Origin: Clostridiales bacterium | GTDB taxonomy: Bacteria > Bacillota > Clostridia > Oscillospirales > Oscillospiraceae | Length of the DNA: 50,714 bases | Assembly: GCA_021205725.1 (NCBI GenBank) | Contig: JAJPWY010000043.1 | Span: 1 to 50,714, forward strand | Direction: 5' to 3' | Shown here: positions 1-50,714 of the stretch, piece by piece | Layout: every line of letters starts with the position of its first letter | How positions within the stretch are numbered: position 1 is the first letter of the stretch | Program-made: the position numbers and the translations under genes | Notes under the pieces: generated by a model | What the model was told of the DNA's origin: nothing | What the model saw: only the letters and a program-made list of their open reading frames with translations | Databases searched by the model: none

Positions 1-910
1 CGTAGTCCGTCCGGTCGGCCACACCCCACAGCTCGCCCCAGCCGAAGGGGAAGAGATACTCAAAGTCGGTGGTAGCCTTGGAGTAGAAGCACAGCTCCTC
101 CGGCGTATGATCCCGGAGACGGAGGTTCTCGTCCTGCATCCCCAGACCGGTGAGCCAGTCGTGGCAGAACTGCCGCCAGTAGGCGAACCACTCCAGATCG
201 GTGCCCGGCTTGCAGAAGAACTCCAGCTCCATCTGCTCAAACTCCCGGGTACGGAAGGTGAAGTTGCCCGGGGTGATCTCGTTGCGGAAGCTCTTGCCCA
301 CCTGGCAGACGCCGAAGGGGACCTTCTTCCGGCTGGTGCGCTGGATGGAGGGGAAGTTGACGAAGATGCCCTGGGCGGTCTCGGGGCGGAGGTAGACGGT
401 GTTCTTGGCGTCCTCCGTGACCCCCTGGAAGGTCTTGAACATCAGGTTGAACTGCCGGATCTCGGTGAAGTTGTGCTTGCCGCAGGTGGGGCAGCAGACG
501 TGGTTGTTCTCCACGAAGTCCGCCATCTCCTGCTGGGAGAAGGCGTCGATGGGCTTTTCCAGGGTCACGCCGTTGACCGCGCACCAGTCCTCGATGAGCT
601 TGTCCGCCCGGAACCGCTCGTGACACTCCTTGCAGTCCATCAGCGGGTCGGAGAAGCTGCCCAGATGACCGGAGGCCACCCAGGTCTGGGGATTCATCAG
701 GATGGCGGCGTCCAGGCCCACATTATAGGGGTTCTCCTGGACGAACTTCTTCCACCAGGCCTTTTTTACGTTGTTTTTCAGCTCCACACCCAGGGGGCCG
801 TAGTCCCAGGTGTTGGCCAGGCCGCCGTAGATCTCGCTGCCCGGGAAGATAAAGCCCCGGTTCTTGCAGAGGGCGACCACCTTTTCCATTGTCTTTTGCT
901 CGTTTTTCAT
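1..910 (-). CDS. glyS: Glycyl-tRNA synthetase, class II dimeric type (5' part; 3' end beyond the window)
   Basis: Charges tRNA-Gly with glycine in the cytoplasm. The reading frame enters at the left edge and reads to an ATG at 908-910, giving about 303 N-terminal residues. They begin [20 protein letters not shown] and include [20 protein letters not shown], typical of the eukaryote-like single-chain GlyRS. The motif-2 region ([14 protein letters not shown], then [20 protein letters not shown]) is intact, and a CxxC...CxxC zinc-like insertion is visible. The start follows AGGAGGAGATTTT. A T-box leader with a glycine specifier lies directly upstream, which independently confirms the identity. 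The gene is cut only by the window edge. GlyRS of the alpha2beta2 type is excluded by the sequence. Confidence 0.96.
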
Positions 911-1177
911 AAAATCTCCTCCTACCACCAAAAACGCCCCGAGCAGCTTTCTGCTCAGGGCGAACGATGTCCGTGGTACCACCTGAATTTGGCGCAGAGC
1001 GCCACACTCGACCTCCCGGTAACGGGGGAAACCGGCGGCGTCTACTGGGGACGTTCATCCCGTTGGGGCCGCAGCTCAAAGGGGCCTTCCGACAGTCCTC
1101 CGCAGGGATTTGCACCGTCCATCCCCTCTCTGGGGCGGCGGGCCAGCCGTACTCTTCCTTCTCATCGCCTGTTGTCT
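911..1177 (-). promoter_or_regulatory. Glycine T-box riboswitch leader of glyS
   Basis: Read on the minus strand, the leader shows AGAGTA and CAGAGAGGGGATGG...GGTGCAAATCC typical of stem I. The specifier region GGAA-GGC-CCC-TTTGAGCTG follows, with the GGC glycine codon at 1084-1086. The T-box core AGGTGGTACCACGGA is at 970-984. It ends in a terminator hairpin, so uncharged tRNA-Gly should favour antitermination and glyS expression. Stem boundaries are approximate. Confidence 0.93.
930..962 (-). terminator. T-box-controlled terminator of the glyS leader
   Basis: On the minus strand CGCCCTGAGCAG-AAAG-CTGCTCGGGGCG forms a near-perfect hairpin followed by TTTTT. It lies directly after the T-box core, so it is the conditional terminator that the antiterminator competes with. 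Confidence 0.9.
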
Positions 1178-1183
1178 GGGGGT

Positions 1184-1212
1184 ATTTTATCATCTGCGGC
1201 GGCAAATGACAA
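1184..1212 (-). promoter_or_regulatory. Promoter of glyS
   Basis: Minus strand TTGTCA (1207-1212), 17-nt spacer, TAAAAT (1184-1189). Transcription would start near 1177, which fits the 5' end of stem I of the T-box. Confidence 0.7.
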
Positions 1213-1360
1213 GGGGAATTTCGCCTTCGACGCCTATTTTTCTTCAAAAATGGAGAAAACGCCGGGGCACGGCGGGATAAAACGGAGGCTGAACAACGCT
1301 TCCATTGGGATTTTTACGCATTTTTTACGTCTAAACCGGGTTTTCGTGCATCAGTGACAA

Positions 1361-1389
1361 TTGACATTTCGTTATTACCGTGGTAAAGT
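1361..1389 (+). promoter_or_regulatory. Promoter of glgP
   Basis: TTGACA (1361-1366), 17-nt spacer, TAAAGT (1384-1389). It lies about 90 bp upstream of the glycogen phosphorylase start. Confidence 0.6.
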
Positions 1390-1478
1390 TTTCAAGACAA
1401 TGAAAATTTGTACCCTTTCCGGCCCGGGCAATTCCCTGCCCGCCGGAATGACCACCATATGATTGGAGGCTTTATAAT

Positions 1479-3914
1479 ATGCACGAATACAGCAAGGAGG
1501 AGCTCCGCACCCTCATCGAGGGCAAGCTCCGCCGTCACTATGGCCGCATCCCCTCTGAGGCCACTCCCACCCAGATGTTCAAGTCCTGCGCTCTGGTCAT
1601 CCGGGACATCATGTCCGCCAACCGGATCGTCACCTCCAAGGCAGTCGACGTGGCCCAGGCCCGGCAGGTACACTACCTGTCCATGGAGTTCCTCATGGGC
1701 CGTTCCCTGATGAAGAACGCCTACAACCTGGGCGTGGTGGAGCCGCTGACCGAGGCCATCGAGTCCATGGGCTTCTCCGCCGCCGACCTGTTCGAGCTGG
1801 AGCCGGACGCCAGTCTGGGCAACGGCGGCCTGGGCCGTCTGGCTGCCTGCTACCTGGAGTCCATGACCACCCAGGAGATTCCCGCCACCGGCTACTCCAT
1901 CTGCTACCAGCTGGGCCTGTTCAAGCAGAAGATTTCCGACGGCAAGCAGATCGAGCTGGCCGACGAGTGGTTGTCTCTGGGCGACGCCTGGCTGATGCCC
2001 CGCCGGGACGAGTGCGAGACCGTCCGCTTCGGCGGCACCGTAGAAAACGATGTGGACGAGGAGGGCCGGTTTGTCTGCCGTCAGGTGGGCTATACCGAGG
2101 TGCTGGCCGTCCCCATGGACATGGAGATCGCCGGCTACCAGACCAGCCACGTGAACAAGCTCCGCCTGTGGGACGCCAAGAGCCCCACGCCGGTGAACAT
2201 GGACTACTACTCCTCCGGCGAGTACCTCAAGGCCGTGGAGCAGCAGATCACCGCCGAGACCATCGCCAAGGTCATCTATCCCGCTGACGACCACTACGAA
2301 GGCAAGAGCCTGCGGCTGAAGCAGCAGTACTTCTTCGTCTCCGCCACCGTCCAGTCCATCTGCCGGAAGCATAAGAAGCTCTACGGCACCCTGAAAAACT
2401 TCCACGAGAAGCACGTTCTCCAGATTAACGACACCCATCCCACCCTGGTCATCCCCGAGCTGATGCGCATTTTCATCGACCAGGAGGGCTACAGCTGGGA
2501 TGAGGCCTGGTATATCACCACCCACTCCGTGGCCTACACCAACCACACCGTTCTGGCCGAGGCCCTGGAGCACTGGCCCCAGATCCTGGTGCAGGGCCTG
2601 CTGCCCCGTATCTTCCAGATCATGTGCGAGATCAACGACCGCTACCTCAAGGAGGTTCGCTCCTTCTTCCACGGCGACGAGAACAAGGCCCGGGAGCTGG
2701 CCATCATCTGGGACGGCGACGTACGCATGGCCAACCTCTGCGTGGCCGCCTGCTATGCCGTCAACGGCGTGGCCGCCCTCCACTCTCAGATTTTGAAGGA
2801 CGACGTGTTCCACACCGCATGGCTGCGCACCCCGGACAAGTTCACCAACGTCACCAACGGCGTGGATCACCGCCGCTGGCTCAGCCAGATCAATCCCCAG
2901 CTGGATCAGCTCATCAAGGATGTCACCGGCAGCGACGAGTATCTGCTCCATCCCCAGTCCGGCCTGAAGAAGTTCGAGGCCGCCCGGGAGGATCCCTCCG
3001 CCCTGAACCAGCTGGCCAAGATCAAGCGGGCCAACAAGGAGGCATTCGCCGACTACGCCCTGAAGCAGTACGGCTTCCGGCTGAACCCCGACGCCATCTT
3101 CGACGTGCAGGTGAAGCGGCTGCACGAGTATAAGCGTCAGCTGCTCAACGTGATGCACATCATCTATCTGTATCAGCAGATCCAGAACGGCAAGACCATC
3201 CAGCCCCGCACCTTCCTCTTTGGCGCCAAGGCTGCCCCGGCCTACTACACCGCCAAGCGGATCATCGAGCTCATCAACTCCCTGAGCCGGGAGATCAACA
3301 ACGACCCCCGGTGCAAGGATCAGCTCCAGGTGTTCTTCCTGGAGAACTACCGGGTCTCCCTGGCAGAGAAGCTGATGCCCGCCGCCGAGGTGTCCGAGCA
3401 GATCTCCACCGCCGGCAAGGAGGCCTCCGGCACCGGCAACATGAAGTTCATGATGAACGGCGCCCTGACCATCGGCACCGAGGACGGCGCCAATGTGGAG
3501 ATGCACAACATCCTGGGCGACGACAACATCTTCATCTTCGGCCTCACCTCCGACGAGGTGTCCAGCAAGCTCCGCTCCGGCTATAACTCCTATGAGTACT
3601 ACAACCAGAACCCGGTCATCCGGGAGGTGCTGGCCGCCATCACCAACGGCTTCTCCGACGGCAAGCGGTATGAGGATCTGACCAACGGCCTGCTCTACGG
3701 CAACGGCGGTCAGGCGGATTCCTATCTGCTGCTGGCCGACTTCGAGAGCTACCGCTACACCCAGGAGAAGGTAGCCGAGGCCTATCAGGATCAGAAGCAC
3801 TGGAACCAGATGTCCGTATCCAACATCGCCCGCTCCGGTATCTTCTCCTCCGACCGCTCCATCGCCGACTACGCCGCCAACATCTGGCACGTGGACGTGC
3901 GCAACAAGAGCTGA
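1479..3914 (+). CDS. glgP: Glycogen/starch/maltodextrin phosphorylase
   Basis: 811 aa, the usual bacterial length. It phosphorolyses alpha-1,4-glucan ends to glucose 1-phosphate, in the cytoplasm. N-terminal motifs are YLSMEFLMGRSL and SLGNGGLGRLAACYLESM. The C-terminal half carries VQVKRLHEYKRQLLN, FGAKAAPAYYTAK and the pyridoxal-phosphate lysine motif EASGTGNMKFMMNGALTIGT, followed by GANVEM. The start follows GGAGG with 9-nt spacing. The gene stands alone between its own promoter and terminator, not inside a glg operon. malQ, which would act with it on maltodextrins, is 17 kb away. GT35 family membership is certain; preference between glycogen and maltodextrin cannot be read from the sequence. 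Confidence 0.97.
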   Translation: MHEYSKEELRTLIEGKLRRHYGRIPSEATPTQMFKSCALVIRDIMSANRIVTSKAVDVAQARQVHYLSMEFLMGRSLMKNAYNLGVVEPLTEAIESMGFSAADLFELEPDASLGNGGLGRLAACYLESMTTQEIPATGYSICYQLGLFKQKISDGKQIELADEWLSLGDAWLMPRRDECETVRFGGTVENDVDEEGRFVCRQVGYTEVLAVPMDMEIAGYQTSHVNKLRLWDAKSPTPVNMDYYSSGEYLKAVEQQITAETIAKVIYPADDHYEGKSLRLKQQYFFVSATVQSICRKHKKLYGTLKNFHEKHVLQINDTHPTLVIPELMRIFIDQEGYSWDEAWYITTHSVAYTNHTVLAEALEHWPQILVQGLLPRIFQIMCEINDRYLKEVRSFFHGDENKARELAIIWDGDVRMANLCVAACYAVNGVAALHSQILKDDVFHTAWLRTPDKFTNVTNGVDHRRWLSQINPQLDQLIKDVTGSDEYLLHPQSGLKKFEAAREDPSALNQLAKIKRANKEAFADYALKQYGFRLNPDAIFDVQVKRLHEYKRQLLNVMHIIYLYQQIQNGKTIQPRTFLFGAKAAPAYYTAKRIIELINSLSREINNDPRCKDQLQVFFLENYRVSLAEKLMPAAEVSEQISTAGKEASGTGNMKFMMNGALTIGTEDGANVEMHNILGDDNIFIFGLTSDEVSSKLRSGYNSYEYYNQNPVIREVLAAITNGFSDGKRYEDLTNGLLYGNGGQADSYLLLADFESYRYTQEKVAEAYQDQKHWNQMSVSNIARSGIFSSDRSIADYAANIWHVDVRNKS

Positions 3915-3932
3915 TCTCTCCCCGCACCCTAT

Positions 3933-3968
3933 GGGCGGCAGACGATTTTTCGTCTGCCGCCCGTTTTT
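3933..3968 (+). terminator. Terminator of glgP
   Basis: Thirteen-base-pair perfect stem GGGCGGCAGACGA / TCGTCTGCCGCCC closed by a TTTT loop and followed by five T residues, 18 bp after the glgP stop. Confidence 0.9.
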
Positions 3969-3975
3969 CATCTCC

Positions 3976-4014
3976 AAAAAGACAGCGGCCTGCACCGTTA
4001 CGATGCAGGCCGCT
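3976..4014 (-). terminator. Terminator of the isomerase-family gene
   Basis: On the minus strand AGCGGCCTGCA / TGCAGGCCGCT (11 bp) is followed by GTCTTTTT, 22 bp after the stop at 4036. It is back to back with the glgP terminator. Confidence 0.85.
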
Positions 4015-4035
4015 GAATGTTTTGTGGGATTTGGC

Positions 4036-5511
4036 TCAGGCGAAGGGGTTCTCCGTGGGATAGAGGACGCCCTTAGGCTGGTTGTAGGCGATGTCAGCGA
4101 TGCCCAGATACTTGAACACCTCGAACAGCTCCTTTCCGCAGTGGTGGAAGGCCACCGCCCCGTGGTGGGGATAGCCCTTCTGCACCAGCACGTGGCGGTA
4201 GAACCGGCCCATCTCCGGAATGGCGAAGATGCCGATGCCGCCGAAGGAGCGGGTGGGCACGTCCAAAATCTCGCCCTGGGCGATGTAGGCCCGGAGCTGG
4301 CCCTGGCTGTCGCACTGGAGACGATAGAAGGTGATGTCGCTGGCGGCGATGTCGCCCTCCAGAGTGCCCCGGGTGAAGTCCGGCTCGCTGTCCTGGGGCT
4401 CCAGCAGACGGTGCTGGATGAGCTGATACTTCACTGCCCGGTCTGCGCACATCTTGCACGCCGGGGTGTTGCCGCAGTGGAAGCCCATAAAGGTATCGGT
4501 GAGCTTGTAATCGTACTTGCCCTTGATGTCCTCGTCGTAGATGTACTGGGGTACGGAGTTGTTGATGTCCAGCAGGGTGACGGTGTCGCCGGAGACGCAC
4601 ATGCCAATGTACTCGGACAGAGCGCCGTAGATGTCCACCTCGCAGGAGACGGGGATGCCCCGGCTGGCCAGACGGGAGTTGACATAGCAGGGCTCAAAGC
4701 CGAACTGGCTGGGGAAGGCGGGCCAGCACTTGTCCGCAAAGGCCACGTACTTCCGGCTGCCCTTGTGGTTCTCCGCCCAGTCCAGCAGGGTCAGCTCAAA
4801 CTGAGCCATGCGCTCGTTGAGCTCGGGATAGTACCGCCCCTCGCCCATCTCCTTGGCCATGTCTGCGCAGACGTCGGGGATGCGGGGATCGCCTGCGTGC
4901 TGCTGATAGGACACCAGCAGGTCCAGTTCGGAGTTCTCCTCGATCTCCACGCCCAGCTCATACAGGCCCTTGATGGGGGCGTTGCAGGCGAAGAAGTCCT
5001 GGGGACGGGGACCGAAGGTGATGATTTTCAGATCCTTCAGACCCAGAATCGTCCGGGCGATGGGGACGAACTCGTGCATCTTCTCTGCCAGTTCCTCTGC
5101 CGTGCCGACGGGGTACTCGGGGATGTAGCCCTTGAGATGGCGCATGCCCAGGTTGTAGGAGCAGTTGAGCATCCCGCAGTAGGCGTCACCCCGACCGTTG
5201 ATCATGTCGCCGTCGCCCTCGGCGGCGGCCACGAACATACAGGGGCCGTCAAAGTATTTGGCGATGAGTGTCTCCGGGGTCTCCGGGCCGAAGTTGCCCA
5301 GGAACACCACCAGGGCGTTGACCCCGGCCGCCTTCACGTCGGCCACTGCCTTGAGCATATCCTTCTCGTTCTCCACGGTGATGGGGCACTCGTACAGGCC
5401 CTCGCCATAGGCGGCGGCGATGTTCTTCCGGCGCTGGGTGGACAGGGCAATGGGGAAACAGTCACGGCTGACGGCAATGATGCCGAGCTTGACCTGGGGA
5501 ATGTTAATCAT
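4036..5511 (-). CDS. L-fucose/L-arabinose isomerase family protein
   Basis: 491 aa, close to the length of AraA/FucI-type enzymes (about 470-590). The family interconverts aldoses and ketoses using a divalent metal. Recognisable stretches are VVFLGNFGPETPE in the N-terminal Rossmann-like part, GDGDMINGRGDAYCG, and the C-terminal HHGAVAFHHCGKELFEVF, which provides metal-ligand-type histidines. The start at 5511 follows AGGAGGACACACGCC. It is monocistronic with its own terminator. No sugar kinase, aldolase or transporter lies next to it, so the substrate is unknown; the divergent neighbour is a MATE exporter. The family call is firm; naming it fucI or araA would be over-reading. Confidence 0.8.
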   Translation of the reverse strand: MINIPQVKLGIIAVSRDCFPIALSTQRRKNIAAAYGEGLYECPITVENEKDMLKAVADVKAAGVNALVVFLGNFGPETPETLIAKYFDGPCMFVAAAEGDGDMINGRGDAYCGMLNCSYNLGMRHLKGYIPEYPVGTAEELAEKMHEFVPIARTILGLKDLKIITFGPRPQDFFACNAPIKGLYELGVEIEENSELDLLVSYQQHAGDPRIPDVCADMAKEMGEGRYYPELNERMAQFELTLLDWAENHKGSRKYVAFADKCWPAFPSQFGFEPCYVNSRLASRGIPVSCEVDIYGALSEYIGMCVSGDTVTLLDINNSVPQYIYDEDIKGKYDYKLTDTFMGFHCGNTPACKMCADRAVKYQLIQHRLLEPQDSEPDFTRGTLEGDIAASDITFYRLQCDSQGQLRAYIAQGEILDVPTRSFGGIGIFAIPEMGRFYRHVLVQKGYPHHGAVAFHHCGKELFEVFKYLGIADIAYNQPKGVLYPTENPFA

Positions 5512-5587
5512 GGCGTGTGTCCTCCTGACTCAAATCAAAGTGGGGCGTCCTTCCAGGGAACGGGACAGACCCCCTAGCTTATTGTTC

Positions 5588-5596
5588 AGTATAACA
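5588..5596 (-). promoter_or_regulatory. Extended -10 for the isomerase-family gene
   Basis: Minus strand TGTTATACT (TG-n-TATACT), about 75 bp upstream of the start codon at 5511. No good -35 is visible. Confidence 0.4.
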
Positions 5597-5610
5597 TGAC
5601 TAGCCAAGAA

Positions 5611-5686
5611 TGGAAACCGGTTTTTTGTAGAATCCCACCGACAATTTTGCGCTTTTGGAAAAACAGGCGAAATAGCCCGGTTTCCA
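5611..5686. repeat. Spaced perfect inverted repeat, candidate operator pair
   Basis: TGGAAACCGG at 5611-5620 and its exact reverse complement CCGGTTTCCA at 5677-5686, centres 66 bp apart. One arm lies near the leftward -10 region and the other abuts the rightward -35. The placement suits a regulator binding both promoters, but no regulator gene is adjacent. Confidence 0.45.
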
Positions 5687-5689
5687 TGC

Positions 5690-5717
5690 TTGACAACCGA
5701 TATAGAATCGCTATAAT
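5690..5717 (+). promoter_or_regulatory. Promoter of the MATE exporter
   Basis: Perfect hexamers TTGACA (5690-5695) and TATAAT (5712-5717) with a 16-nt spacer, about 100 bp before the GTG start. Confidence 0.8.
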
Positions 5718-5820
5718 CTGTCGTGGTAAAATACCGCAACTCCGTCCCGCAGATGTGCCAATGCCCTTGCCAGTCTGCGGGACGGAGCCTGATATGCCTG
5801 ATACAAAGGAGGAAAATCAA

Positions 5821-7188
5821 GTGCAATCATCCAGTGCGCTTCACGAGAACAAAATGGGCACCATGCCGGTGAACCGGCTGCTGCTGACCATGGCGCTGCC
5901 TATGATGCTGTCCATGCTGGTGCAGGCCTGCTACAATGTGGTAGACAGCATCTTTGTCTCCATGCTGGGAGAGGACGCCCTGACGGCGGTCTCCCTGGCG
6001 TTTCCGGCACAGAATATTATGATCGCCGTCGGCACCGGCACCGGCGTCGGCATCAACGCCATGCTCTCCAAATCTCTGGGAGAGGGGGACGAGGCCACCG
6101 CCAACCGGGCGGCCAGCAACGGCATCTTCCTTGCCTTCTGCTCTATGGCCGTGTTTATGGTGCTGTCCCAGACGGTGGTGCGGCCCTTTTACGCCAGCCA
6201 GGTGGCGGAGGACTCCGCCATCCTGGAGTATGGGGTGAGCTATCTCACCATCTGCGCCCTGCTGTGCCAGGGACTGTTCCTCCAGCTGGCCTTTGAGCGG
6301 CTGCTCCAGGCCACGGGACATACGGTGCTGAGCATGATCTCCCAGATGTCCGGAGCGGTGGTCAACATCATTATGGACCCGGTGCTCATCTTCGGCCTTG
6401 GCCCCTTCCCGGAGCTGGGGGTGGCGGGAGCCGCCGTCGCCACCGTTCTGGGCCAGTTCGTGGGAGCCGCCGTGGTGATCGTCCTGAACTTCCGCTGCAA
6501 CAAGGAGCTGCATTTTGAGGTGCGCAACTGGTTCCGGCCCCACGGCCCCACCATCCGGCGCATCTACATTGTGGGCGTCCCCTCCATCATCATGGCCTCC
6601 ATTAGCTCGGTGATGACCTACGGCATGAACCTGATTTTGGGTGCCTTCTCCTCCACCGCCATGGCGGTGCTGGGAGTGTATTTCAAGCTCCAGTCCTTTG
6701 TCTTTATGCCCGTCTTTGGCCTGAACGGAGCGCTGGTGCCCATCATCGCCTACAACTTTGGCGCCCGGAAGCGGGAGCGGATGATCACCACCATCAAGCT
6801 GGGCATCTTCTACGCCATGTGCTTCATGCTGGCGGGCATGGCGGTGTTCGAGCTGCTCCCCGCCCAGCTGCTGGGGCTGTTCAACGCCTCGGACTATATG
6901 CTGGAGATCGGCGTCCCCGCCCTGCGCACCATCGCGTTGAGCTTCGCCTTTGCGGGCTACTGCATCGCCTGCGGCACTGTGTTCCAGGCCCTGGGCAACG
7001 GCCTCTACTCCATGATCATCTCCATCGTCCGCCAGCTGGTGGTGCTGCTGCCGGTGGCCTGGCTGCTGGCCCAGACCGGCGTGCTGGACTATGTGTGGTG
7101 GGCCTTCCCCATCGCAGAGCTGGCCAGCCTGTGCCTGAGCACCTGGTATCTGGTCAGGATCAACCGGAAGATCATCTCCAAGGTGTGA
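5821..7188 (+). CDS. MATE family multidrug/solute efflux transporter
   Basis: 455 aa, the normal MATE length. It is a cytoplasmic-membrane cation/drug antiporter of the NorM/DinF superfamily. Early residues NRLLLTMALPMMLSMLVQ are the usual first MATE helix, followed by YNVVDSIFVSMLGEDALTAV. About twelve hydrophobic segments are spaced along the protein, with two homologous halves. I place the start at GTG 5821 because AAAGGAGG (5805-5812) sits 8 nt upstream. The longer in-frame extension would run through the promoter. It ends in a strong terminator, so it is monocistronic. The substrate cannot be inferred. Confidence 0.93.
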   Translation: MQSSSALHENKMGTMPVNRLLLTMALPMMLSMLVQACYNVVDSIFVSMLGEDALTAVSLAFPAQNIMIAVGTGTGVGINAMLSKSLGEGDEATANRAASNGIFLAFCSMAVFMVLSQTVVRPFYASQVAEDSAILEYGVSYLTICALLCQGLFLQLAFERLLQATGHTVLSMISQMSGAVVNIIMDPVLIFGLGPFPELGVAGAAVATVLGQFVGAAVVIVLNFRCNKELHFEVRNWFRPHGPTIRRIYIVGVPSIIMASISSVMTYGMNLILGAFSSTAMAVLGVYFKLQSFVFMPVFGLNGALVPIIAYNFGARKRERMITTIKLGIFYAMCFMLAGMAVFELLPAQLLGLFNASDYMLEIGVPALRTIALSFAFAGYCIACGTVFQALGNGLYSMIISIVRQLVVLLPVAWLLAQTGVLDYVWWAFPIAELASLCLSTWYLVRINRKIISKV

Positions 7189-7200
7189 GCAAACGCCTTT

Positions 7201-7236
7201 GACCCCTGACGGCAGGCCCGTCAGGGGTCGTTTTTT
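7201..7236 (+). terminator. Terminator of the MATE gene
   Basis: GACCCCTGAC / GTCAGGGGTC stem followed by GTTTTTT, 12 bp after the stop codon. Confidence 0.9.
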
Positions 7237-7460
7237 GTCTCTCTGCCCCCACATTCTGACAAATTCTGAATTTTGCGCCGGAGGGTTTTCGGCGGAGGAG
7301 CGGATACGGTATAGTATAGGAGACAGGACAGGCCCAACGCTCCGGCGAGGTGGGGGTGAGCCAGGAAGGAGTCCGCTTCTGCTCCCCATTTCGGAGGGCG
7401 GCGACGAAGCCCTGGCGGTATTTCCCCGACCTCTATCATGGCAGCTATTGTTATGACACC

Positions 7461-7655
7461 ATGCACCACTTTATTGTGCTGACCAACCGGCGGCTGAAGC
7501 CGGAGCAGTTGCTCAACATCAACCAGGTGCTCAACGACGAGAACACCATCAAAATCGAGTACAACAGGAAACGGCATCAGGCCTTGCTGGACGTACTGCT
7601 CCCACGGCAGCGGGCGGCGCTGGTGCGGGAGTTCGTGACGCTGGAAAGGCCATAA
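7461..7655 (+). CDS. Small hypothetical protein
   Basis: 64 aa if it starts at ATG 7461. The sequence is charged and soluble, beginning MHHFIVLTNRRLKPEQLLNI and rich in Arg, Leu and Asn. The same frame is open upstream to a GTG at 7350, but the upstream residues look like translated non-coding DNA, and neither start has a clear ribosome binding site. A weak -10 (TATAGT, 7310-7315) lies upstream and a strong hairpin follows the stop. No family is recognised. It may be a real short gene or a chance frame; the compact, protein-like composition is the only positive evidence. Confidence 0.35.
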   Translation: MHHFIVLTNRRLKPEQLLNINQVLNDENTIKIEYNRKRHQALLDVLLPRQRAALVREFVTLERP

Positions 7656-7659
7656 AATC

Positions 7660-7689
7660 AGCACCCTGACGGCAAGCCGTCAGGGTGCT
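7660..7689 (-). terminator. Terminator of ung, perhaps shared
   Basis: AGCACCCTGACGGC / GCCGTCAGGGTGCT is a 14-bp palindromic stem. On the minus strand it is followed by GATTTTAT, fitting the end of ung. On the plus strand the T tract is poor. Confidence 0.75.
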
Positions 7690-7710
7690 GTTATGTAAAC
7701 TAAGTGAGCG

Positions 7711-8403
7711 TCATTCCACTCGCCAGTCGATGCCCGGCTCTCCGTGGGCCTCCAGGAACCGGTTCACCTGGCTGAACGGCCGGGAGCCGAAAAAACCCCG
7801 GCGGGCGGACAGAGGGCTGGGATGGGCGGAGGAGAGCACCAGCCGGGGATAGGGGCTCTCCGTGATGCGGGCCTCCCGGCCCTTGGTCTGGGCGTTCCGG
7901 CCCCAGAGGAGGAAGGCCATGGGCCGTGGCTGCTCCCGGAGGGCCAGGAGCAGGCCGGCGGTGAACCGCTCCCAGCCCCAGCCCTTGTGACTGTCCGCCT
8001 CTCCGCCGTAGACGGTGAGGACGTTGTTGAGCAGCAGCACTCCCCGCTCTGCCCAGGGGAGCAGGCTCCCGGTGGCGGCGGGCGGGACGCCCAGGTCGGA
8101 CTCCAGCTCCAGATAGATGTTCCGCAGGGAACGGGGGACGGCCACCCCCGGCTGAACGGAGAAGGCCAGGCCGTGGGCCTGTCCCTGTCCGGGGTAGGGA
8201 TCCTGTCCCAGAATGACGCAGCGCACAGCGTCCGGCGGGGTCAGGCGCAGGGCGGTAAACAGCTGCTCCTTCGGCGGATAGACCGGTCGGTCGCCCTGAT
8301 AGGCCGCCTCCACCCGGTCAAACAGCGCCCGGCACCAGTCCTCCCGGAGCATAGGGGCGGCGATCTCCGACCAGCCGCCCAGTTGAGCCTCTAAGGATCC
8401 CAT
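7711..8403 (-). CDS. ung: Uracil-DNA glycosylase, family 1
   Basis: 230 aa, the normal Ung size. It removes uracil from DNA to start base excision repair. The water-activating motif GQDPYPGQGQAHGLAF spans residues 66-81 with catalytic Asp68. LLLNNVLTV (about 123-131) and the DNA-intercalation loop HPSPLS (194-199) are intact. The start follows GGAGGGAAAAAG. A hairpin of the upstream gene ends only 17 bp before the start, so ung may depend on read-through. It belongs to a local group of repair genes: 3-methyladenine glycosylase, family-4 UDG and exonuclease III within 6 kb. Confidence 0.97.
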   Translation of the reverse strand: MGSLEAQLGGWSEIAAPMLREDWCRALFDRVEAAYQGDRPVYPPKEQLFTALRLTPPDAVRCVILGQDPYPGQGQAHGLAFSVQPGVAVPRSLRNIYLELESDLGVPPAATGSLLPWAERGVLLLNNVLTVYGGEADSHKGWGWERFTAGLLLALREQPRPMAFLLWGRNAQTKGREARITESPYPRLVLSSAHPSPLSARRGFFGSRPFSQVNRFLEAHGEPGIDWRVE

Positions 8404-8420
8404 CTTTTTCCCTCCACACG

Positions 8421-8451
8421 AAAACGCCTCCGCAGTCCTTGCGGAGGCGTT
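8421..8451 (-). terminator. Hairpin between the P-loop gene and ung
   Basis: Minus strand AACGCCTCCGCA / TGCGGAGGCGTT, a 12-bp stem followed by only TTTTC. It could be a leaky terminator that lets some transcription into ung, whose start codon is 17 bp downstream. Confidence 0.6.
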
Positions 8452-8469
8452 GCAGGTCAGGCATTCGCC

Positions 8470-8880
8470 TTACATATACTTCTTGATTCCGTCGGTGGCG
8501 GTGTCGGCGTCGGCGGAGATGGTGATGGTGAACTTCAGGCCGTTCTTGTCGCTGAACCGCTCCATCCAGTCCAGGAACTCCTCGATCTGGTTGACGTCCT
8601 TGATGGGAACGACCTTGCTCAGGTTGTCGATAAAGATGTGGGTGATGTCGTAATTGCCTGCGTACAGGCCGCTGACGAAGCCCTTGAGCACCTCAAAGTT
8701 GGGCAGATAGAAGTCGCTGGCCTCGATCAGACGGATATGATAATGAATCGCATAGACCAGCTCCCGATCCCACTCGATGCACACGACGTTGCCGTGCTCT
8801 GTGAGAACTGCGGAATTGATCAAATCGATCAGCTGTTTTGTCTTGCCGGAACCCTTGTGGTCCATGATAACTCTAACCAT
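8470..8880 (-). CDS. Small P-loop (Walker A) protein of unknown function
   Basis: 136 aa. The N-terminus MVRVIMDHKGSGKTKQLIDL contains a Walker A motif (GxGSGKT-like, residues 8-14). ITHIFIDNLSKV further on resembles a hydrophobic Walker B strand ending in Asp. No other domain is present, so it is a minimal single-domain nucleotide-binding protein. It starts after AAAGGAGTGAC and has a consensus promoter. It lies upstream of ung on the same strand, separated by a modest hairpin. Such proteins are usually labelled hypothetical or PilT-like ATP-binding. I do not recognise a function; ATP/GTP binding is inferred from the motif. Confidence 0.75.
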   Translation of the reverse strand: MVRVIMDHKGSGKTKQLIDLINSAVLTEHGNVVCIEWDRELVYAIHYHIRLIEASDFYLPNFEVLKGFVSGLYAGNYDITHIFIDNLSKVVPIKDVNQIEEFLDWMERFSDKNGLKFTITISADADTATDGIKKYM

Positions 8881-8936
8881 AATCAGTCACTCCTTTAAAA
8901 TACACCCGGCAGCCCGGGTGGGATTGCTGTGGAGAT

Positions 8937-8965
8937 ATTCTATCATAAACCCCTTCAAGATTCAA
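8937..8965 (-). promoter_or_regulatory. Promoter of the P-loop gene
   Basis: Minus strand TTGAAT (8960-8965), 17-nt spacer, TAGAAT (8937-8942), about 55 bp upstream of the start codon. Confidence 0.65.
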
Positions 8966-9258
8966 CAGAGTTTTGTTATAAAATTACAAATCATAGGCGG
9001 CCTTCCGTGGCCGGGCCTCCCGCTACCGCCGTTTCTGCCCGTCTCTCTCCCCTTGCGCCCCTCTGGGGCTGTGAGGAAGGCTCCGCTCCCCGCCGTTGAT
9101 ATCCGGGGTCAAGGTGGAGGAAAATTCCTGGTTGATTTTCCGCCCCTGCTCCCGGGTAAAATCGCTCTTTTTCACCGGACTCACCAACTTTTCAATCAAA
9201 TTTATTACAGTTTGCCCCTGCTAACCCGGCTTTATTCAACCTTTTTCAAAATTCGCAC
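8966..9258. other. Intergenic stretch with nothing recognised
   Basis: About 290 bp between two diverging promoters. I see no start codon with a ribosome binding site, no strong hairpin and no known RNA motif. Its middle part is GC-rich and looks like decayed coding sequence, but no gene can be named. Confidence 0.4.
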
Positions 9259-9286
9259 TTGATTTTTCCCCACGGCGTGTTACAAT
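9259..9286 (+). promoter_or_regulatory. Promoter of the ferredoxin gene
   Basis: TTGATT (9259-9264), 16-nt spacer, TACAAT (9281-9286), about 30 bp upstream of the start. Confidence 0.65.
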
Positions 9287-9317
9287 AAAGGCAACACCAG
9301 ACAAGGAGGTAACTGTC

Positions 9318-9488
9318 ATGGCCTATAAGATCACGGATTCCTGCATTTCCTGCGGCACCTGCGCCGAGGGCTGCCCCGTGGGCGCCATCTCCGAGGGTGA
9401 GACCAGCTACGTCATCGACGCTGATGCCTGCATCTCCTGCGGCACCTGTGCTGGCAACTGCCCCATGGGAGCTATCGAAGAGGACTGA
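9318..9488 (+). CDS. 2[4Fe-4S] clostridial-type ferredoxin
   Basis: 56 aa, the classic size of clostridial ferredoxin, a low-potential electron carrier in the cytoplasm. It has two matching cluster motifs, CISCGTCAEGCP and CISCGTCAGNCP, with eight cysteines for two [4Fe-4S] clusters. The halves are internally symmetric, ending PVGAISEG and PMGAIEED. It starts at ATG 9318 after AAGGAGG (9303-9309) and has its own promoter and terminator, so it is monocistronic. It is not specific to the repair genes beside it. Confidence 0.96.
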   Translation: MAYKITDSCISCGTCAEGCPVGAISEGETSYVIDADACISCGTCAGNCPMGAIEED

Positions 9489-9506
9489 TTTCCTGTTCAT
9501 ACAGCC

Positions 9507-9540
9507 AAAGCCCGGCAAGCTGCTTGCCGGGCTTTCCTGT
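9507..9540 (+). terminator. Terminator of the ferredoxin gene
   Basis: AAAGCCCGGCAAG / CTTGCCGGGCTTT, a 13-bp stem with a 3-nt loop running into TTTCCTGTT. Confidence 0.8.
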
Positions 9541-9570
9541 TGCTATGGCATCAAAAAGGAGGAACCCCCC

Positions 9571-10200
9571 ATGCTCCAACCACGCCCTCTCCCCGCCGAC
9601 TTCTACGCCGGAGACACGGTGGAGATCGCCCCCAGGCTGCTGGGCAAGCTGCTGGTGCGCCGATACGGGGACGAGCTGCTGGCGGTGCGCATCACCGAGA
9701 CGGAGGCCTATGTGGGCCGGATGGACAAGGCCTGTCACGCCTACCAGTACCGGCGCACCCGACGGACGGAGACGTTGTTCGCCCCGCCGGGAACCGCTTA
9801 TATCTACCTGATCTACGGGATGTACCACTGTCTCAACTTCGTCACCGAGCCGGAGGGAGAGCCCTCCGCCGTGCTCATCCGGGGCGGGGAGGCGGTGCTG
9901 GGACGGGAGACCATGGCCCGGCTGCGATACGGCAGGGAGTGGGAGGCCCTCACCCCCTATCAGAGGAAAAACTTTCTCAACGGGCCGGGGAAGCTGTGCA
10001 GGGCCCTGGCTCTGACCCGGGCTCAGAACGGCCTGCCCCTGACCGGGCCGGAGCTGTGGGTGACGGAGGAGGACGGTCTGGGACTGCCGCCCTATGAGGA
10101 AAAGCGCCCTGTCCGCACCGGAAAGCGGGTGGGCATCGACTACGCAGAGGAGGCCGCAGACTTCCCCTGGCGGTTTTACTATGGAGAGAAAGAGACATGA
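9571..10200 (+). CDS. DNA-3-methyladenine glycosylase (AAG/MPG type)
   Basis: 209 aa, the normal bacterial AAG length. It excises alkylated purines such as 3-methyladenine and hypoxanthine. Family motifs visible are LLGKLLVRRY, ITETEAYVGRMDKACHAY (active-site Glu region), PPGTAYIYLIYGMYHCLNFV and NGPGKLCRALAL. The start at 9571 follows AAAAAGGAGG. Its stop overlaps the next start by ATGA, so it is translationally coupled to the HAD gene. With ung, family-4 UDG and exonuclease III nearby it forms a base-excision-repair neighbourhood. Confidence 0.95.
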   Translation: MLQPRPLPADFYAGDTVEIAPRLLGKLLVRRYGDELLAVRITETEAYVGRMDKACHAYQYRRTRRTETLFAPPGTAYIYLIYGMYHCLNFVTEPEGEPSAVLIRGGEAVLGRETMARLRYGREWEALTPYQRKNFLNGPGKLCRALALTRAQNGLPLTGPELWVTEEDGLGLPPYEEKRPVRTGKRVGIDYAEEAADFPWRFYYGEKET

Positions 10201-10841
10201 AGCTGTTTGACCTGGACGGGACGCTGATCGACTCCACCAGCCTGTGGAGGGACATCGACGTCGCATTTCTGGAAAAGCGGGGCCTCCCCTGGACGGAGGA
10301 GTACAACGACGGGGTGGTACACGCCATCTTCCCCCAGGCTGCCCGGTTCACTAAGGATTACTGTCACCTGGAGGAGTCCCCGGAGGAGATCATGGAGGAG
10401 TGGCTGGACATGGCACGGGAGGGCTACGGCCGCACCATCCCCGCCAAGGAGGGTGCGCTGGACTATCTGGAGCAGTGCCGCCGGGCGGGAGAGCGGATGG
10501 CCCTGTTCACCTCGGCGGAGCCCTCCCTGTGCCGCCTGGCCCTGGAGCGCCACGGCTTTGACCGCTACCTCTCCCAGGTGGTCTATGCCCAGGATCTGAA
10601 CATGGAGAAGCGCTCCCCCGCCGCCTTTGCGGAGGCGGCCCGGCGGCTGGGGGTAGCTCCGGGAGAGATCACCTTCTTCGACGACTCCCCTGTGTCCTGC
10701 CGGGGGGCCAAGGCCGCAGGCTTCACCGTCATCGGTGTGTGGGATCGCTGCTTCGCCCACCAGGAGGCAGAGATGCGGGACTTCTGCCACGGATACATCC
10801 GCTCCTTCCGGGAGCTGACCGGGGACACAGGCGCTCTGTGA
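10197..10841 (+). CDS. HAD-superfamily hydrolase (phosphatase-like)
   Basis: 214 aa. All HAD motifs are present: motif I DLDGTLIDS (nucleophile Asp near the N-terminus), motif II FTSAEPS, the lysine after the cap region, and motif IV FFDDSPVSCRGAKAAGF. The alpha-helical cap sits between motifs I and II, so it belongs to the beta-phosphoglucomutase/phosphoglycolate-phosphatase-like subgroup. ATGA overlap with the glycosylase gene implies one operon. A role as phosphoglycolate phosphatase clearing DNA-end debris would suit the neighbourhood but is speculation; the substrate is unknown. Confidence 0.9.
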   Translation: MKLFDLDGTLIDSTSLWRDIDVAFLEKRGLPWTEEYNDGVVHAIFPQAARFTKDYCHLEESPEEIMEEWLDMAREGYGRTIPAKEGALDYLEQCRRAGERMALFTSAEPSLCRLALERHGFDRYLSQVVYAQDLNMEKRSPAAFAEAARRLGVAPGEITFFDDSPVSCRGAKAAGFTVIGVWDRCFAHQEAEMRDFCHGYIRSFRELTGDTGAL

Positions 10842-10842
10842 T

Positions 10843-10886
10843 CCCTCCGGCGCATCACCCCTGCCGGAAGGGGTATTTGTCGTTTT
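10843..10886 (+). terminator. Possible weak terminator after the HAD gene
   Basis: CCCTCCGGC and GCCGGAAGGG can pair with one bulged A, and a T-rich stretch (TATTTGTCGTTTTT) follows. The stem is imperfect. Confidence 0.35.
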
Positions 10887-10946
10887 TGGTTTCGTATTTC
10901 CCCGAACTGTGGTAAAATAGGGGACAGGCAGAAAGGAGGCGGTCAT

Positions 10947-11513
10947 ATGACGGACTGGGAGACCCTGCGCCGGGACTGTGAACAGTGCCGCCGGTGCGCC
11001 CTGGGAGAGACCCGCACCAACCTGGTCTTTGGAGACGGCAGCACCTCCGCCAGGCTCCTGCTGGTGGGAGAGGGCCCGGGCCAGCAGGAGGATCTCACCG
11101 GCGTCCCCTTTGTGGGCCCGGCGGGTCAGCTGCTGGATCAGATGATGGAGATCATCGACCTGGATCGCTCAAAATACTACATCACCAACATCGTCAAGTG
11201 CCGCCCGCCCCGGAACCGGGATCCCCTGGCGACGGAGCAGGAGGCGTGCATCGGCTACCTCCGGGAGCAGACCCGGCTCCTCCAGCCCCGGGTCATCGTC
11301 TGCCTGGGCCGCATCGCCGCCATGCGGCTCATCCGGTCAGACTACCGCATCACCCGGGAGCACGGCCAGTGGGTGCAGCGGGGCAACGTCTGGATGACCG
11401 CCATCTACCATCCCTCCGCCCTGCTCCGGGACGAGAACAAGCGGCCGGAGACCTTCGACGACCTGATGTCCATTCGGGACAAGCTGGCGGAGCTGTTCCC
11501 GGAGGGCCTGTAA
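10947..11513 (+). CDS. Uracil-DNA glycosylase, family 4 (iron-sulfur type)
   Basis: 188 aa. It removes uracil from DNA and needs a [4Fe-4S] cluster. Cluster cysteines are visible as CRRCALGETRT (C14, C17) and C85/C101 in the CRPPRNRDP...EQEAC region. The active-site motif GEGPGQQEDLTGVPFVGPAG (about 41-60) and the late YHPSALLR loop match the family-4/5 pattern. The start follows AAAGGAGGCGGTCAT. It shares no sequence similarity with the family-1 ung 2.5 kb away, so the organism has two unrelated uracil-removal enzymes here. A -10-like TAAAAT (10913-10918) precedes it, but no good -35. Confidence 0.95.
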   Translation: MTDWETLRRDCEQCRRCALGETRTNLVFGDGSTSARLLLVGEGPGQQEDLTGVPFVGPAGQLLDQMMEIIDLDRSKYYITNIVKCRPPRNRDPLATEQEACIGYLREQTRLLQPRVIVCLGRIAAMRLIRSDYRITREHGQWVQRGNVWMTAIYHPSALLRDENKRPETFDDLMSIRDKLAELFPEGL

Positions 11514-11548
11514 TTTTCCGGTTCCCCCTTTTCAGACGGCCCGGATTG

Positions 11549-11557
11549 TGATATGAT
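11549..11557 (+). promoter_or_regulatory. Extended -10 promoter of queT
   Basis: TGATATGAT (TG-n-TATGAT). Transcription would begin near 11564, exactly at the first stem of the structured leader. The -35 is poor (TTCAGA region). Confidence 0.5.
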
Positions 11558-11563
11558 ATCTCC

Positions 11564-11660
11564 GACCGGTTCTCCCACCCGGTCCAACCGGCGCACTCCG
11601 GCAGAGTGCGCCGCTGTACAGAGGGCAAAGCCCTCTGTACTCTAAACCTAAAAGGAGGCT
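11564..11660 (+). promoter_or_regulatory. Structured leader of queT, candidate preQ1-responsive RNA
   Basis: Three consecutive hairpins follow the predicted start of transcription. Stem 1 is GACCGG/CCGGTC (11564-11569 with 11579-11584) and has the loop TTCTCCCAC. Stem 2 is a 10-bp stem at 11589-11613. Stem 3 is an 11-bp stem with an AAA loop at 11616-11640. Loop 1 contains CTCC (11572-11575), complementary to GGAG of the ribosome binding site (11654-11657). An H-type pseudoknot could therefore hide the Shine-Dalgarno sequence, the logic of preQ1-II riboswitches. It does not match a published preQ1 consensus that I can recall, so ligand and class are inference. Confidence 0.5.
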
Positions 11661-11668
11661 ATTTTGTC

Positions 11669-12223
11669 ATGAAAAAATCTGCCGTCCGTTCCCTGTGCTT
11701 CGGGGCCATGGTGGCCGCCGTCTACGCCGCACTGACCATGGCTCTGCCCATGCTGTCCTACTCTGCGGTACAGATCCGGTTCTCCGAGGCCCTCACCGTC
11801 CTGCCCTTCTTCTTCCCGGAGGCGATCCCCGGGCTGTTCCTGGGGTGCGCCATCGCCAATCTGCTCTCCGCCTACGGTGTGGTGGATGTGGTGTTCGGCT
11901 CCCTGGCCACCCTGCTGGCCGCCCTGTGGACCTCCCGGATGAAGAACCCTTGGCTGGCCCCTCTGCCGCCGGTGCTGTGCAACCTGGTCATCATAGGCGG
12001 GGAGATCGCCTGGCTGGAGGTGGGCTTTGGAGAGGGCTTTCTCACCGCCTGGGCGATCAACGGCCTGACCGTGGGCCTGGGTGAGCTGGCCGCCTGTTAC
12101 ATCCTGGGGATGCTGCTGCTCACGGCGCTGCCCCGTATCCCCTTCTTCCGGAAGCTCATCCCGGCAGACCGGCTGGAGCTGGCTCCGGGAAAACGGTGGT
12201 TCGGCGCAGGGGAGACGCTCTGA
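11669..12223 (+). CDS. queT: QueT-family queuosine-precursor transporter (ECF S component)
   Basis: 184 aa, very hydrophobic, with about five to six membrane segments. It is the substrate-binding membrane subunit for queuine/preQ1-type precursors, used with a shared energy-coupling-factor module encoded elsewhere. Family hallmarks are the start LCFGAMVAAVYAALTMALP, then VQIRFSEALTVLPFFFPEAI and a GCAIANLLS segment. I choose ATG 11669 because AAAAGGAGG precedes it by about 10 nt; the upstream in-frame sequence forms the leader hairpins. A good terminator follows, so it is monocistronic. Uptake of modified-base precursors would compensate for lacking de novo synthesis, not testable here. Confidence 0.88.
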   Translation: MKKSAVRSLCFGAMVAAVYAALTMALPMLSYSAVQIRFSEALTVLPFFFPEAIPGLFLGCAIANLLSAYGVVDVVFGSLATLLAALWTSRMKNPWLAPLPPVLCNLVIIGGEIAWLEVGFGEGFLTAWAINGLTVGLGELAACYILGMLLLTALPRIPFFRKLIPADRLELAPGKRWFGAGETL

Positions 12224-12232
12224 ACCAGAATG

Positions 12233-12258
12233 AGACGCCGGGGTTCCGGCGTCTTTTT
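12233..12258 (+). terminator. Terminator of queT
   Basis: AGACGCCGG-GGTT-CCGGCGTCT stem followed by six T residues. Confidence 0.9.
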
Positions 12259-12328
12259 TGATATCAAAAACGGAACGCAAATGCACACACGACCCACGAC
12301 TCACCGGCCACTACAAAGGAGGCAAGCC

Positions 12329-13084
12329 ATGCATCTCATTTCCTGGAACGTCAACGGCCTGCGGGCCTGTATCAAGAAGGGCTTCGGGGAGAGCTTCGCC
12401 GCCCTGGACGGGGACATCTTCTGTCTCCAGGAGACCAAGCTCCAGCCGGGACAGGTGGAACTGAACCTTCCCGGCTACCGACAGTATTGGAACAGTGCGG
12501 AAAAAAAGGGCTACTCCGGCACGGCGGTCTTTACCCGGCTAGAGCCGCTGAACGTGACCTACGGCATGGGCATCGAGGCCCACGACCATGAGGGACGGCT
12601 CATCACCCTGGAGTTTCCCCAGTTTTATTTCGTCTGCTGCTATACCCCCAACGCCCAGGACGGCCTGCGGCGCATCGACTACCGGATGCAGTGGGAGGAC
12701 GATCTCCGGGCCTACCTGATGGAGCTGGACGGGAAAAAGCCGGTGGTGTACACCGGCGACCTGAACGTGGCCCATGAGGAGATCGACCTGAAAAATCCCG
12801 GCCCCAACCGGGGCAATGCGGGCTTCTCCGACCAGGAGCGGGAAAAGATGACCGCCCTCCTGTCCTCCGGCTTTACCGATACCTTCCGCTATCTCTACCC
12901 CGACCGGACGGGGGCCTATTCCTGGTGGAGCTATCGGTTCCACGCCCGGGAGAACAATGCAGGATGGCGCATCGACTACTTTATCGTCTCCGACCGCCTC
13001 CGGGATCGGGTGCAGGCGGCGGAGATCCATAACGAAATCTATGGCAGTGACCATTGCCCGGTGGGTCTGGAGCTGGCCCTGTGA
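12329..13084 (+). CDS. Exodeoxyribonuclease III (AP endonuclease)
   Basis: 251 aa, the normal ExoA/Xth length. It cuts at abasic sites left by DNA glycosylases. Family motifs in order: LISWNVNGLRA at the N-terminus, FCLQETK (metal-binding Glu), YTGDLNVAH (Asp/Asn), WRIDYFIVS and the catalytic-His motif GSDHCPVGLEL near the C-terminus. The start at 12329 follows AAAGGAGG. The in-frame extension upstream passes through the queT terminator and is rejected. Its stop overlaps the next GTG start (GTGA), so the downstream kinase is coupled. It completes the local base-excision set of three glycosylases plus AP endonuclease. Confidence 0.96.
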   Translation: MHLISWNVNGLRACIKKGFGESFAALDGDIFCLQETKLQPGQVELNLPGYRQYWNSAEKKGYSGTAVFTRLEPLNVTYGMGIEAHDHEGRLITLEFPQFYFVCCYTPNAQDGLRRIDYRMQWEDDLRAYLMELDGKKPVVYTGDLNVAHEEIDLKNPGPNRGNAGFSDQEREKMTALLSSGFTDTFRYLYPDRTGAYSWWSYRFHARENNAGWRIDYFIVSDRLRDRVQAAEIHNEIYGSDHCPVGLELAL

Positions 13085-13908
13085 CCGGCGGGAAACGGGT
13101 GCTCTCCCTCCAGGATCTCTCCTGTGTGGGACAGTGCTCCCTGACGGCAGCACTACCGGTGCTCTCCGCCTGCGGGGTGGAGTGCTGCGTGCTGCCCACC
13201 GCCGTTCTCTCTACCCATACCGGGCCGGAGTTTGACCTGCCGGTGATCCATCCCCTGACGGACACCCTTCCGGCTGTCTGGGAGAGCTGGATGGGGCAGG
13301 GCTTTACCTTTGACGCCCTGGCCCTGGGCTATCTGGGAGCGGGAGCCATCGACTTTGCCGCCCGGGCGGTGGACGACCTCCGTGACAGTGCGTTTATCCT
13401 CATCGATCCGGCCATGGGGGACAACGGGCGGTTCTACTCCGGCTTCGGCCCGGAGTACGCTACCCGGATGGCATCTCTTTGCAGCCGGGCGGACATGATA
13501 CTCCCCAACCTCACCGAGGGCTGTCTCCTGCTGGGGGATCCGGTGCCGGAGAGGTATGACGAGGACTTCTGCCTCCGCCTGGCCCGGCGGCTGGGGGAGC
13601 TTGGCCCCAAAGCGGTGGTGCTCACCGGCCTGGACTGCGTCCCCGGTCAGGCGACCAACCTGATCTACCACGCCGAGGACGGCAAAGCGGTCTTTCAAAG
13701 TCAGCCCCGTCTGCCGGGCCGGTTCCACGGGACGGGGGACCTGTTCGCCGCCGCCCTTCTGGGACGGCTGATGAGGGGCGACCCCCTGGAACAGGCGGCG
13801 GAGACTGCCGGCGCCTTCGTCGCTGCCGCCATCCGCTGCACCGGCCCGGAGCATCCCTACGGGGTGCAGTTCGAGGGGTGCCTGGGGATGCTGACTGCTG
13901 ACCACTGA
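13081..13908 (+). CDS. Pyridoxal/pyridoxamine kinase family protein
   Basis: 275 aa, ribokinase/PfkB-like fold of the PdxK/ThiD group. It would phosphorylate the 5' hydroxyl of vitamin B6 forms to feed pyridoxal phosphate. It has SLQDLSCVGQCSLTAALPVL at the N-terminus, LIDPAMGDNGRFY, LPNLTEGCLLLG and the anion-hole/catalytic-Asp motif GRFHGTGDLFAAALLG near the C-terminus. I place the start at GTG 13081, which overlaps the exonuclease stop by four bases; an ATG at 13054 would overlap far more. The sequence fits pyridoxamine kinase best. Hydroxymethylpyrimidine kinase is the alternative. Confidence 0.88.
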   Translation: MTGGKRVLSLQDLSCVGQCSLTAALPVLSACGVECCVLPTAVLSTHTGPEFDLPVIHPLTDTLPAVWESWMGQGFTFDALALGYLGAGAIDFAARAVDDLRDSAFILIDPAMGDNGRFYSGFGPEYATRMASLCSRADMILPNLTEGCLLLGDPVPERYDEDFCLRLARRLGELGPKAVVLTGLDCVPGQATNLIYHAEDGKAVFQSQPRLPGRFHGTGDLFAAALLGRLMRGDPLEQAAETAGAFVAAAIRCTGPEHPYGVQFEGCLGMLTADH

Positions 13909-13927
13909 CCACTACTCACTGAAACGC

Positions 13928-15286
13928 CTACATCGCCAGCGTCCCGTGCTCGTCCTCCAGCAGCAGGAGGATTTTTTCCTCCGCCCCGGTCATGGCGTTG
14001 ACGTAGACGATGACGTGGCTGCCCTCCTCCGTCTCACAGAGAAACTCCCAGCAGAGGCGCTCATACTCCCCCTGGCTGGGTATCACCGCCTGGCGGACAG
14101 AGAGAATACTCAGATCGTCCGACACCACCTCCCGGGCCTCCTCCTGAGAGACGGCGGGAGATTCCAGCGTCCGCTCCTGATGGTTGGTGAGATAGCCCTG
14201 TGCTTCAAAGCCCAGCAGACTGCCGTCCGCCAGGGAGACGGACACCTTCACCAGGTCGGGATAGCAGTACGCCTCGTCCTGGAGGGCGCAGAAGTTCACC
14301 GTTAAAATGTTGCTCTGGAGGGAGTAGTAGCTCTCGCCCATCTCCCCGTAGCCCAGCCGCTCCAGGGCCGTCCGGGCGGCCTGGACTCCTTGCTCCGGGG
14401 ATAAATTTTGCTCTGTAGGCGTACCCTGAGTCACCAGAGAGAGGAGCTTTCCCCCCTGCCGGGTGACAGAGACGGTTCTCCATCCGGAATCTGTCTCCCC
14501 GGAGAGGGTGTAGGTGGGGATGTTCCCCTCCACAGCGCCCTCCGCTGTCAGAGCCTCGCCCCCCAGCAGCTCCTGGGCGATGGATAACGCCTCCTCCTCA
14601 GAGATCTCCTCCAGTCCCTCCAGGGCCAGGGGCGTTTTGCCTGTCAGGTGCTGAGAGAAAGGGCCGTCATAGACCAGACTGGGCAGCTCCGGGAAGTCCG
14701 CCTCCACCGACTGAAAGCCGGAGACGGGCTCCTCCGCCTCCTCCGCTGTGGCGGACAGCCGGGCCTGAGCCGTCTCCACGTCGCCGATGGAGAAGCTGCC
14801 GTCGAACAGGGCCAGCTCCAGCTCATCCAGCTGCCGGGAGAGGGTCTGGGCCGCCTGGGAGAGCTGGCTCCAGTTGTCCCGCTCCTCCTCCGTCCACGTC
14901 CCCTCCAGGGCGGCGGAGCGGGAGAGCGCCTGGGCATAGTCCCCCACCGTGGCCAGAAAGGCGGCGGTCTGCTCCAGCTCCACGTTGGCCATGGGGAGCT
15001 GCCCCAGGGCCATCTGAGCGGCGGTGGCCTGGGCGGAGATCTCACTGCACAGGGAGCAGAACATGGGAGCGGAGGTGACATACTGACCCTTTTGCAGAGC
15101 GGCGTCCATCCGGTCGAGGCTGGCCGTCACCTCAGAGAAGGCGTGGAGATAGGTGTTGGCGACGGTGCGCTGGAGCTGATCTGCCCGGTAGCGCTCCTGA
15201 ATGGCGACGCCGTAGGCGATGACCAGGACGGCGGCAAAAAAAGAGACGGCACGGATGCGCCCCCGGCGGCTGAACGGACTGGACAT
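13928..15286 (-). CDS. ypeB: Spore germination protein YpeB
   Basis: 452 aa, the usual YpeB size. In Bacillus this inner-spore-membrane protein stabilises the cortex-lytic enzyme SleB. One N-terminal membrane helix (about residues 13-32, AVSFFAAVLVIAYGVAI) precedes a long helical region (about 40-190) with repeated Leu/Glu heptads. Three PepSY-type segments follow, for example GLEEISEEEALSIAQELLGG. The start at 15286 follows AAGGAGGAACCGTCCC; a longer frame upstream is rejected. sleB is not adjacent, unlike in Bacillus. A sigma-G-like promoter lies about 50 bp upstream, consistent with forespore expression. Confidence 0.9.
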   Translation of the reverse strand: MSSPFSRRGRIRAVSFFAAVLVIAYGVAIQERYRADQLQRTVANTYLHAFSEVTASLDRMDAALQKGQYVTSAPMFCSLCSEISAQATAAQMALGQLPMANVELEQTAAFLATVGDYAQALSRSAALEGTWTEEERDNWSQLSQAAQTLSRQLDELELALFDGSFSIGDVETAQARLSATAEEAEEPVSGFQSVEADFPELPSLVYDGPFSQHLTGKTPLALEGLEEISEEEALSIAQELLGGEALTAEGAVEGNIPTYTLSGETDSGWRTVSVTRQGGKLLSLVTQGTPTEQNLSPEQGVQAARTALERLGYGEMGESYYSLQSNILTVNFCALQDEAYCYPDLVKVSVSLADGSLLGFEAQGYLTNHQERTLESPAVSQEEAREVVSDDLSILSVRQAVIPSQGEYERLCWEFLCETEEGSHVIVYVNAMTGAEEKILLLLEDEHGTLAM

Positions 15287-15334
15287 GGGACGGTTCCTCC
15301 TTGAAATGGATTCCGAAACGGGTTCCTCCTGTTC

Positions 15335-15362
15335 AGTATGGGAGAAAATGAGGGAATCATGC
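15335..15362 (-). promoter_or_regulatory. Candidate sigma-G-type promoter of ypeB
   Basis: Minus strand GCATGA (15357-15362), 16-nt spacer, CATACTG (starting at 15340). This resembles the sigma-G pattern GnATR - CATnnTA, and YpeB genes are forespore-expressed in Bacillus. Confidence 0.45.
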
Positions 15363-15381
15363 CGGGAATTTGTGGCCGCTC

Positions 15382-15410
15382 TTGCAATTTTCTCCCGCAC
15401 CGGATATAAT
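15382..15410 (+). promoter_or_regulatory. Promoter of prfC
   Basis: TTGCAA (15382-15387), 17-nt spacer, TATAAT (15405-15410), about 42 bp before the start codon. Confidence 0.75.
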
Positions 15411-15451
15411 GAGAACGATTTTTGCCAGATGAATTTCACGGAGGTCTTTCC

Positions 15452-17056
15452 ATGTCAAAATATGAATCGGAGATCAGCCGCCGCAGAACCTTTGCCATCA
15501 TCTCCCACCCGGACGCAGGCAAGACGACGCTGACGGAAAAGCTCCTGCTCTACGGCGGGGCCATCAACCAGGCGGGGGTGGTCAAGGGCAAGCGCAACGC
15601 CCGGGCCGCCACCTCGGACTGGATGGAAATTGAAAAGCAGCGTGGCATCTCGGTGACCAGCTCGGTGATGCAGTTCCAGTATCAGGGCTTCTGCATCAAC
15701 ATCCTGGACACCCCGGGCCACCAGGACTTCTCCGAGGACACCTACCGCACCCTCATGGCTGCGGACTCCGCCGTCATGGTCATCGACGCCGCCAAGGGCG
15801 TGGAGGCCCAGACCCGGAAGCTGTTCAAGGTCTGTGCCATGCGGCACATCCCCATCTTTACCTTCATCAACAAGATGGATCGGGAGGCCAGAGACCCCTT
15901 CGACCTGTGCGAGGAGATCGAGCACGAGCTGGGCATCGACACCTGCCCGGTGAACTGGCCCATCGGCTGCGGCAAGGAGTTTCAGGGCGTCTACGACCGG
16001 CAAAAGGGCCAGGTGCTCCACTTTACCGCCCACGGCAGCGCCCGGGCCGCCGACAGCGAGGAGATCGCCCTGGACGACCCCCGGCTGCCCCAGGTCATCG
16101 GGGAGAGCCGCTGCCAGGAGCTGCGGGACGCCCTGGAGCTGCTGGACGGGGCGGGAGAGTCTCTGGATCTGGAGACCGTCCGCCGGGGAGAGCTGTCCCC
16201 GGTGTTCTTCGGCTCCGCCCTGACCAGCTTCGGCGTGGAGACATTTCTGGAGGAGTTTCTCCGCATGACCACCCCGCCTCTGTCCCGGTCTGCGGGAGAT
16301 ACGGTGGTGGACTCCTTCTCCGACTCGTTCTCCGGCTTTGTCTTTAAGATTCAGGCCAACATGAACAAGGCCCACCGGGATCGTATCGCCTTTGTCCGGG
16401 TGTGCTCCGGCCGCTTTGACGCCGACCGGGAGGTCTACCTGGTGCAGCAGGATCGAAAGGTGAAGCTGTCCCGCCCTCAGCAGCTCATGGCAGCTGAGCG
16501 GGAGATCATCGAGGAGGCCTACGCCGGGGACATCATCGGCGTGTTCGACCCGGGCATCTTCTCCATCGGAGACACCATCTGCGAGCCGGGGATGAAGTGC
16601 CGCTTTGACCCCATCCCCACCTTTGCCCCGGAGCACTTCCGCCGGGTGCGCCCGAAGGACACCCTGAAACGGAAGCAGTTCATCAAGGGCACCGAGCAGA
16701 TCGCCCAGGAGGGCGCTATCCAGATCTTCAAGATCCCCTACACCGGCATGGAGGAGGTCATTGTGGGCGTGGTGGGCACCCTGCAATTCGACGTGTTCGA
16801 GTACCGGCTGAAAAACGAGTACCGGGTGGATCTGGTGATGGAAAATCTCCCCTATGAGTACGTCCGGTGGATCGACCACAGCCCGGTGGAGGAGCTGGAC
16901 GAGCTGATTTTGGGCAACGGGCAGGACGTGAAGCTGGTGGAGGACTACCAGGGGAACAAGCTGCTGCTCTTCTCCGCTCCCTGGTCTATCAAGTGGGTGC
17001 TGGACAAAAACAAGGGTCTGGAGCTGTCCGAGTTCGGCGGCGCCAGGCTGGACTGA
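15452..17056 (+). CDS. prfC: Peptide chain release factor 3
   Basis: 534 aa, the normal RF3 length. This translational GTPase recycles RF1/RF2 from the ribosome. G-domain motifs: G1 SHPDAGKTT, switch-I area ARAATSDWMEIEKQRGISVT, G3 DTPGHQDFSEDTYRTL and G4 INKMDREARDPF (NKMD). The HQDFSEDTYRTL stretch distinguishes RF3 from EF-G. Domains II and III carry IQANMNKAHRDRIAFVRVCS and FDVFEYRLKNEY. The start at 15452 follows ACGGAGGTC. It has its own promoter and terminator. Confidence 0.97.
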   Translation: MSKYESEISRRRTFAIISHPDAGKTTLTEKLLLYGGAINQAGVVKGKRNARAATSDWMEIEKQRGISVTSSVMQFQYQGFCINILDTPGHQDFSEDTYRTLMAADSAVMVIDAAKGVEAQTRKLFKVCAMRHIPIFTFINKMDREARDPFDLCEEIEHELGIDTCPVNWPIGCGKEFQGVYDRQKGQVLHFTAHGSARAADSEEIALDDPRLPQVIGESRCQELRDALELLDGAGESLDLETVRRGELSPVFFGSALTSFGVETFLEEFLRMTTPPLSRSAGDTVVDSFSDSFSGFVFKIQANMNKAHRDRIAFVRVCSGRFDADREVYLVQQDRKVKLSRPQQLMAAEREIIEEAYAGDIIGVFDPGIFSIGDTICEPGMKCRFDPIPTFAPEHFRRVRPKDTLKRKQFIKGTEQIAQEGAIQIFKIPYTGMEEVIVGVVGTLQFDVFEYRLKNEYRVDLVMENLPYEYVRWIDHSPVEELDELILGNGQDVKLVEDYQGNKLLLFSAPWSIKWVLDKNKGLELSEFGGARLD

Positions 17057-17080
17057 GAGACAACCGGATAACCGGACGAA

Positions 17081-17116
17081 GCCGCCGCAGAACGGAAATT
17101 CTGCGGCGGCTTTTTT
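17081..17116 (+). terminator. Terminator of prfC
   Basis: GCCGCCGCAGAA / TTCTGCGGCGGC, a 12-bp perfect stem, followed by six T residues. Confidence 0.92.
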
Positions 17117-17121
17117 GGCGC

Positions 17122-17155
17122 AAAAAAGGGGGACGCCGCTCAGCGGCGCCCCCCA
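17122..17155 (-). terminator. Terminator of the GH3 lipoprotein gene
   Basis: Minus strand GGGGGGCGCCGCTGAGCGGCGTCCCCC hairpin followed by TTTTTT, about 15 bp after the stop at 17169. Confidence 0.88.
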
Positions 17156-17168
17156 AAGGGTCTATGGA

Positions 17169-19748
17169 TTAATCTTCTGCACTGTAGGACGCAGCGTATG
17201 CGTCGTAGTCGATGTTCTGAACCTCGGTGAGCGGCTCGGCGGAGTAGGTGGCGACACGGTCGTCATCGATCACACCGGACCAGTTCATACCAAAGGCGAA
17301 GTCATAGGTGTTGCCGGCGGAGTCCACATAGCACTCCATGTCGCGCGGCACGTCCTCGAGCTGCTCCTCGACAGCCTCCATGGAGGCGGGCTGCTGGAAG
17401 ACCAGCAGGCCGTTGGGCTCTGTCTCGCCCAGGATGATCTCGGAAACCACCTCGGTGCGCTGGCTGTTGTAGCAGACCAGGATGACGTCGGCCAGAGGCT
17501 CCACCTCAGACCAGACCATCCCGCGCTCCATGCACATGGACACGATCACAGGAATGTCACCGGCCACGGAAGCGGCATACTCCAGAGCCTCCAGATCGCC
17601 GTAGTTGGCGGCGGCGGCAGCGGTGTTGCCCTGATAGGAGCGGTTCTCCTTGGTGCCATCCTCCAGGGTCATACCGGAGATGGAGGGGTCACGGGCGGTG
17701 GTGGCGGTGTACTCGCCATACTGCAGGGACACGGGATACCAGATGTCGTCTGCAGTGACGAGGGTTCCGTCAGCATAGGCCTGCAGATAGTTCCATGCGC
17801 TCAGATAGTTGCTGTCATAGGACACAGTGTAGGGGTTGGTCATGCCCACCAGGATGTAATCGCATTCAGCGATCTCCTCGGCAGAGGCACGGATGATATC
17901 CTCGGAGGTGTAGGTGGCGTTGCCGTCGTCATCAGCCTCACCGGTGGGCTCGCCCACCGTATCGGTGACAACGTTAAAGTACTCGCTCAGGACGTCCAGA
18001 TCCATGCTGGCCTCCCAGGAGCCGGTGCCCTCGCTTATGCCGCCAGACCAAGAGACGCTGTCGCCGGTGTTGTAGACATAGGGGACATAGACGGTGGGCT
18101 TCTCAGAGACGGCGCCGTCCTCGCTGATGGTACCATCGTTCTTAATCATGACCACGGAGGCTCTCTGGGAATCCATAGCCAGATCGCTGGCAGAGCCGGT
18201 GGAGATGATGGACTCAGCATAGGCGGAATCGTTGTAGGGCTGGTCGAACATGCCCAGGTTCATCATGACGATGATGTAGTTGTAGGCAGCGTGGCTGATG
18301 ATCTCTTCAGCGGTCTCCTCGCCGTTGCGCTCTACCAGAACGTCATAGGCCTCGGCGACGGTCTCCATGGTGCCGTAGCCGCCCAGCAGCTCGACGCCCT
18401 GCTCCCAGCCGTAGGCAATGCGCTCGGCTTCGCTCAGATCCTCAGCGCCCCAGACACCGGCGAAGGTGAACACGCCCCAGTCGGTGATCTTCAGGCTGTC
18501 ATAGCCGTACTCGTCCAGCAGGCCATACATATAGGCGTTGTAAGCACCGGCCAGCTCCTCGCCGCCATAGGCGTCGCCGTCGCCGTCCACGTTGATGGAG
18601 TACTGGGTCATGATGCCGGAGGAACCGGTCAGACCGGGCAGATCGAACACGCCGTCAAAATAGGTGATCAGATGTGCCTCCAGGTTGTCCCCGGGGAACA
18701 CGGCGTAGCGGGCGGAGGTGCTGTGGTCGTTACGACCGGCCTCAGTGGCGCCAGCGCCGGCATAGTGCTTGGTGAAGCAGTAGACAGACTCGCTGCCCCA
18801 GCCCAGGTCGGTGCCGTCCTCGTCATAGGTGGACTGCATGGCGTTGACATAGGCGGTAGCGATGTCCAGCGTCAGCTGCGGATCCTCACCGTAGGTGCCG
18901 CCGGCACGCTCCATAGTGGCGCCAGCGATATCGACCTGGGGACCCAGCAGGGCGGTGACGCCGGCTGCACGGTACTCCTTGGCGGTCTCCTGGCCGATCT
19001 CAGCAGCCAACTCCACATCCATGGTGGAGGCCAGGGAGACAGACTCGACCATACCGGAGATATTGGAGGGGTCGATGGAGATCATGGCGGGGATGCCATA
19101 CCAGCAGCTCTCGGCTACGGCCTGGATCTGGTTGGTCCACTGAGCGTGAGCGCCGCCGCCGTAACCGATGTAACGGGTGACGCCGCCGCGGCCGCCGGCC
19201 ATCAGGAAGGTGTAGGAGGTGTCGTCCTCAGTCAGGGAATCGGTGGTGAAGCTGCCCCAGCCGCCGTGAGACAGGATGGCAGCCATCTCGGAGCCGGACA
19301 TCAGGCTAACCAGGTTCTCAGACCGCTCCTCGCTGGTCAGACGCCAGTCCTCGTAGGCGTCCAGCTCGCCGTTCTGGTTCAGATCCTTGAAGGCGTAGCC
19401 GTCGTCCTCGATGATGGTGACGCCGGAGGTGGAGGACATGCCAAGGGTCACGCCGTCCTCGTTCTCAATCTTGATCCAGCCGTCATCGGTGACCTCGACG
19501 GTGTACTTTGCGCCGTCGCTGGGGACGGGGATGTAGCCCTCGACCTCTTCGGTCTCCTCGACCTCCTCGGTCTCCTCAGCATCTTCGGCCTCGTCGGCCT
19601 CATCAGCGTCGTCGGTGGCGGTGGTGTCGTCGGTGGAGGTGTCGTCAGTAGAGGTGTCAGTGTCGGAAGTGCTGCCGCCGCAGGCCGCCATGCTCAGAAC
19701 CATGGCAAGAGCCAGCAGAAGAGCCAACAGTTTGTTCAGGTGCTTCAT
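17169..19748 (-). CDS. Glycoside hydrolase family 3 lipoprotein (beta-glucosidase-like)
   Basis: 859 aa. A lipoprotein signal peptide ends LALAMVLSMAAC, so Cys23 would be lipidated and the enzyme displayed on the cell surface. A Thr/Asp- and Glu-rich flexible linker of about 50 residues follows. An EF-hand-like loop DLNQNGELDAYEDW then precedes the catalytic region, as in many GH3 enzymes. GH3 markers are TYGEDPQLT, KHYAGAGATE (Lys-His) and LKITDWGVF, whose Asp is in the nucleophile position. The C-terminal (alpha/beta)6 part includes VILVCYNSQRTEV. The start at 19748 (MKHLNKLLA) follows AAAGGAGA. A small lipoprotein gene lies upstream on the same strand. Substrate unknown; exo-acting on beta-glucosides or similar is the family norm. 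Confidence 0.88.
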   Translation of the reverse strand: MKHLNKLLALLLALAMVLSMAACGGSTSDTDTSTDDTSTDDTTATDDADEADEAEDAEETEEVEETEEVEGYIPVPSDGAKYTVEVTDDGWIKIENEDGVTLGMSSTSGVTIIEDDGYAFKDLNQNGELDAYEDWRLTSEERSENLVSLMSGSEMAAILSHGGWGSFTTDSLTEDDTSYTFLMAGGRGGVTRYIGYGGGAHAQWTNQIQAVAESCWYGIPAMISIDPSNISGMVESVSLASTMDVELAAEIGQETAKEYRAAGVTALLGPQVDIAGATMERAGGTYGEDPQLTLDIATAYVNAMQSTYDEDGTDLGWGSESVYCFTKHYAGAGATEAGRNDHSTSARYAVFPGDNLEAHLITYFDGVFDLPGLTGSSGIMTQYSINVDGDGDAYGGEELAGAYNAYMYGLLDEYGYDSLKITDWGVFTFAGVWGAEDLSEAERIAYGWEQGVELLGGYGTMETVAEAYDVLVERNGEETAEEIISHAAYNYIIVMMNLGMFDQPYNDSAYAESIISTGSASDLAMDSQRASVVMIKNDGTISEDGAVSEKPTVYVPYVYNTGDSVSWSGGISEGTGSWEASMDLDVLSEYFNVVTDTVGEPTGEADDDGNATYTSEDIIRASAEEIAECDYILVGMTNPYTVSYDSNYLSAWNYLQAYADGTLVTADDIWYPVSLQYGEYTATTARDPSISGMTLEDGTKENRSYQGNTAAAAANYGDLEALEYAASVAGDIPVIVSMCMERGMVWSEVEPLADVILVCYNSQRTEVVSEIILGETEPNGLLVFQQPASMEAVEEQLEDVPRDMECYVDSAGNTYDFAFGMNWSGVIDDDRVATYSAEPLTEVQNIDYDAYAASYSAED

Positions 19749-19774
19749 TTGTGGTTCTCCTTTCAATTGCTAGT

Positions 19775-19806
19775 CCCGGCGCACATGCTTCCCTGTGTGC
19801 GCCGGG
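19775..19806 (-). other. Intercistronic hairpin between the two lipoprotein genes
   Basis: CCCGGCGCACA / TGTGCGCCGGG, an 11-bp perfect stem with a 10-nt loop, not followed by T residues. In the transcript it could act as a processing or stability element setting different levels of the two proteins, or as a partial terminator. Confidence 0.5.
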
Positions 19807-19840
19807 CGGGAGTTAGGGTCCATCAATGATGCATCAAAGA

Positions 19841-20200
19841 TCAGCCCTGGGTGTAAGGATCAGCGTAGGGGTCGGCATAAGGATCGGTGGTGTCAGCCTC
19901 TTCCTCTTCTTCCTCTTCCTCATCGGTGGAGTCGCTCTGGGTGTAAGGATCAGCATAGGGATCGGCATAGGGATCGGTGGTGTCAGCCTCGGCCTCAGCC
20001 TCTTCCTCATCGTCCTCAGCCTCAGCCTCCTCGGTCTCGGCCTCGGCCTCCTCTTCCTCGTCGTCCGCAGTGTCGGTGTCGGAGGTGGAGCTGCTGGAGT
20101 CGGAGCTGCTGCTGGAATCGTCAGACGAGGTGCAGGACACCAGGCAGAACACCAGCATCAGAGCCATCAGCAGGGCCATCAGCTTCTTGCAGATTTTCAT
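19841..20200 (-). CDS. Small acidic repeat lipoprotein, unknown function
   Basis: 119 aa. The signal peptide MKICKKLMALLMALMLVFC ends in the lipobox LVSC, so Cys23 would be lipidated. The mature part has no globular sequence. It has a Ser/Asp-rich run, a long Glu/Ala-rich run, then DTTDPYADPYADPYTQ, a second Glu run and the same 16 residues again, ending in Gly. The repeat is also visible in DNA, with an offset of 90 bp. The net charge is extremely negative. The start follows AAGGAGGAAGAAACCC with a good promoter. It probably forms an operon with the GH3 lipoprotein. No family is recognised; a surface spacer, cation binder or partner of the glycosidase are all only guesses. Confidence 0.8.
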   Translation of the reverse strand: MKICKKLMALLMALMLVFCLVSCTSSDDSSSSSDSSSSTSDTDTADDEEEEAEAETEEAEAEDDEEEAEAEADTTDPYADPYADPYTQSDSTDEEEEEEEEADTTDPYADPYADPYTQG

Positions 20201-20255
20201 GGGTTTCTTCCTCCTTGTGCAAAAAATGCAAAATGCGCTCGATTAGAGCGTCATC

Positions 20256-20285
20256 ATTTTAACATTTGTGACATACCTATGTCAA
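20256..20285 (-). promoter_or_regulatory. Promoter of the lipoprotein-GH3 unit
   Basis: Minus strand TTGACA (20280-20285), 18-nt spacer, TAAAAT (20256-20261), about 55 bp before the small lipoprotein start. Confidence 0.75.
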
Positions 20286-20361
20286 TAGATTTTGGGGCGA
20301 AACTGAAAAATTCTTAAGGTAGCCCGGATGTATCACAAAATTACAACGAAAATCGAAAATA

Positions 20362-20397
20362 CCAGGGACGCCCACCGACTGCGGTCAGCGTCCCTGG
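20362..20397 (-). terminator. Terminator after the phosphopantetheinyl transferase gene
   Basis: CCAGGGACGC / GCGTCCCTGG stem with an inner CCGAC/GGTC pairing. On the minus strand it runs into TATTTTCGATTTTCG. Confidence 0.75.
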
Positions 20398-20429
20398 CTT
20401 TTCATTCCTTTTATGATTATGACCTATTG

Positions 20430-21053
20430 TTACGACGGCATAATGATGATCTGCACGTCCTCCGGCTCCTCTGACCGGGTGCAAATGGCCAGATGGTAGT
20501 CTCCGGCGGGGAAGTCCACCAGCTGGGTGGAATAACCCGGGGCGGGGTGCTCCGCCTCAAAGCTGCGGAAGGGGCAGAGGAGACCCAGGCCGATGCACTT
20601 GGTATAGGCCTCCTTCATTGTCCACAGGTCGAAGATGCGGCGCAGCTCCGACGGGCCGGTCAGTCCCTGGAGGGACTGCTGCTCGGCGGCGGTGAATTTC
20701 CGGCTGAGCTTCACCGAGACGGGCCGCTCCTGCTGGATGTCCACGCCCACCGGCACAGGGGCCACGGCGCACACCGCCCACAGCCCAGAGTGGGAGAGAT
20801 TGAACTGAAAATCCGGTCGGCCCAGGAGATAGGGCTTCCCGTGCTCGTCCTGATCCCGGCTCACCGGGAGCGGCACCTCCCGGCAATGCCGCCGGACGGC
20901 CCGCTGGAACAGCAGCTCCGCCGCCAGGCTCCGCAGCCGCTCCTCCCGGGTGAGGACGGAGAGCTGATAGAGCCTGCTCTCCGGCACCATGCCCCGGTAA
21001 TCCGCCAGATCGGAGGACAGGCCCAGGGTGTCCATGGCATACAGGTAGACCAT
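20430..21053 (-). CDS. 4'-Phosphopantetheinyl transferase (Sfp/Gsp type)
   Basis: 207 aa, close to the Sfp length of about 220. It moves the phosphopantetheine arm of CoA onto a serine of carrier proteins. Motifs are FNLSHSGLWAVCAV (about 84-97), VGVDIQQERP (metal-binding Asp) and LWTMKEAYTKCIGLG (Glu/Lys). It starts 4 bp after the malQ stop, so it is the second gene of a malQ operon. No polyketide or non-ribosomal peptide synthetase is in the window. It may serve the fatty-acid acyl carrier protein in place of AcpS, or a distant pathway. Confidence 0.93.
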   Translation of the reverse strand: MVYLYAMDTLGLSSDLADYRGMVPESRLYQLSVLTREERLRSLAAELLFQRAVRRHCREVPLPVSRDQDEHGKPYLLGRPDFQFNLSHSGLWAVCAVAPVPVGVDIQQERPVSVKLSRKFTAAEQQSLQGLTGPSELRRIFDLWTMKEAYTKCIGLGLLCPFRSFEAEHPAPGYSTQLVDFPAGDYHLAICTRSEEPEDVQIIIMPS

Positions 21054-21057
21054 GGCC

Positions 21058-22551
21058 TCACCGGAGACGGCCGTACAGGCCGGTGACGTAGTGGAGGCGG
21101 TCGGCCACCCTGCCGTTCAGGGCGTCCATCCGCACCCGCCAGCTCCAGTTGGCGCTGCCCACTGTGCCGGGATAGTTCATCCGGGCGTCTGCCCCCAGAC
21201 CCAGCACGTCCTGGAGGGGAGCCATGGCCAGAGAGCAGGGGGAGATCCACGCCCCGGCGATGGCGCACCAGCCGATGCCCTCGTCCTCGTGGACGTGGAG
21301 ATAGTTGGTGCAGTAGCTCCGCTGCTCCGGGGTGGCGATGTCGGCGTACCACTGGACAAAGGTGGGGGTGTCGTGGGTGCCGGTATACATGACGGAGTCC
21401 GGGGTGCAGCGGTGGGGCAAAAAGCCGGAGCCGCCGTTCACGTCGCTGAAGGCGTCCACCAGAATTTTCATCCCGGGGAGGCCGGACTGCTGGATGAACT
21501 TCACCGCTGCGGCGCTCAGGTCGCCCAGGTCCTCGGCGATAAACTGGGCCTGGGGGACGTTCTTGCGGATGGCGTCCAGCAGCTTCATCCCGGGGCCCTT
21601 CTTCCACTTGCCCACCAGGGCGGTCTCCGACGAGGCGGGGATCTCCCAGTAGTCGCAGAAGGCCCGGAAGTGGTCGATGCGGATGACGTCATAGAAGGCC
21701 AGGGACTGGCGGATACGGTTGCACCACCAGGCGTAGCCCGTCTTTTCATGGTAGCCCCAGGCATAGAGGGGGTTGCCCCACAGCTGCCCCTGGTCGTTGA
21801 ACAGGTCGGCGGGGACGCCGGAGACGTATTTCGCCTTCCGCCCGGTGTTGACCCGGAAAAGCTCCGGATGCACCCACACATCGGCGGAGTCCGGGGAGAC
21901 ATAGAAGGGGATGTCCCCGATGATGGAGATGCCCCGCTCGTTGGCGTAGGCCTTCAGCTCTCCCCACTGGCGGAAAAAGAGATACTGGAGGAACTTGTAA
22001 AAGCCCACGTCCTCTGCCAGCAGATCGGCGTACTTCTCCACCGCAGCGGGATCCCGGCGGATGAGCTTTTTATCCGGCCAGCTCTGGAGAGGCAGGCCAA
22101 AGTGGGCATGGATGGCGGAGAACAGGGCATAGTCCTCCAGCCAGTCCTGATGGTTCTGGGCAAAGGCGTCCACCTCTGCCAGCAGCGCCTCGTCCGCCCG
22201 GGCATACGCCTTGCGGAGCAGGGGGTAGCGGGTGCTGTTCAGAAAGCCGTAGTCGATGCGATCCGGGGAGCCGTAATACCGCACCCCGTAGACCTCCTCT
22301 GGGGTGAGCAGGCCCATCTCTGTCAGGGCGTCCAGGTCGATGAACAGGGGATTGCCTGCGGCGGAGGAGGGAGACATATAGGGGGAGTCGCCCTCCCCGG
22401 GGGTGACCAGGGGGAGCAGCTGCCAATAGCTCTGGCCGCCCCGCTGGAGGAAATCAACAAAAAGCCGGGCCTCCTTGCCCATGGAACCGATCCCATAGGG
22501 CCCGGGGAGGGAGGCAAGATGGAGCAAAATACCACTGGAACGAGGGAACAT
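21058..22551 (-). CDS. malQ: 4-alpha-Glucanotransferase (amylomaltase, GH77)
   Basis: 497 aa, the normal MalQ length. It disproportionates maltodextrins, transferring glucan segments between chains, in the cytoplasm. The N-terminus has RSSGILLHLASLPGPYGIGS and GGQSYWQLLPL, typical of GH77. The nucleophile region is VIRIDHFRAFCDYWEIP (Asp of RIDHFR), the acid/base is in AEDLGDL, and YTGTHDTPTFVQWY supplies the last catalytic Asp. I use ATG 22551, after GGAAGGATTTTTG; a TTG three bases upstream is possible. With glgP it can recycle glycogen or starch fragments. The phosphopantetheinyl transferase follows after 4 bp. Confidence 0.96.
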   Translation of the reverse strand: MFPRSSGILLHLASLPGPYGIGSMGKEARLFVDFLQRGGQSYWQLLPLVTPGEGDSPYMSPSSAAGNPLFIDLDALTEMGLLTPEEVYGVRYYGSPDRIDYGFLNSTRYPLLRKAYARADEALLAEVDAFAQNHQDWLEDYALFSAIHAHFGLPLQSWPDKKLIRRDPAAVEKYADLLAEDVGFYKFLQYLFFRQWGELKAYANERGISIIGDIPFYVSPDSADVWVHPELFRVNTGRKAKYVSGVPADLFNDQGQLWGNPLYAWGYHEKTGYAWWCNRIRQSLAFYDVIRIDHFRAFCDYWEIPASSETALVGKWKKGPGMKLLDAIRKNVPQAQFIAEDLGDLSAAAVKFIQQSGLPGMKILVDAFSDVNGGSGFLPHRCTPDSVMYTGTHDTPTFVQWYADIATPEQRSYCTNYLHVHEDEGIGWCAIAGAWISPCSLAMAPLQDVLGLGADARMNYPGTVGSANWSWRVRMDALNGRVADRLHYVTGLYGRLR

Positions 22552-22623
22552 CAAAAATCCTTCCTTTCCTATGTAGCCGTCTGATCAGCGGGAGGCGCTC
22601 CCGCCGTGAAAATGGCAATCCTT

Positions 22624-22652
22624 ATTATATCGGAACTTGCCGGACGTGTCAA
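22624..22652 (-). promoter_or_regulatory. Promoter of malQ
   Basis: Minus strand TTGACA (22647-22652), 17-nt spacer, TATAAT (22624-22629), a perfect consensus. A 7-bp hairpin (GCGGGAG/CTCCCGC, 22589-22605) lies in the leader. Confidence 0.85.
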
Positions 22653-22745
22653 TCCGGGGCGGCGCAGGCTGACCGCTCCCCCGTCCGTCCGCTCCCACAG
22701 GCCCGGCGTCTCTGTTCTAAAATCCCATTTCATTTGGCGGTGCGC

Positions 22746-22774
22746 TGTCACATTTCAGGAAAAAACGGTAGAAT
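22746..22774 (+). promoter_or_regulatory. Candidate promoter of the sigma-factor gene
   Basis: TGTCAC (22746-22751), 17-nt spacer, TAGAAT (22769-22774). The -35 is a weak sigma-A match; an ECF-type autoregulated promoter is possible. Confidence 0.35.
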
Positions 22775-22804
22775 ACAGGTGAAGGGCAGAAAGGAGGTGG
22801 GCCG

Positions 22805-23362
22805 TTGGAGGACAGAGAGATCATCGGCCTGTTTCAGGCCCGGAGCCAGGAGGCGGTGGCGGCTCTCAGCGATCAATACGGCTCCCTGTGCCGCCGGGTG
22901 GCAGAGCACATTCTGGGAAGCCGGGAGGATGCGGAGGAGTGTCTCAACGACACCTGGCTGGCGGTGTGGAACGCCATCCCGCCCCAGGAGCCAAACCCTC
23001 TCTCCGCCTGGGTCTGCCGCCTGGCCCGAAACCAGGCGCTGAAACGCTACCGGTACAACACCGCCGCCCGGCGGGACAGCCGGAGAAACGCACCTCTGGA
23101 GGAGCTGGAGGGCTGCCTCCCGGCAGCAGGCTCGGTGGAGGACGCTCTCTCCCGGCAGGAGCTGACCCAGTTACTGAACCGGTATCTGGACGGCCTCAGC
23201 CGGGAGGATCGCACCCTGTTTGTCCGGCGGTACTGGTACGCCGATCCGGTGAAGGACATCGCCGAGGCCTGCCATATGACACCCAATCACGTCTCCGTCC
23301 GGCTGGCCCGTCTCCGGGCACGGCTGCGGCGGGAGTTGGAACAGGAGGAGTTTTTTCCATGA
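22805..23362 (+). CDS. ECF-type RNA polymerase sigma factor
   Basis: 185 aa. It has region 2 (VAEHILGSREDAEECLNDTW, then LAVWNAIPP) and region 4 with a helix-turn-helix (VKDIAEACHMTPNHVSVRLA), and no regions 1 or 3, so it is a group IV sigma factor. The start is TTG 22805, chosen because AAAGGAGG lies 8 nt upstream. The stop overlaps the next ATG by four bases (ATGA), coupling it to a membrane protein that should be its anti-sigma partner. The signal sensed is unknown. Confidence 0.9.
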   Translation: MEDREIIGLFQARSQEAVAALSDQYGSLCRRVAEHILGSREDAEECLNDTWLAVWNAIPPQEPNPLSAWVCRLARNQALKRYRYNTAARRDSRRNAPLEELEGCLPAAGSVEDALSRQELTQLLNRYLDGLSREDRTLFVRRYWYADPVKDIAEACHMTPNHVSVRLARLRARLRRELEQEEFFP

Positions 23363-24384
23363 ACCGCTTTGATTTATCCCAGGCCATGACCGATATCCAC
23401 ATGGAGTACATTCTGGAGTCCGCCGACCTGTCCGGTTCAGCCGTGACTGCCCGTCACCGGAGGCGGCCACGGCTCCGGCGGCTGGTGACGGTGGCGGCGG
23501 CTCTGGCCCTGTGCCTGACGGCGGCAGTCCCGGCCCTGGCCGACCATGTGGGGGTGGTGTATCAGGCCATCTATGCCGTCTCCCCCGCCCTGGCCCAGAG
23601 CATGAAGTCGGTGGAGCTGTCCTGTAAGGACAGCGGCATCCGCATGGAGGTGCTGGCCGCCGACGTGGAGGGGAGCCGGGCCTGTGTCTATCTGTCCTTA
23701 CAGGACATGACCGGCGACCGGGTAGACGAGACCACCGACCTGTTTGACAGCTACGACCTGAACGCTCCCTATGACTGCGCCGCCACCTGCGCCCAGCTGG
23801 AGTACGACGGGGAGACCGGAACCGCCACCTTCCTGGTCACCATCGACCTGCTGGACGGGGAGACCTTTCAGGGAGACCGCTTCACCTTCTCCCTGTCCCG
23901 ATTTCTCAGTCAAAAAAACGAGTGGGAGGGATCGCTCCCTCTGGCGCTGTCCCAGGCGGACGACGACCCGGCGACCCGGAGCGGGGTCTTCGACCGGGGC
24001 GGCACCGGCAGTTATCAGATTTTCCTGGAAAAAGGCCTGATTCTGGACGGCGGCGGGAACAGTCTGTACGCCACCGGGGACGGGGCCACCGTCACCGCCA
24101 TGGGCTATCTGGATGGGCAGCTCCACATCCAGGTGCTCTATGACGACATTCTCTCCACCGACAACCACGGCGACCTGTGGCTGGTGGACGGGGACGGGCA
24201 GGAAATTGGCTGTACCGCCAGCTTCTCCTTCTGGGCAGAGGACGGGTGCAGCGCCTATCAGGAGTATGTGTTTGACCTGGGGCCGGAGGAGGCAGAAGGC
24301 TGCACCCTGTACGGGTACTTCGTCACCGGGGCACAGCTGACCCAAGGGAACTGGGAGGTCACGTTTCAGCTGGGCGGGAGCTGA
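23359..24384 (+). CDS. DUF4179-like membrane protein, probable anti-sigma partner
   Basis: 341 aa. A short cytoplasmic N-terminal part (residues 1-40, with the Arg-rich RHRRRPRLRR) is followed by one membrane helix (about 42-61, VTVAAALALCLTAAVPALA). A beta-rich outside domain makes up the remainder. This layout, immediately downstream of and overlapping an ECF sigma gene, is the known clostridial sigma/DUF4179 pairing. I infer that the first 40 residues hold the sigma factor at the membrane. The extracellular part has no recognised ligand-binding motif. Confidence 0.75.
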   Translation: MNRFDLSQAMTDIHMEYILESADLSGSAVTARHRRRPRLRRLVTVAAALALCLTAAVPALADHVGVVYQAIYAVSPALAQSMKSVELSCKDSGIRMEVLAADVEGSRACVYLSLQDMTGDRVDETTDLFDSYDLNAPYDCAATCAQLEYDGETGTATFLVTIDLLDGETFQGDRFTFSLSRFLSQKNEWEGSLPLALSQADDDPATRSGVFDRGGTGSYQIFLEKGLILDGGGNSLYATGDGATVTAMGYLDGQLHIQVLYDDILSTDNHGDLWLVDGDGQEIGCTASFSFWAEDGCSAYQEYVFDLGPEEAEGCTLYGYFVTGAQLTQGNWEVTFQLGGS

Positions 24385-24410
24385 GTCAGATTTTCCCGTC
24401 TCCCCCGCCC

Positions 24411-24439
24411 TTTACATCCCGGCCGGTTTGCCGTATAAT
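24411..24439 (+). promoter_or_regulatory. Promoter of the small membrane protein gene
   Basis: TTTACA (24411-24416), 17-nt spacer, TATAAT (24434-24439). Confidence 0.75.
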
Positions 24440-24473
24440 GGTGCAAGTCCTCGAAAACAGGAGGGAAACGGCC

Positions 24474-25028
24474 ATGAAAATTGCGGATTATGCGGTGACC
24501 ATCCAGGAGCCGGTGGCCTGTGTCAAGCAGGGCCGGACGGTGTTGCTCAAGCTGTGCGTCGCTCTTTTGTGTGTGGTAGGCGCTGTTGTCGTGGTGGGGC
24601 TGATCTGGGCCGCCGCTGCTGGGGTGGACGTAGGCGACCTCCCCTGGGTTCCTCGTCTGGCTTTGGCAGCCCTGGCCATCGCCGGAGCTGCGGGCATCTA
24701 CCAGAGCGTCCGGGAGGAAAAGGTGCCGGTGAAGCTCTCCTTTTATAAAGACCGGCTGACCATCACCGACGAGGGCCGCCCCAGCCTGTGGCATGAGGGG
24801 TCGCAGCCCCGGACGGTGGAGATCCCCTACGACCAGGTCAAGAGCTGCTTTTTCAGCCCCCGGCGGATGAAGGTGGTTTTTCAGATGAAGACCTATACCG
24901 TCACCTGGGGAGAGCGCAGGAAGCAGAAGGGCGGCACGGCGGAGTTGTCCACCCTGGGGGCCCCGGACACGGATTTTGCCGACCTCATCCAGAAGCACAG
25001 CCCGCTGAAGGTGTCCCAGCGGAACTGA
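24474..25028 (+). CDS. Hypothetical membrane protein with a PH-like/YcxB-like C-terminal domain
   Basis: 184 aa. Two adjacent membrane helices (about residues 24-49 and 58-77) are followed by a cytoplasmic beta-rich domain. The stretch SFYKDRLTITDEGRPSLWH, then the KSCFFSPRRMKVVFQMKTYT region, resembles YcxB-like or bacterial PH domains. The start at ATG 24474 follows AGGAGGGAAACGGCC. It has its own promoter, so it is probably not part of the sigma operon. The function is unknown and the PH-like assignment is by general pattern only. Confidence 0.7.
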   Translation: MKIADYAVTIQEPVACVKQGRTVLLKLCVALLCVVGAVVVVGLIWAAAAGVDVGDLPWVPRLALAALAIAGAAGIYQSVREEKVPVKLSFYKDRLTITDEGRPSLWHEGSQPRTVEIPYDQVKSCFFSPRRMKVVFQMKTYTVTWGERRKQKGGTAELSTLGAPDTDFADLIQKHSPLKVSQRN

Positions 25029-25037
25029 CGCCGGGAC

Positions 25038-25391
25038 TCACTGACCGTTCTGGGCCTTATAGTGCTCTCCCCACTCCCGCATGGCGTCCAGAATGGGCTT
25101 CAGGCTGTAGCCCAGCTCTGTCAGGGTGTACTCCACGTGGGGCGGCACCTCGGGGAATACGGTGCGTGTCACAAGGCCGCTGGCCTCCATCTGCCGCAGC
25201 TGGGCGGTCAACACCTTCTGGGAGACGTGGCCGATGGACTTTTTCAGTTCCCCAAATCGCTTCGTCCCGGGCATCAGGTCCCGGAGAATGAGTACCTTCC
25301 ATTTGTCGCTGATGAGCGTCAGCGTCGTCTCTACCGGGCAGGCGGGCAGCTCCATGACAGGGGCTGCCTGGCTGCCTTTTGTTGTCTCCAT
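25038..25391 (-). CDS. HxlR-family transcriptional regulator
   Basis: 117 aa, the normal HxlR size: a winged helix-turn-helix repressor acting as a dimer. The core CPVETTLTLISDKWKVLILR, LKKSIGHVSQKVLTAQLRQM and VEYTLTELGYSLKPIL is highly typical. Cys18, just before the first helix, matches the N-terminal redox-sensing cysteine of YodB/HypR-type regulators. The start at 25391 follows GGAGGGATATCCC. It is divergent from a flavodoxin-fold reductase, the usual target of such regulators. An inverted repeat between the genes is the likely operator. Confidence 0.93.
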   Translation of the reverse strand: METTKGSQAAPVMELPACPVETTLTLISDKWKVLILRDLMPGTKRFGELKKSIGHVSQKVLTAQLRQMEASGLVTRTVFPEVPPHVEYTLTELGYSLKPILDAMREWGEHYKAQNGQ

Positions 25392-25426
25392 GGGATATCC
25401 CTCCATAGTTTCTTTTTGGTAACTAT

Positions 25427-25442
25427 AGCACAATAATGTGCT
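25427..25442. promoter_or_regulatory. Candidate HxlR operator
   Basis: AGCACA-ATAA-TGTGCT, a perfect 6-bp inverted repeat. It lies immediately upstream of the -35 of the reductase promoter and touches the -10 (TATAGT on the minus strand, 25422-25427) of the hxlR gene, so it could control both. Confidence 0.5.
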
Positions 25443-25445
25443 TAC

Positions 25446-25474
25446 TTTACAATTCCTCCGTACAGTCCTATTAT
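25446..25474 (+). promoter_or_regulatory. Promoter of the flavodoxin-fold reductase
   Basis: TTTACA (25446-25451), 17-nt spacer, TATTAT (25469-25474). Confidence 0.65.
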
Positions 25475-25555
25475 ACAGATAGCAGGAGGGAAATGCAAGT
25501 TGTGCCTGAGCCGTGCATCTCCCCTACGTGAAAAATTGCTTTGGAGGTCATTGTC

Positions 25556-26125
25556 ATGAAAAAGGTACTCATCGTCAACGCAAGCAAGCGCCGCAACGGT
25601 AACTCCTATGCTCTGGCAAAGAGATTTGCTGAGCTGCTGGAAGGAAAGGCTGAGGTCACGACCTTTCACATTGGGGAGAAGGATGTGCGTGTGTGTCTCG
25701 CCTGCGACGGCTGCAAGCGTCAGCATACCCCCAACTGTGTCCAGAAGGATGACTTCACCGCGCTGATCCCCGCCATCGACAGCTGCGATGCCATGCTGAT
25801 CCTGGCTCCCGTCCATTGGGATCAGTTCCCCGCCCAGCTGAAGGCTTTTCTGGATCGTACCTACTCCTTCATGGACTTCACCCAGCCTGATATGTCCATG
25901 GCCACCCGCAAGGACAAGAAGCTGGCCGGTTACTTCTTCTCCGGCTTCGGCCCCGTGGACGTGTACACCCAGATGGTGGAGACCAACCTGAAGAGCTTCG
26001 CCACTGCCGGCTTCCGGGATTACAAGGCCTATGTGGTCGGTAACGTCAACGTCCCCGGCTCCGCCATGGAGAACGAGGAGGCTATGAAGGCCGCCGATGA
26101 AGTGGCCGCCTGGCTCATCGGCTAA
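25556..26125 (+). CDS. Flavodoxin-fold NAD(P)H-dependent oxidoreductase
   Basis: 189 aa. FMN-binding fold beginning VLIVNASKRRNGNSYALAKR. The cysteine-rich stretch CLACDGCKRQHTPNC (C47, C50, C53, C61) resembles iron-sulfur flavoproteins and NADPH-dependent FMN reductases. APVHWDQFPAQLKAFLDRTY is the usual second FMN loop. The start at 25556 follows TTGGAGGTCATTGTC. Being divergent from a Cys-containing HxlR regulator suggests induction by quinones or other electrophiles, and reduction of such compounds as its job. That is inference from YodB/HypR precedents. Confidence 0.88.
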   Translation: MKKVLIVNASKRRNGNSYALAKRFAELLEGKAEVTTFHIGEKDVRVCLACDGCKRQHTPNCVQKDDFTALIPAIDSCDAMLILAPVHWDQFPAQLKAFLDRTYSFMDFTQPDMSMATRKDKKLAGYFFSGFGPVDVYTQMVETNLKSFATAGFRDYKAYVVGNVNVPGSAMENEEAMKAADEVAAWLIG

Positions 26126-26192
26126 AGGTCATCAGCCCCATCTACGGCGACCCGTCCTATCCGTTCTGAGCGCAGGGAAGCGTGTAATTTTG

Positions 26193-26228
26193 GAGCGTCT
26201 GACGGTCAAAGTATGCTGTCGGGCGCTC
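26193..26228 (+). other. Hairpin upstream of the macrodomain gene
   Basis: GAGCGTCTGAC / GTCGGGCGCTC pairs over 11 bp including two G-U pairs, with a 14-nt loop and no T tract. It lies 26 bp upstream of the start codon, so a leader structure is more likely than a terminator. Confidence 0.4.
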
Positions 26229-26254
26229 TACTCAGCAGGAGGGAAAGACAATTT

Positions 26255-27028
26255 ATGACCCAGGATGAACGCAGAGTATATTTAATCAAGGCGCTTCTTG
26301 CGGAGGACAGCCGGTATCAGGGGATGGAGATACCCGCCGACGGATTCGGGCAGAAGCGGCTCCTCCGGGCGCTGTTCAACGTGCGGATGCCGGGGCCGGT
26401 CAGTGGGGAATTTCTGGAGATACAGGACGCCTATTTGCAGGAAGCCACCCGGCAAAAGGGCATTACCGACCTTTCCGACCTGACGCCGGTGCAGGAGGGC
26501 CTTTATCTCTGGCAGGGGGACATCACGACTTTACGCTGTGGGGCCATCGTCAACGCCGCCAACTCCCAGATGCTGGGCTGCTTCTGCCCGAATCATGGGT
26601 GCATTGATAACGCCATTCACACCTATGCGGGTATCCAGCTCCGGGCGGCCTGCGCGGAGCTGATGGAGCGACAGGGACATGAGGAGGAAACCGGCGGGGC
26701 CAAGCTCACGCCCGGATTCAATCTGCCCTGCGATTTTGTGCTCCACACTGTCGGCCCCATTGTCGGCTATCGGCTGACCAACCGGGACAGGGAGCTGCTG
26801 GCCTCCTGCTACCGCTCCTGTCTGGAGCTGGCGGAGGAAAACGGGATTCAGAGCGTCGCCTTCTGCTGCATCTCCACCGGGGAATTTCACTTTCCCAACG
26901 ACAGGGCGGCGGAGATTGCCGTCCGCACCGTGAAGGAGTACAGGCAGCGAACCCACAGCAAAATCGAGGTGATCTTCAATGTATTCAAGGATATCGACCT
27001 GCAGCTCTACCGGAACCTACTGGGATAA
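26255..27028 (+). CDS. Zinc-dependent macrodomain protein-ADP-ribose hydrolase
   Basis: 257 aa. It removes ADP-ribose from modified proteins. The macrodomain core is in the second half: YLWQGDITTLRCGAIVNAAN (about 85-103), then QMLGCFCPNHGCIDNAIH, whose Cys/His cluster marks the zinc-containing SirTM-linked macrodomains, and FCCISTGEFHFPNDRAAEIA. An N-terminal helical extension of about 80 residues is normal for this group. The start at 26255 follows AGGAGGGAAAGACAATTT. The 3' end overlaps the sirtuin gene by 50 bp, so the two are coupled: sirtuin writer, macrodomain eraser. Confidence 0.92.
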   Translation: MTQDERRVYLIKALLAEDSRYQGMEIPADGFGQKRLLRALFNVRMPGPVSGEFLEIQDAYLQEATRQKGITDLSDLTPVQEGLYLWQGDITTLRCGAIVNAANSQMLGCFCPNHGCIDNAIHTYAGIQLRAACAELMERQGHEEETGGAKLTPGFNLPCDFVLHTVGPIVGYRLTNRDRELLASCYRSCLELAEENGIQSVAFCCISTGEFHFPNDRAAEIAVRTVKEYRQRTHSKIEVIFNVFKDIDLQLYRNLLG

Positions 27029-27863
27029 TATCACCCGGCTGAAAAAAGAGCTGGAGACGGCGGACGCCGTCGTTATCGGCGCCGGGGCGGGGCTGTCCGC
27101 CTCGGCGGGGATGAGCTACAGCGGCGAGCGGTTTGAGAAATACTTCTCGGACTTTCACCGGAGGTATGGCATCACCGATATGTACTCCGGCGGCTTTTAC
27201 CCCTTCGACACTCTGGAGGAATACTGGGCCTGGTGGTCCCGGCATATTCTCATCAACCGCTATGAGGCGGGGGTGGGGAAGCCCTACGCCGATCTCCTGG
27301 AGCTGGTGAAGGACAGGGACTATTTCGTGCTGACCACCAACGTAGACCACCAGTTCCAGCTGGCCGGGTTCGACAGGGAGCGGCTGTTCTACACCCAGGG
27401 GGATTACGGCCTGTGGCAATGCTCCAAGCCTTGCCATGACAAGACCTATGACAACGAGGCGGCCGTCCGGCAGATGGTGGCGGAGCAGAAGGATATGAAG
27501 ATCCCCCCGGAGCTGGTGCCCCGCTGCCCGGTTTGCGGCGCACCCATGAATATGAATCTGCGCTGTGACGATACCTTTGTGGAGGACGAAGGGTGGCACA
27601 GAGCGGCGGAGCGGTACAACGATTTTCTCCGGCGGCAGGAAAACCGCCACGTCCTGTTCCTGGAGCTTGGGGTGGGGGCGAATACTCCGGTCATCATCAA
27701 ATACCCCTTCTGGCGGATGACGGCGAAAAACCCCAAAGCGGTCTATGCCTGCGTGAACTGCGGCGAGGCGTTTTGCCCGGGAGAGATTCAGAAGCAGTCC
27801 CTCTGCATCGACGACGATATCTGCGCTGTGCTTCGCCTGATATCCCAGCGGGACGGAAAATAG
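26979..27863 (+). CDS. SirTM (class M sirtuin), probable protein ADP-ribosyltransferase
   Basis: 294 aa. NAD-binding Rossmann motif GAGAGLSASAGMSYSGERFE (residues 34-53) and TTNVDHQFQLAG (119-130). The position that is HG in deacetylase sirtuins reads YTQGDYG, so the catalytic His is Gln140, a known SirTM trait linked to ADP-ribosylation rather than deacetylation. Zinc-ribbon cysteines are at C148, C152, C183 and C186. The ATG at 26979 has GAGGTG 7 nt upstream, inside the macrodomain gene, implying coupling. In described systems the target is a lipoylated GcvH-like protein made with LplA2; neither gene is present here. Confidence 0.9.
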   Translation: MYSRISTCSSTGTYWDNITRLKKELETADAVVIGAGAGLSASAGMSYSGERFEKYFSDFHRRYGITDMYSGGFYPFDTLEEYWAWWSRHILINRYEAGVGKPYADLLELVKDRDYFVLTTNVDHQFQLAGFDRERLFYTQGDYGLWQCSKPCHDKTYDNEAAVRQMVAEQKDMKIPPELVPRCPVCGAPMNMNLRCDDTFVEDEGWHRAAERYNDFLRRQENRHVLFLELGVGANTPVIIKYPFWRMTAKNPKAVYACVNCGEAFCPGEIQKQSLCIDDDICAVLRLISQRDGK

Positions 27864-28066
27864 ACGGGCGGCTTTGCCGCAGACGGGACCGCCAGACTGC
27901 CCCGTAAAATCCACCCTTCAACGGCCCCCGGCTTTCGTCGTTTTGACGAAAACCAGAGGCCGTTCTCCCACCGGAAATTGTGACAAGAAAATGAACAAAT
28001 CCCCCAAAGGACATTGTCAAAAATTGGACGAAACGCCGAAAATCCTTTGAAAAGGAGGATTCTTTA
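27864..28066. other. Intergenic region before the oad operon
   Basis: About 200 bp. It contains a two-part hairpin at 27920-27964 and otherwise nothing recognised before the oad promoter. Confidence 0.4.
27920..27964 (+). terminator. Hairpin after the SirTM gene, possible terminator
   Basis: Outer stem AACGGCC/GGCCGTT and inner stem TTTCGTC/GACGAAA (loop GTTTT). It is followed by CTCCC rather than a T tract, so termination would be weak. Confidence 0.4.
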
Positions 28067-28095
28067 TTTACAATTCCCCCGGGATTGCTTATACT
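28067..28095 (+). promoter_or_regulatory. Promoter of the oad operon
   Basis: TTTACA (28067-28072), 17-nt spacer, TATACT (28090-28095), about 85 bp before oadA. Confidence 0.7.
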
Positions 28096-28179
28096 AATAG
28101 ATGTCAAAATTCGCTTTTACAGGGAGCAGTTTTCCCTGGAGAGAACAGAATGATACAAATCGACAACGGAGGTGTCAGT

Positions 28180-29586
28180 ATGCGCGTTCAATTCACTGAA
28201 ACTGTATTGCGCGATGCAAACCAATCCCTGATGGCCACCCGACTGCCCTACTCGGATTATGAGGCGATCCTGCCCACTATGGACAAGGCCGGCTATTACT
28301 CCGTGGAGTGCTGGGGCGGCGCCACCTTTGACTCCTGCCTGCGTTACCTGGGTGAGGATCCCTGGGAGCGCCTGCGCAACATCCGCAAGAATATGCCCAA
28401 CACCAAGCTGCAGATGCTGCTCCGTGGCCAGAACCTGCTGGGCTACAAGCACTATCATGACGACGTGGTGGAGAAGTTCGTGGAGCTGTCCATCAAGAAC
28501 GGCATCGATATCCTGCGGATCTTCGACGCCCTGAACGATTTCCGCAACCTGGGCACGGCTCTGGACGCCACCAAGAAGTACGCCAACGAGAACACCGTGG
28601 CCTCCGGCTGCATCTCCTACACCCAGTCTCCCGTCCATACGGTGAGCAAGTATGTGGAGATGTGCAAAGAGCTGCAGCGGATGGGCTTCGACACCATCTG
28701 CCTGAAGGACATGGCCGGCACCATGAGCCCCTATGAGGCCGAGCACCTGATCAAGGGCATCAAGGACGCCGTGGGCGATATGCCCCTGATCCTGCACACC
28801 CACTGCACCACCGGCATGGCCTATCAGACCGTGACCAAGGCCATCGAGTCCGGCATCGACGTCATCGATACCGCCACCTCCTGCTTCTCCAACGGCACCT
28901 CTCAGCCTGCCACCGAGACCATGTACTACGCTCTGAGCCAGTACGGCATCGAGACCGGCCTGGATGAGAAGGTCATCAACGAGGTCAACGACTTCTTCAA
29001 GCCCGTCAAGCAGAAGTATGTGGACAGCGGCCTGATCAACCCCAAGAGCATGGCCACCGACGCCCAGGCCCTGGTTTACAAGGTGCCCGGCGGCATGCTG
29101 TCCAACATGATCGCCAACCTGACCGACATGGACGCCATGGACAAGTTCGACGACGCCCTGGCGGAGATCCCCGCCGTCCGGAAGGACCTGGGCTATCCTC
29201 CTCTGGTCACCCCCCTGTCTCAGATGGTGGGCAGCCAGGCGGTCACCAACGTCCTCATGGGCGAGCGGTACAAGGTCATCTCCAAGGACGTGCAGAACTA
29301 CTTCAAGGGCGAGTACGGCACCGCTCCCGCACCGGTGAACGCCGACCTGCAGAAGCGGGTGCTCTCCGACGCCGGGATGTCCGCCCCCGTGGACTGCCGT
29401 GTGGAGGACTCCAAGCGCACCGGCGAGGACTTCGAGAACGCCAAGAAGGAGCTGGGCGATCTGGCCCGCAGCGAAGAGGACATCATGAGCTATATCTGCT
29501 TCCCCAAGCAGGCTAAGGACTATCTCCAGGCCCGCAAGGAGAAGGAGGAGCGCACCTGCAACTACACCATGGAAGTCATTGAGTGA
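28180..29586 (+). CDS. oadA: Oxaloacetate decarboxylase, carboxyltransferase (alpha) subunit
   Basis: 468 aa. It transfers CO2 from oxaloacetate (or a related acid) to biotin, the first step of the sodium pump. The N-terminus TETVLRDANQSLMATRL has the metal/active-site Asp, ICLKDMAGTMSPYEAE the carbamylated-Lys-type region, and LILHTHCTTGMAYQT the metal-binding His pair. The chain stops before a biotinyl domain, which is encoded separately two genes on. I choose ATG 28180 because GGAGGTG lies 5 nt upstream; an in-frame ATG at 28150 has no such site. First gene of a four-gene operon. Methylmalonyl-CoA or glutaconyl-CoA decarboxylase is unlikely, given the pyruvate-carboxylase-like fold. Confidence 0.94.
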   Translation: MRVQFTETVLRDANQSLMATRLPYSDYEAILPTMDKAGYYSVECWGGATFDSCLRYLGEDPWERLRNIRKNMPNTKLQMLLRGQNLLGYKHYHDDVVEKFVELSIKNGIDILRIFDALNDFRNLGTALDATKKYANENTVASGCISYTQSPVHTVSKYVEMCKELQRMGFDTICLKDMAGTMSPYEAEHLIKGIKDAVGDMPLILHTHCTTGMAYQTVTKAIESGIDVIDTATSCFSNGTSQPATETMYYALSQYGIETGLDEKVINEVNDFFKPVKQKYVDSGLINPKSMATDAQALVYKVPGGMLSNMIANLTDMDAMDKFDDALAEIPAVRKDLGYPPLVTPLSQMVGSQAVTNVLMGERYKVISKDVQNYFKGEYGTAPAPVNADLQKRVLSDAGMSAPVDCRVEDSKRTGEDFENAKKELGDLARSEEDIMSYICFPKQAKDYLQARKEKEERTCNYTMEVIE

Positions 29587-29600
29587 TCGGAGGCCCTGAT

Positions 29601-29945
29601 ATGGATGATATTACTTTGGCTGAGGCCGCTGGCGTTTCGGTGATGGGCTTTTGCGTGGTGTTCATCGTCCTGGTGGTGCTGATCGGCGTGATTTATCTCC
29701 AGAACGCCATCATTTCCCGGCTGGAGGGCCGGGGCAAGACTGCCGCCACTCCTGCCGGCAACGCCATCCCGGAGGCTCCCGCCCCCGCTGCCGCCCCCGC
29801 CAAGCTGGCCAAGGGCTCCTGCGGCGGCGTGATGCTCTACGACGTGCCCGACCGCACCGCCGCAATGGTGATGTGCATTGTGGCTGACGAGCTGAAAACT
29901 CCCCTCAACGAGCTGCGTTTCATTTCCATCCAGGAGGTAAAGTAA
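29601..29945 (+). CDS. OadG-family sodium pump gamma subunit
   Basis: 114 aa. One membrane helix (about residues 12-35, VSVMGFCVVFIVLVVLIGVI) is followed by an Ala/Pro-rich linker and a small C-terminal domain. OadG anchors the carboxyltransferase to the membrane decarboxylase. The start at 29601 follows CGGAGGCCCTGAT. It sits 14 bp after oadA and 1 bp before the biotin carrier gene. Confidence 0.85.
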   Translation: MDDITLAEAAGVSVMGFCVVFIVLVVLIGVIYLQNAIISRLEGRGKTAATPAGNAIPEAPAPAAAPAKLAKGSCGGVMLYDVPDRTAAMVMCIVADELKTPLNELRFISIQEVK

Positions 29946-29946
29946 G

Positions 29947-30348
29947 ATGAAGTACAAAGTAACGCTCAACGGCAAGGTGTTCGAGGTCGTTGTGGAAAAG
30001 GGCCAGGCCATCCTGGCTGACGAGTACGATGCCCTGGCTCCTGCCGCCGCTCCCGCCGCTGCACCTGCTGCCGCTCCGGTGGCCGCCGCTGCTCCTGCCG
30101 CCGCTCCCGCCGCTGCGCCCACCGCCATCGCCGCCGGTGAGCCTGTCACCGCTCCGCTGCCCGGCACCGTGGTCGCCATCAAGGTGTCCGCCGGTCAGGC
30201 CGTCAAGAGCGGCGATATCCTGGCCGTCATCGAGGCCATGAAGATGGAGAACGAGGTGCTGGCTCCCAAGAACGGCACCGTGGCCCAGGTGGTCGCTTCC
30301 CAGGGCTCTGCTGTCAAGACAGGTGATCCTCTGGTCGTCCTGAGCTGA
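29947..30348 (+). CDS. Biotin carboxyl carrier subunit of the decarboxylase pump
   Basis: 133 aa. The N-terminal MKYKVTLNGKVFEVVVEKGQ region is followed by an Ala/Pro linker of about 35 residues and a biotinyl domain with EAMKMENEV, Lys99 being the biotin site. It carries CO2 from OadA to the membrane beta subunit. The repetitive GCTGCTCCTGCC-type DNA at 30030-30130 simply encodes the flexible linker. Confidence 0.93.
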   Translation: MKYKVTLNGKVFEVVVEKGQAILADEYDALAPAAAPAAAPAAAPVAAAAPAAAPAAAPTAIAAGEPVTAPLPGTVVAIKVSAGQAVKSGDILAVIEAMKMENEVLAPKNGTVAQVVASQGSAVKTGDPLVVLS

Positions 30349-30361
30349 GGGGGCACAGAGT

Positions 30362-31543
30362 ATGGAACTGATTACAAACACACTGAGTAACCTGATCGAG
30401 CAGTCGGGCTTTGCACAGCTGGCGGACTTCAAGCAGATCATCATGATTCTTGTCGCCTGCGTCCTGCTCTATCTGGGTATCGTCAAAAAGTACGAGCCTC
30501 TGCTGCTGGTGGGCATCGGCTTCGGTATGCTGCTGACCAACCTGCCGGGCAGCGAGGTCTATCACCCTGAGCTGTGGTACGCCTCCGGCAGCGCCGACGT
30601 GGACTGGGGGGCCGTGCTACACGACGGCGGCTTCCTGGATATCCTGTACCTGGGCGTCAAGCTGGGCATATATCCGTCCCTCATCTTTGTGGGTGTGGGC
30701 GCTATGACCGACTTCGGCCCCATGATGGCCAACCCCAGCTCAATGCTCCTGGGCGCTGCCGCCCAGCTGGGCGTCTATGTGGCCCTGCTCCTGGCTGTGG
30801 CCCTGGGTTTCTCCGGCTCTGAGGCGGCCTCCATCGCCATCATCGGCGGCGCAGACGGCCCCACCGCCATCTGGCTAACCAAGACGTTGGCCCCCCACTT
30901 GCTGGGAGCCATAGCAGTGGCCGCCTACTCCTACATGGCCCTGATCCCTCTCATTCAGCCCCCCATCATGCGGGCGCTGACCACCGAGAAGGAGCGTCAG
31001 GTCAAGATGGAGCAGCTCCGGCCCGTGTCCCAGACGGAAAAGATCGTATTCCCCATCGTGGTCACCATCGTCTGCTGCTTGGTGCTGCCCTCCGTGGCCT
31101 CCCTGCTGGGCTGCCTGATGCTGGGCAACCTGTTTAAGGAGTGCGGCGTCACCGACCGCCTGTCCGACACCGCTCAGAACGCCCTGATGAACATCGTCAC
31201 CATCTTCCTGGGCATCTCCGTGGGCGCCACCGCCACCGCCGACCAGTTCCTCTCCCTCGAGACACTGGAGATCATTATCCTGGGCCTGGTCGCCTTCGCG
31301 GTTGCCACCGCTGGCGGCATCCTCTTTGGCAAGATCATGTACCGGGTCACCGGCGGCCGGGTCAACCCGCTGATCGGCTCCGCCGGCGTCTCCGCCGTCC
31401 CCATGGCTGCCCGTGTCTCCCAGGTGGAGGGCCAGAAATGGAACCCGTCCAACTTCCTGCTGATGCACGCCATGGGCCCCAACGTGGCCGGCGTCATCGG
31501 CTCCGCCGTGGCCGCAGGCTTCCTGCTGGCTGTGTTCGGATAA
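30362..31543 (+). CDS. oadB: Sodium-translocating decarboxylase beta subunit
   Basis: 393 aa, with about nine to ten membrane helices. It decarboxylates carboxybiotin and exports Na+. Conserved parts are FVGVGAMTDFGPMMANPSS, IIGGADGPTAIWLTKTLAP (the functional Asp in GGADGPT) and the C-terminal NPLIGSAGVSAVPMAARVSQ. It follows the biotin carrier by 13 bp. With oadA, oadG and the carrier it makes a full pump that converts decarboxylation energy into a sodium gradient. Confidence 0.95.
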   Translation: MELITNTLSNLIEQSGFAQLADFKQIIMILVACVLLYLGIVKKYEPLLLVGIGFGMLLTNLPGSEVYHPELWYASGSADVDWGAVLHDGGFLDILYLGVKLGIYPSLIFVGVGAMTDFGPMMANPSSMLLGAAAQLGVYVALLLAVALGFSGSEAASIAIIGGADGPTAIWLTKTLAPHLLGAIAVAAYSYMALIPLIQPPIMRALTTEKERQVKMEQLRPVSQTEKIVFPIVVTIVCCLVLPSVASLLGCLMLGNLFKECGVTDRLSDTAQNALMNIVTIFLGISVGATATADQFLSLETLEIIILGLVAFAVATAGGILFGKIMYRVTGGRVNPLIGSAGVSAVPMAARVSQVEGQKWNPSNFLLMHAMGPNVAGVIGSAVAAGFLLAVFG

Positions 31544-31564
31544 GAACCGCATCAACCATTTTCT

Positions 31565-31592
31565 GGGGCTGTGCCGCTGGCACAGCCCCATT
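31565..31592 (+). terminator. Terminator of the oad operon
   Basis: GGGGCTGTGCC-GCT-GGCACAGCCCC, an 11-bp perfect stem, followed by ATTTCG. The T tract is short. Confidence 0.7.
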
Positions 31593-31633
31593 TCGCGGTA
31601 AATCAGCGGGAAAATGCCCCAAAAACGTCTGTG

Positions 31634-31681
31634 CAACCGACGGTTGACAAACTGCAAGGCCGGGATGGTTGCGCCGCAACC
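31634..31681. promoter_or_regulatory. Two palindromes, candidate XRE operators
   Basis: CAACCG-A-CGGTTG (31634-31646) and GGTTGC-GCC-GCAACC (31667-31681). Both are built from the same CAACC/GGTTG half-sites. The second overlaps the -35 of the adjacent regulator gene, suggesting autoregulation. Confidence 0.5.
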
Positions 31682-31698
31682 GCTGTTTTTCGTACAAT
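31669..31698 (+). promoter_or_regulatory. Promoter of the XRE regulator gene
   Basis: TTGCGC (31669-31674), 18-nt spacer, TACAAT (31693-31698). Confidence 0.55.
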
Positions 31699-31728
31699 GG
31701 AGCCACCAAAACAAGGAGGCGTTTCGGT

Positions 31729-32370
31729 ATGAACATGGCAGACAGGATACAACAGCTGAGAAAGGCCCGTGGGATCTCTCAGGAGGAGCTGGCGGACCAG
31801 GTGGGCGTTTCCCGCCAGGCGGTGAGCAAGTGGGAGAGCGAGCAGAGCGTCCCCGACCTGAACAAGGTGGTGCTGCTCAGCGATTACTTCGGCGTGACCA
31901 CCGACTACCTGCTCAAAGGCATCGAGCCGCTGCCGGAGCAGCCGGTCAAGTCAAAGCCGGACGCCCGCATCTTCGCCGTGGTGGGCATGGCGTTGAACTT
32001 TGTCGGCCTGGTGGCCGCCATCGGTATCTGGGAGACCTGTTACGAGTCCTGGTCTGTGGCGGTGGGACTCGCCTTTATGGCGGTGGGCTGTGCGGTCTTT
32101 GCCGTGGGCCAGTTTATAGGCGAGAACACCCGGAGCGCCGCCGGGTGGTTCTGGCCGGTCAACGTGTGGCTGCTGGCACTGATGCCCATCTCCAGCGCAT
32201 TTAATGCGCTGGACTCAATGATGAGCGGAGGCGGCTGGTGGGGCCTGTCGCCCATCCCGGATTCGTGCAATTACTTTATCACCAATGCCCTGTGCTGGCT
32301 GTTCTATGGGGCGGTGTGCGTGTTTGCGGACTGGTGGCTCAGGAAAAGGCTGTCAAAGGAGAGCAAATAG
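31729..32370 (+). CDS. XRE-family regulator with a C-terminal membrane domain
   Basis: 213 aa. The N-terminal helix-turn-helix covers residues 1-60, with [20 protein letters not shown] and [17 protein letters not shown], typical of Firmicute XRE proteins. About four membrane helices follow from residue 80. Such DNA-binding membrane proteins are thought to answer cell-envelope cues. The start at 31729 follows ACAAGGAGGCGTTTCGGT. It is monocistronic with a terminator before the kinase operon, although it is the nearest regulator to that operon. Targets are unknown apart from probable self-control. Confidence 0.88.
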
Positions 32371-32407
32371 AGCTGTCCCTCATTGGCTGAGCGCAGGATC
32401 CGCTCAG

Positions 32408-32441
32408 ATCCCCGTCCGGATGTCCCGGTCGGGGATTTTTG
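32408..32441 (+). terminator. Terminator of the XRE gene
   Basis: ATCCCCG / CGGGGAT outer stem with an inner CCG/CGG pairing, followed by TTTTTG. Confidence 0.7.
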
Positions 32442-32499
32442 TCTGTCAGCCCGTTCCCCGGGGCCGCACGTATCAGGCCAAAAAGGAAAAGAATGCTCA

Positions 32500-32528
32500 T
32501 TGCAATAGATGCGGCGTTGTGATACTAT
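32500..32528 (+). promoter_or_regulatory. Promoter of the kinase-lectin/FHA-ABC operon
   Basis: TTGCAA (32500-32505), 17-nt spacer, TACTAT (32523-32528) preceded by TG, an extended -10. It is the only convincing promoter before the four genes. Confidence 0.65.
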
Positions 32529-32534
32529 ATTAAA

Positions 32535-32716
32535 ATAGTAATAGTTGGATACTGCGACCAAAAGGGGTCGGAAGGGAATCGGACGGCATTTTCAACGCCG
32601 ACCTCCCCGTCCTCCCAACGGTTTGAAGGATACGGCTTATCGTGCCGGTGAGCGCAGCGGCCCCGGGCTCGCCCACAGAGAGGGACGGGGCAGACAGAGA
32701 GAAAGGAACGATCGGT
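32535..32716 (+). other. Long 5' leader of the kinase operon
   Basis: About 180 nt between the predicted transcription start and the kinase gene. Several small hairpins are possible: GCGACC-AAAA-GGGGTCG, GACGGC...GCCGAC, and GGTGAGC...GCTCGCC near 32646-32673. No known riboswitch consensus is recognised and no leader peptide is evident. Confidence 0.4.
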
Positions 32717-35700
32717 ATGCCAATGATCAACACCTGGCCTGGCTGGGAGTGTGTGCGGCAAATTGGCACTGGCAGCTATGGAACGGTATATGAGATCAAG
32801 CGGACAGATTTCGGTATGGAATGGCACTCTGCGCTGAAGGTCATCACCATTCCCAAAAACGAGTCTGAGCTGCGGGCAGTATCCAATGAGGGAATGTCCA
32901 GGGACGAGGTAGCCGCCTATTTCAAGGGAATCGTGGACAGCATCTCAGAGGAGTTCCGCCTGATGCACAGTCTGGCCGGGCTGACCAATGTTGTCTCCTG
33001 TGAGGACTATATGACCATTCCCCATGACGACGGGATCACCCAGGACATCCTCATCCGAATGGAGCTTCTCACCCCCCTGACCGACTTCAATCACGGCTGC
33101 CTGACGGAGCAGCAGGTGATCCGGATGGGGATCGACCTGTGCTGCGCCCTGGAAATCTGCGAAAAGCACGGCATCCTCCACAGGGATATCAAGCCCGGCA
33201 ACATCTTCCTCAATCGCAACGGAGACTTTAAGCTGGGCGACTTCGGCATTGCCAAGGCCATCGAGGAGACAACCTCCATGTCCCAGAAGGGAACGCTTGC
33301 GTACATGGCCCCGGAGATCTTTACCATGAGTCGCTACGGCTTCACTGTGGATCTCTATTCCCTGGGCATGGTGCTCTATCAATACCTGAACGAAAACCGG
33401 ACACCCTTCCTGCCGCTGCCGCCCATCAGCATCGTCCCGTCCATGCGGGAGGAGGCCAGGATCCGCCGGATCAGAGGAGAGGCGATCCCCGATCCCGCCA
33501 ACGGCAGCCAGGCGTTGAAGCAGGTCATTTTGAAGGCCGTCAGCTTCGCCCCGGAGGATCGCTACCAGAGCGCCACCGAATTCCGTAAGGCGCTGGAGGC
33601 AGTCGCCAGCCAGCAGACGCCGGAGCCCTCCTCTCTCCCGCAGATAACGGACGTGGAGCTGTCCTACGGAAACAGGAATATCCGGTTTGACGGCGACGAG
33701 ATCAGCTGGTGGAACCGGGATCTGCCAGGCAAAATACACTACGGTCATCCCCGGGTCTCGGAATATCTCGCCCACCAGAGCCGAAGGCTGAGCCGTGAGG
33801 AATCGTCTCAGCTGCTCTGTGAGATCGACCGCATCCCTCTTTACAACCTGTCGCCGGCAGATGAGAACGCTACGGTTCGGGGAGACAGATTGGTGTGTAC
33901 GTACAGCGATGGAACCGTTCTCTGGTACAGCTCCGCCCAGAAGCCTCCGGAGATCACGGAGATGTACCGGGCGCTGGCCAAATGGTGTACGTTTGTCCCC
34001 GACAGCATCTTCTCTCAGCCGGTGAAGTATGAGGTCACGTTCTACAACGACCAGGGACAGGTCATTCAGAAGGGAGATTACCCGGAGGGCGCCTTCGTTC
34101 AGGCGCCGGCGGTGCCCGCCCGCTACCGGAAGGGCCGGGACAGATATCGTTTTACCGGGTGGAGCCCGGAGATCCAGGCGACCGTCACCCAAAAAGCCCA
34201 GTACACGGCGGTCTATCAAAAGCAGAAGCAGCGGCCGATCGACCCGTCCCGGTTGCTGTCCGTCGTGCTGGTGCTCGCCATCGTTGCAGGGCTGGCCGTT
34301 CTGCTGTTCTTTCCCTGGCGGGGAGAGCCGGAGGCAGTGACCCTGGGCCAGGACTCGGCGACGCTGGTGGTAGGGGAAACGGCAGAGCTGACCGCCTCTG
34401 TGCAAATGACGAAAGGGGAGTTCAGCGGCTCCATCTCCTGGAGCAGCAGCGACCTGGACGTAGCCATCGTAGAGAAAAAGGGGTCTGCGTCGGCGGAGGT
34501 GACCTGTATCGAGGCCGGTACATGCGTCATTACCGCCACCGCCGGAGATTGCGAGGGTGAGCTGGAGCTCACCTGTGCCAAGGACGCCGTGCTGACCCTG
34601 GATACCGAGACCGTATCCGGGATGATAGGCGACACCGTTGACCTGGAAGCCTCCGTTACCATCTCCGACGAGGAGTATTCCGGCACCGTCAAATGGGAGT
34701 CCAGCGACGAGTCCGTGGCCACGGTGGTCTCCACCGGCCCGACGACAGCAGAGGTCTCCCTGGTGGGAGAGGGGGTGGCGGCCATCTCCGCCACCGCAGG
34801 CATGTCGGGAGCTTATTGTCAGCTCTCCTGCGTCGAGAGCTACGACGCCTTTCTGGGGCAGTTCGTGACGGAAACGCTAATCCCGGCAGAGGGCGTTCAG
34901 AGCAGCAGCCTCCTCTACACAGTCGCCAACGGCGTCGCCGAGATCTCTCAGGGAACCGGAGGCGTTCTCTCCACGCTACAGGCCGATTTTGACGGCGACG
35001 GGAGCGAGGAGCTGCTGGTGGTTCATACGACAGCCGGCGCCGACGGCTATTTGGGGTATCTCCTGGATCTGTACCGGTCTACAGCGGACGGCGTTTCCCA
35101 GGCAGCTGTGGCGGCAGACGGAACCCGGCTCAACAGCACAGGAACCACCGCCGTCGTCTGCTTCGACCGGTGGCTGTGCGTCGCCTCATATGAGGCGGGC
35201 ACAGACTCGGAGACCTCGGTGCACATTTTTGACCTGGGAAACGATCTCCTGGAGACGGCGGGGTATCAGTACAGCCGCACGCTGAACCGGGTCAAAATAA
35301 CCAACCTGGTCACCGGAGAAGTCCTGTGCGACATGAGCGAGAGCAGCTACTGGGACGGCGGCGTCTACGAGACCATGCTCGACCAGATCAGCGGCCAGGT
35401 CGCCGCATCTGTGGGCGATGAAACCTGTGCGGCGTTTACGGCGGAATATATTGTCAAGAGTATTTGGGGCGAGGATGTGGCGGACGACTGCTCCGATGCA
35501 CTGCTGGCGGAGTCGTCCTTTGTGGGCACTACGGTTTCCGGCGTCGTCTCCGTGACGGATCACACCGGGATCCAGTCCGCATATGACGATTCGGAGCCTC
35601 TCTCTTATGAGGCCTCCTTCCCCTCCGGAACCGTATCGTACAACGGCCATCACTATTGCGTCTTTACAGACGAGATCGACTGGGCAACGGCGGAGGCCAG

Positions 35701-36061
35701 CTGCGAGGCCATGGGCGGCCACCTGGTGACGATCGGCGACTCCGACGAAAACGAGTTTGTCTACGAGCTGATCTGCACCTACAGCACCGAGATCGCCTTC
35801 CTCATGGGCGGAACGGACAGCGAGACAGAGGGAGAATTTGTCTGGATCACCGGCGAGCCCTTCCTCTATACCAACTGGGGATATCTGAACGAGCCGGACA
35901 ACTACCGGGGCTATAAGGATCAGGATTGCATCACCATGCTCCCCTTTGACCAGTCCGGAACCTATAAGGACGACAGCGGGGAGCAATGGGGCGTCTATGC
36001 GTCTCAGTGGGATGACAAGGATGGCGGCAGCAATCCCTATGTCTGTGAGTGGGATTACTGA
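32717..36061 (+). CDS. Transmembrane Ser/Thr protein kinase with an extracellular C-type lectin-like domain
   Basis: 1114 aa. The cytoplasmic kinase (about 10-295) looks active: GTGSYG (17-22), Lys41, HRDIKPGN (155-162), DFG (175-177) and APE (198-200). An unclassified stretch follows, then an InlB-repeat-like module (about 437-501, ending GWSPEIQATVTQKAQYTAVY). The single membrane helix is at 513-532. Outside come two Big-like immunoglobulin domains (about 540-620 and 625-705), a region with DFDGDGSEE resembling a calcium-binding repeat, and a C-terminal C-type-lectin-like domain (about 972-1114). The last has NWGYLNEPDNYRG, paired cysteines and QWDDKDGG...YVCEW. The start is ATG 32717 with AAAGGA upstream. 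First of four same-strand genes. The InlB-like module lying before the helix, hence cytoplasmic, is odd. Confidence 0.9.
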   Translation: MPMINTWPGWECVRQIGTGSYGTVYEIKRTDFGMEWHSALKVITIPKNESELRAVSNEGMSRDEVAAYFKGIVDSISEEFRLMHSLAGLTNVVSCEDYMTIPHDDGITQDILIRMELLTPLTDFNHGCLTEQQVIRMGIDLCCALEICEKHGILHRDIKPGNIFLNRNGDFKLGDFGIAKAIEETTSMSQKGTLAYMAPEIFTMSRYGFTVDLYSLGMVLYQYLNENRTPFLPLPPISIVPSMREEARIRRIRGEAIPDPANGSQALKQVILKAVSFAPEDRYQSATEFRKALEAVASQQTPEPSSLPQITDVELSYGNRNIRFDGDEISWWNRDLPGKIHYGHPRVSEYLAHQSRRLSREESSQLLCEIDRIPLYNLSPADENATVRGDRLVCTYSDGTVLWYSSAQKPPEITEMYRALAKWCTFVPDSIFSQPVKYEVTFYNDQGQVIQKGDYPEGAFVQAPAVPARYRKGRDRYRFTGWSPEIQATVTQKAQYTAVYQKQKQRPIDPSRLLSVVLVLAIVAGLAVLLFFPWRGEPEAVTLGQDSATLVVGETAELTASVQMTKGEFSGSISWSSSDLDVAIVEKKGSASAEVTCIEAGTCVITATAGDCEGELELTCAKDAVLTLDTETVSGMIGDTVDLEASVTISDEEYSGTVKWESSDESVATVVSTGPTTAEVSLVGEGVAAISATAGMSGAYCQLSCVESYDAFLGQFVTETLIPAEGVQSSSLLYTVANGVAEISQGTGGVLSTLQADFDGDGSEELLVVHTTAGADGYLGYLLDLYRSTADGVSQAAVAADGTRLNSTGTTAVVCFDRWLCVASYEAGTDSETSVHIFDLGNDLLETAGYQYSRTLNRVKITNLVTGEVLCDMSESSYWDGGVYETMLDQISGQVAASVGDETCAAFTAEYIVKSIWGEDVADDCSDALLAESSFVGTTVSGVVSVTDHTGIQSAYDDSEPLSYEASFPSGTVSYNGHHYCVFTDEIDWATAEASCEAMGGHLVTIGDSDENEFVYELICTYSTEIAFLMGGTDSETEGEFVWITGEPFLYTNWGYLNEPDNYRGYKDQDCITMLPFDQSGTYKDDSGEQWGVYASQWDDKDGGSNPYVCEWDY

Positions 36062-36083
36062 CCTGAGACAGAGGTGTTGAGCA

Positions 36084-38558
36084 ATGAGAGAGCAAGGGAG
36101 ACGGGAGCGGCCGCAGGCTGACCCGGACAGACGGCAGCGGAGATTCAAATGGTATATCATCCCCTGCGTCGTAGCCGCAGTCTGTCTCTGCCTGATCGCA
36201 GGTGTCCTGGTGCTCAGCCCCGGCAGCACAGAAGCGGAGGACGCCGGAGCCACGGATGCGCCGACGGAGGAGGCTGCCGTCGGCGGGAGTTGGGCGGACA
36301 GCGATACGGAGGCGGAGCCATCGGCGCTCACCGTCTCCCTCGGTGCGGAAGATCTCACCCTGATGGTGACAGCGCAAAAGCAGCTCACCGCCGCCGTCTC
36401 CGATGAAAACGGGGAGGAGCGGACGGACAGCAATCCCGTCACATGGGCTAGCTCCGATCCGGAGGTGGTCTCCGTTTCGGACGACGGGACGATCACCGCT
36501 CTAGCGGAGGGGACGGCGCAGATAACGGCAAGCCTCTCCAGCGGAGAGAGCGCCTCGCTGTCGGTAACGGTGCTCCCGCTGAATGTGGCGGAGAAGACCG
36601 TATTCGTCCAGCCCGGAGACGTGCTGACCATCAGCGAGCTGGGGCTTCTTCCGGAGGAAATGGAGTGGACAGAGTTCCAGTGGTCATGCTCCAACGAGAA
36701 GGTGGCCGCTGTCTCAGCAGGTGAAATCACCATTTTGAGCGACGGAGAGGCGGAGATCCGGGGTACGGGGGATACTGCGAGCATCTCCTGCACCGTGACG
36801 ACCTGCTTTGGCGGCAAGCTCATCGCCCACCGGGGGCTGAGCGGCGAGGCGCCTGAGAATACTGTGCCCGCCTTTCAGCTGGCAGGGCAGGCAGGCGCCT
36901 GGGGCATCGAGACAGATATCGTCTCCACCTCTGACGGGGTGCTGGTCTGTCTCCACGATGACACCATAGACGCCATGACAGACGGGAGCGGCAGGGTGAG
37001 CGGCTTCACCTATGAGGAGCTGATGCAATACCACATCGACGCAGGAAGCAACGTTGACCAGTACCAAGACCTGACCATCCCCACCTTCCAGGAATATCTG
37101 GAAATCTGCAGAGAATATGATGCCGTTGCCGTGATCGAGCTGAAGACCCTGTCCTCTACCGCACAGGTGCGCACGGTCTACGAGACCATCTGCGCCTGCG
37201 GGATGGAGGAGCAGTGTATCGTCATCAGCTTCCAGTACTCCTATCTCCAGGCCTTGCGCAGCTATACCCAGGATATACCCGTTCAGCTGGTGGTCAACGC
37301 CGCCAGCAGGACAAATATCGCACAGGCGGCCACCCTCGAAAACAGCGGCATTGATTTCAAGACCGGGAGTGAGACGCTCATCGCCTATGCCCACTCCCTC
37401 CACTGCACGACGAATGTGTGGACGGTAGACACCGCCTCCGCCCAGGAGTCCTGGCGGGCGGCCGGGATCGACTTTATCACAGCAAATTCGGCGGATTGGT
37501 CTGCCGGGGCATCGCCTGACGACGGAGACGAAACCGATTCCAATGCGGAGGAGAGCGACGGGGAGCCAATCACGCTGTTCTTCGCCTCCGATTATCAGGC
37601 TGAGGACGGCTGGCCTGCGCCCTCGGAGACGCTGACCGGTCTGCTGGAGGTCATCTATGGAGACGGCTATGCGCCGGACAACGTCATTTTGTGCGGCGAC
37701 TACACAAACCTGGAAAAGAAATACAACTATGAGACGAGCCCGGACGACTCGATCGCCGAGATCAAATCCATCTTTGGGGCATTTGACCCAGACCTGGACA
37801 TGGATGATATGATTTTTGTCCAGGGGAACCACGATGCCATGTCCTCTGCGCTGACGGAAACCGGGCTTTACGAATTTGACGATTATCTCGTCTATGTCAT
37901 CGACACCCAAAATGCCTATCCCTGGAAGCAGGGAAGCCTCGGACTTTCCGCCATTGTTCAGAACACAGCTGAAAATCTGGCGGCCTGCCTGGACGACCTG
38001 ATCGAAGCGGGAGAGACCAGACCGCTTATCATAGCCGGGCACGTCCCGCTCCATTTCTCCGCCAGAACCAGCTCCCTCCACACCACGGGGGATAATCTGT
38101 ATGCGTCCTATATATTCGATGTCGTCAATGAGGCCGGGCAATCCCTGGATATCATCTACCTGTTTGGTCACAACCACTCCAAAGGCTGGGACAGCTATCT
38201 GGGCGGAAGCTGTGTTTATCAGGGAGTCGGCGACACTGTCCTGATCCCCACCTGGGAGGAGGGCGATGTGGATACGGAGACCTACAGCGAGGAGACGCTG
38301 AGCTTCACCTACCTGAATGCGGGATATTTGGGCTATTGCAGCGACAGCGGCGCTGACGACACGCTGACCTGCACCGTCTGCCAGATCTACAGCGACAAAA
38401 TCGTCCTGACCCGATATTCCACAGACGGCATCTGGCACATGGGCGCTGACGGAGCGGCCAATCCTTACAGGGACGACACCGGGCTGATCTCCTCGAGCCT
38501 TTACAGCGAGGAAACAGAGAGTCCACAGGTGATAATACGGAAAAACGCCGCAGAATAG
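36084..38558 (+). CDS. Membrane-anchored fusion: Big domain, glycerophosphodiester phosphodiesterase, metallophosphoesterase
   Basis: 824 aa. One N-terminal helix (about 23-45) with a basic cytoplasmic tail puts the rest outside. A Big_2-like domain spans about 82-165. A GDPD domain (about 244-472) has LIAHRGLSGEAPENT, GIETDIVSTSDG (Glu276, Asp278) and CLHDDT (His291). A calcineurin-like phosphoesterase (about 495-780) has ASDYQ, LCGDYTN, GNHDA, AGHVPLH and FGHNHSKGW, so its metal ligands are complete. Two phosphodiester/phosphomonoester hydrolases in one chain suggest stepwise breakdown of glycerophospho-compounds such as lipid head groups or teichoic acid. It lies 22 bp after the kinase gene, with GAGGTG before the start. 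Being outside the membrane, it is not the phosphatase that reverses the kinase. Confidence 0.9.
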   Translation: MREQGRRERPQADPDRRQRRFKWYIIPCVVAAVCLCLIAGVLVLSPGSTEAEDAGATDAPTEEAAVGGSWADSDTEAEPSALTVSLGAEDLTLMVTAQKQLTAAVSDENGEERTDSNPVTWASSDPEVVSVSDDGTITALAEGTAQITASLSSGESASLSVTVLPLNVAEKTVFVQPGDVLTISELGLLPEEMEWTEFQWSCSNEKVAAVSAGEITILSDGEAEIRGTGDTASISCTVTTCFGGKLIAHRGLSGEAPENTVPAFQLAGQAGAWGIETDIVSTSDGVLVCLHDDTIDAMTDGSGRVSGFTYEELMQYHIDAGSNVDQYQDLTIPTFQEYLEICREYDAVAVIELKTLSSTAQVRTVYETICACGMEEQCIVISFQYSYLQALRSYTQDIPVQLVVNAASRTNIAQAATLENSGIDFKTGSETLIAYAHSLHCTTNVWTVDTASAQESWRAAGIDFITANSADWSAGASPDDGDETDSNAEESDGEPITLFFASDYQAEDGWPAPSETLTGLLEVIYGDGYAPDNVILCGDYTNLEKKYNYETSPDDSIAEIKSIFGAFDPDLDMDDMIFVQGNHDAMSSALTETGLYEFDDYLVYVIDTQNAYPWKQGSLGLSAIVQNTAENLAACLDDLIEAGETRPLIIAGHVPLHFSARTSSLHTTGDNLYASYIFDVVNEAGQSLDIIYLFGHNHSKGWDSYLGGSCVYQGVGDTVLIPTWEEGDVDTETYSEETLSFTYLNAGYLGYCSDSGADDTLTCTVCQIYSDKIVLTRYSTDGIWHMGADGAANPYRDDTGLISSSLYSEETESPQVIIRKNAAE

Positions 38559-38633
38559 CGGCAAAATACAGATGCTCAGCAGAGCAGCCCCAACGGTTGA
38601 ACCGGAGCTGCGACAGGAGGACGACAGGGCGAC

Positions 38634-40175
38634 ATGACAACAGAGGATCGAACCGAATATACGGTCAGCAAGGCAGACCAGCAAAAAATCATTGCTATTT
38701 TCGGAGATGAGATACAGGAGCTTCCCCTCTCCGGGGAGCAGCTGCTGGGAAGACCCGTCTCCGGCTTCACCCCCGATCTGCCCATCCCCGTGCTCTCCGT
38801 CTCGAGGAAGCACGGCATATTCCGCACCTCTGAGGCCGGATGCCAATACTGCGACCTGAACGGCACCAACGGCACCTGGTTAAACGGACAGCTTCTCCCG
38901 CCCGGTACTGCGAAAATGCTCCGGGACGGCGATGCGCTGCGCATCCACGGGAGACAGGCCCGTGGGTACGATCTGGATGTGCTCATGATCTATACTGTGG
39001 GCGGTCGGACGGATGCGCCCTGGCGGACGATGCCGCTGACCAACGACATCGTGGAGCTCGGCGTTGGCAGCTGCGATACCATCCGTCTGCCGGACGGGGA
39101 GGCCTCTCCCCATCACGCCTCCTTTCTCCGGCGGGATGGACAGTGGGCCGTTGTCAATGACAGCGGCAACGCCGACATTTTCATCAACAATCAGCCTGTC
39201 GGCTCCCTTGCATACCTCTCTCCTATGGACGTGGTGCGCATTGCAGGGCACTTTTTCGTTTTCCTGGGCAGCACTCTGGCGTACCAGCCAGAGCCGGAGG
39301 CCGCAGATGCGTCCCAGCATCCATCGGCGGAGGATGAGACCACCGACGACGGAAGCGCCCTCCTCATCTCCATCAAAGAGAAAAACGTGTGGCATCAGAT
39401 GAAGAAGCTGACGCTGCTTCGGGACATTGAGCTGAAAATATCCGCAGGAGACATGGTGCTGGTGCTGGGCGGCTCCGGTGCGGGAAAGACGACCTTTATC
39501 AACGCTGTCATGGGGTATGAGCCTGCCGACGGCGTGATCCACTACAAGGGAGCCGACATCTACACCGACTATGAGAGGATGAAATATGAGATCGGCTATG
39601 TCCCCCAGCAGGATCTGTTACGGATGAACGATTCCGTATACGATACCCTGCTCAATGCGGCAAAAATGAAGCTGCCGGCCAATCTGACTGCTGAGGAGCT
39701 GGAGCAGCGTGTGAAGGAGACGCTGTATACCCTGGGGCTGGAGTCGGAGCGGAATGCGCTGGTGCGCAGTCTCAGCGGCGGGCAGAGAAAGCGGCTGAGC
39801 ATTGCGGTGCAGTATATCGGCGGGCCGTCCCTGTTCTTCCTGGACGAGCCTGACTCCGGCCTGGCCATGCCAAACGCCCTTTCCCTGATGCAGAATCTCC
39901 GGGCCATTGCGGATGAAGGGAAGATCGTCGTCGTGATCTCCCACTATCCGAACAAGTTCATGCACCTGCTGGACAAGGTGATCGTCCTGGCAAAGGACTG
40001 GAGCGGAGTGGGACGACTCGCCTTTTGTGGCTCGCCGTCGGACGCCTGCGCATTTTTCGGTACGGACGGCATCGAGGAGATCGTATCCCGCATCAACCCA
40101 AAGGGGGAGGGCGGAGAAGGCCTGGCGGACGAGTTTATCGAACGGTGGGAAAAGCGGACGAAAAGGGAGCAGTGA
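38634..40175 (+). CDS. Tandem-FHA ABC transporter ATPase (ABCG/Rv1747-like)
   Basis: 513 aa, soluble. FHA1 (about 20-115) keeps the phospho-threonine-binding set: GR (39-40), SRKHG (57-61) and LNGTNGTWLNG. FHA2 (about 133-215) retains SPHHASF but lacks the GR motif, so its peptide binding is doubtful. The ABC domain (about 245-480) has Walker A GGSGAGKTT (279-287), a Q-loop (PQQDLL), signature LSGGQRKR (380-387), Walker B LFFLDEP (400-406) and an ISHYP switch His. The order FHA-FHA-ATPase matches mycobacterial Rv1747, except that the membrane part is a separate gene here. FHA1 probably docks phosphorylated kinase or an autophosphorylated partner. A 75-bp gap with AGGAGG precedes the start. 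Confidence 0.92.
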   Translation: MTTEDRTEYTVSKADQQKIIAIFGDEIQELPLSGEQLLGRPVSGFTPDLPIPVLSVSRKHGIFRTSEAGCQYCDLNGTNGTWLNGQLLPPGTAKMLRDGDALRIHGRQARGYDLDVLMIYTVGGRTDAPWRTMPLTNDIVELGVGSCDTIRLPDGEASPHHASFLRRDGQWAVVNDSGNADIFINNQPVGSLAYLSPMDVVRIAGHFFVFLGSTLAYQPEPEAADASQHPSAEDETTDDGSALLISIKEKNVWHQMKKLTLLRDIELKISAGDMVLVLGGSGAGKTTFINAVMGYEPADGVIHYKGADIYTDYERMKYEIGYVPQQDLLRMNDSVYDTLLNAAKMKLPANLTAEELEQRVKETLYTLGLESERNALVRSLSGGQRKRLSIAVQYIGGPSLFFLDEPDSGLAMPNALSLMQNLRAIADEGKIVVVISHYPNKFMHLLDKVIVLAKDWSGVGRLAFCGSPSDACAFFGTDGIEEIVSRINPKGEGGEGLADEFIERWEKRTKREQ

Positions 40176-40181
40176 CCTACT

Positions 40182-41000
40182 ATGGAAAAAAGCAGGATCG
40201 GGAGAGCGGGGCAGATCCGGATATACGTGGGAAAGTGCCTGCGGCTGTTCGTCAGTGAGAAACAGTGGATCAACTTTATCTCTACCGCCATCATCATGTG
40301 CATCATCGCTCTGGTGACGGGAGAGGATATGTTTGTGGCCTACAGCGATACCAAAAACGGAGCGTTCGCCATTATCTGCGCCTGTATCTGGATCGGCCTG
40401 TTCAATTCGATCCGCTCCGTCTGCCGGGAACGGGATATCATCAAGTGGGAGCACAAAACCGGGCTCCACATTTCCTCCTATGTGATCGCCCACGTCGTCT
40501 ATGAGCTGCTGCTCTGCGTTGTGGAGACCCTCATCGTGATCACGGTGGTTTTTCTCAAATATCATGAGAATATTCCGGTCGAAGGACTCATCTTCCCCAT
40601 GCTGCTGGATCTGTATGTGACCCTTTTGTTGGTCATGTTTGGCTCAGATATGCTGGCCCTTCTGATCTCGTGCATGGTAAAGAGCGAAAACACCGCCATG
40701 ACCGTCATGCCCTTTGTGCTGATTATTCAGCTGGTGATGTCCGGCGCCGTATTCTCTCTCAGCGGAATCACGGAGCGGATGGCCTATCTCACCCTGAGCA
40801 AGTGGGGACTCAATGCGATCTGCTCGATTTCCAACACCATTGATTCCGTCTATGAGGACTATGAGATCTTCGGGAACGGGGACTGTGCGGCGACTGCGGA
40901 GCACCTGGGCTTCATCTGGCTGCTGCTTCTGGGCTATGCGCTAATCTATATCGTATTAGGCGTGGTCGCTCTGGAGCAGGTCGACCGGGACAAGCGATAG
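40182..41000 (+). CDS. ABC-2 type permease, partner of the FHA-ABC ATPase
   Basis: 272 aa, with about six membrane helices in the ABC-2/ABCG pattern. It has a basic N-terminal segment, helices near 32-48 and 62-76, an amphipathic SVCRERDIIKWEHKTGLHIS coupling stretch, and later helices including MTVMPFVLIIQLVMSGAVFS and IWLLLLGYALIYIVLGVVAL. Only 6 bp separate it from the ATPase stop. Together they form a half-transporter, which would dimerise. The direction is most likely export, as for ABCG-type systems. The cargo is unknown; no biosynthetic or precursor-peptide gene is nearby. Confidence 0.88.
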   Translation: MEKSRIGRAGQIRIYVGKCLRLFVSEKQWINFISTAIIMCIIALVTGEDMFVAYSDTKNGAFAIICACIWIGLFNSIRSVCRERDIIKWEHKTGLHISSYVIAHVVYELLLCVVETLIVITVVFLKYHENIPVEGLIFPMLLDLYVTLLLVMFGSDMLALLISCMVKSENTAMTVMPFVLIIQLVMSGAVFSLSGITERMAYLTLSKWGLNAICSISNTIDSVYEDYEIFGNGDCAATAEHLGFIWLLLLGYALIYIVLGVVALEQVDRDKR

Positions 41001-41022
41001 CGCCCTGCCATCCTCACTGAAA

Positions 41023-41076
41023 CAGAGAACCTTCTTTTACAGCTTACAAGGGTCTGCTGTAGAAGAAGGTTCTCTG
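41023..41076. terminator. Long hairpin between the convergent kinase operon and trmO
   Basis: CAGAGAACCTTCTT / AAGAAGGTTCTCTG (14 bp) with an inner TTACAGC/GCTGTA extension. There is no good T tract on either side, but its location between convergent genes fits a bidirectional terminator. Confidence 0.6.
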
Positions 41077-41099
41077 CTGTCTGTCGATTTCCTGGTGTG

Positions 41100-41813
41100 T
41101 TATTTCTCCGTCTCCGGAGCCACCTCTACCACGGTCAAAACATCCCCCGCCACAGTAAAGCGCACGTCCCGGCCCGCAAAGGTCAGACCGTAGCGGCGGT
41201 CAGGATCCCTCTGGTAGGCAGGGCGGGGGTCCTGGGCCAGCACGCCCATGAGCGCCTCCCGCTTTTCCGGGGGGATACGCTCCAGCAGCGGCTCCGGGAA
41301 ATCCACCTCCAGCGTCTGCCGGGCCACCTGGTCGGTGAAGCCGCCGGTGGCCTCCGGGTGACAGTCGGCATAGGGGAGATAGGGCTTGATGTCCAGAATG
41401 GGGGTTCCGTCCATCAGGTCTGCTCCGGAGACCACCAGCACCGGGCCTGTCCCCGGACGGTTCTCCACCGACACCAGCTTCACCACCGACAGGCCGATGG
41501 GATTGGGGCGGTAGGGGGAGCGGGTGGCAAAGACCCCCATGGTCTCGTTGCCTCCCAGCCGGGGTGGGCGGACGGTGGGGCTCCAGCTGGTACGAATCGC
41601 CTTGCTGAACTGCCAGATGAGCCACAGGTGGGAAAACCCGTCGATGCCCCGGAGGGCGTCCGGGTTCCGATAATCCGGCTCAAAGACGATCTCACCCCGC
41701 AGGGCGTCCACCAGGCCGCTCTGCCGGGGGACGCCGAACTTGGTGGAGAAATCCGTGTGGATGCGGGCGATGATTTTGACGGGGAATTCCTCCGCCGACG
41801 CCGTCTCTTTCAT
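41100..41813 (-). CDS. trmO: tRNA (N6-threonylcarbamoyl-A37) methyltransferase
   Basis: 237 aa, the normal TrmO/TsaA (YaeB) length. It methylates t6A37 of tRNA using S-adenosylmethionine. The fold-specific stretch FPVKIIARIHTDFSTKFGVP, FEPDYRNPDALRGIDGFSHL and the signature RSPYRPNPIGLSVVKLV are clear. I choose ATG 41813 (MKETASAEEF), one base after the purF stop, with GGGGTG upstream. The longer frame would lie deep in purF. Last gene of the purF operon. Confidence 0.92.
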   Translation of the reverse strand: MKETASAEEFPVKIIARIHTDFSTKFGVPRQSGLVDALRGEIVFEPDYRNPDALRGIDGFSHLWLIWQFSKAIRTSWSPTVRPPRLGGNETMGVFATRSPYRPNPIGLSVVKLVSVENRPGTGPVLVVSGADLMDGTPILDIKPYLPYADCHPEATGGFTDQVARQTLEVDFPEPLLERIPPEKREALMGVLAQDPRPAYQRDPDRRYGLTFAGRDVRFTVAGDVLTVVEVAPETEK

Positions 41814-41814
41814 C

Positions 41815-43236
41815 TTATTTGCACCCCGGCGCAGCGCAGCCGATCTCCCCGGCGGGGATGGGATACTCCTCGGTAAAGCAGCCGTCGCAGAAGCCACACT
41901 GAGCGTCCGGGGCGATGTGGTGCAGCCCCTCCAGGCTCAAAAAGGCCAGGGAGTCCGCCCCGGTCATCTCCCGGATCTCCTCCAGGGAATAGTGACAGGC
42001 GATAAGCTTCTCCTTGTCCGGGATGTCGGTGCCGAAGTAGCAGGGGGCGATGAATTCCGGAGAGGAGACCCGCATATGCACCTCCGTAGCCCCCGCCTGG
42101 CGGAGGAGGCTGATGATGGCCTTGCAGGTAGTACCCCGGACGATGGAGTCGTCGATCATGACCACCCGCTTCCCCGCCACCTGGCTCCGGAGGGCGCCCA
42201 GTTTGATACGAACCGCCTGCTCCCGGCTCTGCTGGTTGGGGGTGATAAAGGTTCGGCCGATGTACCGGTTTTTCACAAAGCCCTCCCCGTAGGGGATGCC
42301 GGACTCGGCGGCGTAGCCCATGGCGGCGTCCAGGCCGGAGTCGGGCACGCCGATGACCACGTCCGCCTCCACCGGGGACTCCCGGGCCAGGAAGCGTCCC
42401 GCATTCCGCCGGGCCTCGTGGACGGACTGTCCGCAGATGACGCTGTCCGGCCGGGCAAAATAGATGTACTCAAAGATGCACAGATGGCTCATCCCCTGGC
42501 AGTTGGAGCGGATGGAGCGGACGGTGCAGGCGGTCTGACCGTTTTTCTCGTCAGGTGGCTCCACCACCACGATCTCTCCCGGCTCCACCTCCCGGACATA
42601 CTCCGCCTCCACCCCGTCCAGGGCGCAGGACTCGCTGGCAAAGAAGATGGCGTCTCCTTTTTTGCCGATGCACAGGGGCCGGAAGCCCCAGGGATCCCGG
42701 GCGGCGATGAGCTTTCGGGGGCTCATGACGATGAGGGAGAAGGCCCCCTTCAGGTGGCGCACCGCCCGGCTCACCGCCTCCTCCACGCTGGGGCAGGTCA
42801 GCCGCTCCCGGGCGATGGCGTAGGCGATGATCTCCGTGTCCGAGGTGGTCTGGAAGATGGCCCCGTTGTACTCATACTCCCGGCGGAGGGCCTCAGTGTT
42901 CACCAGGTTGCCGTTGTGCACCACCGCCAGGGTTCCCTTGACGTATTTCAGGGTCAGGGGCTGGGCGTTCTCCCGCTTTCCCGCCCCGGTGGTAGCGTAG
43001 CGGACATGGCCCACCGCCATGGTCCCGCCCAGCTCCCGGAGCTTTTCCTCATCGAACACGTCCCCAACCAGGCCCACGTCCTTGTAGTAGGACAGCTCCC
43101 GGTCGTTGGTGGTGGCGATGCCGCAGGCCTCCTGGCCCCGGTGCTGGAGGGCATACAGCCCGTAATAGGTGGTCTTGGCGCAGTCCCCCTTAGGATCCCA
43201 GCAGCCAAAGACGCCACATTCCTCATGGATGCTCAT
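41815..43236 (-). CDS. purF: Amidophosphoribosyltransferase
   Basis: 473 aa. First committed step of purine synthesis (PRPP + glutamine to phosphoribosylamine). A short propeptide MSIHEE precedes the nucleophile Cys7 in ECGVFGCW. LQHRGQEACGIAT and GHVRYATTG belong to the Ntn glutaminase. The PRPP loop VVMIDDSIVRGTTCKAI and the [4Fe-4S]-type cysteines (C near 257, FCDGCF at the C-terminus) match the Bacillus-type enzyme. The start follows GAGGAGGACACTCC. It lies downstream of the dehydratase genes, not among other pur genes; guaB is 4 kb upstream. Confidence 0.96.
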   Translation of the reverse strand: MSIHEECGVFGCWDPKGDCAKTTYYGLYALQHRGQEACGIATTNDRELSYYKDVGLVGDVFDEEKLRELGGTMAVGHVRYATTGAGKRENAQPLTLKYVKGTLAVVHNGNLVNTEALRREYEYNGAIFQTTSDTEIIAYAIARERLTCPSVEEAVSRAVRHLKGAFSLIVMSPRKLIAARDPWGFRPLCIGKKGDAIFFASESCALDGVEAEYVREVEPGEIVVVEPPDEKNGQTACTVRSIRSNCQGMSHLCIFEYIYFARPDSVICGQSVHEARRNAGRFLARESPVEADVVIGVPDSGLDAAMGYAAESGIPYGEGFVKNRYIGRTFITPNQQSREQAVRIKLGALRSQVAGKRVVMIDDSIVRGTTCKAIISLLRQAGATEVHMRVSSPEFIAPCYFGTDIPDKEKLIACHYSLEEIREMTGADSLAFLSLEGLHHIAPDAQCGFCDGCFTEEYPIPAGEIGCAAPGCK

Positions 43237-43275
43237 GGAGTGTCCTCCTCGTCTTGTTCTGTCGTTGTGCGCTCC

Positions 43276-44523
43276 TTATTCTGGCACGGCGATGCGTCCG
43301 GCGATGGCGGAGGCGGCGGCGGTGGCGGGGGAGGCCAGGAAGATCTCCACCTTAGAGGTCCCCATCCGGCCCAGGAAGTTCCGGTTGTTGGTGGCCACCA
43401 CCCGCTCGCCGTCGGTGAGAATACCTCCCGTCCGGCCGCAGCAAAGCCCGCAGCCCGGGTGGGTGATGATGGCCCCTGCCGCCGCCAGAATGTCCAGGGT
43501 GCCGTTCTCCAGCGCCTGGAGATAGACCTTCCGGCTGGCCGGGGTGACGATGAGCTTGACAAAGGGGGCCACCTGATGGCCCTTCAAAATCTCCGCCGCC
43601 GCCATCAGATCCTCCAGCCGCCCGTTGGTGCAGGAGCCCAGGAACACCTGGTCGATCTCCAGCCCCGCCAGCTCGCTCACCGGGCGGATTTTGTCCACCT
43701 GAGAGGGGCAGGCCAGCACAGGCACCAGCTCCTCCGCCTGATAGTGGAGGGTGCGGATGTAGCGGGCGTCGTCGTCCCCGTGGAGGGTGCGCAGCTCCTC
43801 CGTCAGGGGAACCTCGCAGTATTCCGCCGTTTTTTCGTCCGGGGTGAACAGGGCGCACTTGGCCCCCGCCTCCACCGCCATATTGGACATGGTCATCCGG
43901 CTGGAGACGGACATGGCCTCCACGCAGGAGCCGGAGAACTCTAGGGCGCAGTAGGAGGCCCCGGCTGCGGTCAGGTCGCCGATGATGCGGAGGATGACGT
44001 CCTTGGAGGCCACGTTGTCCGGCAGGACGCCGTCGATGACGATGCGGATGGTCTCCGGAATCTTCACCCACAATGTCCCGGTGCCCAGAATGGCCGCCAT
44101 CTCGGTGTAACCGATGCCGGAGGAGAAGGCTCCCACGCAGCCGTAGGTGGTGGTGTGGCTGTCGGTGCCAAAGACCACGTCTCCCGGCTTCACATACCCC
44201 GCCTCGGTCATGAGCTGGTGACAGATGCCGTCGGAGCGGTGGACGTGAGTCAGGCCATACTGGGCGGCAAATTCGTTGCCGATCCGGTGATGCCGTGGGT
44301 CGTCCAGCTGACTGGCGGGCACCAGATGGTCGTAGATGAGCACCACCTTGTCCGGGTCCCACAGGCGGGTAAAGCCCATCTCCTCAAATTTATCTTTCAC
44401 AAAGGGGATAAAGATGTCGTGAATCATCACCCGATCCACGTTCACGGTGACGATGTCCCCTGCCTTTGCGTCATTCAGTCCGGTGTTCCGGCGGATGAGC
44501 TTTTCAATGAAGGTCGCTCCCAT
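43276..44523 (-). CDS. Aconitase-superfamily (LeuC/homoaconitase-like) dehydratase, large subunit 2
   Basis: 415 aa, the short archaeal-type large-subunit length. It coordinates a [4Fe-4S] cluster for hydro-lyase chemistry on 2- or 3-hydroxy acids. The cluster cysteines are in GSCTNGRLEDL and PGCGLCCGRTGG. The substrate-site stretches GTDSHTTTYGCVGAFSSGIG and TEMAAILGTG are present. It works with the small subunit encoded 13 bp upstream. The exact substrate (isopropylmalate, citramalate, dimethylmalate or homocitrate) cannot be read from sequence. Confidence 0.88.
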   Translation of the reverse strand: MGATFIEKLIRRNTGLNDAKAGDIVTVNVDRVMIHDIFIPFVKDKFEEMGFTRLWDPDKVVLIYDHLVPASQLDDPRHHRIGNEFAAQYGLTHVHRSDGICHQLMTEAGYVKPGDVVFGTDSHTTTYGCVGAFSSGIGYTEMAAILGTGTLWVKIPETIRIVIDGVLPDNVASKDVILRIIGDLTAAGASYCALEFSGSCVEAMSVSSRMTMSNMAVEAGAKCALFTPDEKTAEYCEVPLTEELRTLHGDDDARYIRTLHYQAEELVPVLACPSQVDKIRPVSELAGLEIDQVFLGSCTNGRLEDLMAAAEILKGHQVAPFVKLIVTPASRKVYLQALENGTLDILAAAGAIITHPGCGLCCGRTGGILTDGERVVATNNRNFLGRMGTSKVEIFLASPATAAASAIAGRIAVPE

Positions 44524-44536
44524 GTCTCTCCCCTCC

Positions 44537-45031
44537 TCAGTCCAGGCCGTTCCGGCGGCGCATGGCTTTCACCAGGCCACCGGCGTTGATAATCTCCAGC
44601 AGATTGTCCGACAGGGAGGCGATGGGATAGGTCTTGCCCTTGCAGACGATCTCCTTCCCCACCGTCACCGCCACCTCGTCGCCGTCTTCTACGTCAGCCC
44701 GGAGGGCGGGACACTCGATGAGCAGCAGACCGTTGTTGATAGCGTTGCGGAAGAAGATGCGGGCAAAGCTCCCGGCGATGACGCAGCGCACCCCCAGGGC
44801 CTTGATGACCTCCGGGGCCTGCTCCCGGGAGGAGCCGCAGCCGAAGTTGCTCCCGGCCACGATCACGTCCCCCGGCCGGATCTGGGCCGCCAGCTCCGGG
44901 CGCAGAGGGGAGAAGGCGTAGGGCCGCATATCGTTCACGGTTTTCAGGGCCAGGTATTCCGTGGGGATAACGATGTCCGTGTCGATGTCGTCCCCCAGCA
45001 CCCAGATACGGGCGGTAAATGTCTCTGCCAT
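44537..45031 (-). CDS. Dehydratase small subunit 2 (LeuD-like)
   Basis: 164 aa. The swivelling aconitase domain 4 as a separate chain. It contains DDIDTDIVIPTEYLALK, where the loop after DTD contacts the substrate, and AGSNFGCGSSREQAPEVIKA. The loop reads YLALK, whereas the paralogue encoded upstream has YLLYP, suggesting different substrates. It starts 3 bp after large subunit 1 and pairs with large subunit 2. Confidence 0.88.
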   Translation of the reverse strand: MAETFTARIWVLGDDIDTDIVIPTEYLALKTVNDMRPYAFSPLRPELAAQIRPGDVIVAGSNFGCGSSREQAPEVIKALGVRCVIAGSFARIFFRNAINNGLLLIECPALRADVEDGDEVAVTVGKEIVCKGKTYPIASLSDNLLEIINAGGLVKAMRRRNGLD

Positions 45032-45034
45032 GGC

Positions 45035-46297
45035 TCAGCCCTCCACAGGGGGGAGCTGGTCCGCCGTGGCGATCTCCCCCAGAATGGCGGAGGCGGTCAC
45101 CGTCTCCGCAGAGGCCAGGTACACGAAAGAACCGGGATGGCCCGCCCGGCCCTTGAAGTTGCGGGTGCCGGTGCTGATGAGGGTCTCCCCCTCGCCGATG
45201 ACCCCCTGGCAGCTGCCCCAGCAGACGGAGCAGTTGGGATTCATGACGATGGCCCCGGCCTCCATAAAGGTCTTCAGCAGGCCCTCCGCCAATGCCTGGC
45301 GGTAAATTTCCCCGCTGGCGGGCACCACCAGGAAGCGGACGGTGTCCGCCACCTTCCGGCCCTGGAGAAGGGCCGCCCCCGCCCGAAGGTCCTCCATCCG
45401 TCCGTTGTTGCAGGAGCCGAGGAACGCCTCGTCGATGGAGATGCCCTGGCACTCGGTCGCCGGGACCACCTGGTCCACAAAGTGGGGCTTGGCCACCACC
45501 GGGACGATACTGCCCAGGTCAATGTCGTAGGTTTCGGCATAGACGGCGTCCGGGTCGCTGTGGAACACCGCCTTGGGCGTCCGGCCCCGGGCGGCCAGAT
45601 AGTCCAGGGCCACCCGGTCTGCCTCCATGACGGCGGTCTTCGCCCCTGCCTCCACGCAGAGGTTACAGACGGCGATGCGGTCGGACATGGTCAGAGTAGC
45701 CAGGCCCTCTCCGCCGAACTCCATGGCCTTGTAGTTGGCGCCGTTGGCCCCGATCTGCCCGATGATGGTGAGAATCAGGTCCCGGGCGGTGACGCCGGGG
45801 TTCAGCCGGCCGTGGAGGTTGAATTTCAGGCTCTCCGGCACCAGCACCCAGCTGTGGCCGGTGACCATGGCGTATAAGTAGTCGGTGCAGCCCACCCCGG
45901 TGCCAAAGGCCCCCAGAGCTCCATAGGCGCAGGTGTGGCTGTCCGCCCCAAAGATGAGCTGTCCCGGCCGGACGTGGTTCTCCATCATCAGCTGGTGGCA
46001 GACTCCCTTGCCCTCATAGAAGGTGATGCCGTGAGCCTTGGCAAAGTCCCGCATCTTCTTCTGGCTGGCCGCCGTCTTGGGGCTGTCCGAGGGACAGTTG
46101 TGGTCCACGATCCAGACCAGCTTGTTCACGTCGGCGATGTGGGGATGGGCCAGCTTGTTATACATGTCGATGGTCAGGTGAGTGGTGCCGTCGTTGCTCA
46201 TGAGCAGATCCAGCTCCACAGTGTGGATGTCCCCGGGACGGACGCTGTCCACCCCCGCCGCCGAGGCGATGATCTTTTCCGCCAGTGTCATGCCCAT
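45035..46297 (-). CDS. Aconitase-superfamily (LeuC/homoaconitase-like) dehydratase, large subunit 1
   Basis: 420 aa. Same family as large subunit 2 but clearly divergent. Substrate and cluster motifs are GADSHTCAYGALGAFGTGVG, GSCNNGRMEDL and NPNCSVCWGSCQG. The start at 46297 follows GAGGAGGTG, 3 bp after the small subunit 1 stop. Its EAFLGSCNNGRMEDLRAGA and VMNPNCSVCWGS segments are characteristic of the IPMI/dimethylmalate group. Promoter-proximal pair of the operon. Confidence 0.88.
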   Translation of the reverse strand: MGMTLAEKIIASAAGVDSVRPGDIHTVELDLLMSNDGTTHLTIDMYNKLAHPHIADVNKLVWIVDHNCPSDSPKTAASQKKMRDFAKAHGITFYEGKGVCHQLMMENHVRPGQLIFGADSHTCAYGALGAFGTGVGCTDYLYAMVTGHSWVLVPESLKFNLHGRLNPGVTARDLILTIIGQIGANGANYKAMEFGGEGLATLTMSDRIAVCNLCVEAGAKTAVMEADRVALDYLAARGRTPKAVFHSDPDAVYAETYDIDLGSIVPVVAKPHFVDQVVPATECQGISIDEAFLGSCNNGRMEDLRAGAALLQGRKVADTVRFLVVPASGEIYRQALAEGLLKTFMEAGAIVMNPNCSVCWGSCQGVIGEGETLISTGTRNFKGRAGHPGSFVYLASAETVTASAILGEIATADQLPPVEG

Positions 46298-46300
46298 CTC

Positions 46301-46774
46301 TCACACCTCCTCATTCAGGGAGGCCAGCAGGCCGCCCTGGTTCAAAATCTGCTGCATATAGGGGTTCAGTCGGGTGCAGGTGAACTGCTCCTCGTGAACG
46401 GTAGCCACTCCCTCGGTGAGAGACAGCTCCATCTCCTCCCCGTCCTGAACGTGGTCGTACAGCTCCTTGCAGACGATCACCGGCAGACCGATGTTGATGG
46501 CGTTGCGGAAGAAGATGCGGGCAAAGCTCTTGGCGATGACCGCCCGCACTCCCAGGGCCTTTAAGACCGCCGGGGCCTGCTCCCGGGAGGAGCCGCAGCC
46601 GAAGTTCTCCGCCGCCACCACATAGTCCCCCGGCTTCACCCGGCTGGCAAAGGTGTCGTCCAGCGACTCGAAGGTGTGGGACTTCATCTCCTCCACCGTG
46701 GGGTAGAGCAGGTACTGGGAGGCGATGATCTGGTCTGTGTCCACGTCGGTGTGGAATTTGAAGATTTTTCCCAT
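46301..46774 (-). CDS. Dehydratase small subunit 1 (LeuD-like)
   Basis: 157 aa. It contains HTDVDTDQIIASQYLLYPTV with the substrate loop, and AAENFGCGSSREQAPAVLKA. I choose ATG 46774 (MGKIFKFH), with GGAGTGA upstream. A longer frame would start upstream of the promoter -10 and is rejected. First gene of the operon: small 1, large 1, small 2, large 2, purF, trmO. Confidence 0.88.
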   Translation of the reverse strand: MGKIFKFHTDVDTDQIIASQYLLYPTVEEMKSHTFESLDDTFASRVKPGDYVVAAENFGCGSSREQAPAVLKALGVRAVIAKSFARIFFRNAINIGLPVIVCKELYDHVQDGEEMELSLTEGVATVHEEQFTCTRLNPYMQQILNQGGLLASLNEEV

Positions 46775-46822
46775 ATATGTCACTCCATTTTCCGGGCACG
46801 TCCCGGGAACCATAATAAAGCT

Positions 46823-46851
46823 ATTATACAGCGTTTCCCGGACAGACGCAA
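46823..46851 (-). promoter_or_regulatory. Promoter of the dehydratase-purF-trmO operon
   Basis: Minus strand TTGCGT (46846-46851), 17-nt spacer, TATAAT (46823-46828). An imperfect inverted repeat CCGGGAAC / GTTTCCCGG (46803-46810 and 46833-46841) flanks the -10 and could be an operator. Confidence 0.65.
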
Positions 46852-46862
46852 GCACCAGGACA

Positions 46863-46905
46863 GACCGCCGCCCGGCGGGGAACGAAGCGTTCCCGCCGGG
46901 CGGTC
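46863..46905 (-). terminator. Long GC-rich hairpin after guaB
   Basis: GACCGCC-G-CCCGGCGGGGAACG / CGTTCCCGCCGGGCGGTC folds into a stem of about 19 bp, 14 bp after the guaB stop. It lacks a T tract but is very stable, so it may terminate or protect the transcript end. Confidence 0.55.
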
Positions 46906-46918
46906 TTGCGTTGTCGCC

Positions 46919-48457
<1,539 letters not shown>

Positions 48458-48473
48458 TTATCTTCTCTGCTCT

Positions 48474-49082
48474 CTATTTTCTGCCCCGGATGGTCAGCCG
48501 GCCACTGGCACACAGGTCGGTGAGGTCGTCCTCCGTGGCGGCGGGGATGCGGAGCACGCCGCCGCAGTCGCCGCAGCGCAGCTCGATGGAGGAGTAGTGG
48601 AGGGCCACCGACCACCGCTTCGAGCCGCAGGTGCAGGAGACACGGCCTGCCGAGGCGATGTCCTTCAGCTCGCCCAGCATCTCCTCCATGACCGTCTCGT
48701 CCAGAAAGGCCGAGTCCGAGTTCTTGTCCCGGAGCTGCTGCTTGTCCATGGCCTGCTCCAGCCGGGGGAGGGCGGCGAATACAGCTCCCTCCTCCCCGAT
48801 ATAGCAGCAGTCGATCCCCGTCTCCGGGCAGGCAAAGCCCAGCAGCCGGTTGTCCATCATCTGCTCTCCGGTGATGGTCACCTGATGCTCCCCGCCGCAG
48901 GCGGCGCAGGGCACGGTGAACTGATAGCCTGTTCCGGTGTAATCCACCAGCAGCTCCGACTCCTTGCAGGGACAGGGCAGCTTCATCTGTCCCACAGACA
49001 GGGAGAACAGGCTCCGATCCGCCGCCACGCTCTGGCGGCATTTGGGACAGATAAATCCAATGGTACGGCGTTTTTCTTCCAC
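48474..49082 (-). CDS. Multi-zinc-ribbon protein of unknown function
   Basis: 202 aa. Repeated Cys pairs are spread along the chain: FICPKCRQS, LPCPCKES, VPCAACGGEH, FACPETGIDCCY, SCTCGSKRW and LRCGDCGGVL. They suggest several zinc ribbons arranged in two halves around a helical middle (ALPRLEQAMDKQQLRDKN). The start at 49082 lies close to ACGGATACGC upstream, with AAAAGGAG a little further. It has a consensus promoter and lies 67 bp upstream of guaB, so the two are probably co-transcribed. No catalytic motif or known family is recognised. Confidence 0.8.
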   Translation of the reverse strand: MEEKRRTIGFICPKCRQSVAADRSLFSLSVGQMKLPCPCKESELLVDYTGTGYQFTVPCAACGGEHQVTITGEQMMDNRLLGFACPETGIDCCYIGEEGAVFAALPRLEQAMDKQQLRDKNSDSAFLDETVMEEMLGELKDIASAGRVSCTCGSKRWSVALHYSSIELRCGDCGGVLRIPAATEDDLTDLCASGRLTIRGRK

Positions 49083-49127
49083 GGATACGCTCCTTTTCTC
49101 CGGGCAGATTTTGATACTACAAAGTCT

Positions 49128-49156
49128 ATTATAGCAACGAAAACCGGAAAAGACAA
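49128..49156 (-). promoter_or_regulatory. Promoter of the zinc-ribbon/guaB unit
   Basis: Minus strand TTGTCT (49151-49156), 17-nt spacer, TATAAT (49128-49133). Confidence 0.7.
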
Positions 49157-49266
49157 TCCATGTGTGTCACAAAACCACAGGGCGGGAGACAGGATTTCAT
49201 GGGCAATGTGAGAGTGGAGCCGTCCCTGTGGGCGGTCGGCAACGGAGCTTCCCCTCCGGAAAAAAC

Positions 49267-49295
49267 TTGACCGCTTTGTGCCCATCATGTATACT
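49267..49295 (+). promoter_or_regulatory. Promoter of the glycosyltransferase gene
   Basis: TTGACC (49267-49272), 17-nt spacer, TATACT (49290-49295), about 55 bp before the start codon. Confidence 0.75.
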
Positions 49296-49350
49296 GTAAG
49301 TTAGTTGTTTTGCCGTGGTTTTTTCCACAGAGAGAAGAGAGGTAAGAGCC

Positions 49351-50676
49351 ATGCCCACCGTATCCGTTATTATGCCTGTCTATAACACGGCCCCCTATCT
49401 GTCCCAGGCGTTGGACAGCGTTTTGAAGCAGACGTTGTCCGACCTGGAGCTGATCTGCGTGGACGACGGCTCCTCTGACGGCTCTCAGGATATCCTCCGG
49501 GACTATGCCGCCCGGGACAGACGTATCCGCTACATCTTCCACGACGCCCGCCGCTCCGCCTCCCAGTGCCGGAAGGACGGAGTGCTGGCCTCTGTCGGCA
49601 GCTGCGTGCTCTTTCTCGACGCCGACGACTGGATGGAGCCGGAGACCTGCGAGACGGCGGTGCAGGAGCTGGAGACCCGGCAGGTAGATTTGCTCCAGTT
49701 TGGTACGGTGGTGGAAAACTGCGCCAATCTCCCTGAGGGGCGCATCCGCTCCAACCAGAGGGCGGTCACCCCTTATACGGACGCTCCCATCTCCGGCGAT
49801 CTGCTCTCCGCATGTATCCTGGAGAAAAAGTTCTCCTTTACCCTGTGGGGCAAGGCGTTTCGGGGCGACCTGTGTCGACAGGCGTTCTCTCTGGTGGAGG
49901 ATGGCTCCTTCCCCAAGGCGAACGACCTGTACGCCATGTTTTTCCTGCTGCACCTGTCCCACTCCTATGCCGGGATGGAAACCCCGCTCTATCACTACTG
50001 CTTTGGCCGGGGCATGACCGGCCAGAATGTGATGACCCTGGAGCAGTTCCGGCTTCACTGTCAGAGTCCACTGGTGGCAAACGCCATCCGTCGCTATCTG
50101 GCCGCCCTCCCGTCGGAGGAGGAGCAGCGGCTGCTCCCCGTCTGGGAACAGATCCGCTCCAACCTGCTGGGGGAGCACTTTGGGCGTTGGCGGGACAATC
50201 TGGATCCGGAGGATCAGCAGGAAGCTCTGACCGTCATCCGGGACGCCTGGGGGATGGATCGCACGGAATTTCTGGGGACGCTTGCCAACCAGAACTATTA
50301 TCAGCGGGCAGAGATGGCCCAGATCCTCACCGGCGCTCCCATTCTTCAATTCCGCCGCCGGAAAATTCGCACCATTGCCCTTCACTATCGCTGTATCGCC
50401 AACGGTGGTGCCCAGCGGGTGGTGGCCATGCTGTGCAACCTGTTCGCCGGGCAGACGGAAAACGGCGCTCCCAGATATAAGGTCATCCTCATCACGGACG
50501 AGCCCGCCTATGAGGAGGACTATCCTCTCTCCCCTCTGGTGGAGCGGTGCTATCTCCCTGACCGGGTTCGGTTCCCGTCGGAGGACTTCACCCTCCGGGC
50601 CAGAGCCTGGGACGAAATCCTGGACACCCACGATATCGACGTGGTCATCAACTCCCTTTGGATTGAAGTGCTATAA
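49351..50676 (+). CDS. Glycosyltransferase: GT2 domain plus the beginning of a second (GT4-like) domain, probably truncated
   Basis: 441 aa. The GT-A fold domain starts at once with VSVIMPVYNTAPYLSQALDS. It has the nucleotide-binding DDGSSDGS and the metal-binding FLDADDWMEPE (about 86-96), and FTLWGKAFRG later. From about residue 340 the text changes to IALHYRCIANGGAQRVVAML, which is the N-terminal strand and Gly-rich loop of GT4/GT-B enzymes. It stops after about 100 residues (VVINSLWIEVL), where a complete GT-B domain would need roughly 250 more. The last 40 bases of the window are AT-rich. I infer that the gene is interrupted or frameshifted here. Role: cell-surface polysaccharide synthesis, acceptor unknown. 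Confidence 0.8.
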   Translation: MPTVSVIMPVYNTAPYLSQALDSVLKQTLSDLELICVDDGSSDGSQDILRDYAARDRRIRYIFHDARRSASQCRKDGVLASVGSCVLFLDADDWMEPETCETAVQELETRQVDLLQFGTVVENCANLPEGRIRSNQRAVTPYTDAPISGDLLSACILEKKFSFTLWGKAFRGDLCRQAFSLVEDGSFPKANDLYAMFFLLHLSHSYAGMETPLYHYCFGRGMTGQNVMTLEQFRLHCQSPLVANAIRRYLAALPSEEEQRLLPVWEQIRSNLLGEHFGRWRDNLDPEDQQEALTVIRDAWGMDRTEFLGTLANQNYYQRAEMAQILTGAPILQFRRRKIRTIALHYRCIANGGAQRVVAMLCNLFAGQTENGAPRYKVILITDEPAYEEDYPLSPLVERCYLPDRVRFPSEDFTLRARAWDEILDTHDIDVVINSLWIEVL

Positions 50677-50714
50677 TAAGGTTGTAACAGGAGTGGCTAA
50701 TAAGATATAATCAA
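50677..50714. other. AT-rich right edge, possible insertion boundary
   Basis: The last 38 bases are clearly poorer in G+C than the surrounding coding DNA and contain no recognisable gene or inverted repeat. They begin at the point where the glycosyltransferase frame closes. Too short to identify. Confidence 0.35.

Follow-up and report, generated by a model that had tools for sequence, protein, structure and literature searches.

A lectin-tipped kinase, a surface phosphodiesterase and a tandem-FHA ABC exporter in one clostridial cassette: a candidate composite of two gene modules

A receptor-like kinase, a surface enzyme and an ABC exporter encoded side by side raise the question of whether they form one conserved sensory-export system or a combination of parts found elsewhere. 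The window, the whole 50,714-nucleotide stretch analyzed here (contig JAJPWY010000043.1 of a gut-type Clostridiales bacterium), carries such a cassette. Its products are a Ser/Thr kinase that sits in the membrane and ends in a C-type-lectin tip, a GDPD-metallophosphoesterase (MPE) anchored to the membrane, and an exporter made up of a tandem-FHA ABC ATPase and its permease. The whole four-gene arrangement was seen in one genome assembly. The intergenic gaps are, in order, 22, 75 and 6 bp; the 75-bp gap lies before the FHA-ABC gene. The features are as follows.

32408..32436, + strand: terminator-like hairpin (7 plus 4 pairs, then TTTT), 3' of an XRE-type regulator gene
32500..32528, + strand: weak promoter-like site TTGCAA-17-TACTAT (8/12 matches by hand, TG before the -10)
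32717..36061, + strand: chimeric receptor kinase, 1114 aa, made up of a kinase domain of Ser/Thr type, a TM helix at 513-531, two Big_2, an unassigned middle part and a C-type lectin tip (Pfam, motifs)
35657..36061, + strand: the C-type-lectin tip; EPD (1059) and WDD (1098) stand at the positions of the calcium/sugar motifs
36084..38558, + strand: membrane-anchored surface enzyme, 824 aa, with a TM helix, two Big_2, GDPD (249-468) and calcineurin-like phosphoesterase (about 490-820)
38634..40175, + strand: FHA1-FHA2-ABC ATPase, 513 aa (Pfam FHA 7e-16, two stretches; ABC_tran 3e-25)
40182..41000, + strand: permease of the ABC-2 type, 272 aa, that pairs with the ATPase (ABC2_membrane 3e-16; relatives adjoin ATPase genes)
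41023..41076, + strand: hairpin of 21 pairs (-37 kcal/mol, z -6.2), not immediately followed by a T-run

A sequence-only reading had described four adjacent same-strand genes behind one good promoter and flanked by terminator-like hairpins. The four ORFs (32717-41000, +) are as described, and hairpins were found on both flanks; only that at 32408-32436 has a T-run directly after it, and that at 41023-41076 lies where the permease gene and a TrmO-like gene converge. The promoter claim did not hold: a consensus scan of 31500-42500 returned no site on the + strand, and TTGCAA-17-TACTAT, among the best matches found by hand (all 8/12), falls under the scan threshold. The weak promoter and the 75-bp gap count against the composite reading given below. 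A compositional island was considered and rejected, with GC at about 0.57-0.62 in the cassette vs 0.58-0.66 around it and no clear break.

The kinase gene starts at an ATG at 32717 with an AAAGGA-type ribosome site; an alternative GTG at 32642 has no ribosome site by eye. Pfam identifies the kinase domain (PF00069, 4e-37), two stretches of Big_2 and Lectin_C (7e-10), and the helix at 513-531 is the only hydrophobic one. The motifs GTGSYG, ALK, HRDIKPGN and APE were found by motif scan and DFGIAK by eye in the translation, so that the proposed complete catalytic motifs, membrane helix and lectin-like tip are all present. The tip scores 40 bits against the curated Lectin_C cut-off of 22.6. The calcium/sugar motifs of C-type lectins are EPN or QPD, and WND; the tip has EPD and WDD where these are sought. 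Pfam finds no PASTA domain, and the NF033483 (PrkC/PknB) score of 121.7 bits vs a cut-off of 450 places the protein outside the PASTA kinase family. Its kinase domain is 45-47% identical to the kinases of loci L063, L065 and L073 over 291-312 aa and 34% identical to the PASTA kinase of its own genome over only 134 aa, in a comparison list made up almost only of exporter-linked kinases and hence biased toward such loci.

The second protein has a single hydrophobic helix (residues 25-43), two stretches of Big_2 and a clear GDPD domain (PF03009, 5e-34; 118.9 bits vs a cut-off of 23.6). Pfam matches its MPE half only weakly, at 0.028 and so short of the cut-off. The metal motifs of calcineurin-like phosphoesterases are DxH, GD, GNHD, GH and GHxH; here GD, GNHD, GH and GHNH are present and conserved in an alignment, and motif I reads DYQ, with Q where H is usual. 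Because the L280 homologue, 67% identical, passes the PF00149 cut-off and these motifs are present, the MPE assignment stands, and with it the earlier description of an anchored outside enzyme with both domains. No solved structure matched the MPE half at E 1; a five-row MPE profile gave E 0.017 or worse against solved structures, including Rv0805 and acid sphingomyelinase-like 3a. Single-sequence structure prediction of the protein was unusable (mean pLDDT 39.9).

For the exporter, Pfam agrees with the earlier assignment of two FHA modules and an ATPase followed by an ABC-2 permease. The phosphothreonine pocket of FHA1 is complete (G39, R40, S57, H60 and N79; GR/SxxH/N). The corresponding residues of FHA2 are GVSHA vs GRSHN in FHA1; because the Arg is lost, FHA2 is probably not a phospho-reader. 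The nearest exporter relative is in locus L067, and no counterpart was found in 31 same-genus genomes (completeness 61-100%).

Comparison across genomes separates the cassette into two modules. Module A pairs a zinc-ribbon-lectin protein with a neighboring GDPD/MPE and is native to the genus; there, lectin tip and GDPD/MPE occur together without an adjacent kinase and without the FHA exporter. In one sister genome (L308) a zinc-ribbon-lectin protein (lectin 70% identical) is followed, after the same 22-bp gap, by GDPD-MPE, the latter cut short in MPE; the stretch is colinear with window positions 35702-37815, from lectin into MPE, at 81% DNA identity. In L309 a zinc-ribbon-Big_2-lectin protein (71%) stands beside separate GDPD and MPE genes. 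Both loci thus resemble the cassette in their lectin tips and, for L308, in colinear GDPD-MPE DNA; unlike the cassette, they have a cytoplasmic zinc ribbon at the head of the lectin protein in place of a kinase. Among the 37 exporter stretches tested (a set without the seven loci L216-L222), GDPD or MPE matches occur in 0/37 and the lectin tip in 0/37. One conserved four-gene system, the neighborhood of kinase-CTLD, GDPD-MPE and FHA-ABC genes anticipated from the sequence, is therefore rejected in favor of two separate modules, and a general partnership of enzyme and exporter is disfavored because no GDPD occurs in these 37 stretches.

Module B, an FHA-ABC ATPase with its permease and often a kinase, is recurrent in Clostridia. 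A kinase and/or PP2C lies in the same stretch in 17/23 loci with a complete FHA pocket vs 1/19 without (p=6e-6); with three short contigs left out, the counts are 17/22 vs 1/17 (p 1e-5). The tree transitions comprise 7 pocket changes and 8 kinase changes, hence few independent events, and supported branches yield only 3 independent pairs, with about 2 in agreement, 0.1 opposed and 0.9 showing no difference (not significant). A complete pocket without kinase or PP2C in view is found in L062, L068, L070, L219, L221 and L222, and a kinase without a pocket in L074. The FHA-ABC gene is immediately preceded by the kinase gene in L059, L060, L065, L067 and L179; in other loci (L064, L073, L182) the kinase lies on the opposite strand or kilobases off. 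No kinase or PP2C was found around other ABC proteins (0 of 59 loci, median 20.6 kb), a background that is not a matched control because many of these loci come from other phyla, or in flank loci from the same genus (0 of 24, median 4.5 kb). The proposed wiring of kinase to FHA exporter is supported by the recurrence of the pair, by the full FHA1 pocket and by the association of intact pockets with kinase or PP2C, the last not significant on independent contrasts.

Six of 11 scanned exporter-linked kinases have a tip family: Big_2 and PASTA (L067), NPCBM (L073, L061), DUF6273 (L065), LRR_5 and PASTA (L063) and PASTA (L176). Four of the 11 have none, one of them adjoining the exporter in L067. 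The clusters of L061, L063, L065, L176 and L180 are like the cassette in that a kinase, which often bears a tip of extracellular type, shares the stretch with an FHA-ABC exporter; unlike it, they contain PP2C and lack GDPD/MPE and the lectin tip, and in L061, L063, L065 and L180 the ATPase and permease are fused rather than separate. The cassette encodes no PP2C, as had been noted, but this is not unusual: PP2C is likewise missing in 8/17 kinase-bearing exporter loci. A PASTA kinase/PP2C pair is present on another contig of the same genome.

To our knowledge, FHA phospho-gating of an exporter is known from one mycobacterial pair. Passages of the relevant papers describe an operon, in vitro phosphorylation and FHA-dependent interaction for PknF/Rv1747 (PMC3908365), and binding of a pThr partner by FHA I of Rv1747, mutants with altered PIM glycolipids and a cargo that is still unproven (PMC5549992). 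By analogy the cassette may work like this pair, in that a kinase gene lies upstream of a tandem-FHA ABC exporter with FHA1 as putative phospho-reader; a GDPD-MPE gene stands between the two here, and the lectin tip and surface phosphodiesterase are additions. The lost FHA2 pocket is a probable further difference from Rv1747, in which both FHA domains are taken to have the pocket. Because ATPase and membrane domain are two genes (6 bp apart) and not one polypeptide, we describe the cassette as working like Rv1747 rather than as a member of its family. No description of this gene combination was found in the titles and abstract starts of full-text matches among open-licence PMC papers.

We give an even chance to the reading that modules A and B have been joined here into a composite receptor-exporter working as one pathway. 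In this species the lectin tip sits on a module-B-type kinase, where the two sister genomes have a zinc-ribbon head. Binding of a surface carbohydrate or glycopolymer to the tip would bring kinases together, and the kinase would autophosphorylate and/or phosphorylate the exporter, for which Thr236-Thr237, in the acidic stretch that links FHA2 to the ATPase, is a candidate site. Docking of FHA1 on phosphothreonine would change ATPase/permease activity; the exporter may move a lipid or lipid-linked phospho-glycopolymer outward, and GDPD/MPE may trim the exported lipid or phospho-glycopolymer. With confidence just short of even, we extend this to Clostridia at large, as a large class of phospho-gated ABC exporters whose kinases gain interchangeable sensor tips by fusion and whose FHA pockets decay once the kinase is lost, the genus-native lectin/phosphodiesterase module having been rewired here by exchanging its zinc-ribbon head for a kinase. 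A sugar-binding tip on a kinase beside a phosphate-reading exporter looks like plug-in wiring, and by such a tip swap a bacterium could place export under the control of a new external signal. Exporters with intact, degenerate or no FHA domains occur naturally, some with kinases and some without, which opens phospho-gating to direct tests.

Exporter, kinase and surface enzyme might instead have met at a variable junction without forming one pathway, the kinase acting elsewhere. The cassette does lie between two blocks not found joined in the sister stretches examined, and both the missing exporter counterpart within the genus and the 0/37 counts fit such a meeting; yet the same-strand spacings are short, kinase and FHA are associated across loci, and the kinase-lectin fusion is a single open gene of 1114 codons. 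We regard this reading as unlikely. We think it still less probable that other partners relay the kinase's signal on envelope state to growth or wall synthesis, and that FHA1 brings in the exporter as a scaffold only. A possible partner exists in an FHA-FtsW/RodA fusion, the one other FHA-family protein in the genome at E 0.001, and PASTA is among the tips of some exporter-linked kinases; the window kinase, however, has no PASTA, and among the fetched loci, a list biased in that direction, the kinases closest to it are exporter-linked.

The ATPase itself departs from its relatives in one position: its D-loop has Ala, the only case among 43 aligned ATPases, where the other 42 have Asp. This replacement may have changed or weakened the ATPase, which counts against the composite reading, and a regulatory or slow pump in a cassette that senses rather than exports can be imagined. 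The intact Walker A, Walker B with its Glu, signature, Q and H loops and the retention of an intact permease make this improbable. We give hardly any credence to a phage-defense kinase/ABC system. PADLOC matches the kinase domain to mad6 (2e-50) and PD-T4-6 and the ABC protein to mad3, mad8 and AriA, but the best-matching stretches are generic kinase and ATPase domains, the other two cassette proteins have no PADLOC match, NCBIfam MAD6 reaches 84 bits vs a cut-off of 460, and a lectin and a phosphodiesterase outside the cell are out of place in such a system; by PADLOC on the four proteins and by NCBIfam, the cassette falls outside the MADS and PD-T4-6 families. A scan of viral contigs gave 17 pattern matches, none of them a relative.

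Fusion of a Ser/Thr kinase to a C-type-lectin-like domain is shared with the cyanobacterial kinase-CLec proteins, which passages of PMC7517822 describe as diversified by retroelements; its main text contains "FHA" and "transporter" 0 times. Such an element acting on the lectin tip was rejected here: the genome has one reverse-transcriptase match, with only 10-14-base matches and no matching template within 10 kb, unlike the cyanobacterial case. Of 29 loci (L187-L215) whose ORFs were listed, L202 alone was singled out as a kinase, and the Pfam scan was confined to it. The extracellular end of the window kinase is matched in 26 of 291 genomes of the class, its own included.

The sequence-only reading had proposed four adjacent genes on one strand, and these are present, filling positions 32717-41000 with intergenic gaps of 22, 75 and 6 bp:

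First gene: membrane kinase with a C-terminal C-type-lectin domain, 1114 aa
Second gene: protein anchored by its N terminus, with segments of Big_2, GDPD and metallophosphoesterase (MPE) type, 824 aa
Third gene: FHA-FHA-ABC ATPase, 513 aa
Fourth gene: ABC-2 permease, 272 aa

The flanking hairpins of that reading were also found, one on either side of the cassette, and ribosome-site-like purine-rich stretches upstream of the gene starts were identified by eye. Its "good promoter" is weak; the scan returned none on the + strand, and the top hand matches score 8/12.

Within the window's own genus, the lectin tip and GDPD/MPE are a pair (module A). Genome G015 (locus L308) encodes a zinc-ribbon-TM-lectin protein, its lectin 70% identical to the window's, with GDPD-MPE next in line across a 22-bp gap; window 35702-37815 has a colinear counterpart here at 81% DNA identity, and this GDPD-MPE copy ends prematurely inside MPE. 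A zinc-ribbon-Big_2-lectin protein (71%) lies beside GDPD and MPE as separate genes in G025 (L309), and the GDPD-MPE gene of G005 (L307) is on a contig of 3.8 kb that stops short of the gene's upstream neighbour. In the stretches fetched from G026 and G024, MPE has no accompanying lectin or GDPD match (L310 stops 0.5 kb past MPE). The FHA exporter was not seen in any of these five stretches (L311 has one 29% ABC match), and their sole kinase match (L309 18319-18807) is >7 kb from the MPE gene. The GDPD-MPE query matched at 1e-20 in 11/32 genus genomes, several via GDPD alone. On this sister evidence the cassette reads as two modules placed in tandem, its first gene being a module-B kinase (module B comprising FHA-ABC ATPase, permease and often a kinase) joined to a module-A tip; this two-module origin is absent from the earlier account. 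Also near module A in L308 (3-1652, 2035-5964), one protein is of lectin-LRR_5-SPOR make-up, and another combines a zinc ribbon with a thermolysin-like peptidase domain. A second GDPD in the window's genome (2.12 Mb, 89 contigs) is 52% identical to the cassette GDPD part (G000:C21:45426-46106).

The FHA-ABC protein has only generic-ABC-level matches among 31 same-genus genomes (61-100% complete), the best at 3.7e-21 versus 3.9e-54 for a relative of the same order. Upstream, a decarboxylase-subunit gene is followed by an XRE regulator in 3/6 sister stretches (L271, L272, L273); downstream, PurF adjoins TrmO in 7/9, and genes beyond TrmO vary among the five sister stretches listed. The cassette thus lies between two blocks that were seen joined in none of the sisters examined.

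Exporter relatives are present in many Clostridia. The FHA part matched in 24/295 genomes of the order, own included, some matches being other FHA proteins, and the permease matched at 1e-12 in 17/391 genomes of the class, own included. At least 21 close exporter loci (31-55% identity) occur among the 80 matches listed, the other 59 being distant ABC matches. We examined 44 exporter loci (L059-L065, L067-L087, L174-L182, L216-L222), with the ATPase in view in 42 (L175 and L220 left out); a local profile matched FHA in 31/42 (L074 only at E 0.1) and in none of the other 11.

A kinase occurs in the same stretch in 17/31 loci with FHA versus 0/11 without (p 0.0012), although, as stretches reach about 21 kb, it is not always adjacent to the exporter: it is directly upstream in L059, L060, L065, L067 and L179, on the opposite strand in L064 and L073, and kilobases away in L182. 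Scoring the five phosphothreonine-pocket residues (GR/S/H/N) gave 23 loci where one or more FHA domains have the full pocket; the other 19 have no such domain. Kinase and/or PP2C phosphatase share the stretch in 17/23 and 1/19 of these, respectively (p 6.2e-6; 17/22 versus 1/17 without the short contigs L070, L080 and L174); L085 counts via PP2C alone, and L074, with a kinase and no pocket, is the exception. The ATPase tree implies 7 changes in pocket state and 8 in kinase presence. Only 3 independent pairs fall on supported branches (about 2 agree, 0.1 oppose), so shared ancestry may account for the association. The absence of PP2C from the cassette, previously called unusual, is ordinary, since PP2C is present in 9/17 kinase-bearing FHA loci and missing from 8/17; on another contig of the window's genome, a PASTA kinase and PP2C lie side by side. 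Dense clusters in L083, L086, L176, L180 and L181, which combine an FHA exporter and PP2C with several further FHA matches and with zinc-ribbon kinases, look like multi-input phospho-signalling islands. In the window genome, contig C54 (L066 7697-9679) encodes an FtsW/RodA-type protein with a fused FHA domain, a possible second FHA target of this genome's kinases.

FHA1 of the window ATPase keeps its pocket (G39, R40, S57, H60, N79); in FHA2, Val replaces Arg and Ala replaces Asn. An acidic stretch of ~19 residues between FHA2 and the ATPase, including Thr236-Thr237, is missing from all seven relatives in that alignment. The D-loop reads SGLA, where 42/42 aligned relatives have Asp:

Window 39840-39881, encoding ATPase residues 403-416: Ala (codon GCC) at the D-loop Asp position

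The exporter subclade L077, L078, L079, L082, L177 and L178 has no FHA match; several members carry, by eye, a hydrophobic stretch before the ATPase in its place, and L078 and L082 have two ATPase-permease pairs each. An FHA-bearing relative (L062 9384-10838) without Walker A Lys, Q loop and H loop looks, from its sequence, like a pseudo-ATPase; neither a kinase nor a permease match is in view.

PknF is reported to share an operon with the exporter Rv1747 and to phosphorylate it in vitro, their interaction depending on the Rv1747 FHA domains (PMC3908365); Rv1747 FHA I reportedly binds a phosphothreonine partner, and mutants have altered PIM glycolipids (PMC5549992). Because of this analogy, we propose that ligand binding outside the cell would activate the kinase, FHA1 would dock and export would change, and that GDPD/MPE would act on a surface phospho-polymer, either the exported one or one related to it. 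The cassette parts are ordinary families; their wiring, judged against PknF/Rv1747, would be a new form of FHA-gated exporter. GlpQ is described as degrading unsubstituted phosphoglycerol wall teichoic acid (PMC7086022), and a metallophosphoesterase-like enzyme as releasing undecaprenyl phosphate from the wall teichoic acid linked to it (PMC11898649); by analogy, we infer that the cargo may be of wall-teichoic-acid type.

A Pfam scan assigned a tip family to 6/11 exporter-linked kinases:

L067 kinase (1517-4597): Big_2 + PASTA
L073 and L061 kinases: NPCBM
L065, one of three kinases: DUF6273
L063 kinase: LRR_5 + PASTA
L176, one of two kinases: PASTA

The L074 kinase has TPR, and the scan found no tip family in 4/11 (L067 7809-9971, the other L176 kinase, L059 and L179). 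A Lectin_C-bearing kinase also occurs elsewhere in the class, in a different genome (L202), and kinase-CLec fusions are reported from cyanobacteria (PMC7517822). A survey of bacterial kinase architectures, whose main text has 0 occurrences of "lectin", describes how, in Mycobacterium tuberculosis, FHA genes group with those for kinases and phosphatases (PMC1262709). Residues 438-493 of the window kinase weakly match the Listeria-Bacteroides repeat (E 0.013, below the cut-off), an odd location, as this side of the membrane helix is predicted to be cytoplasmic.
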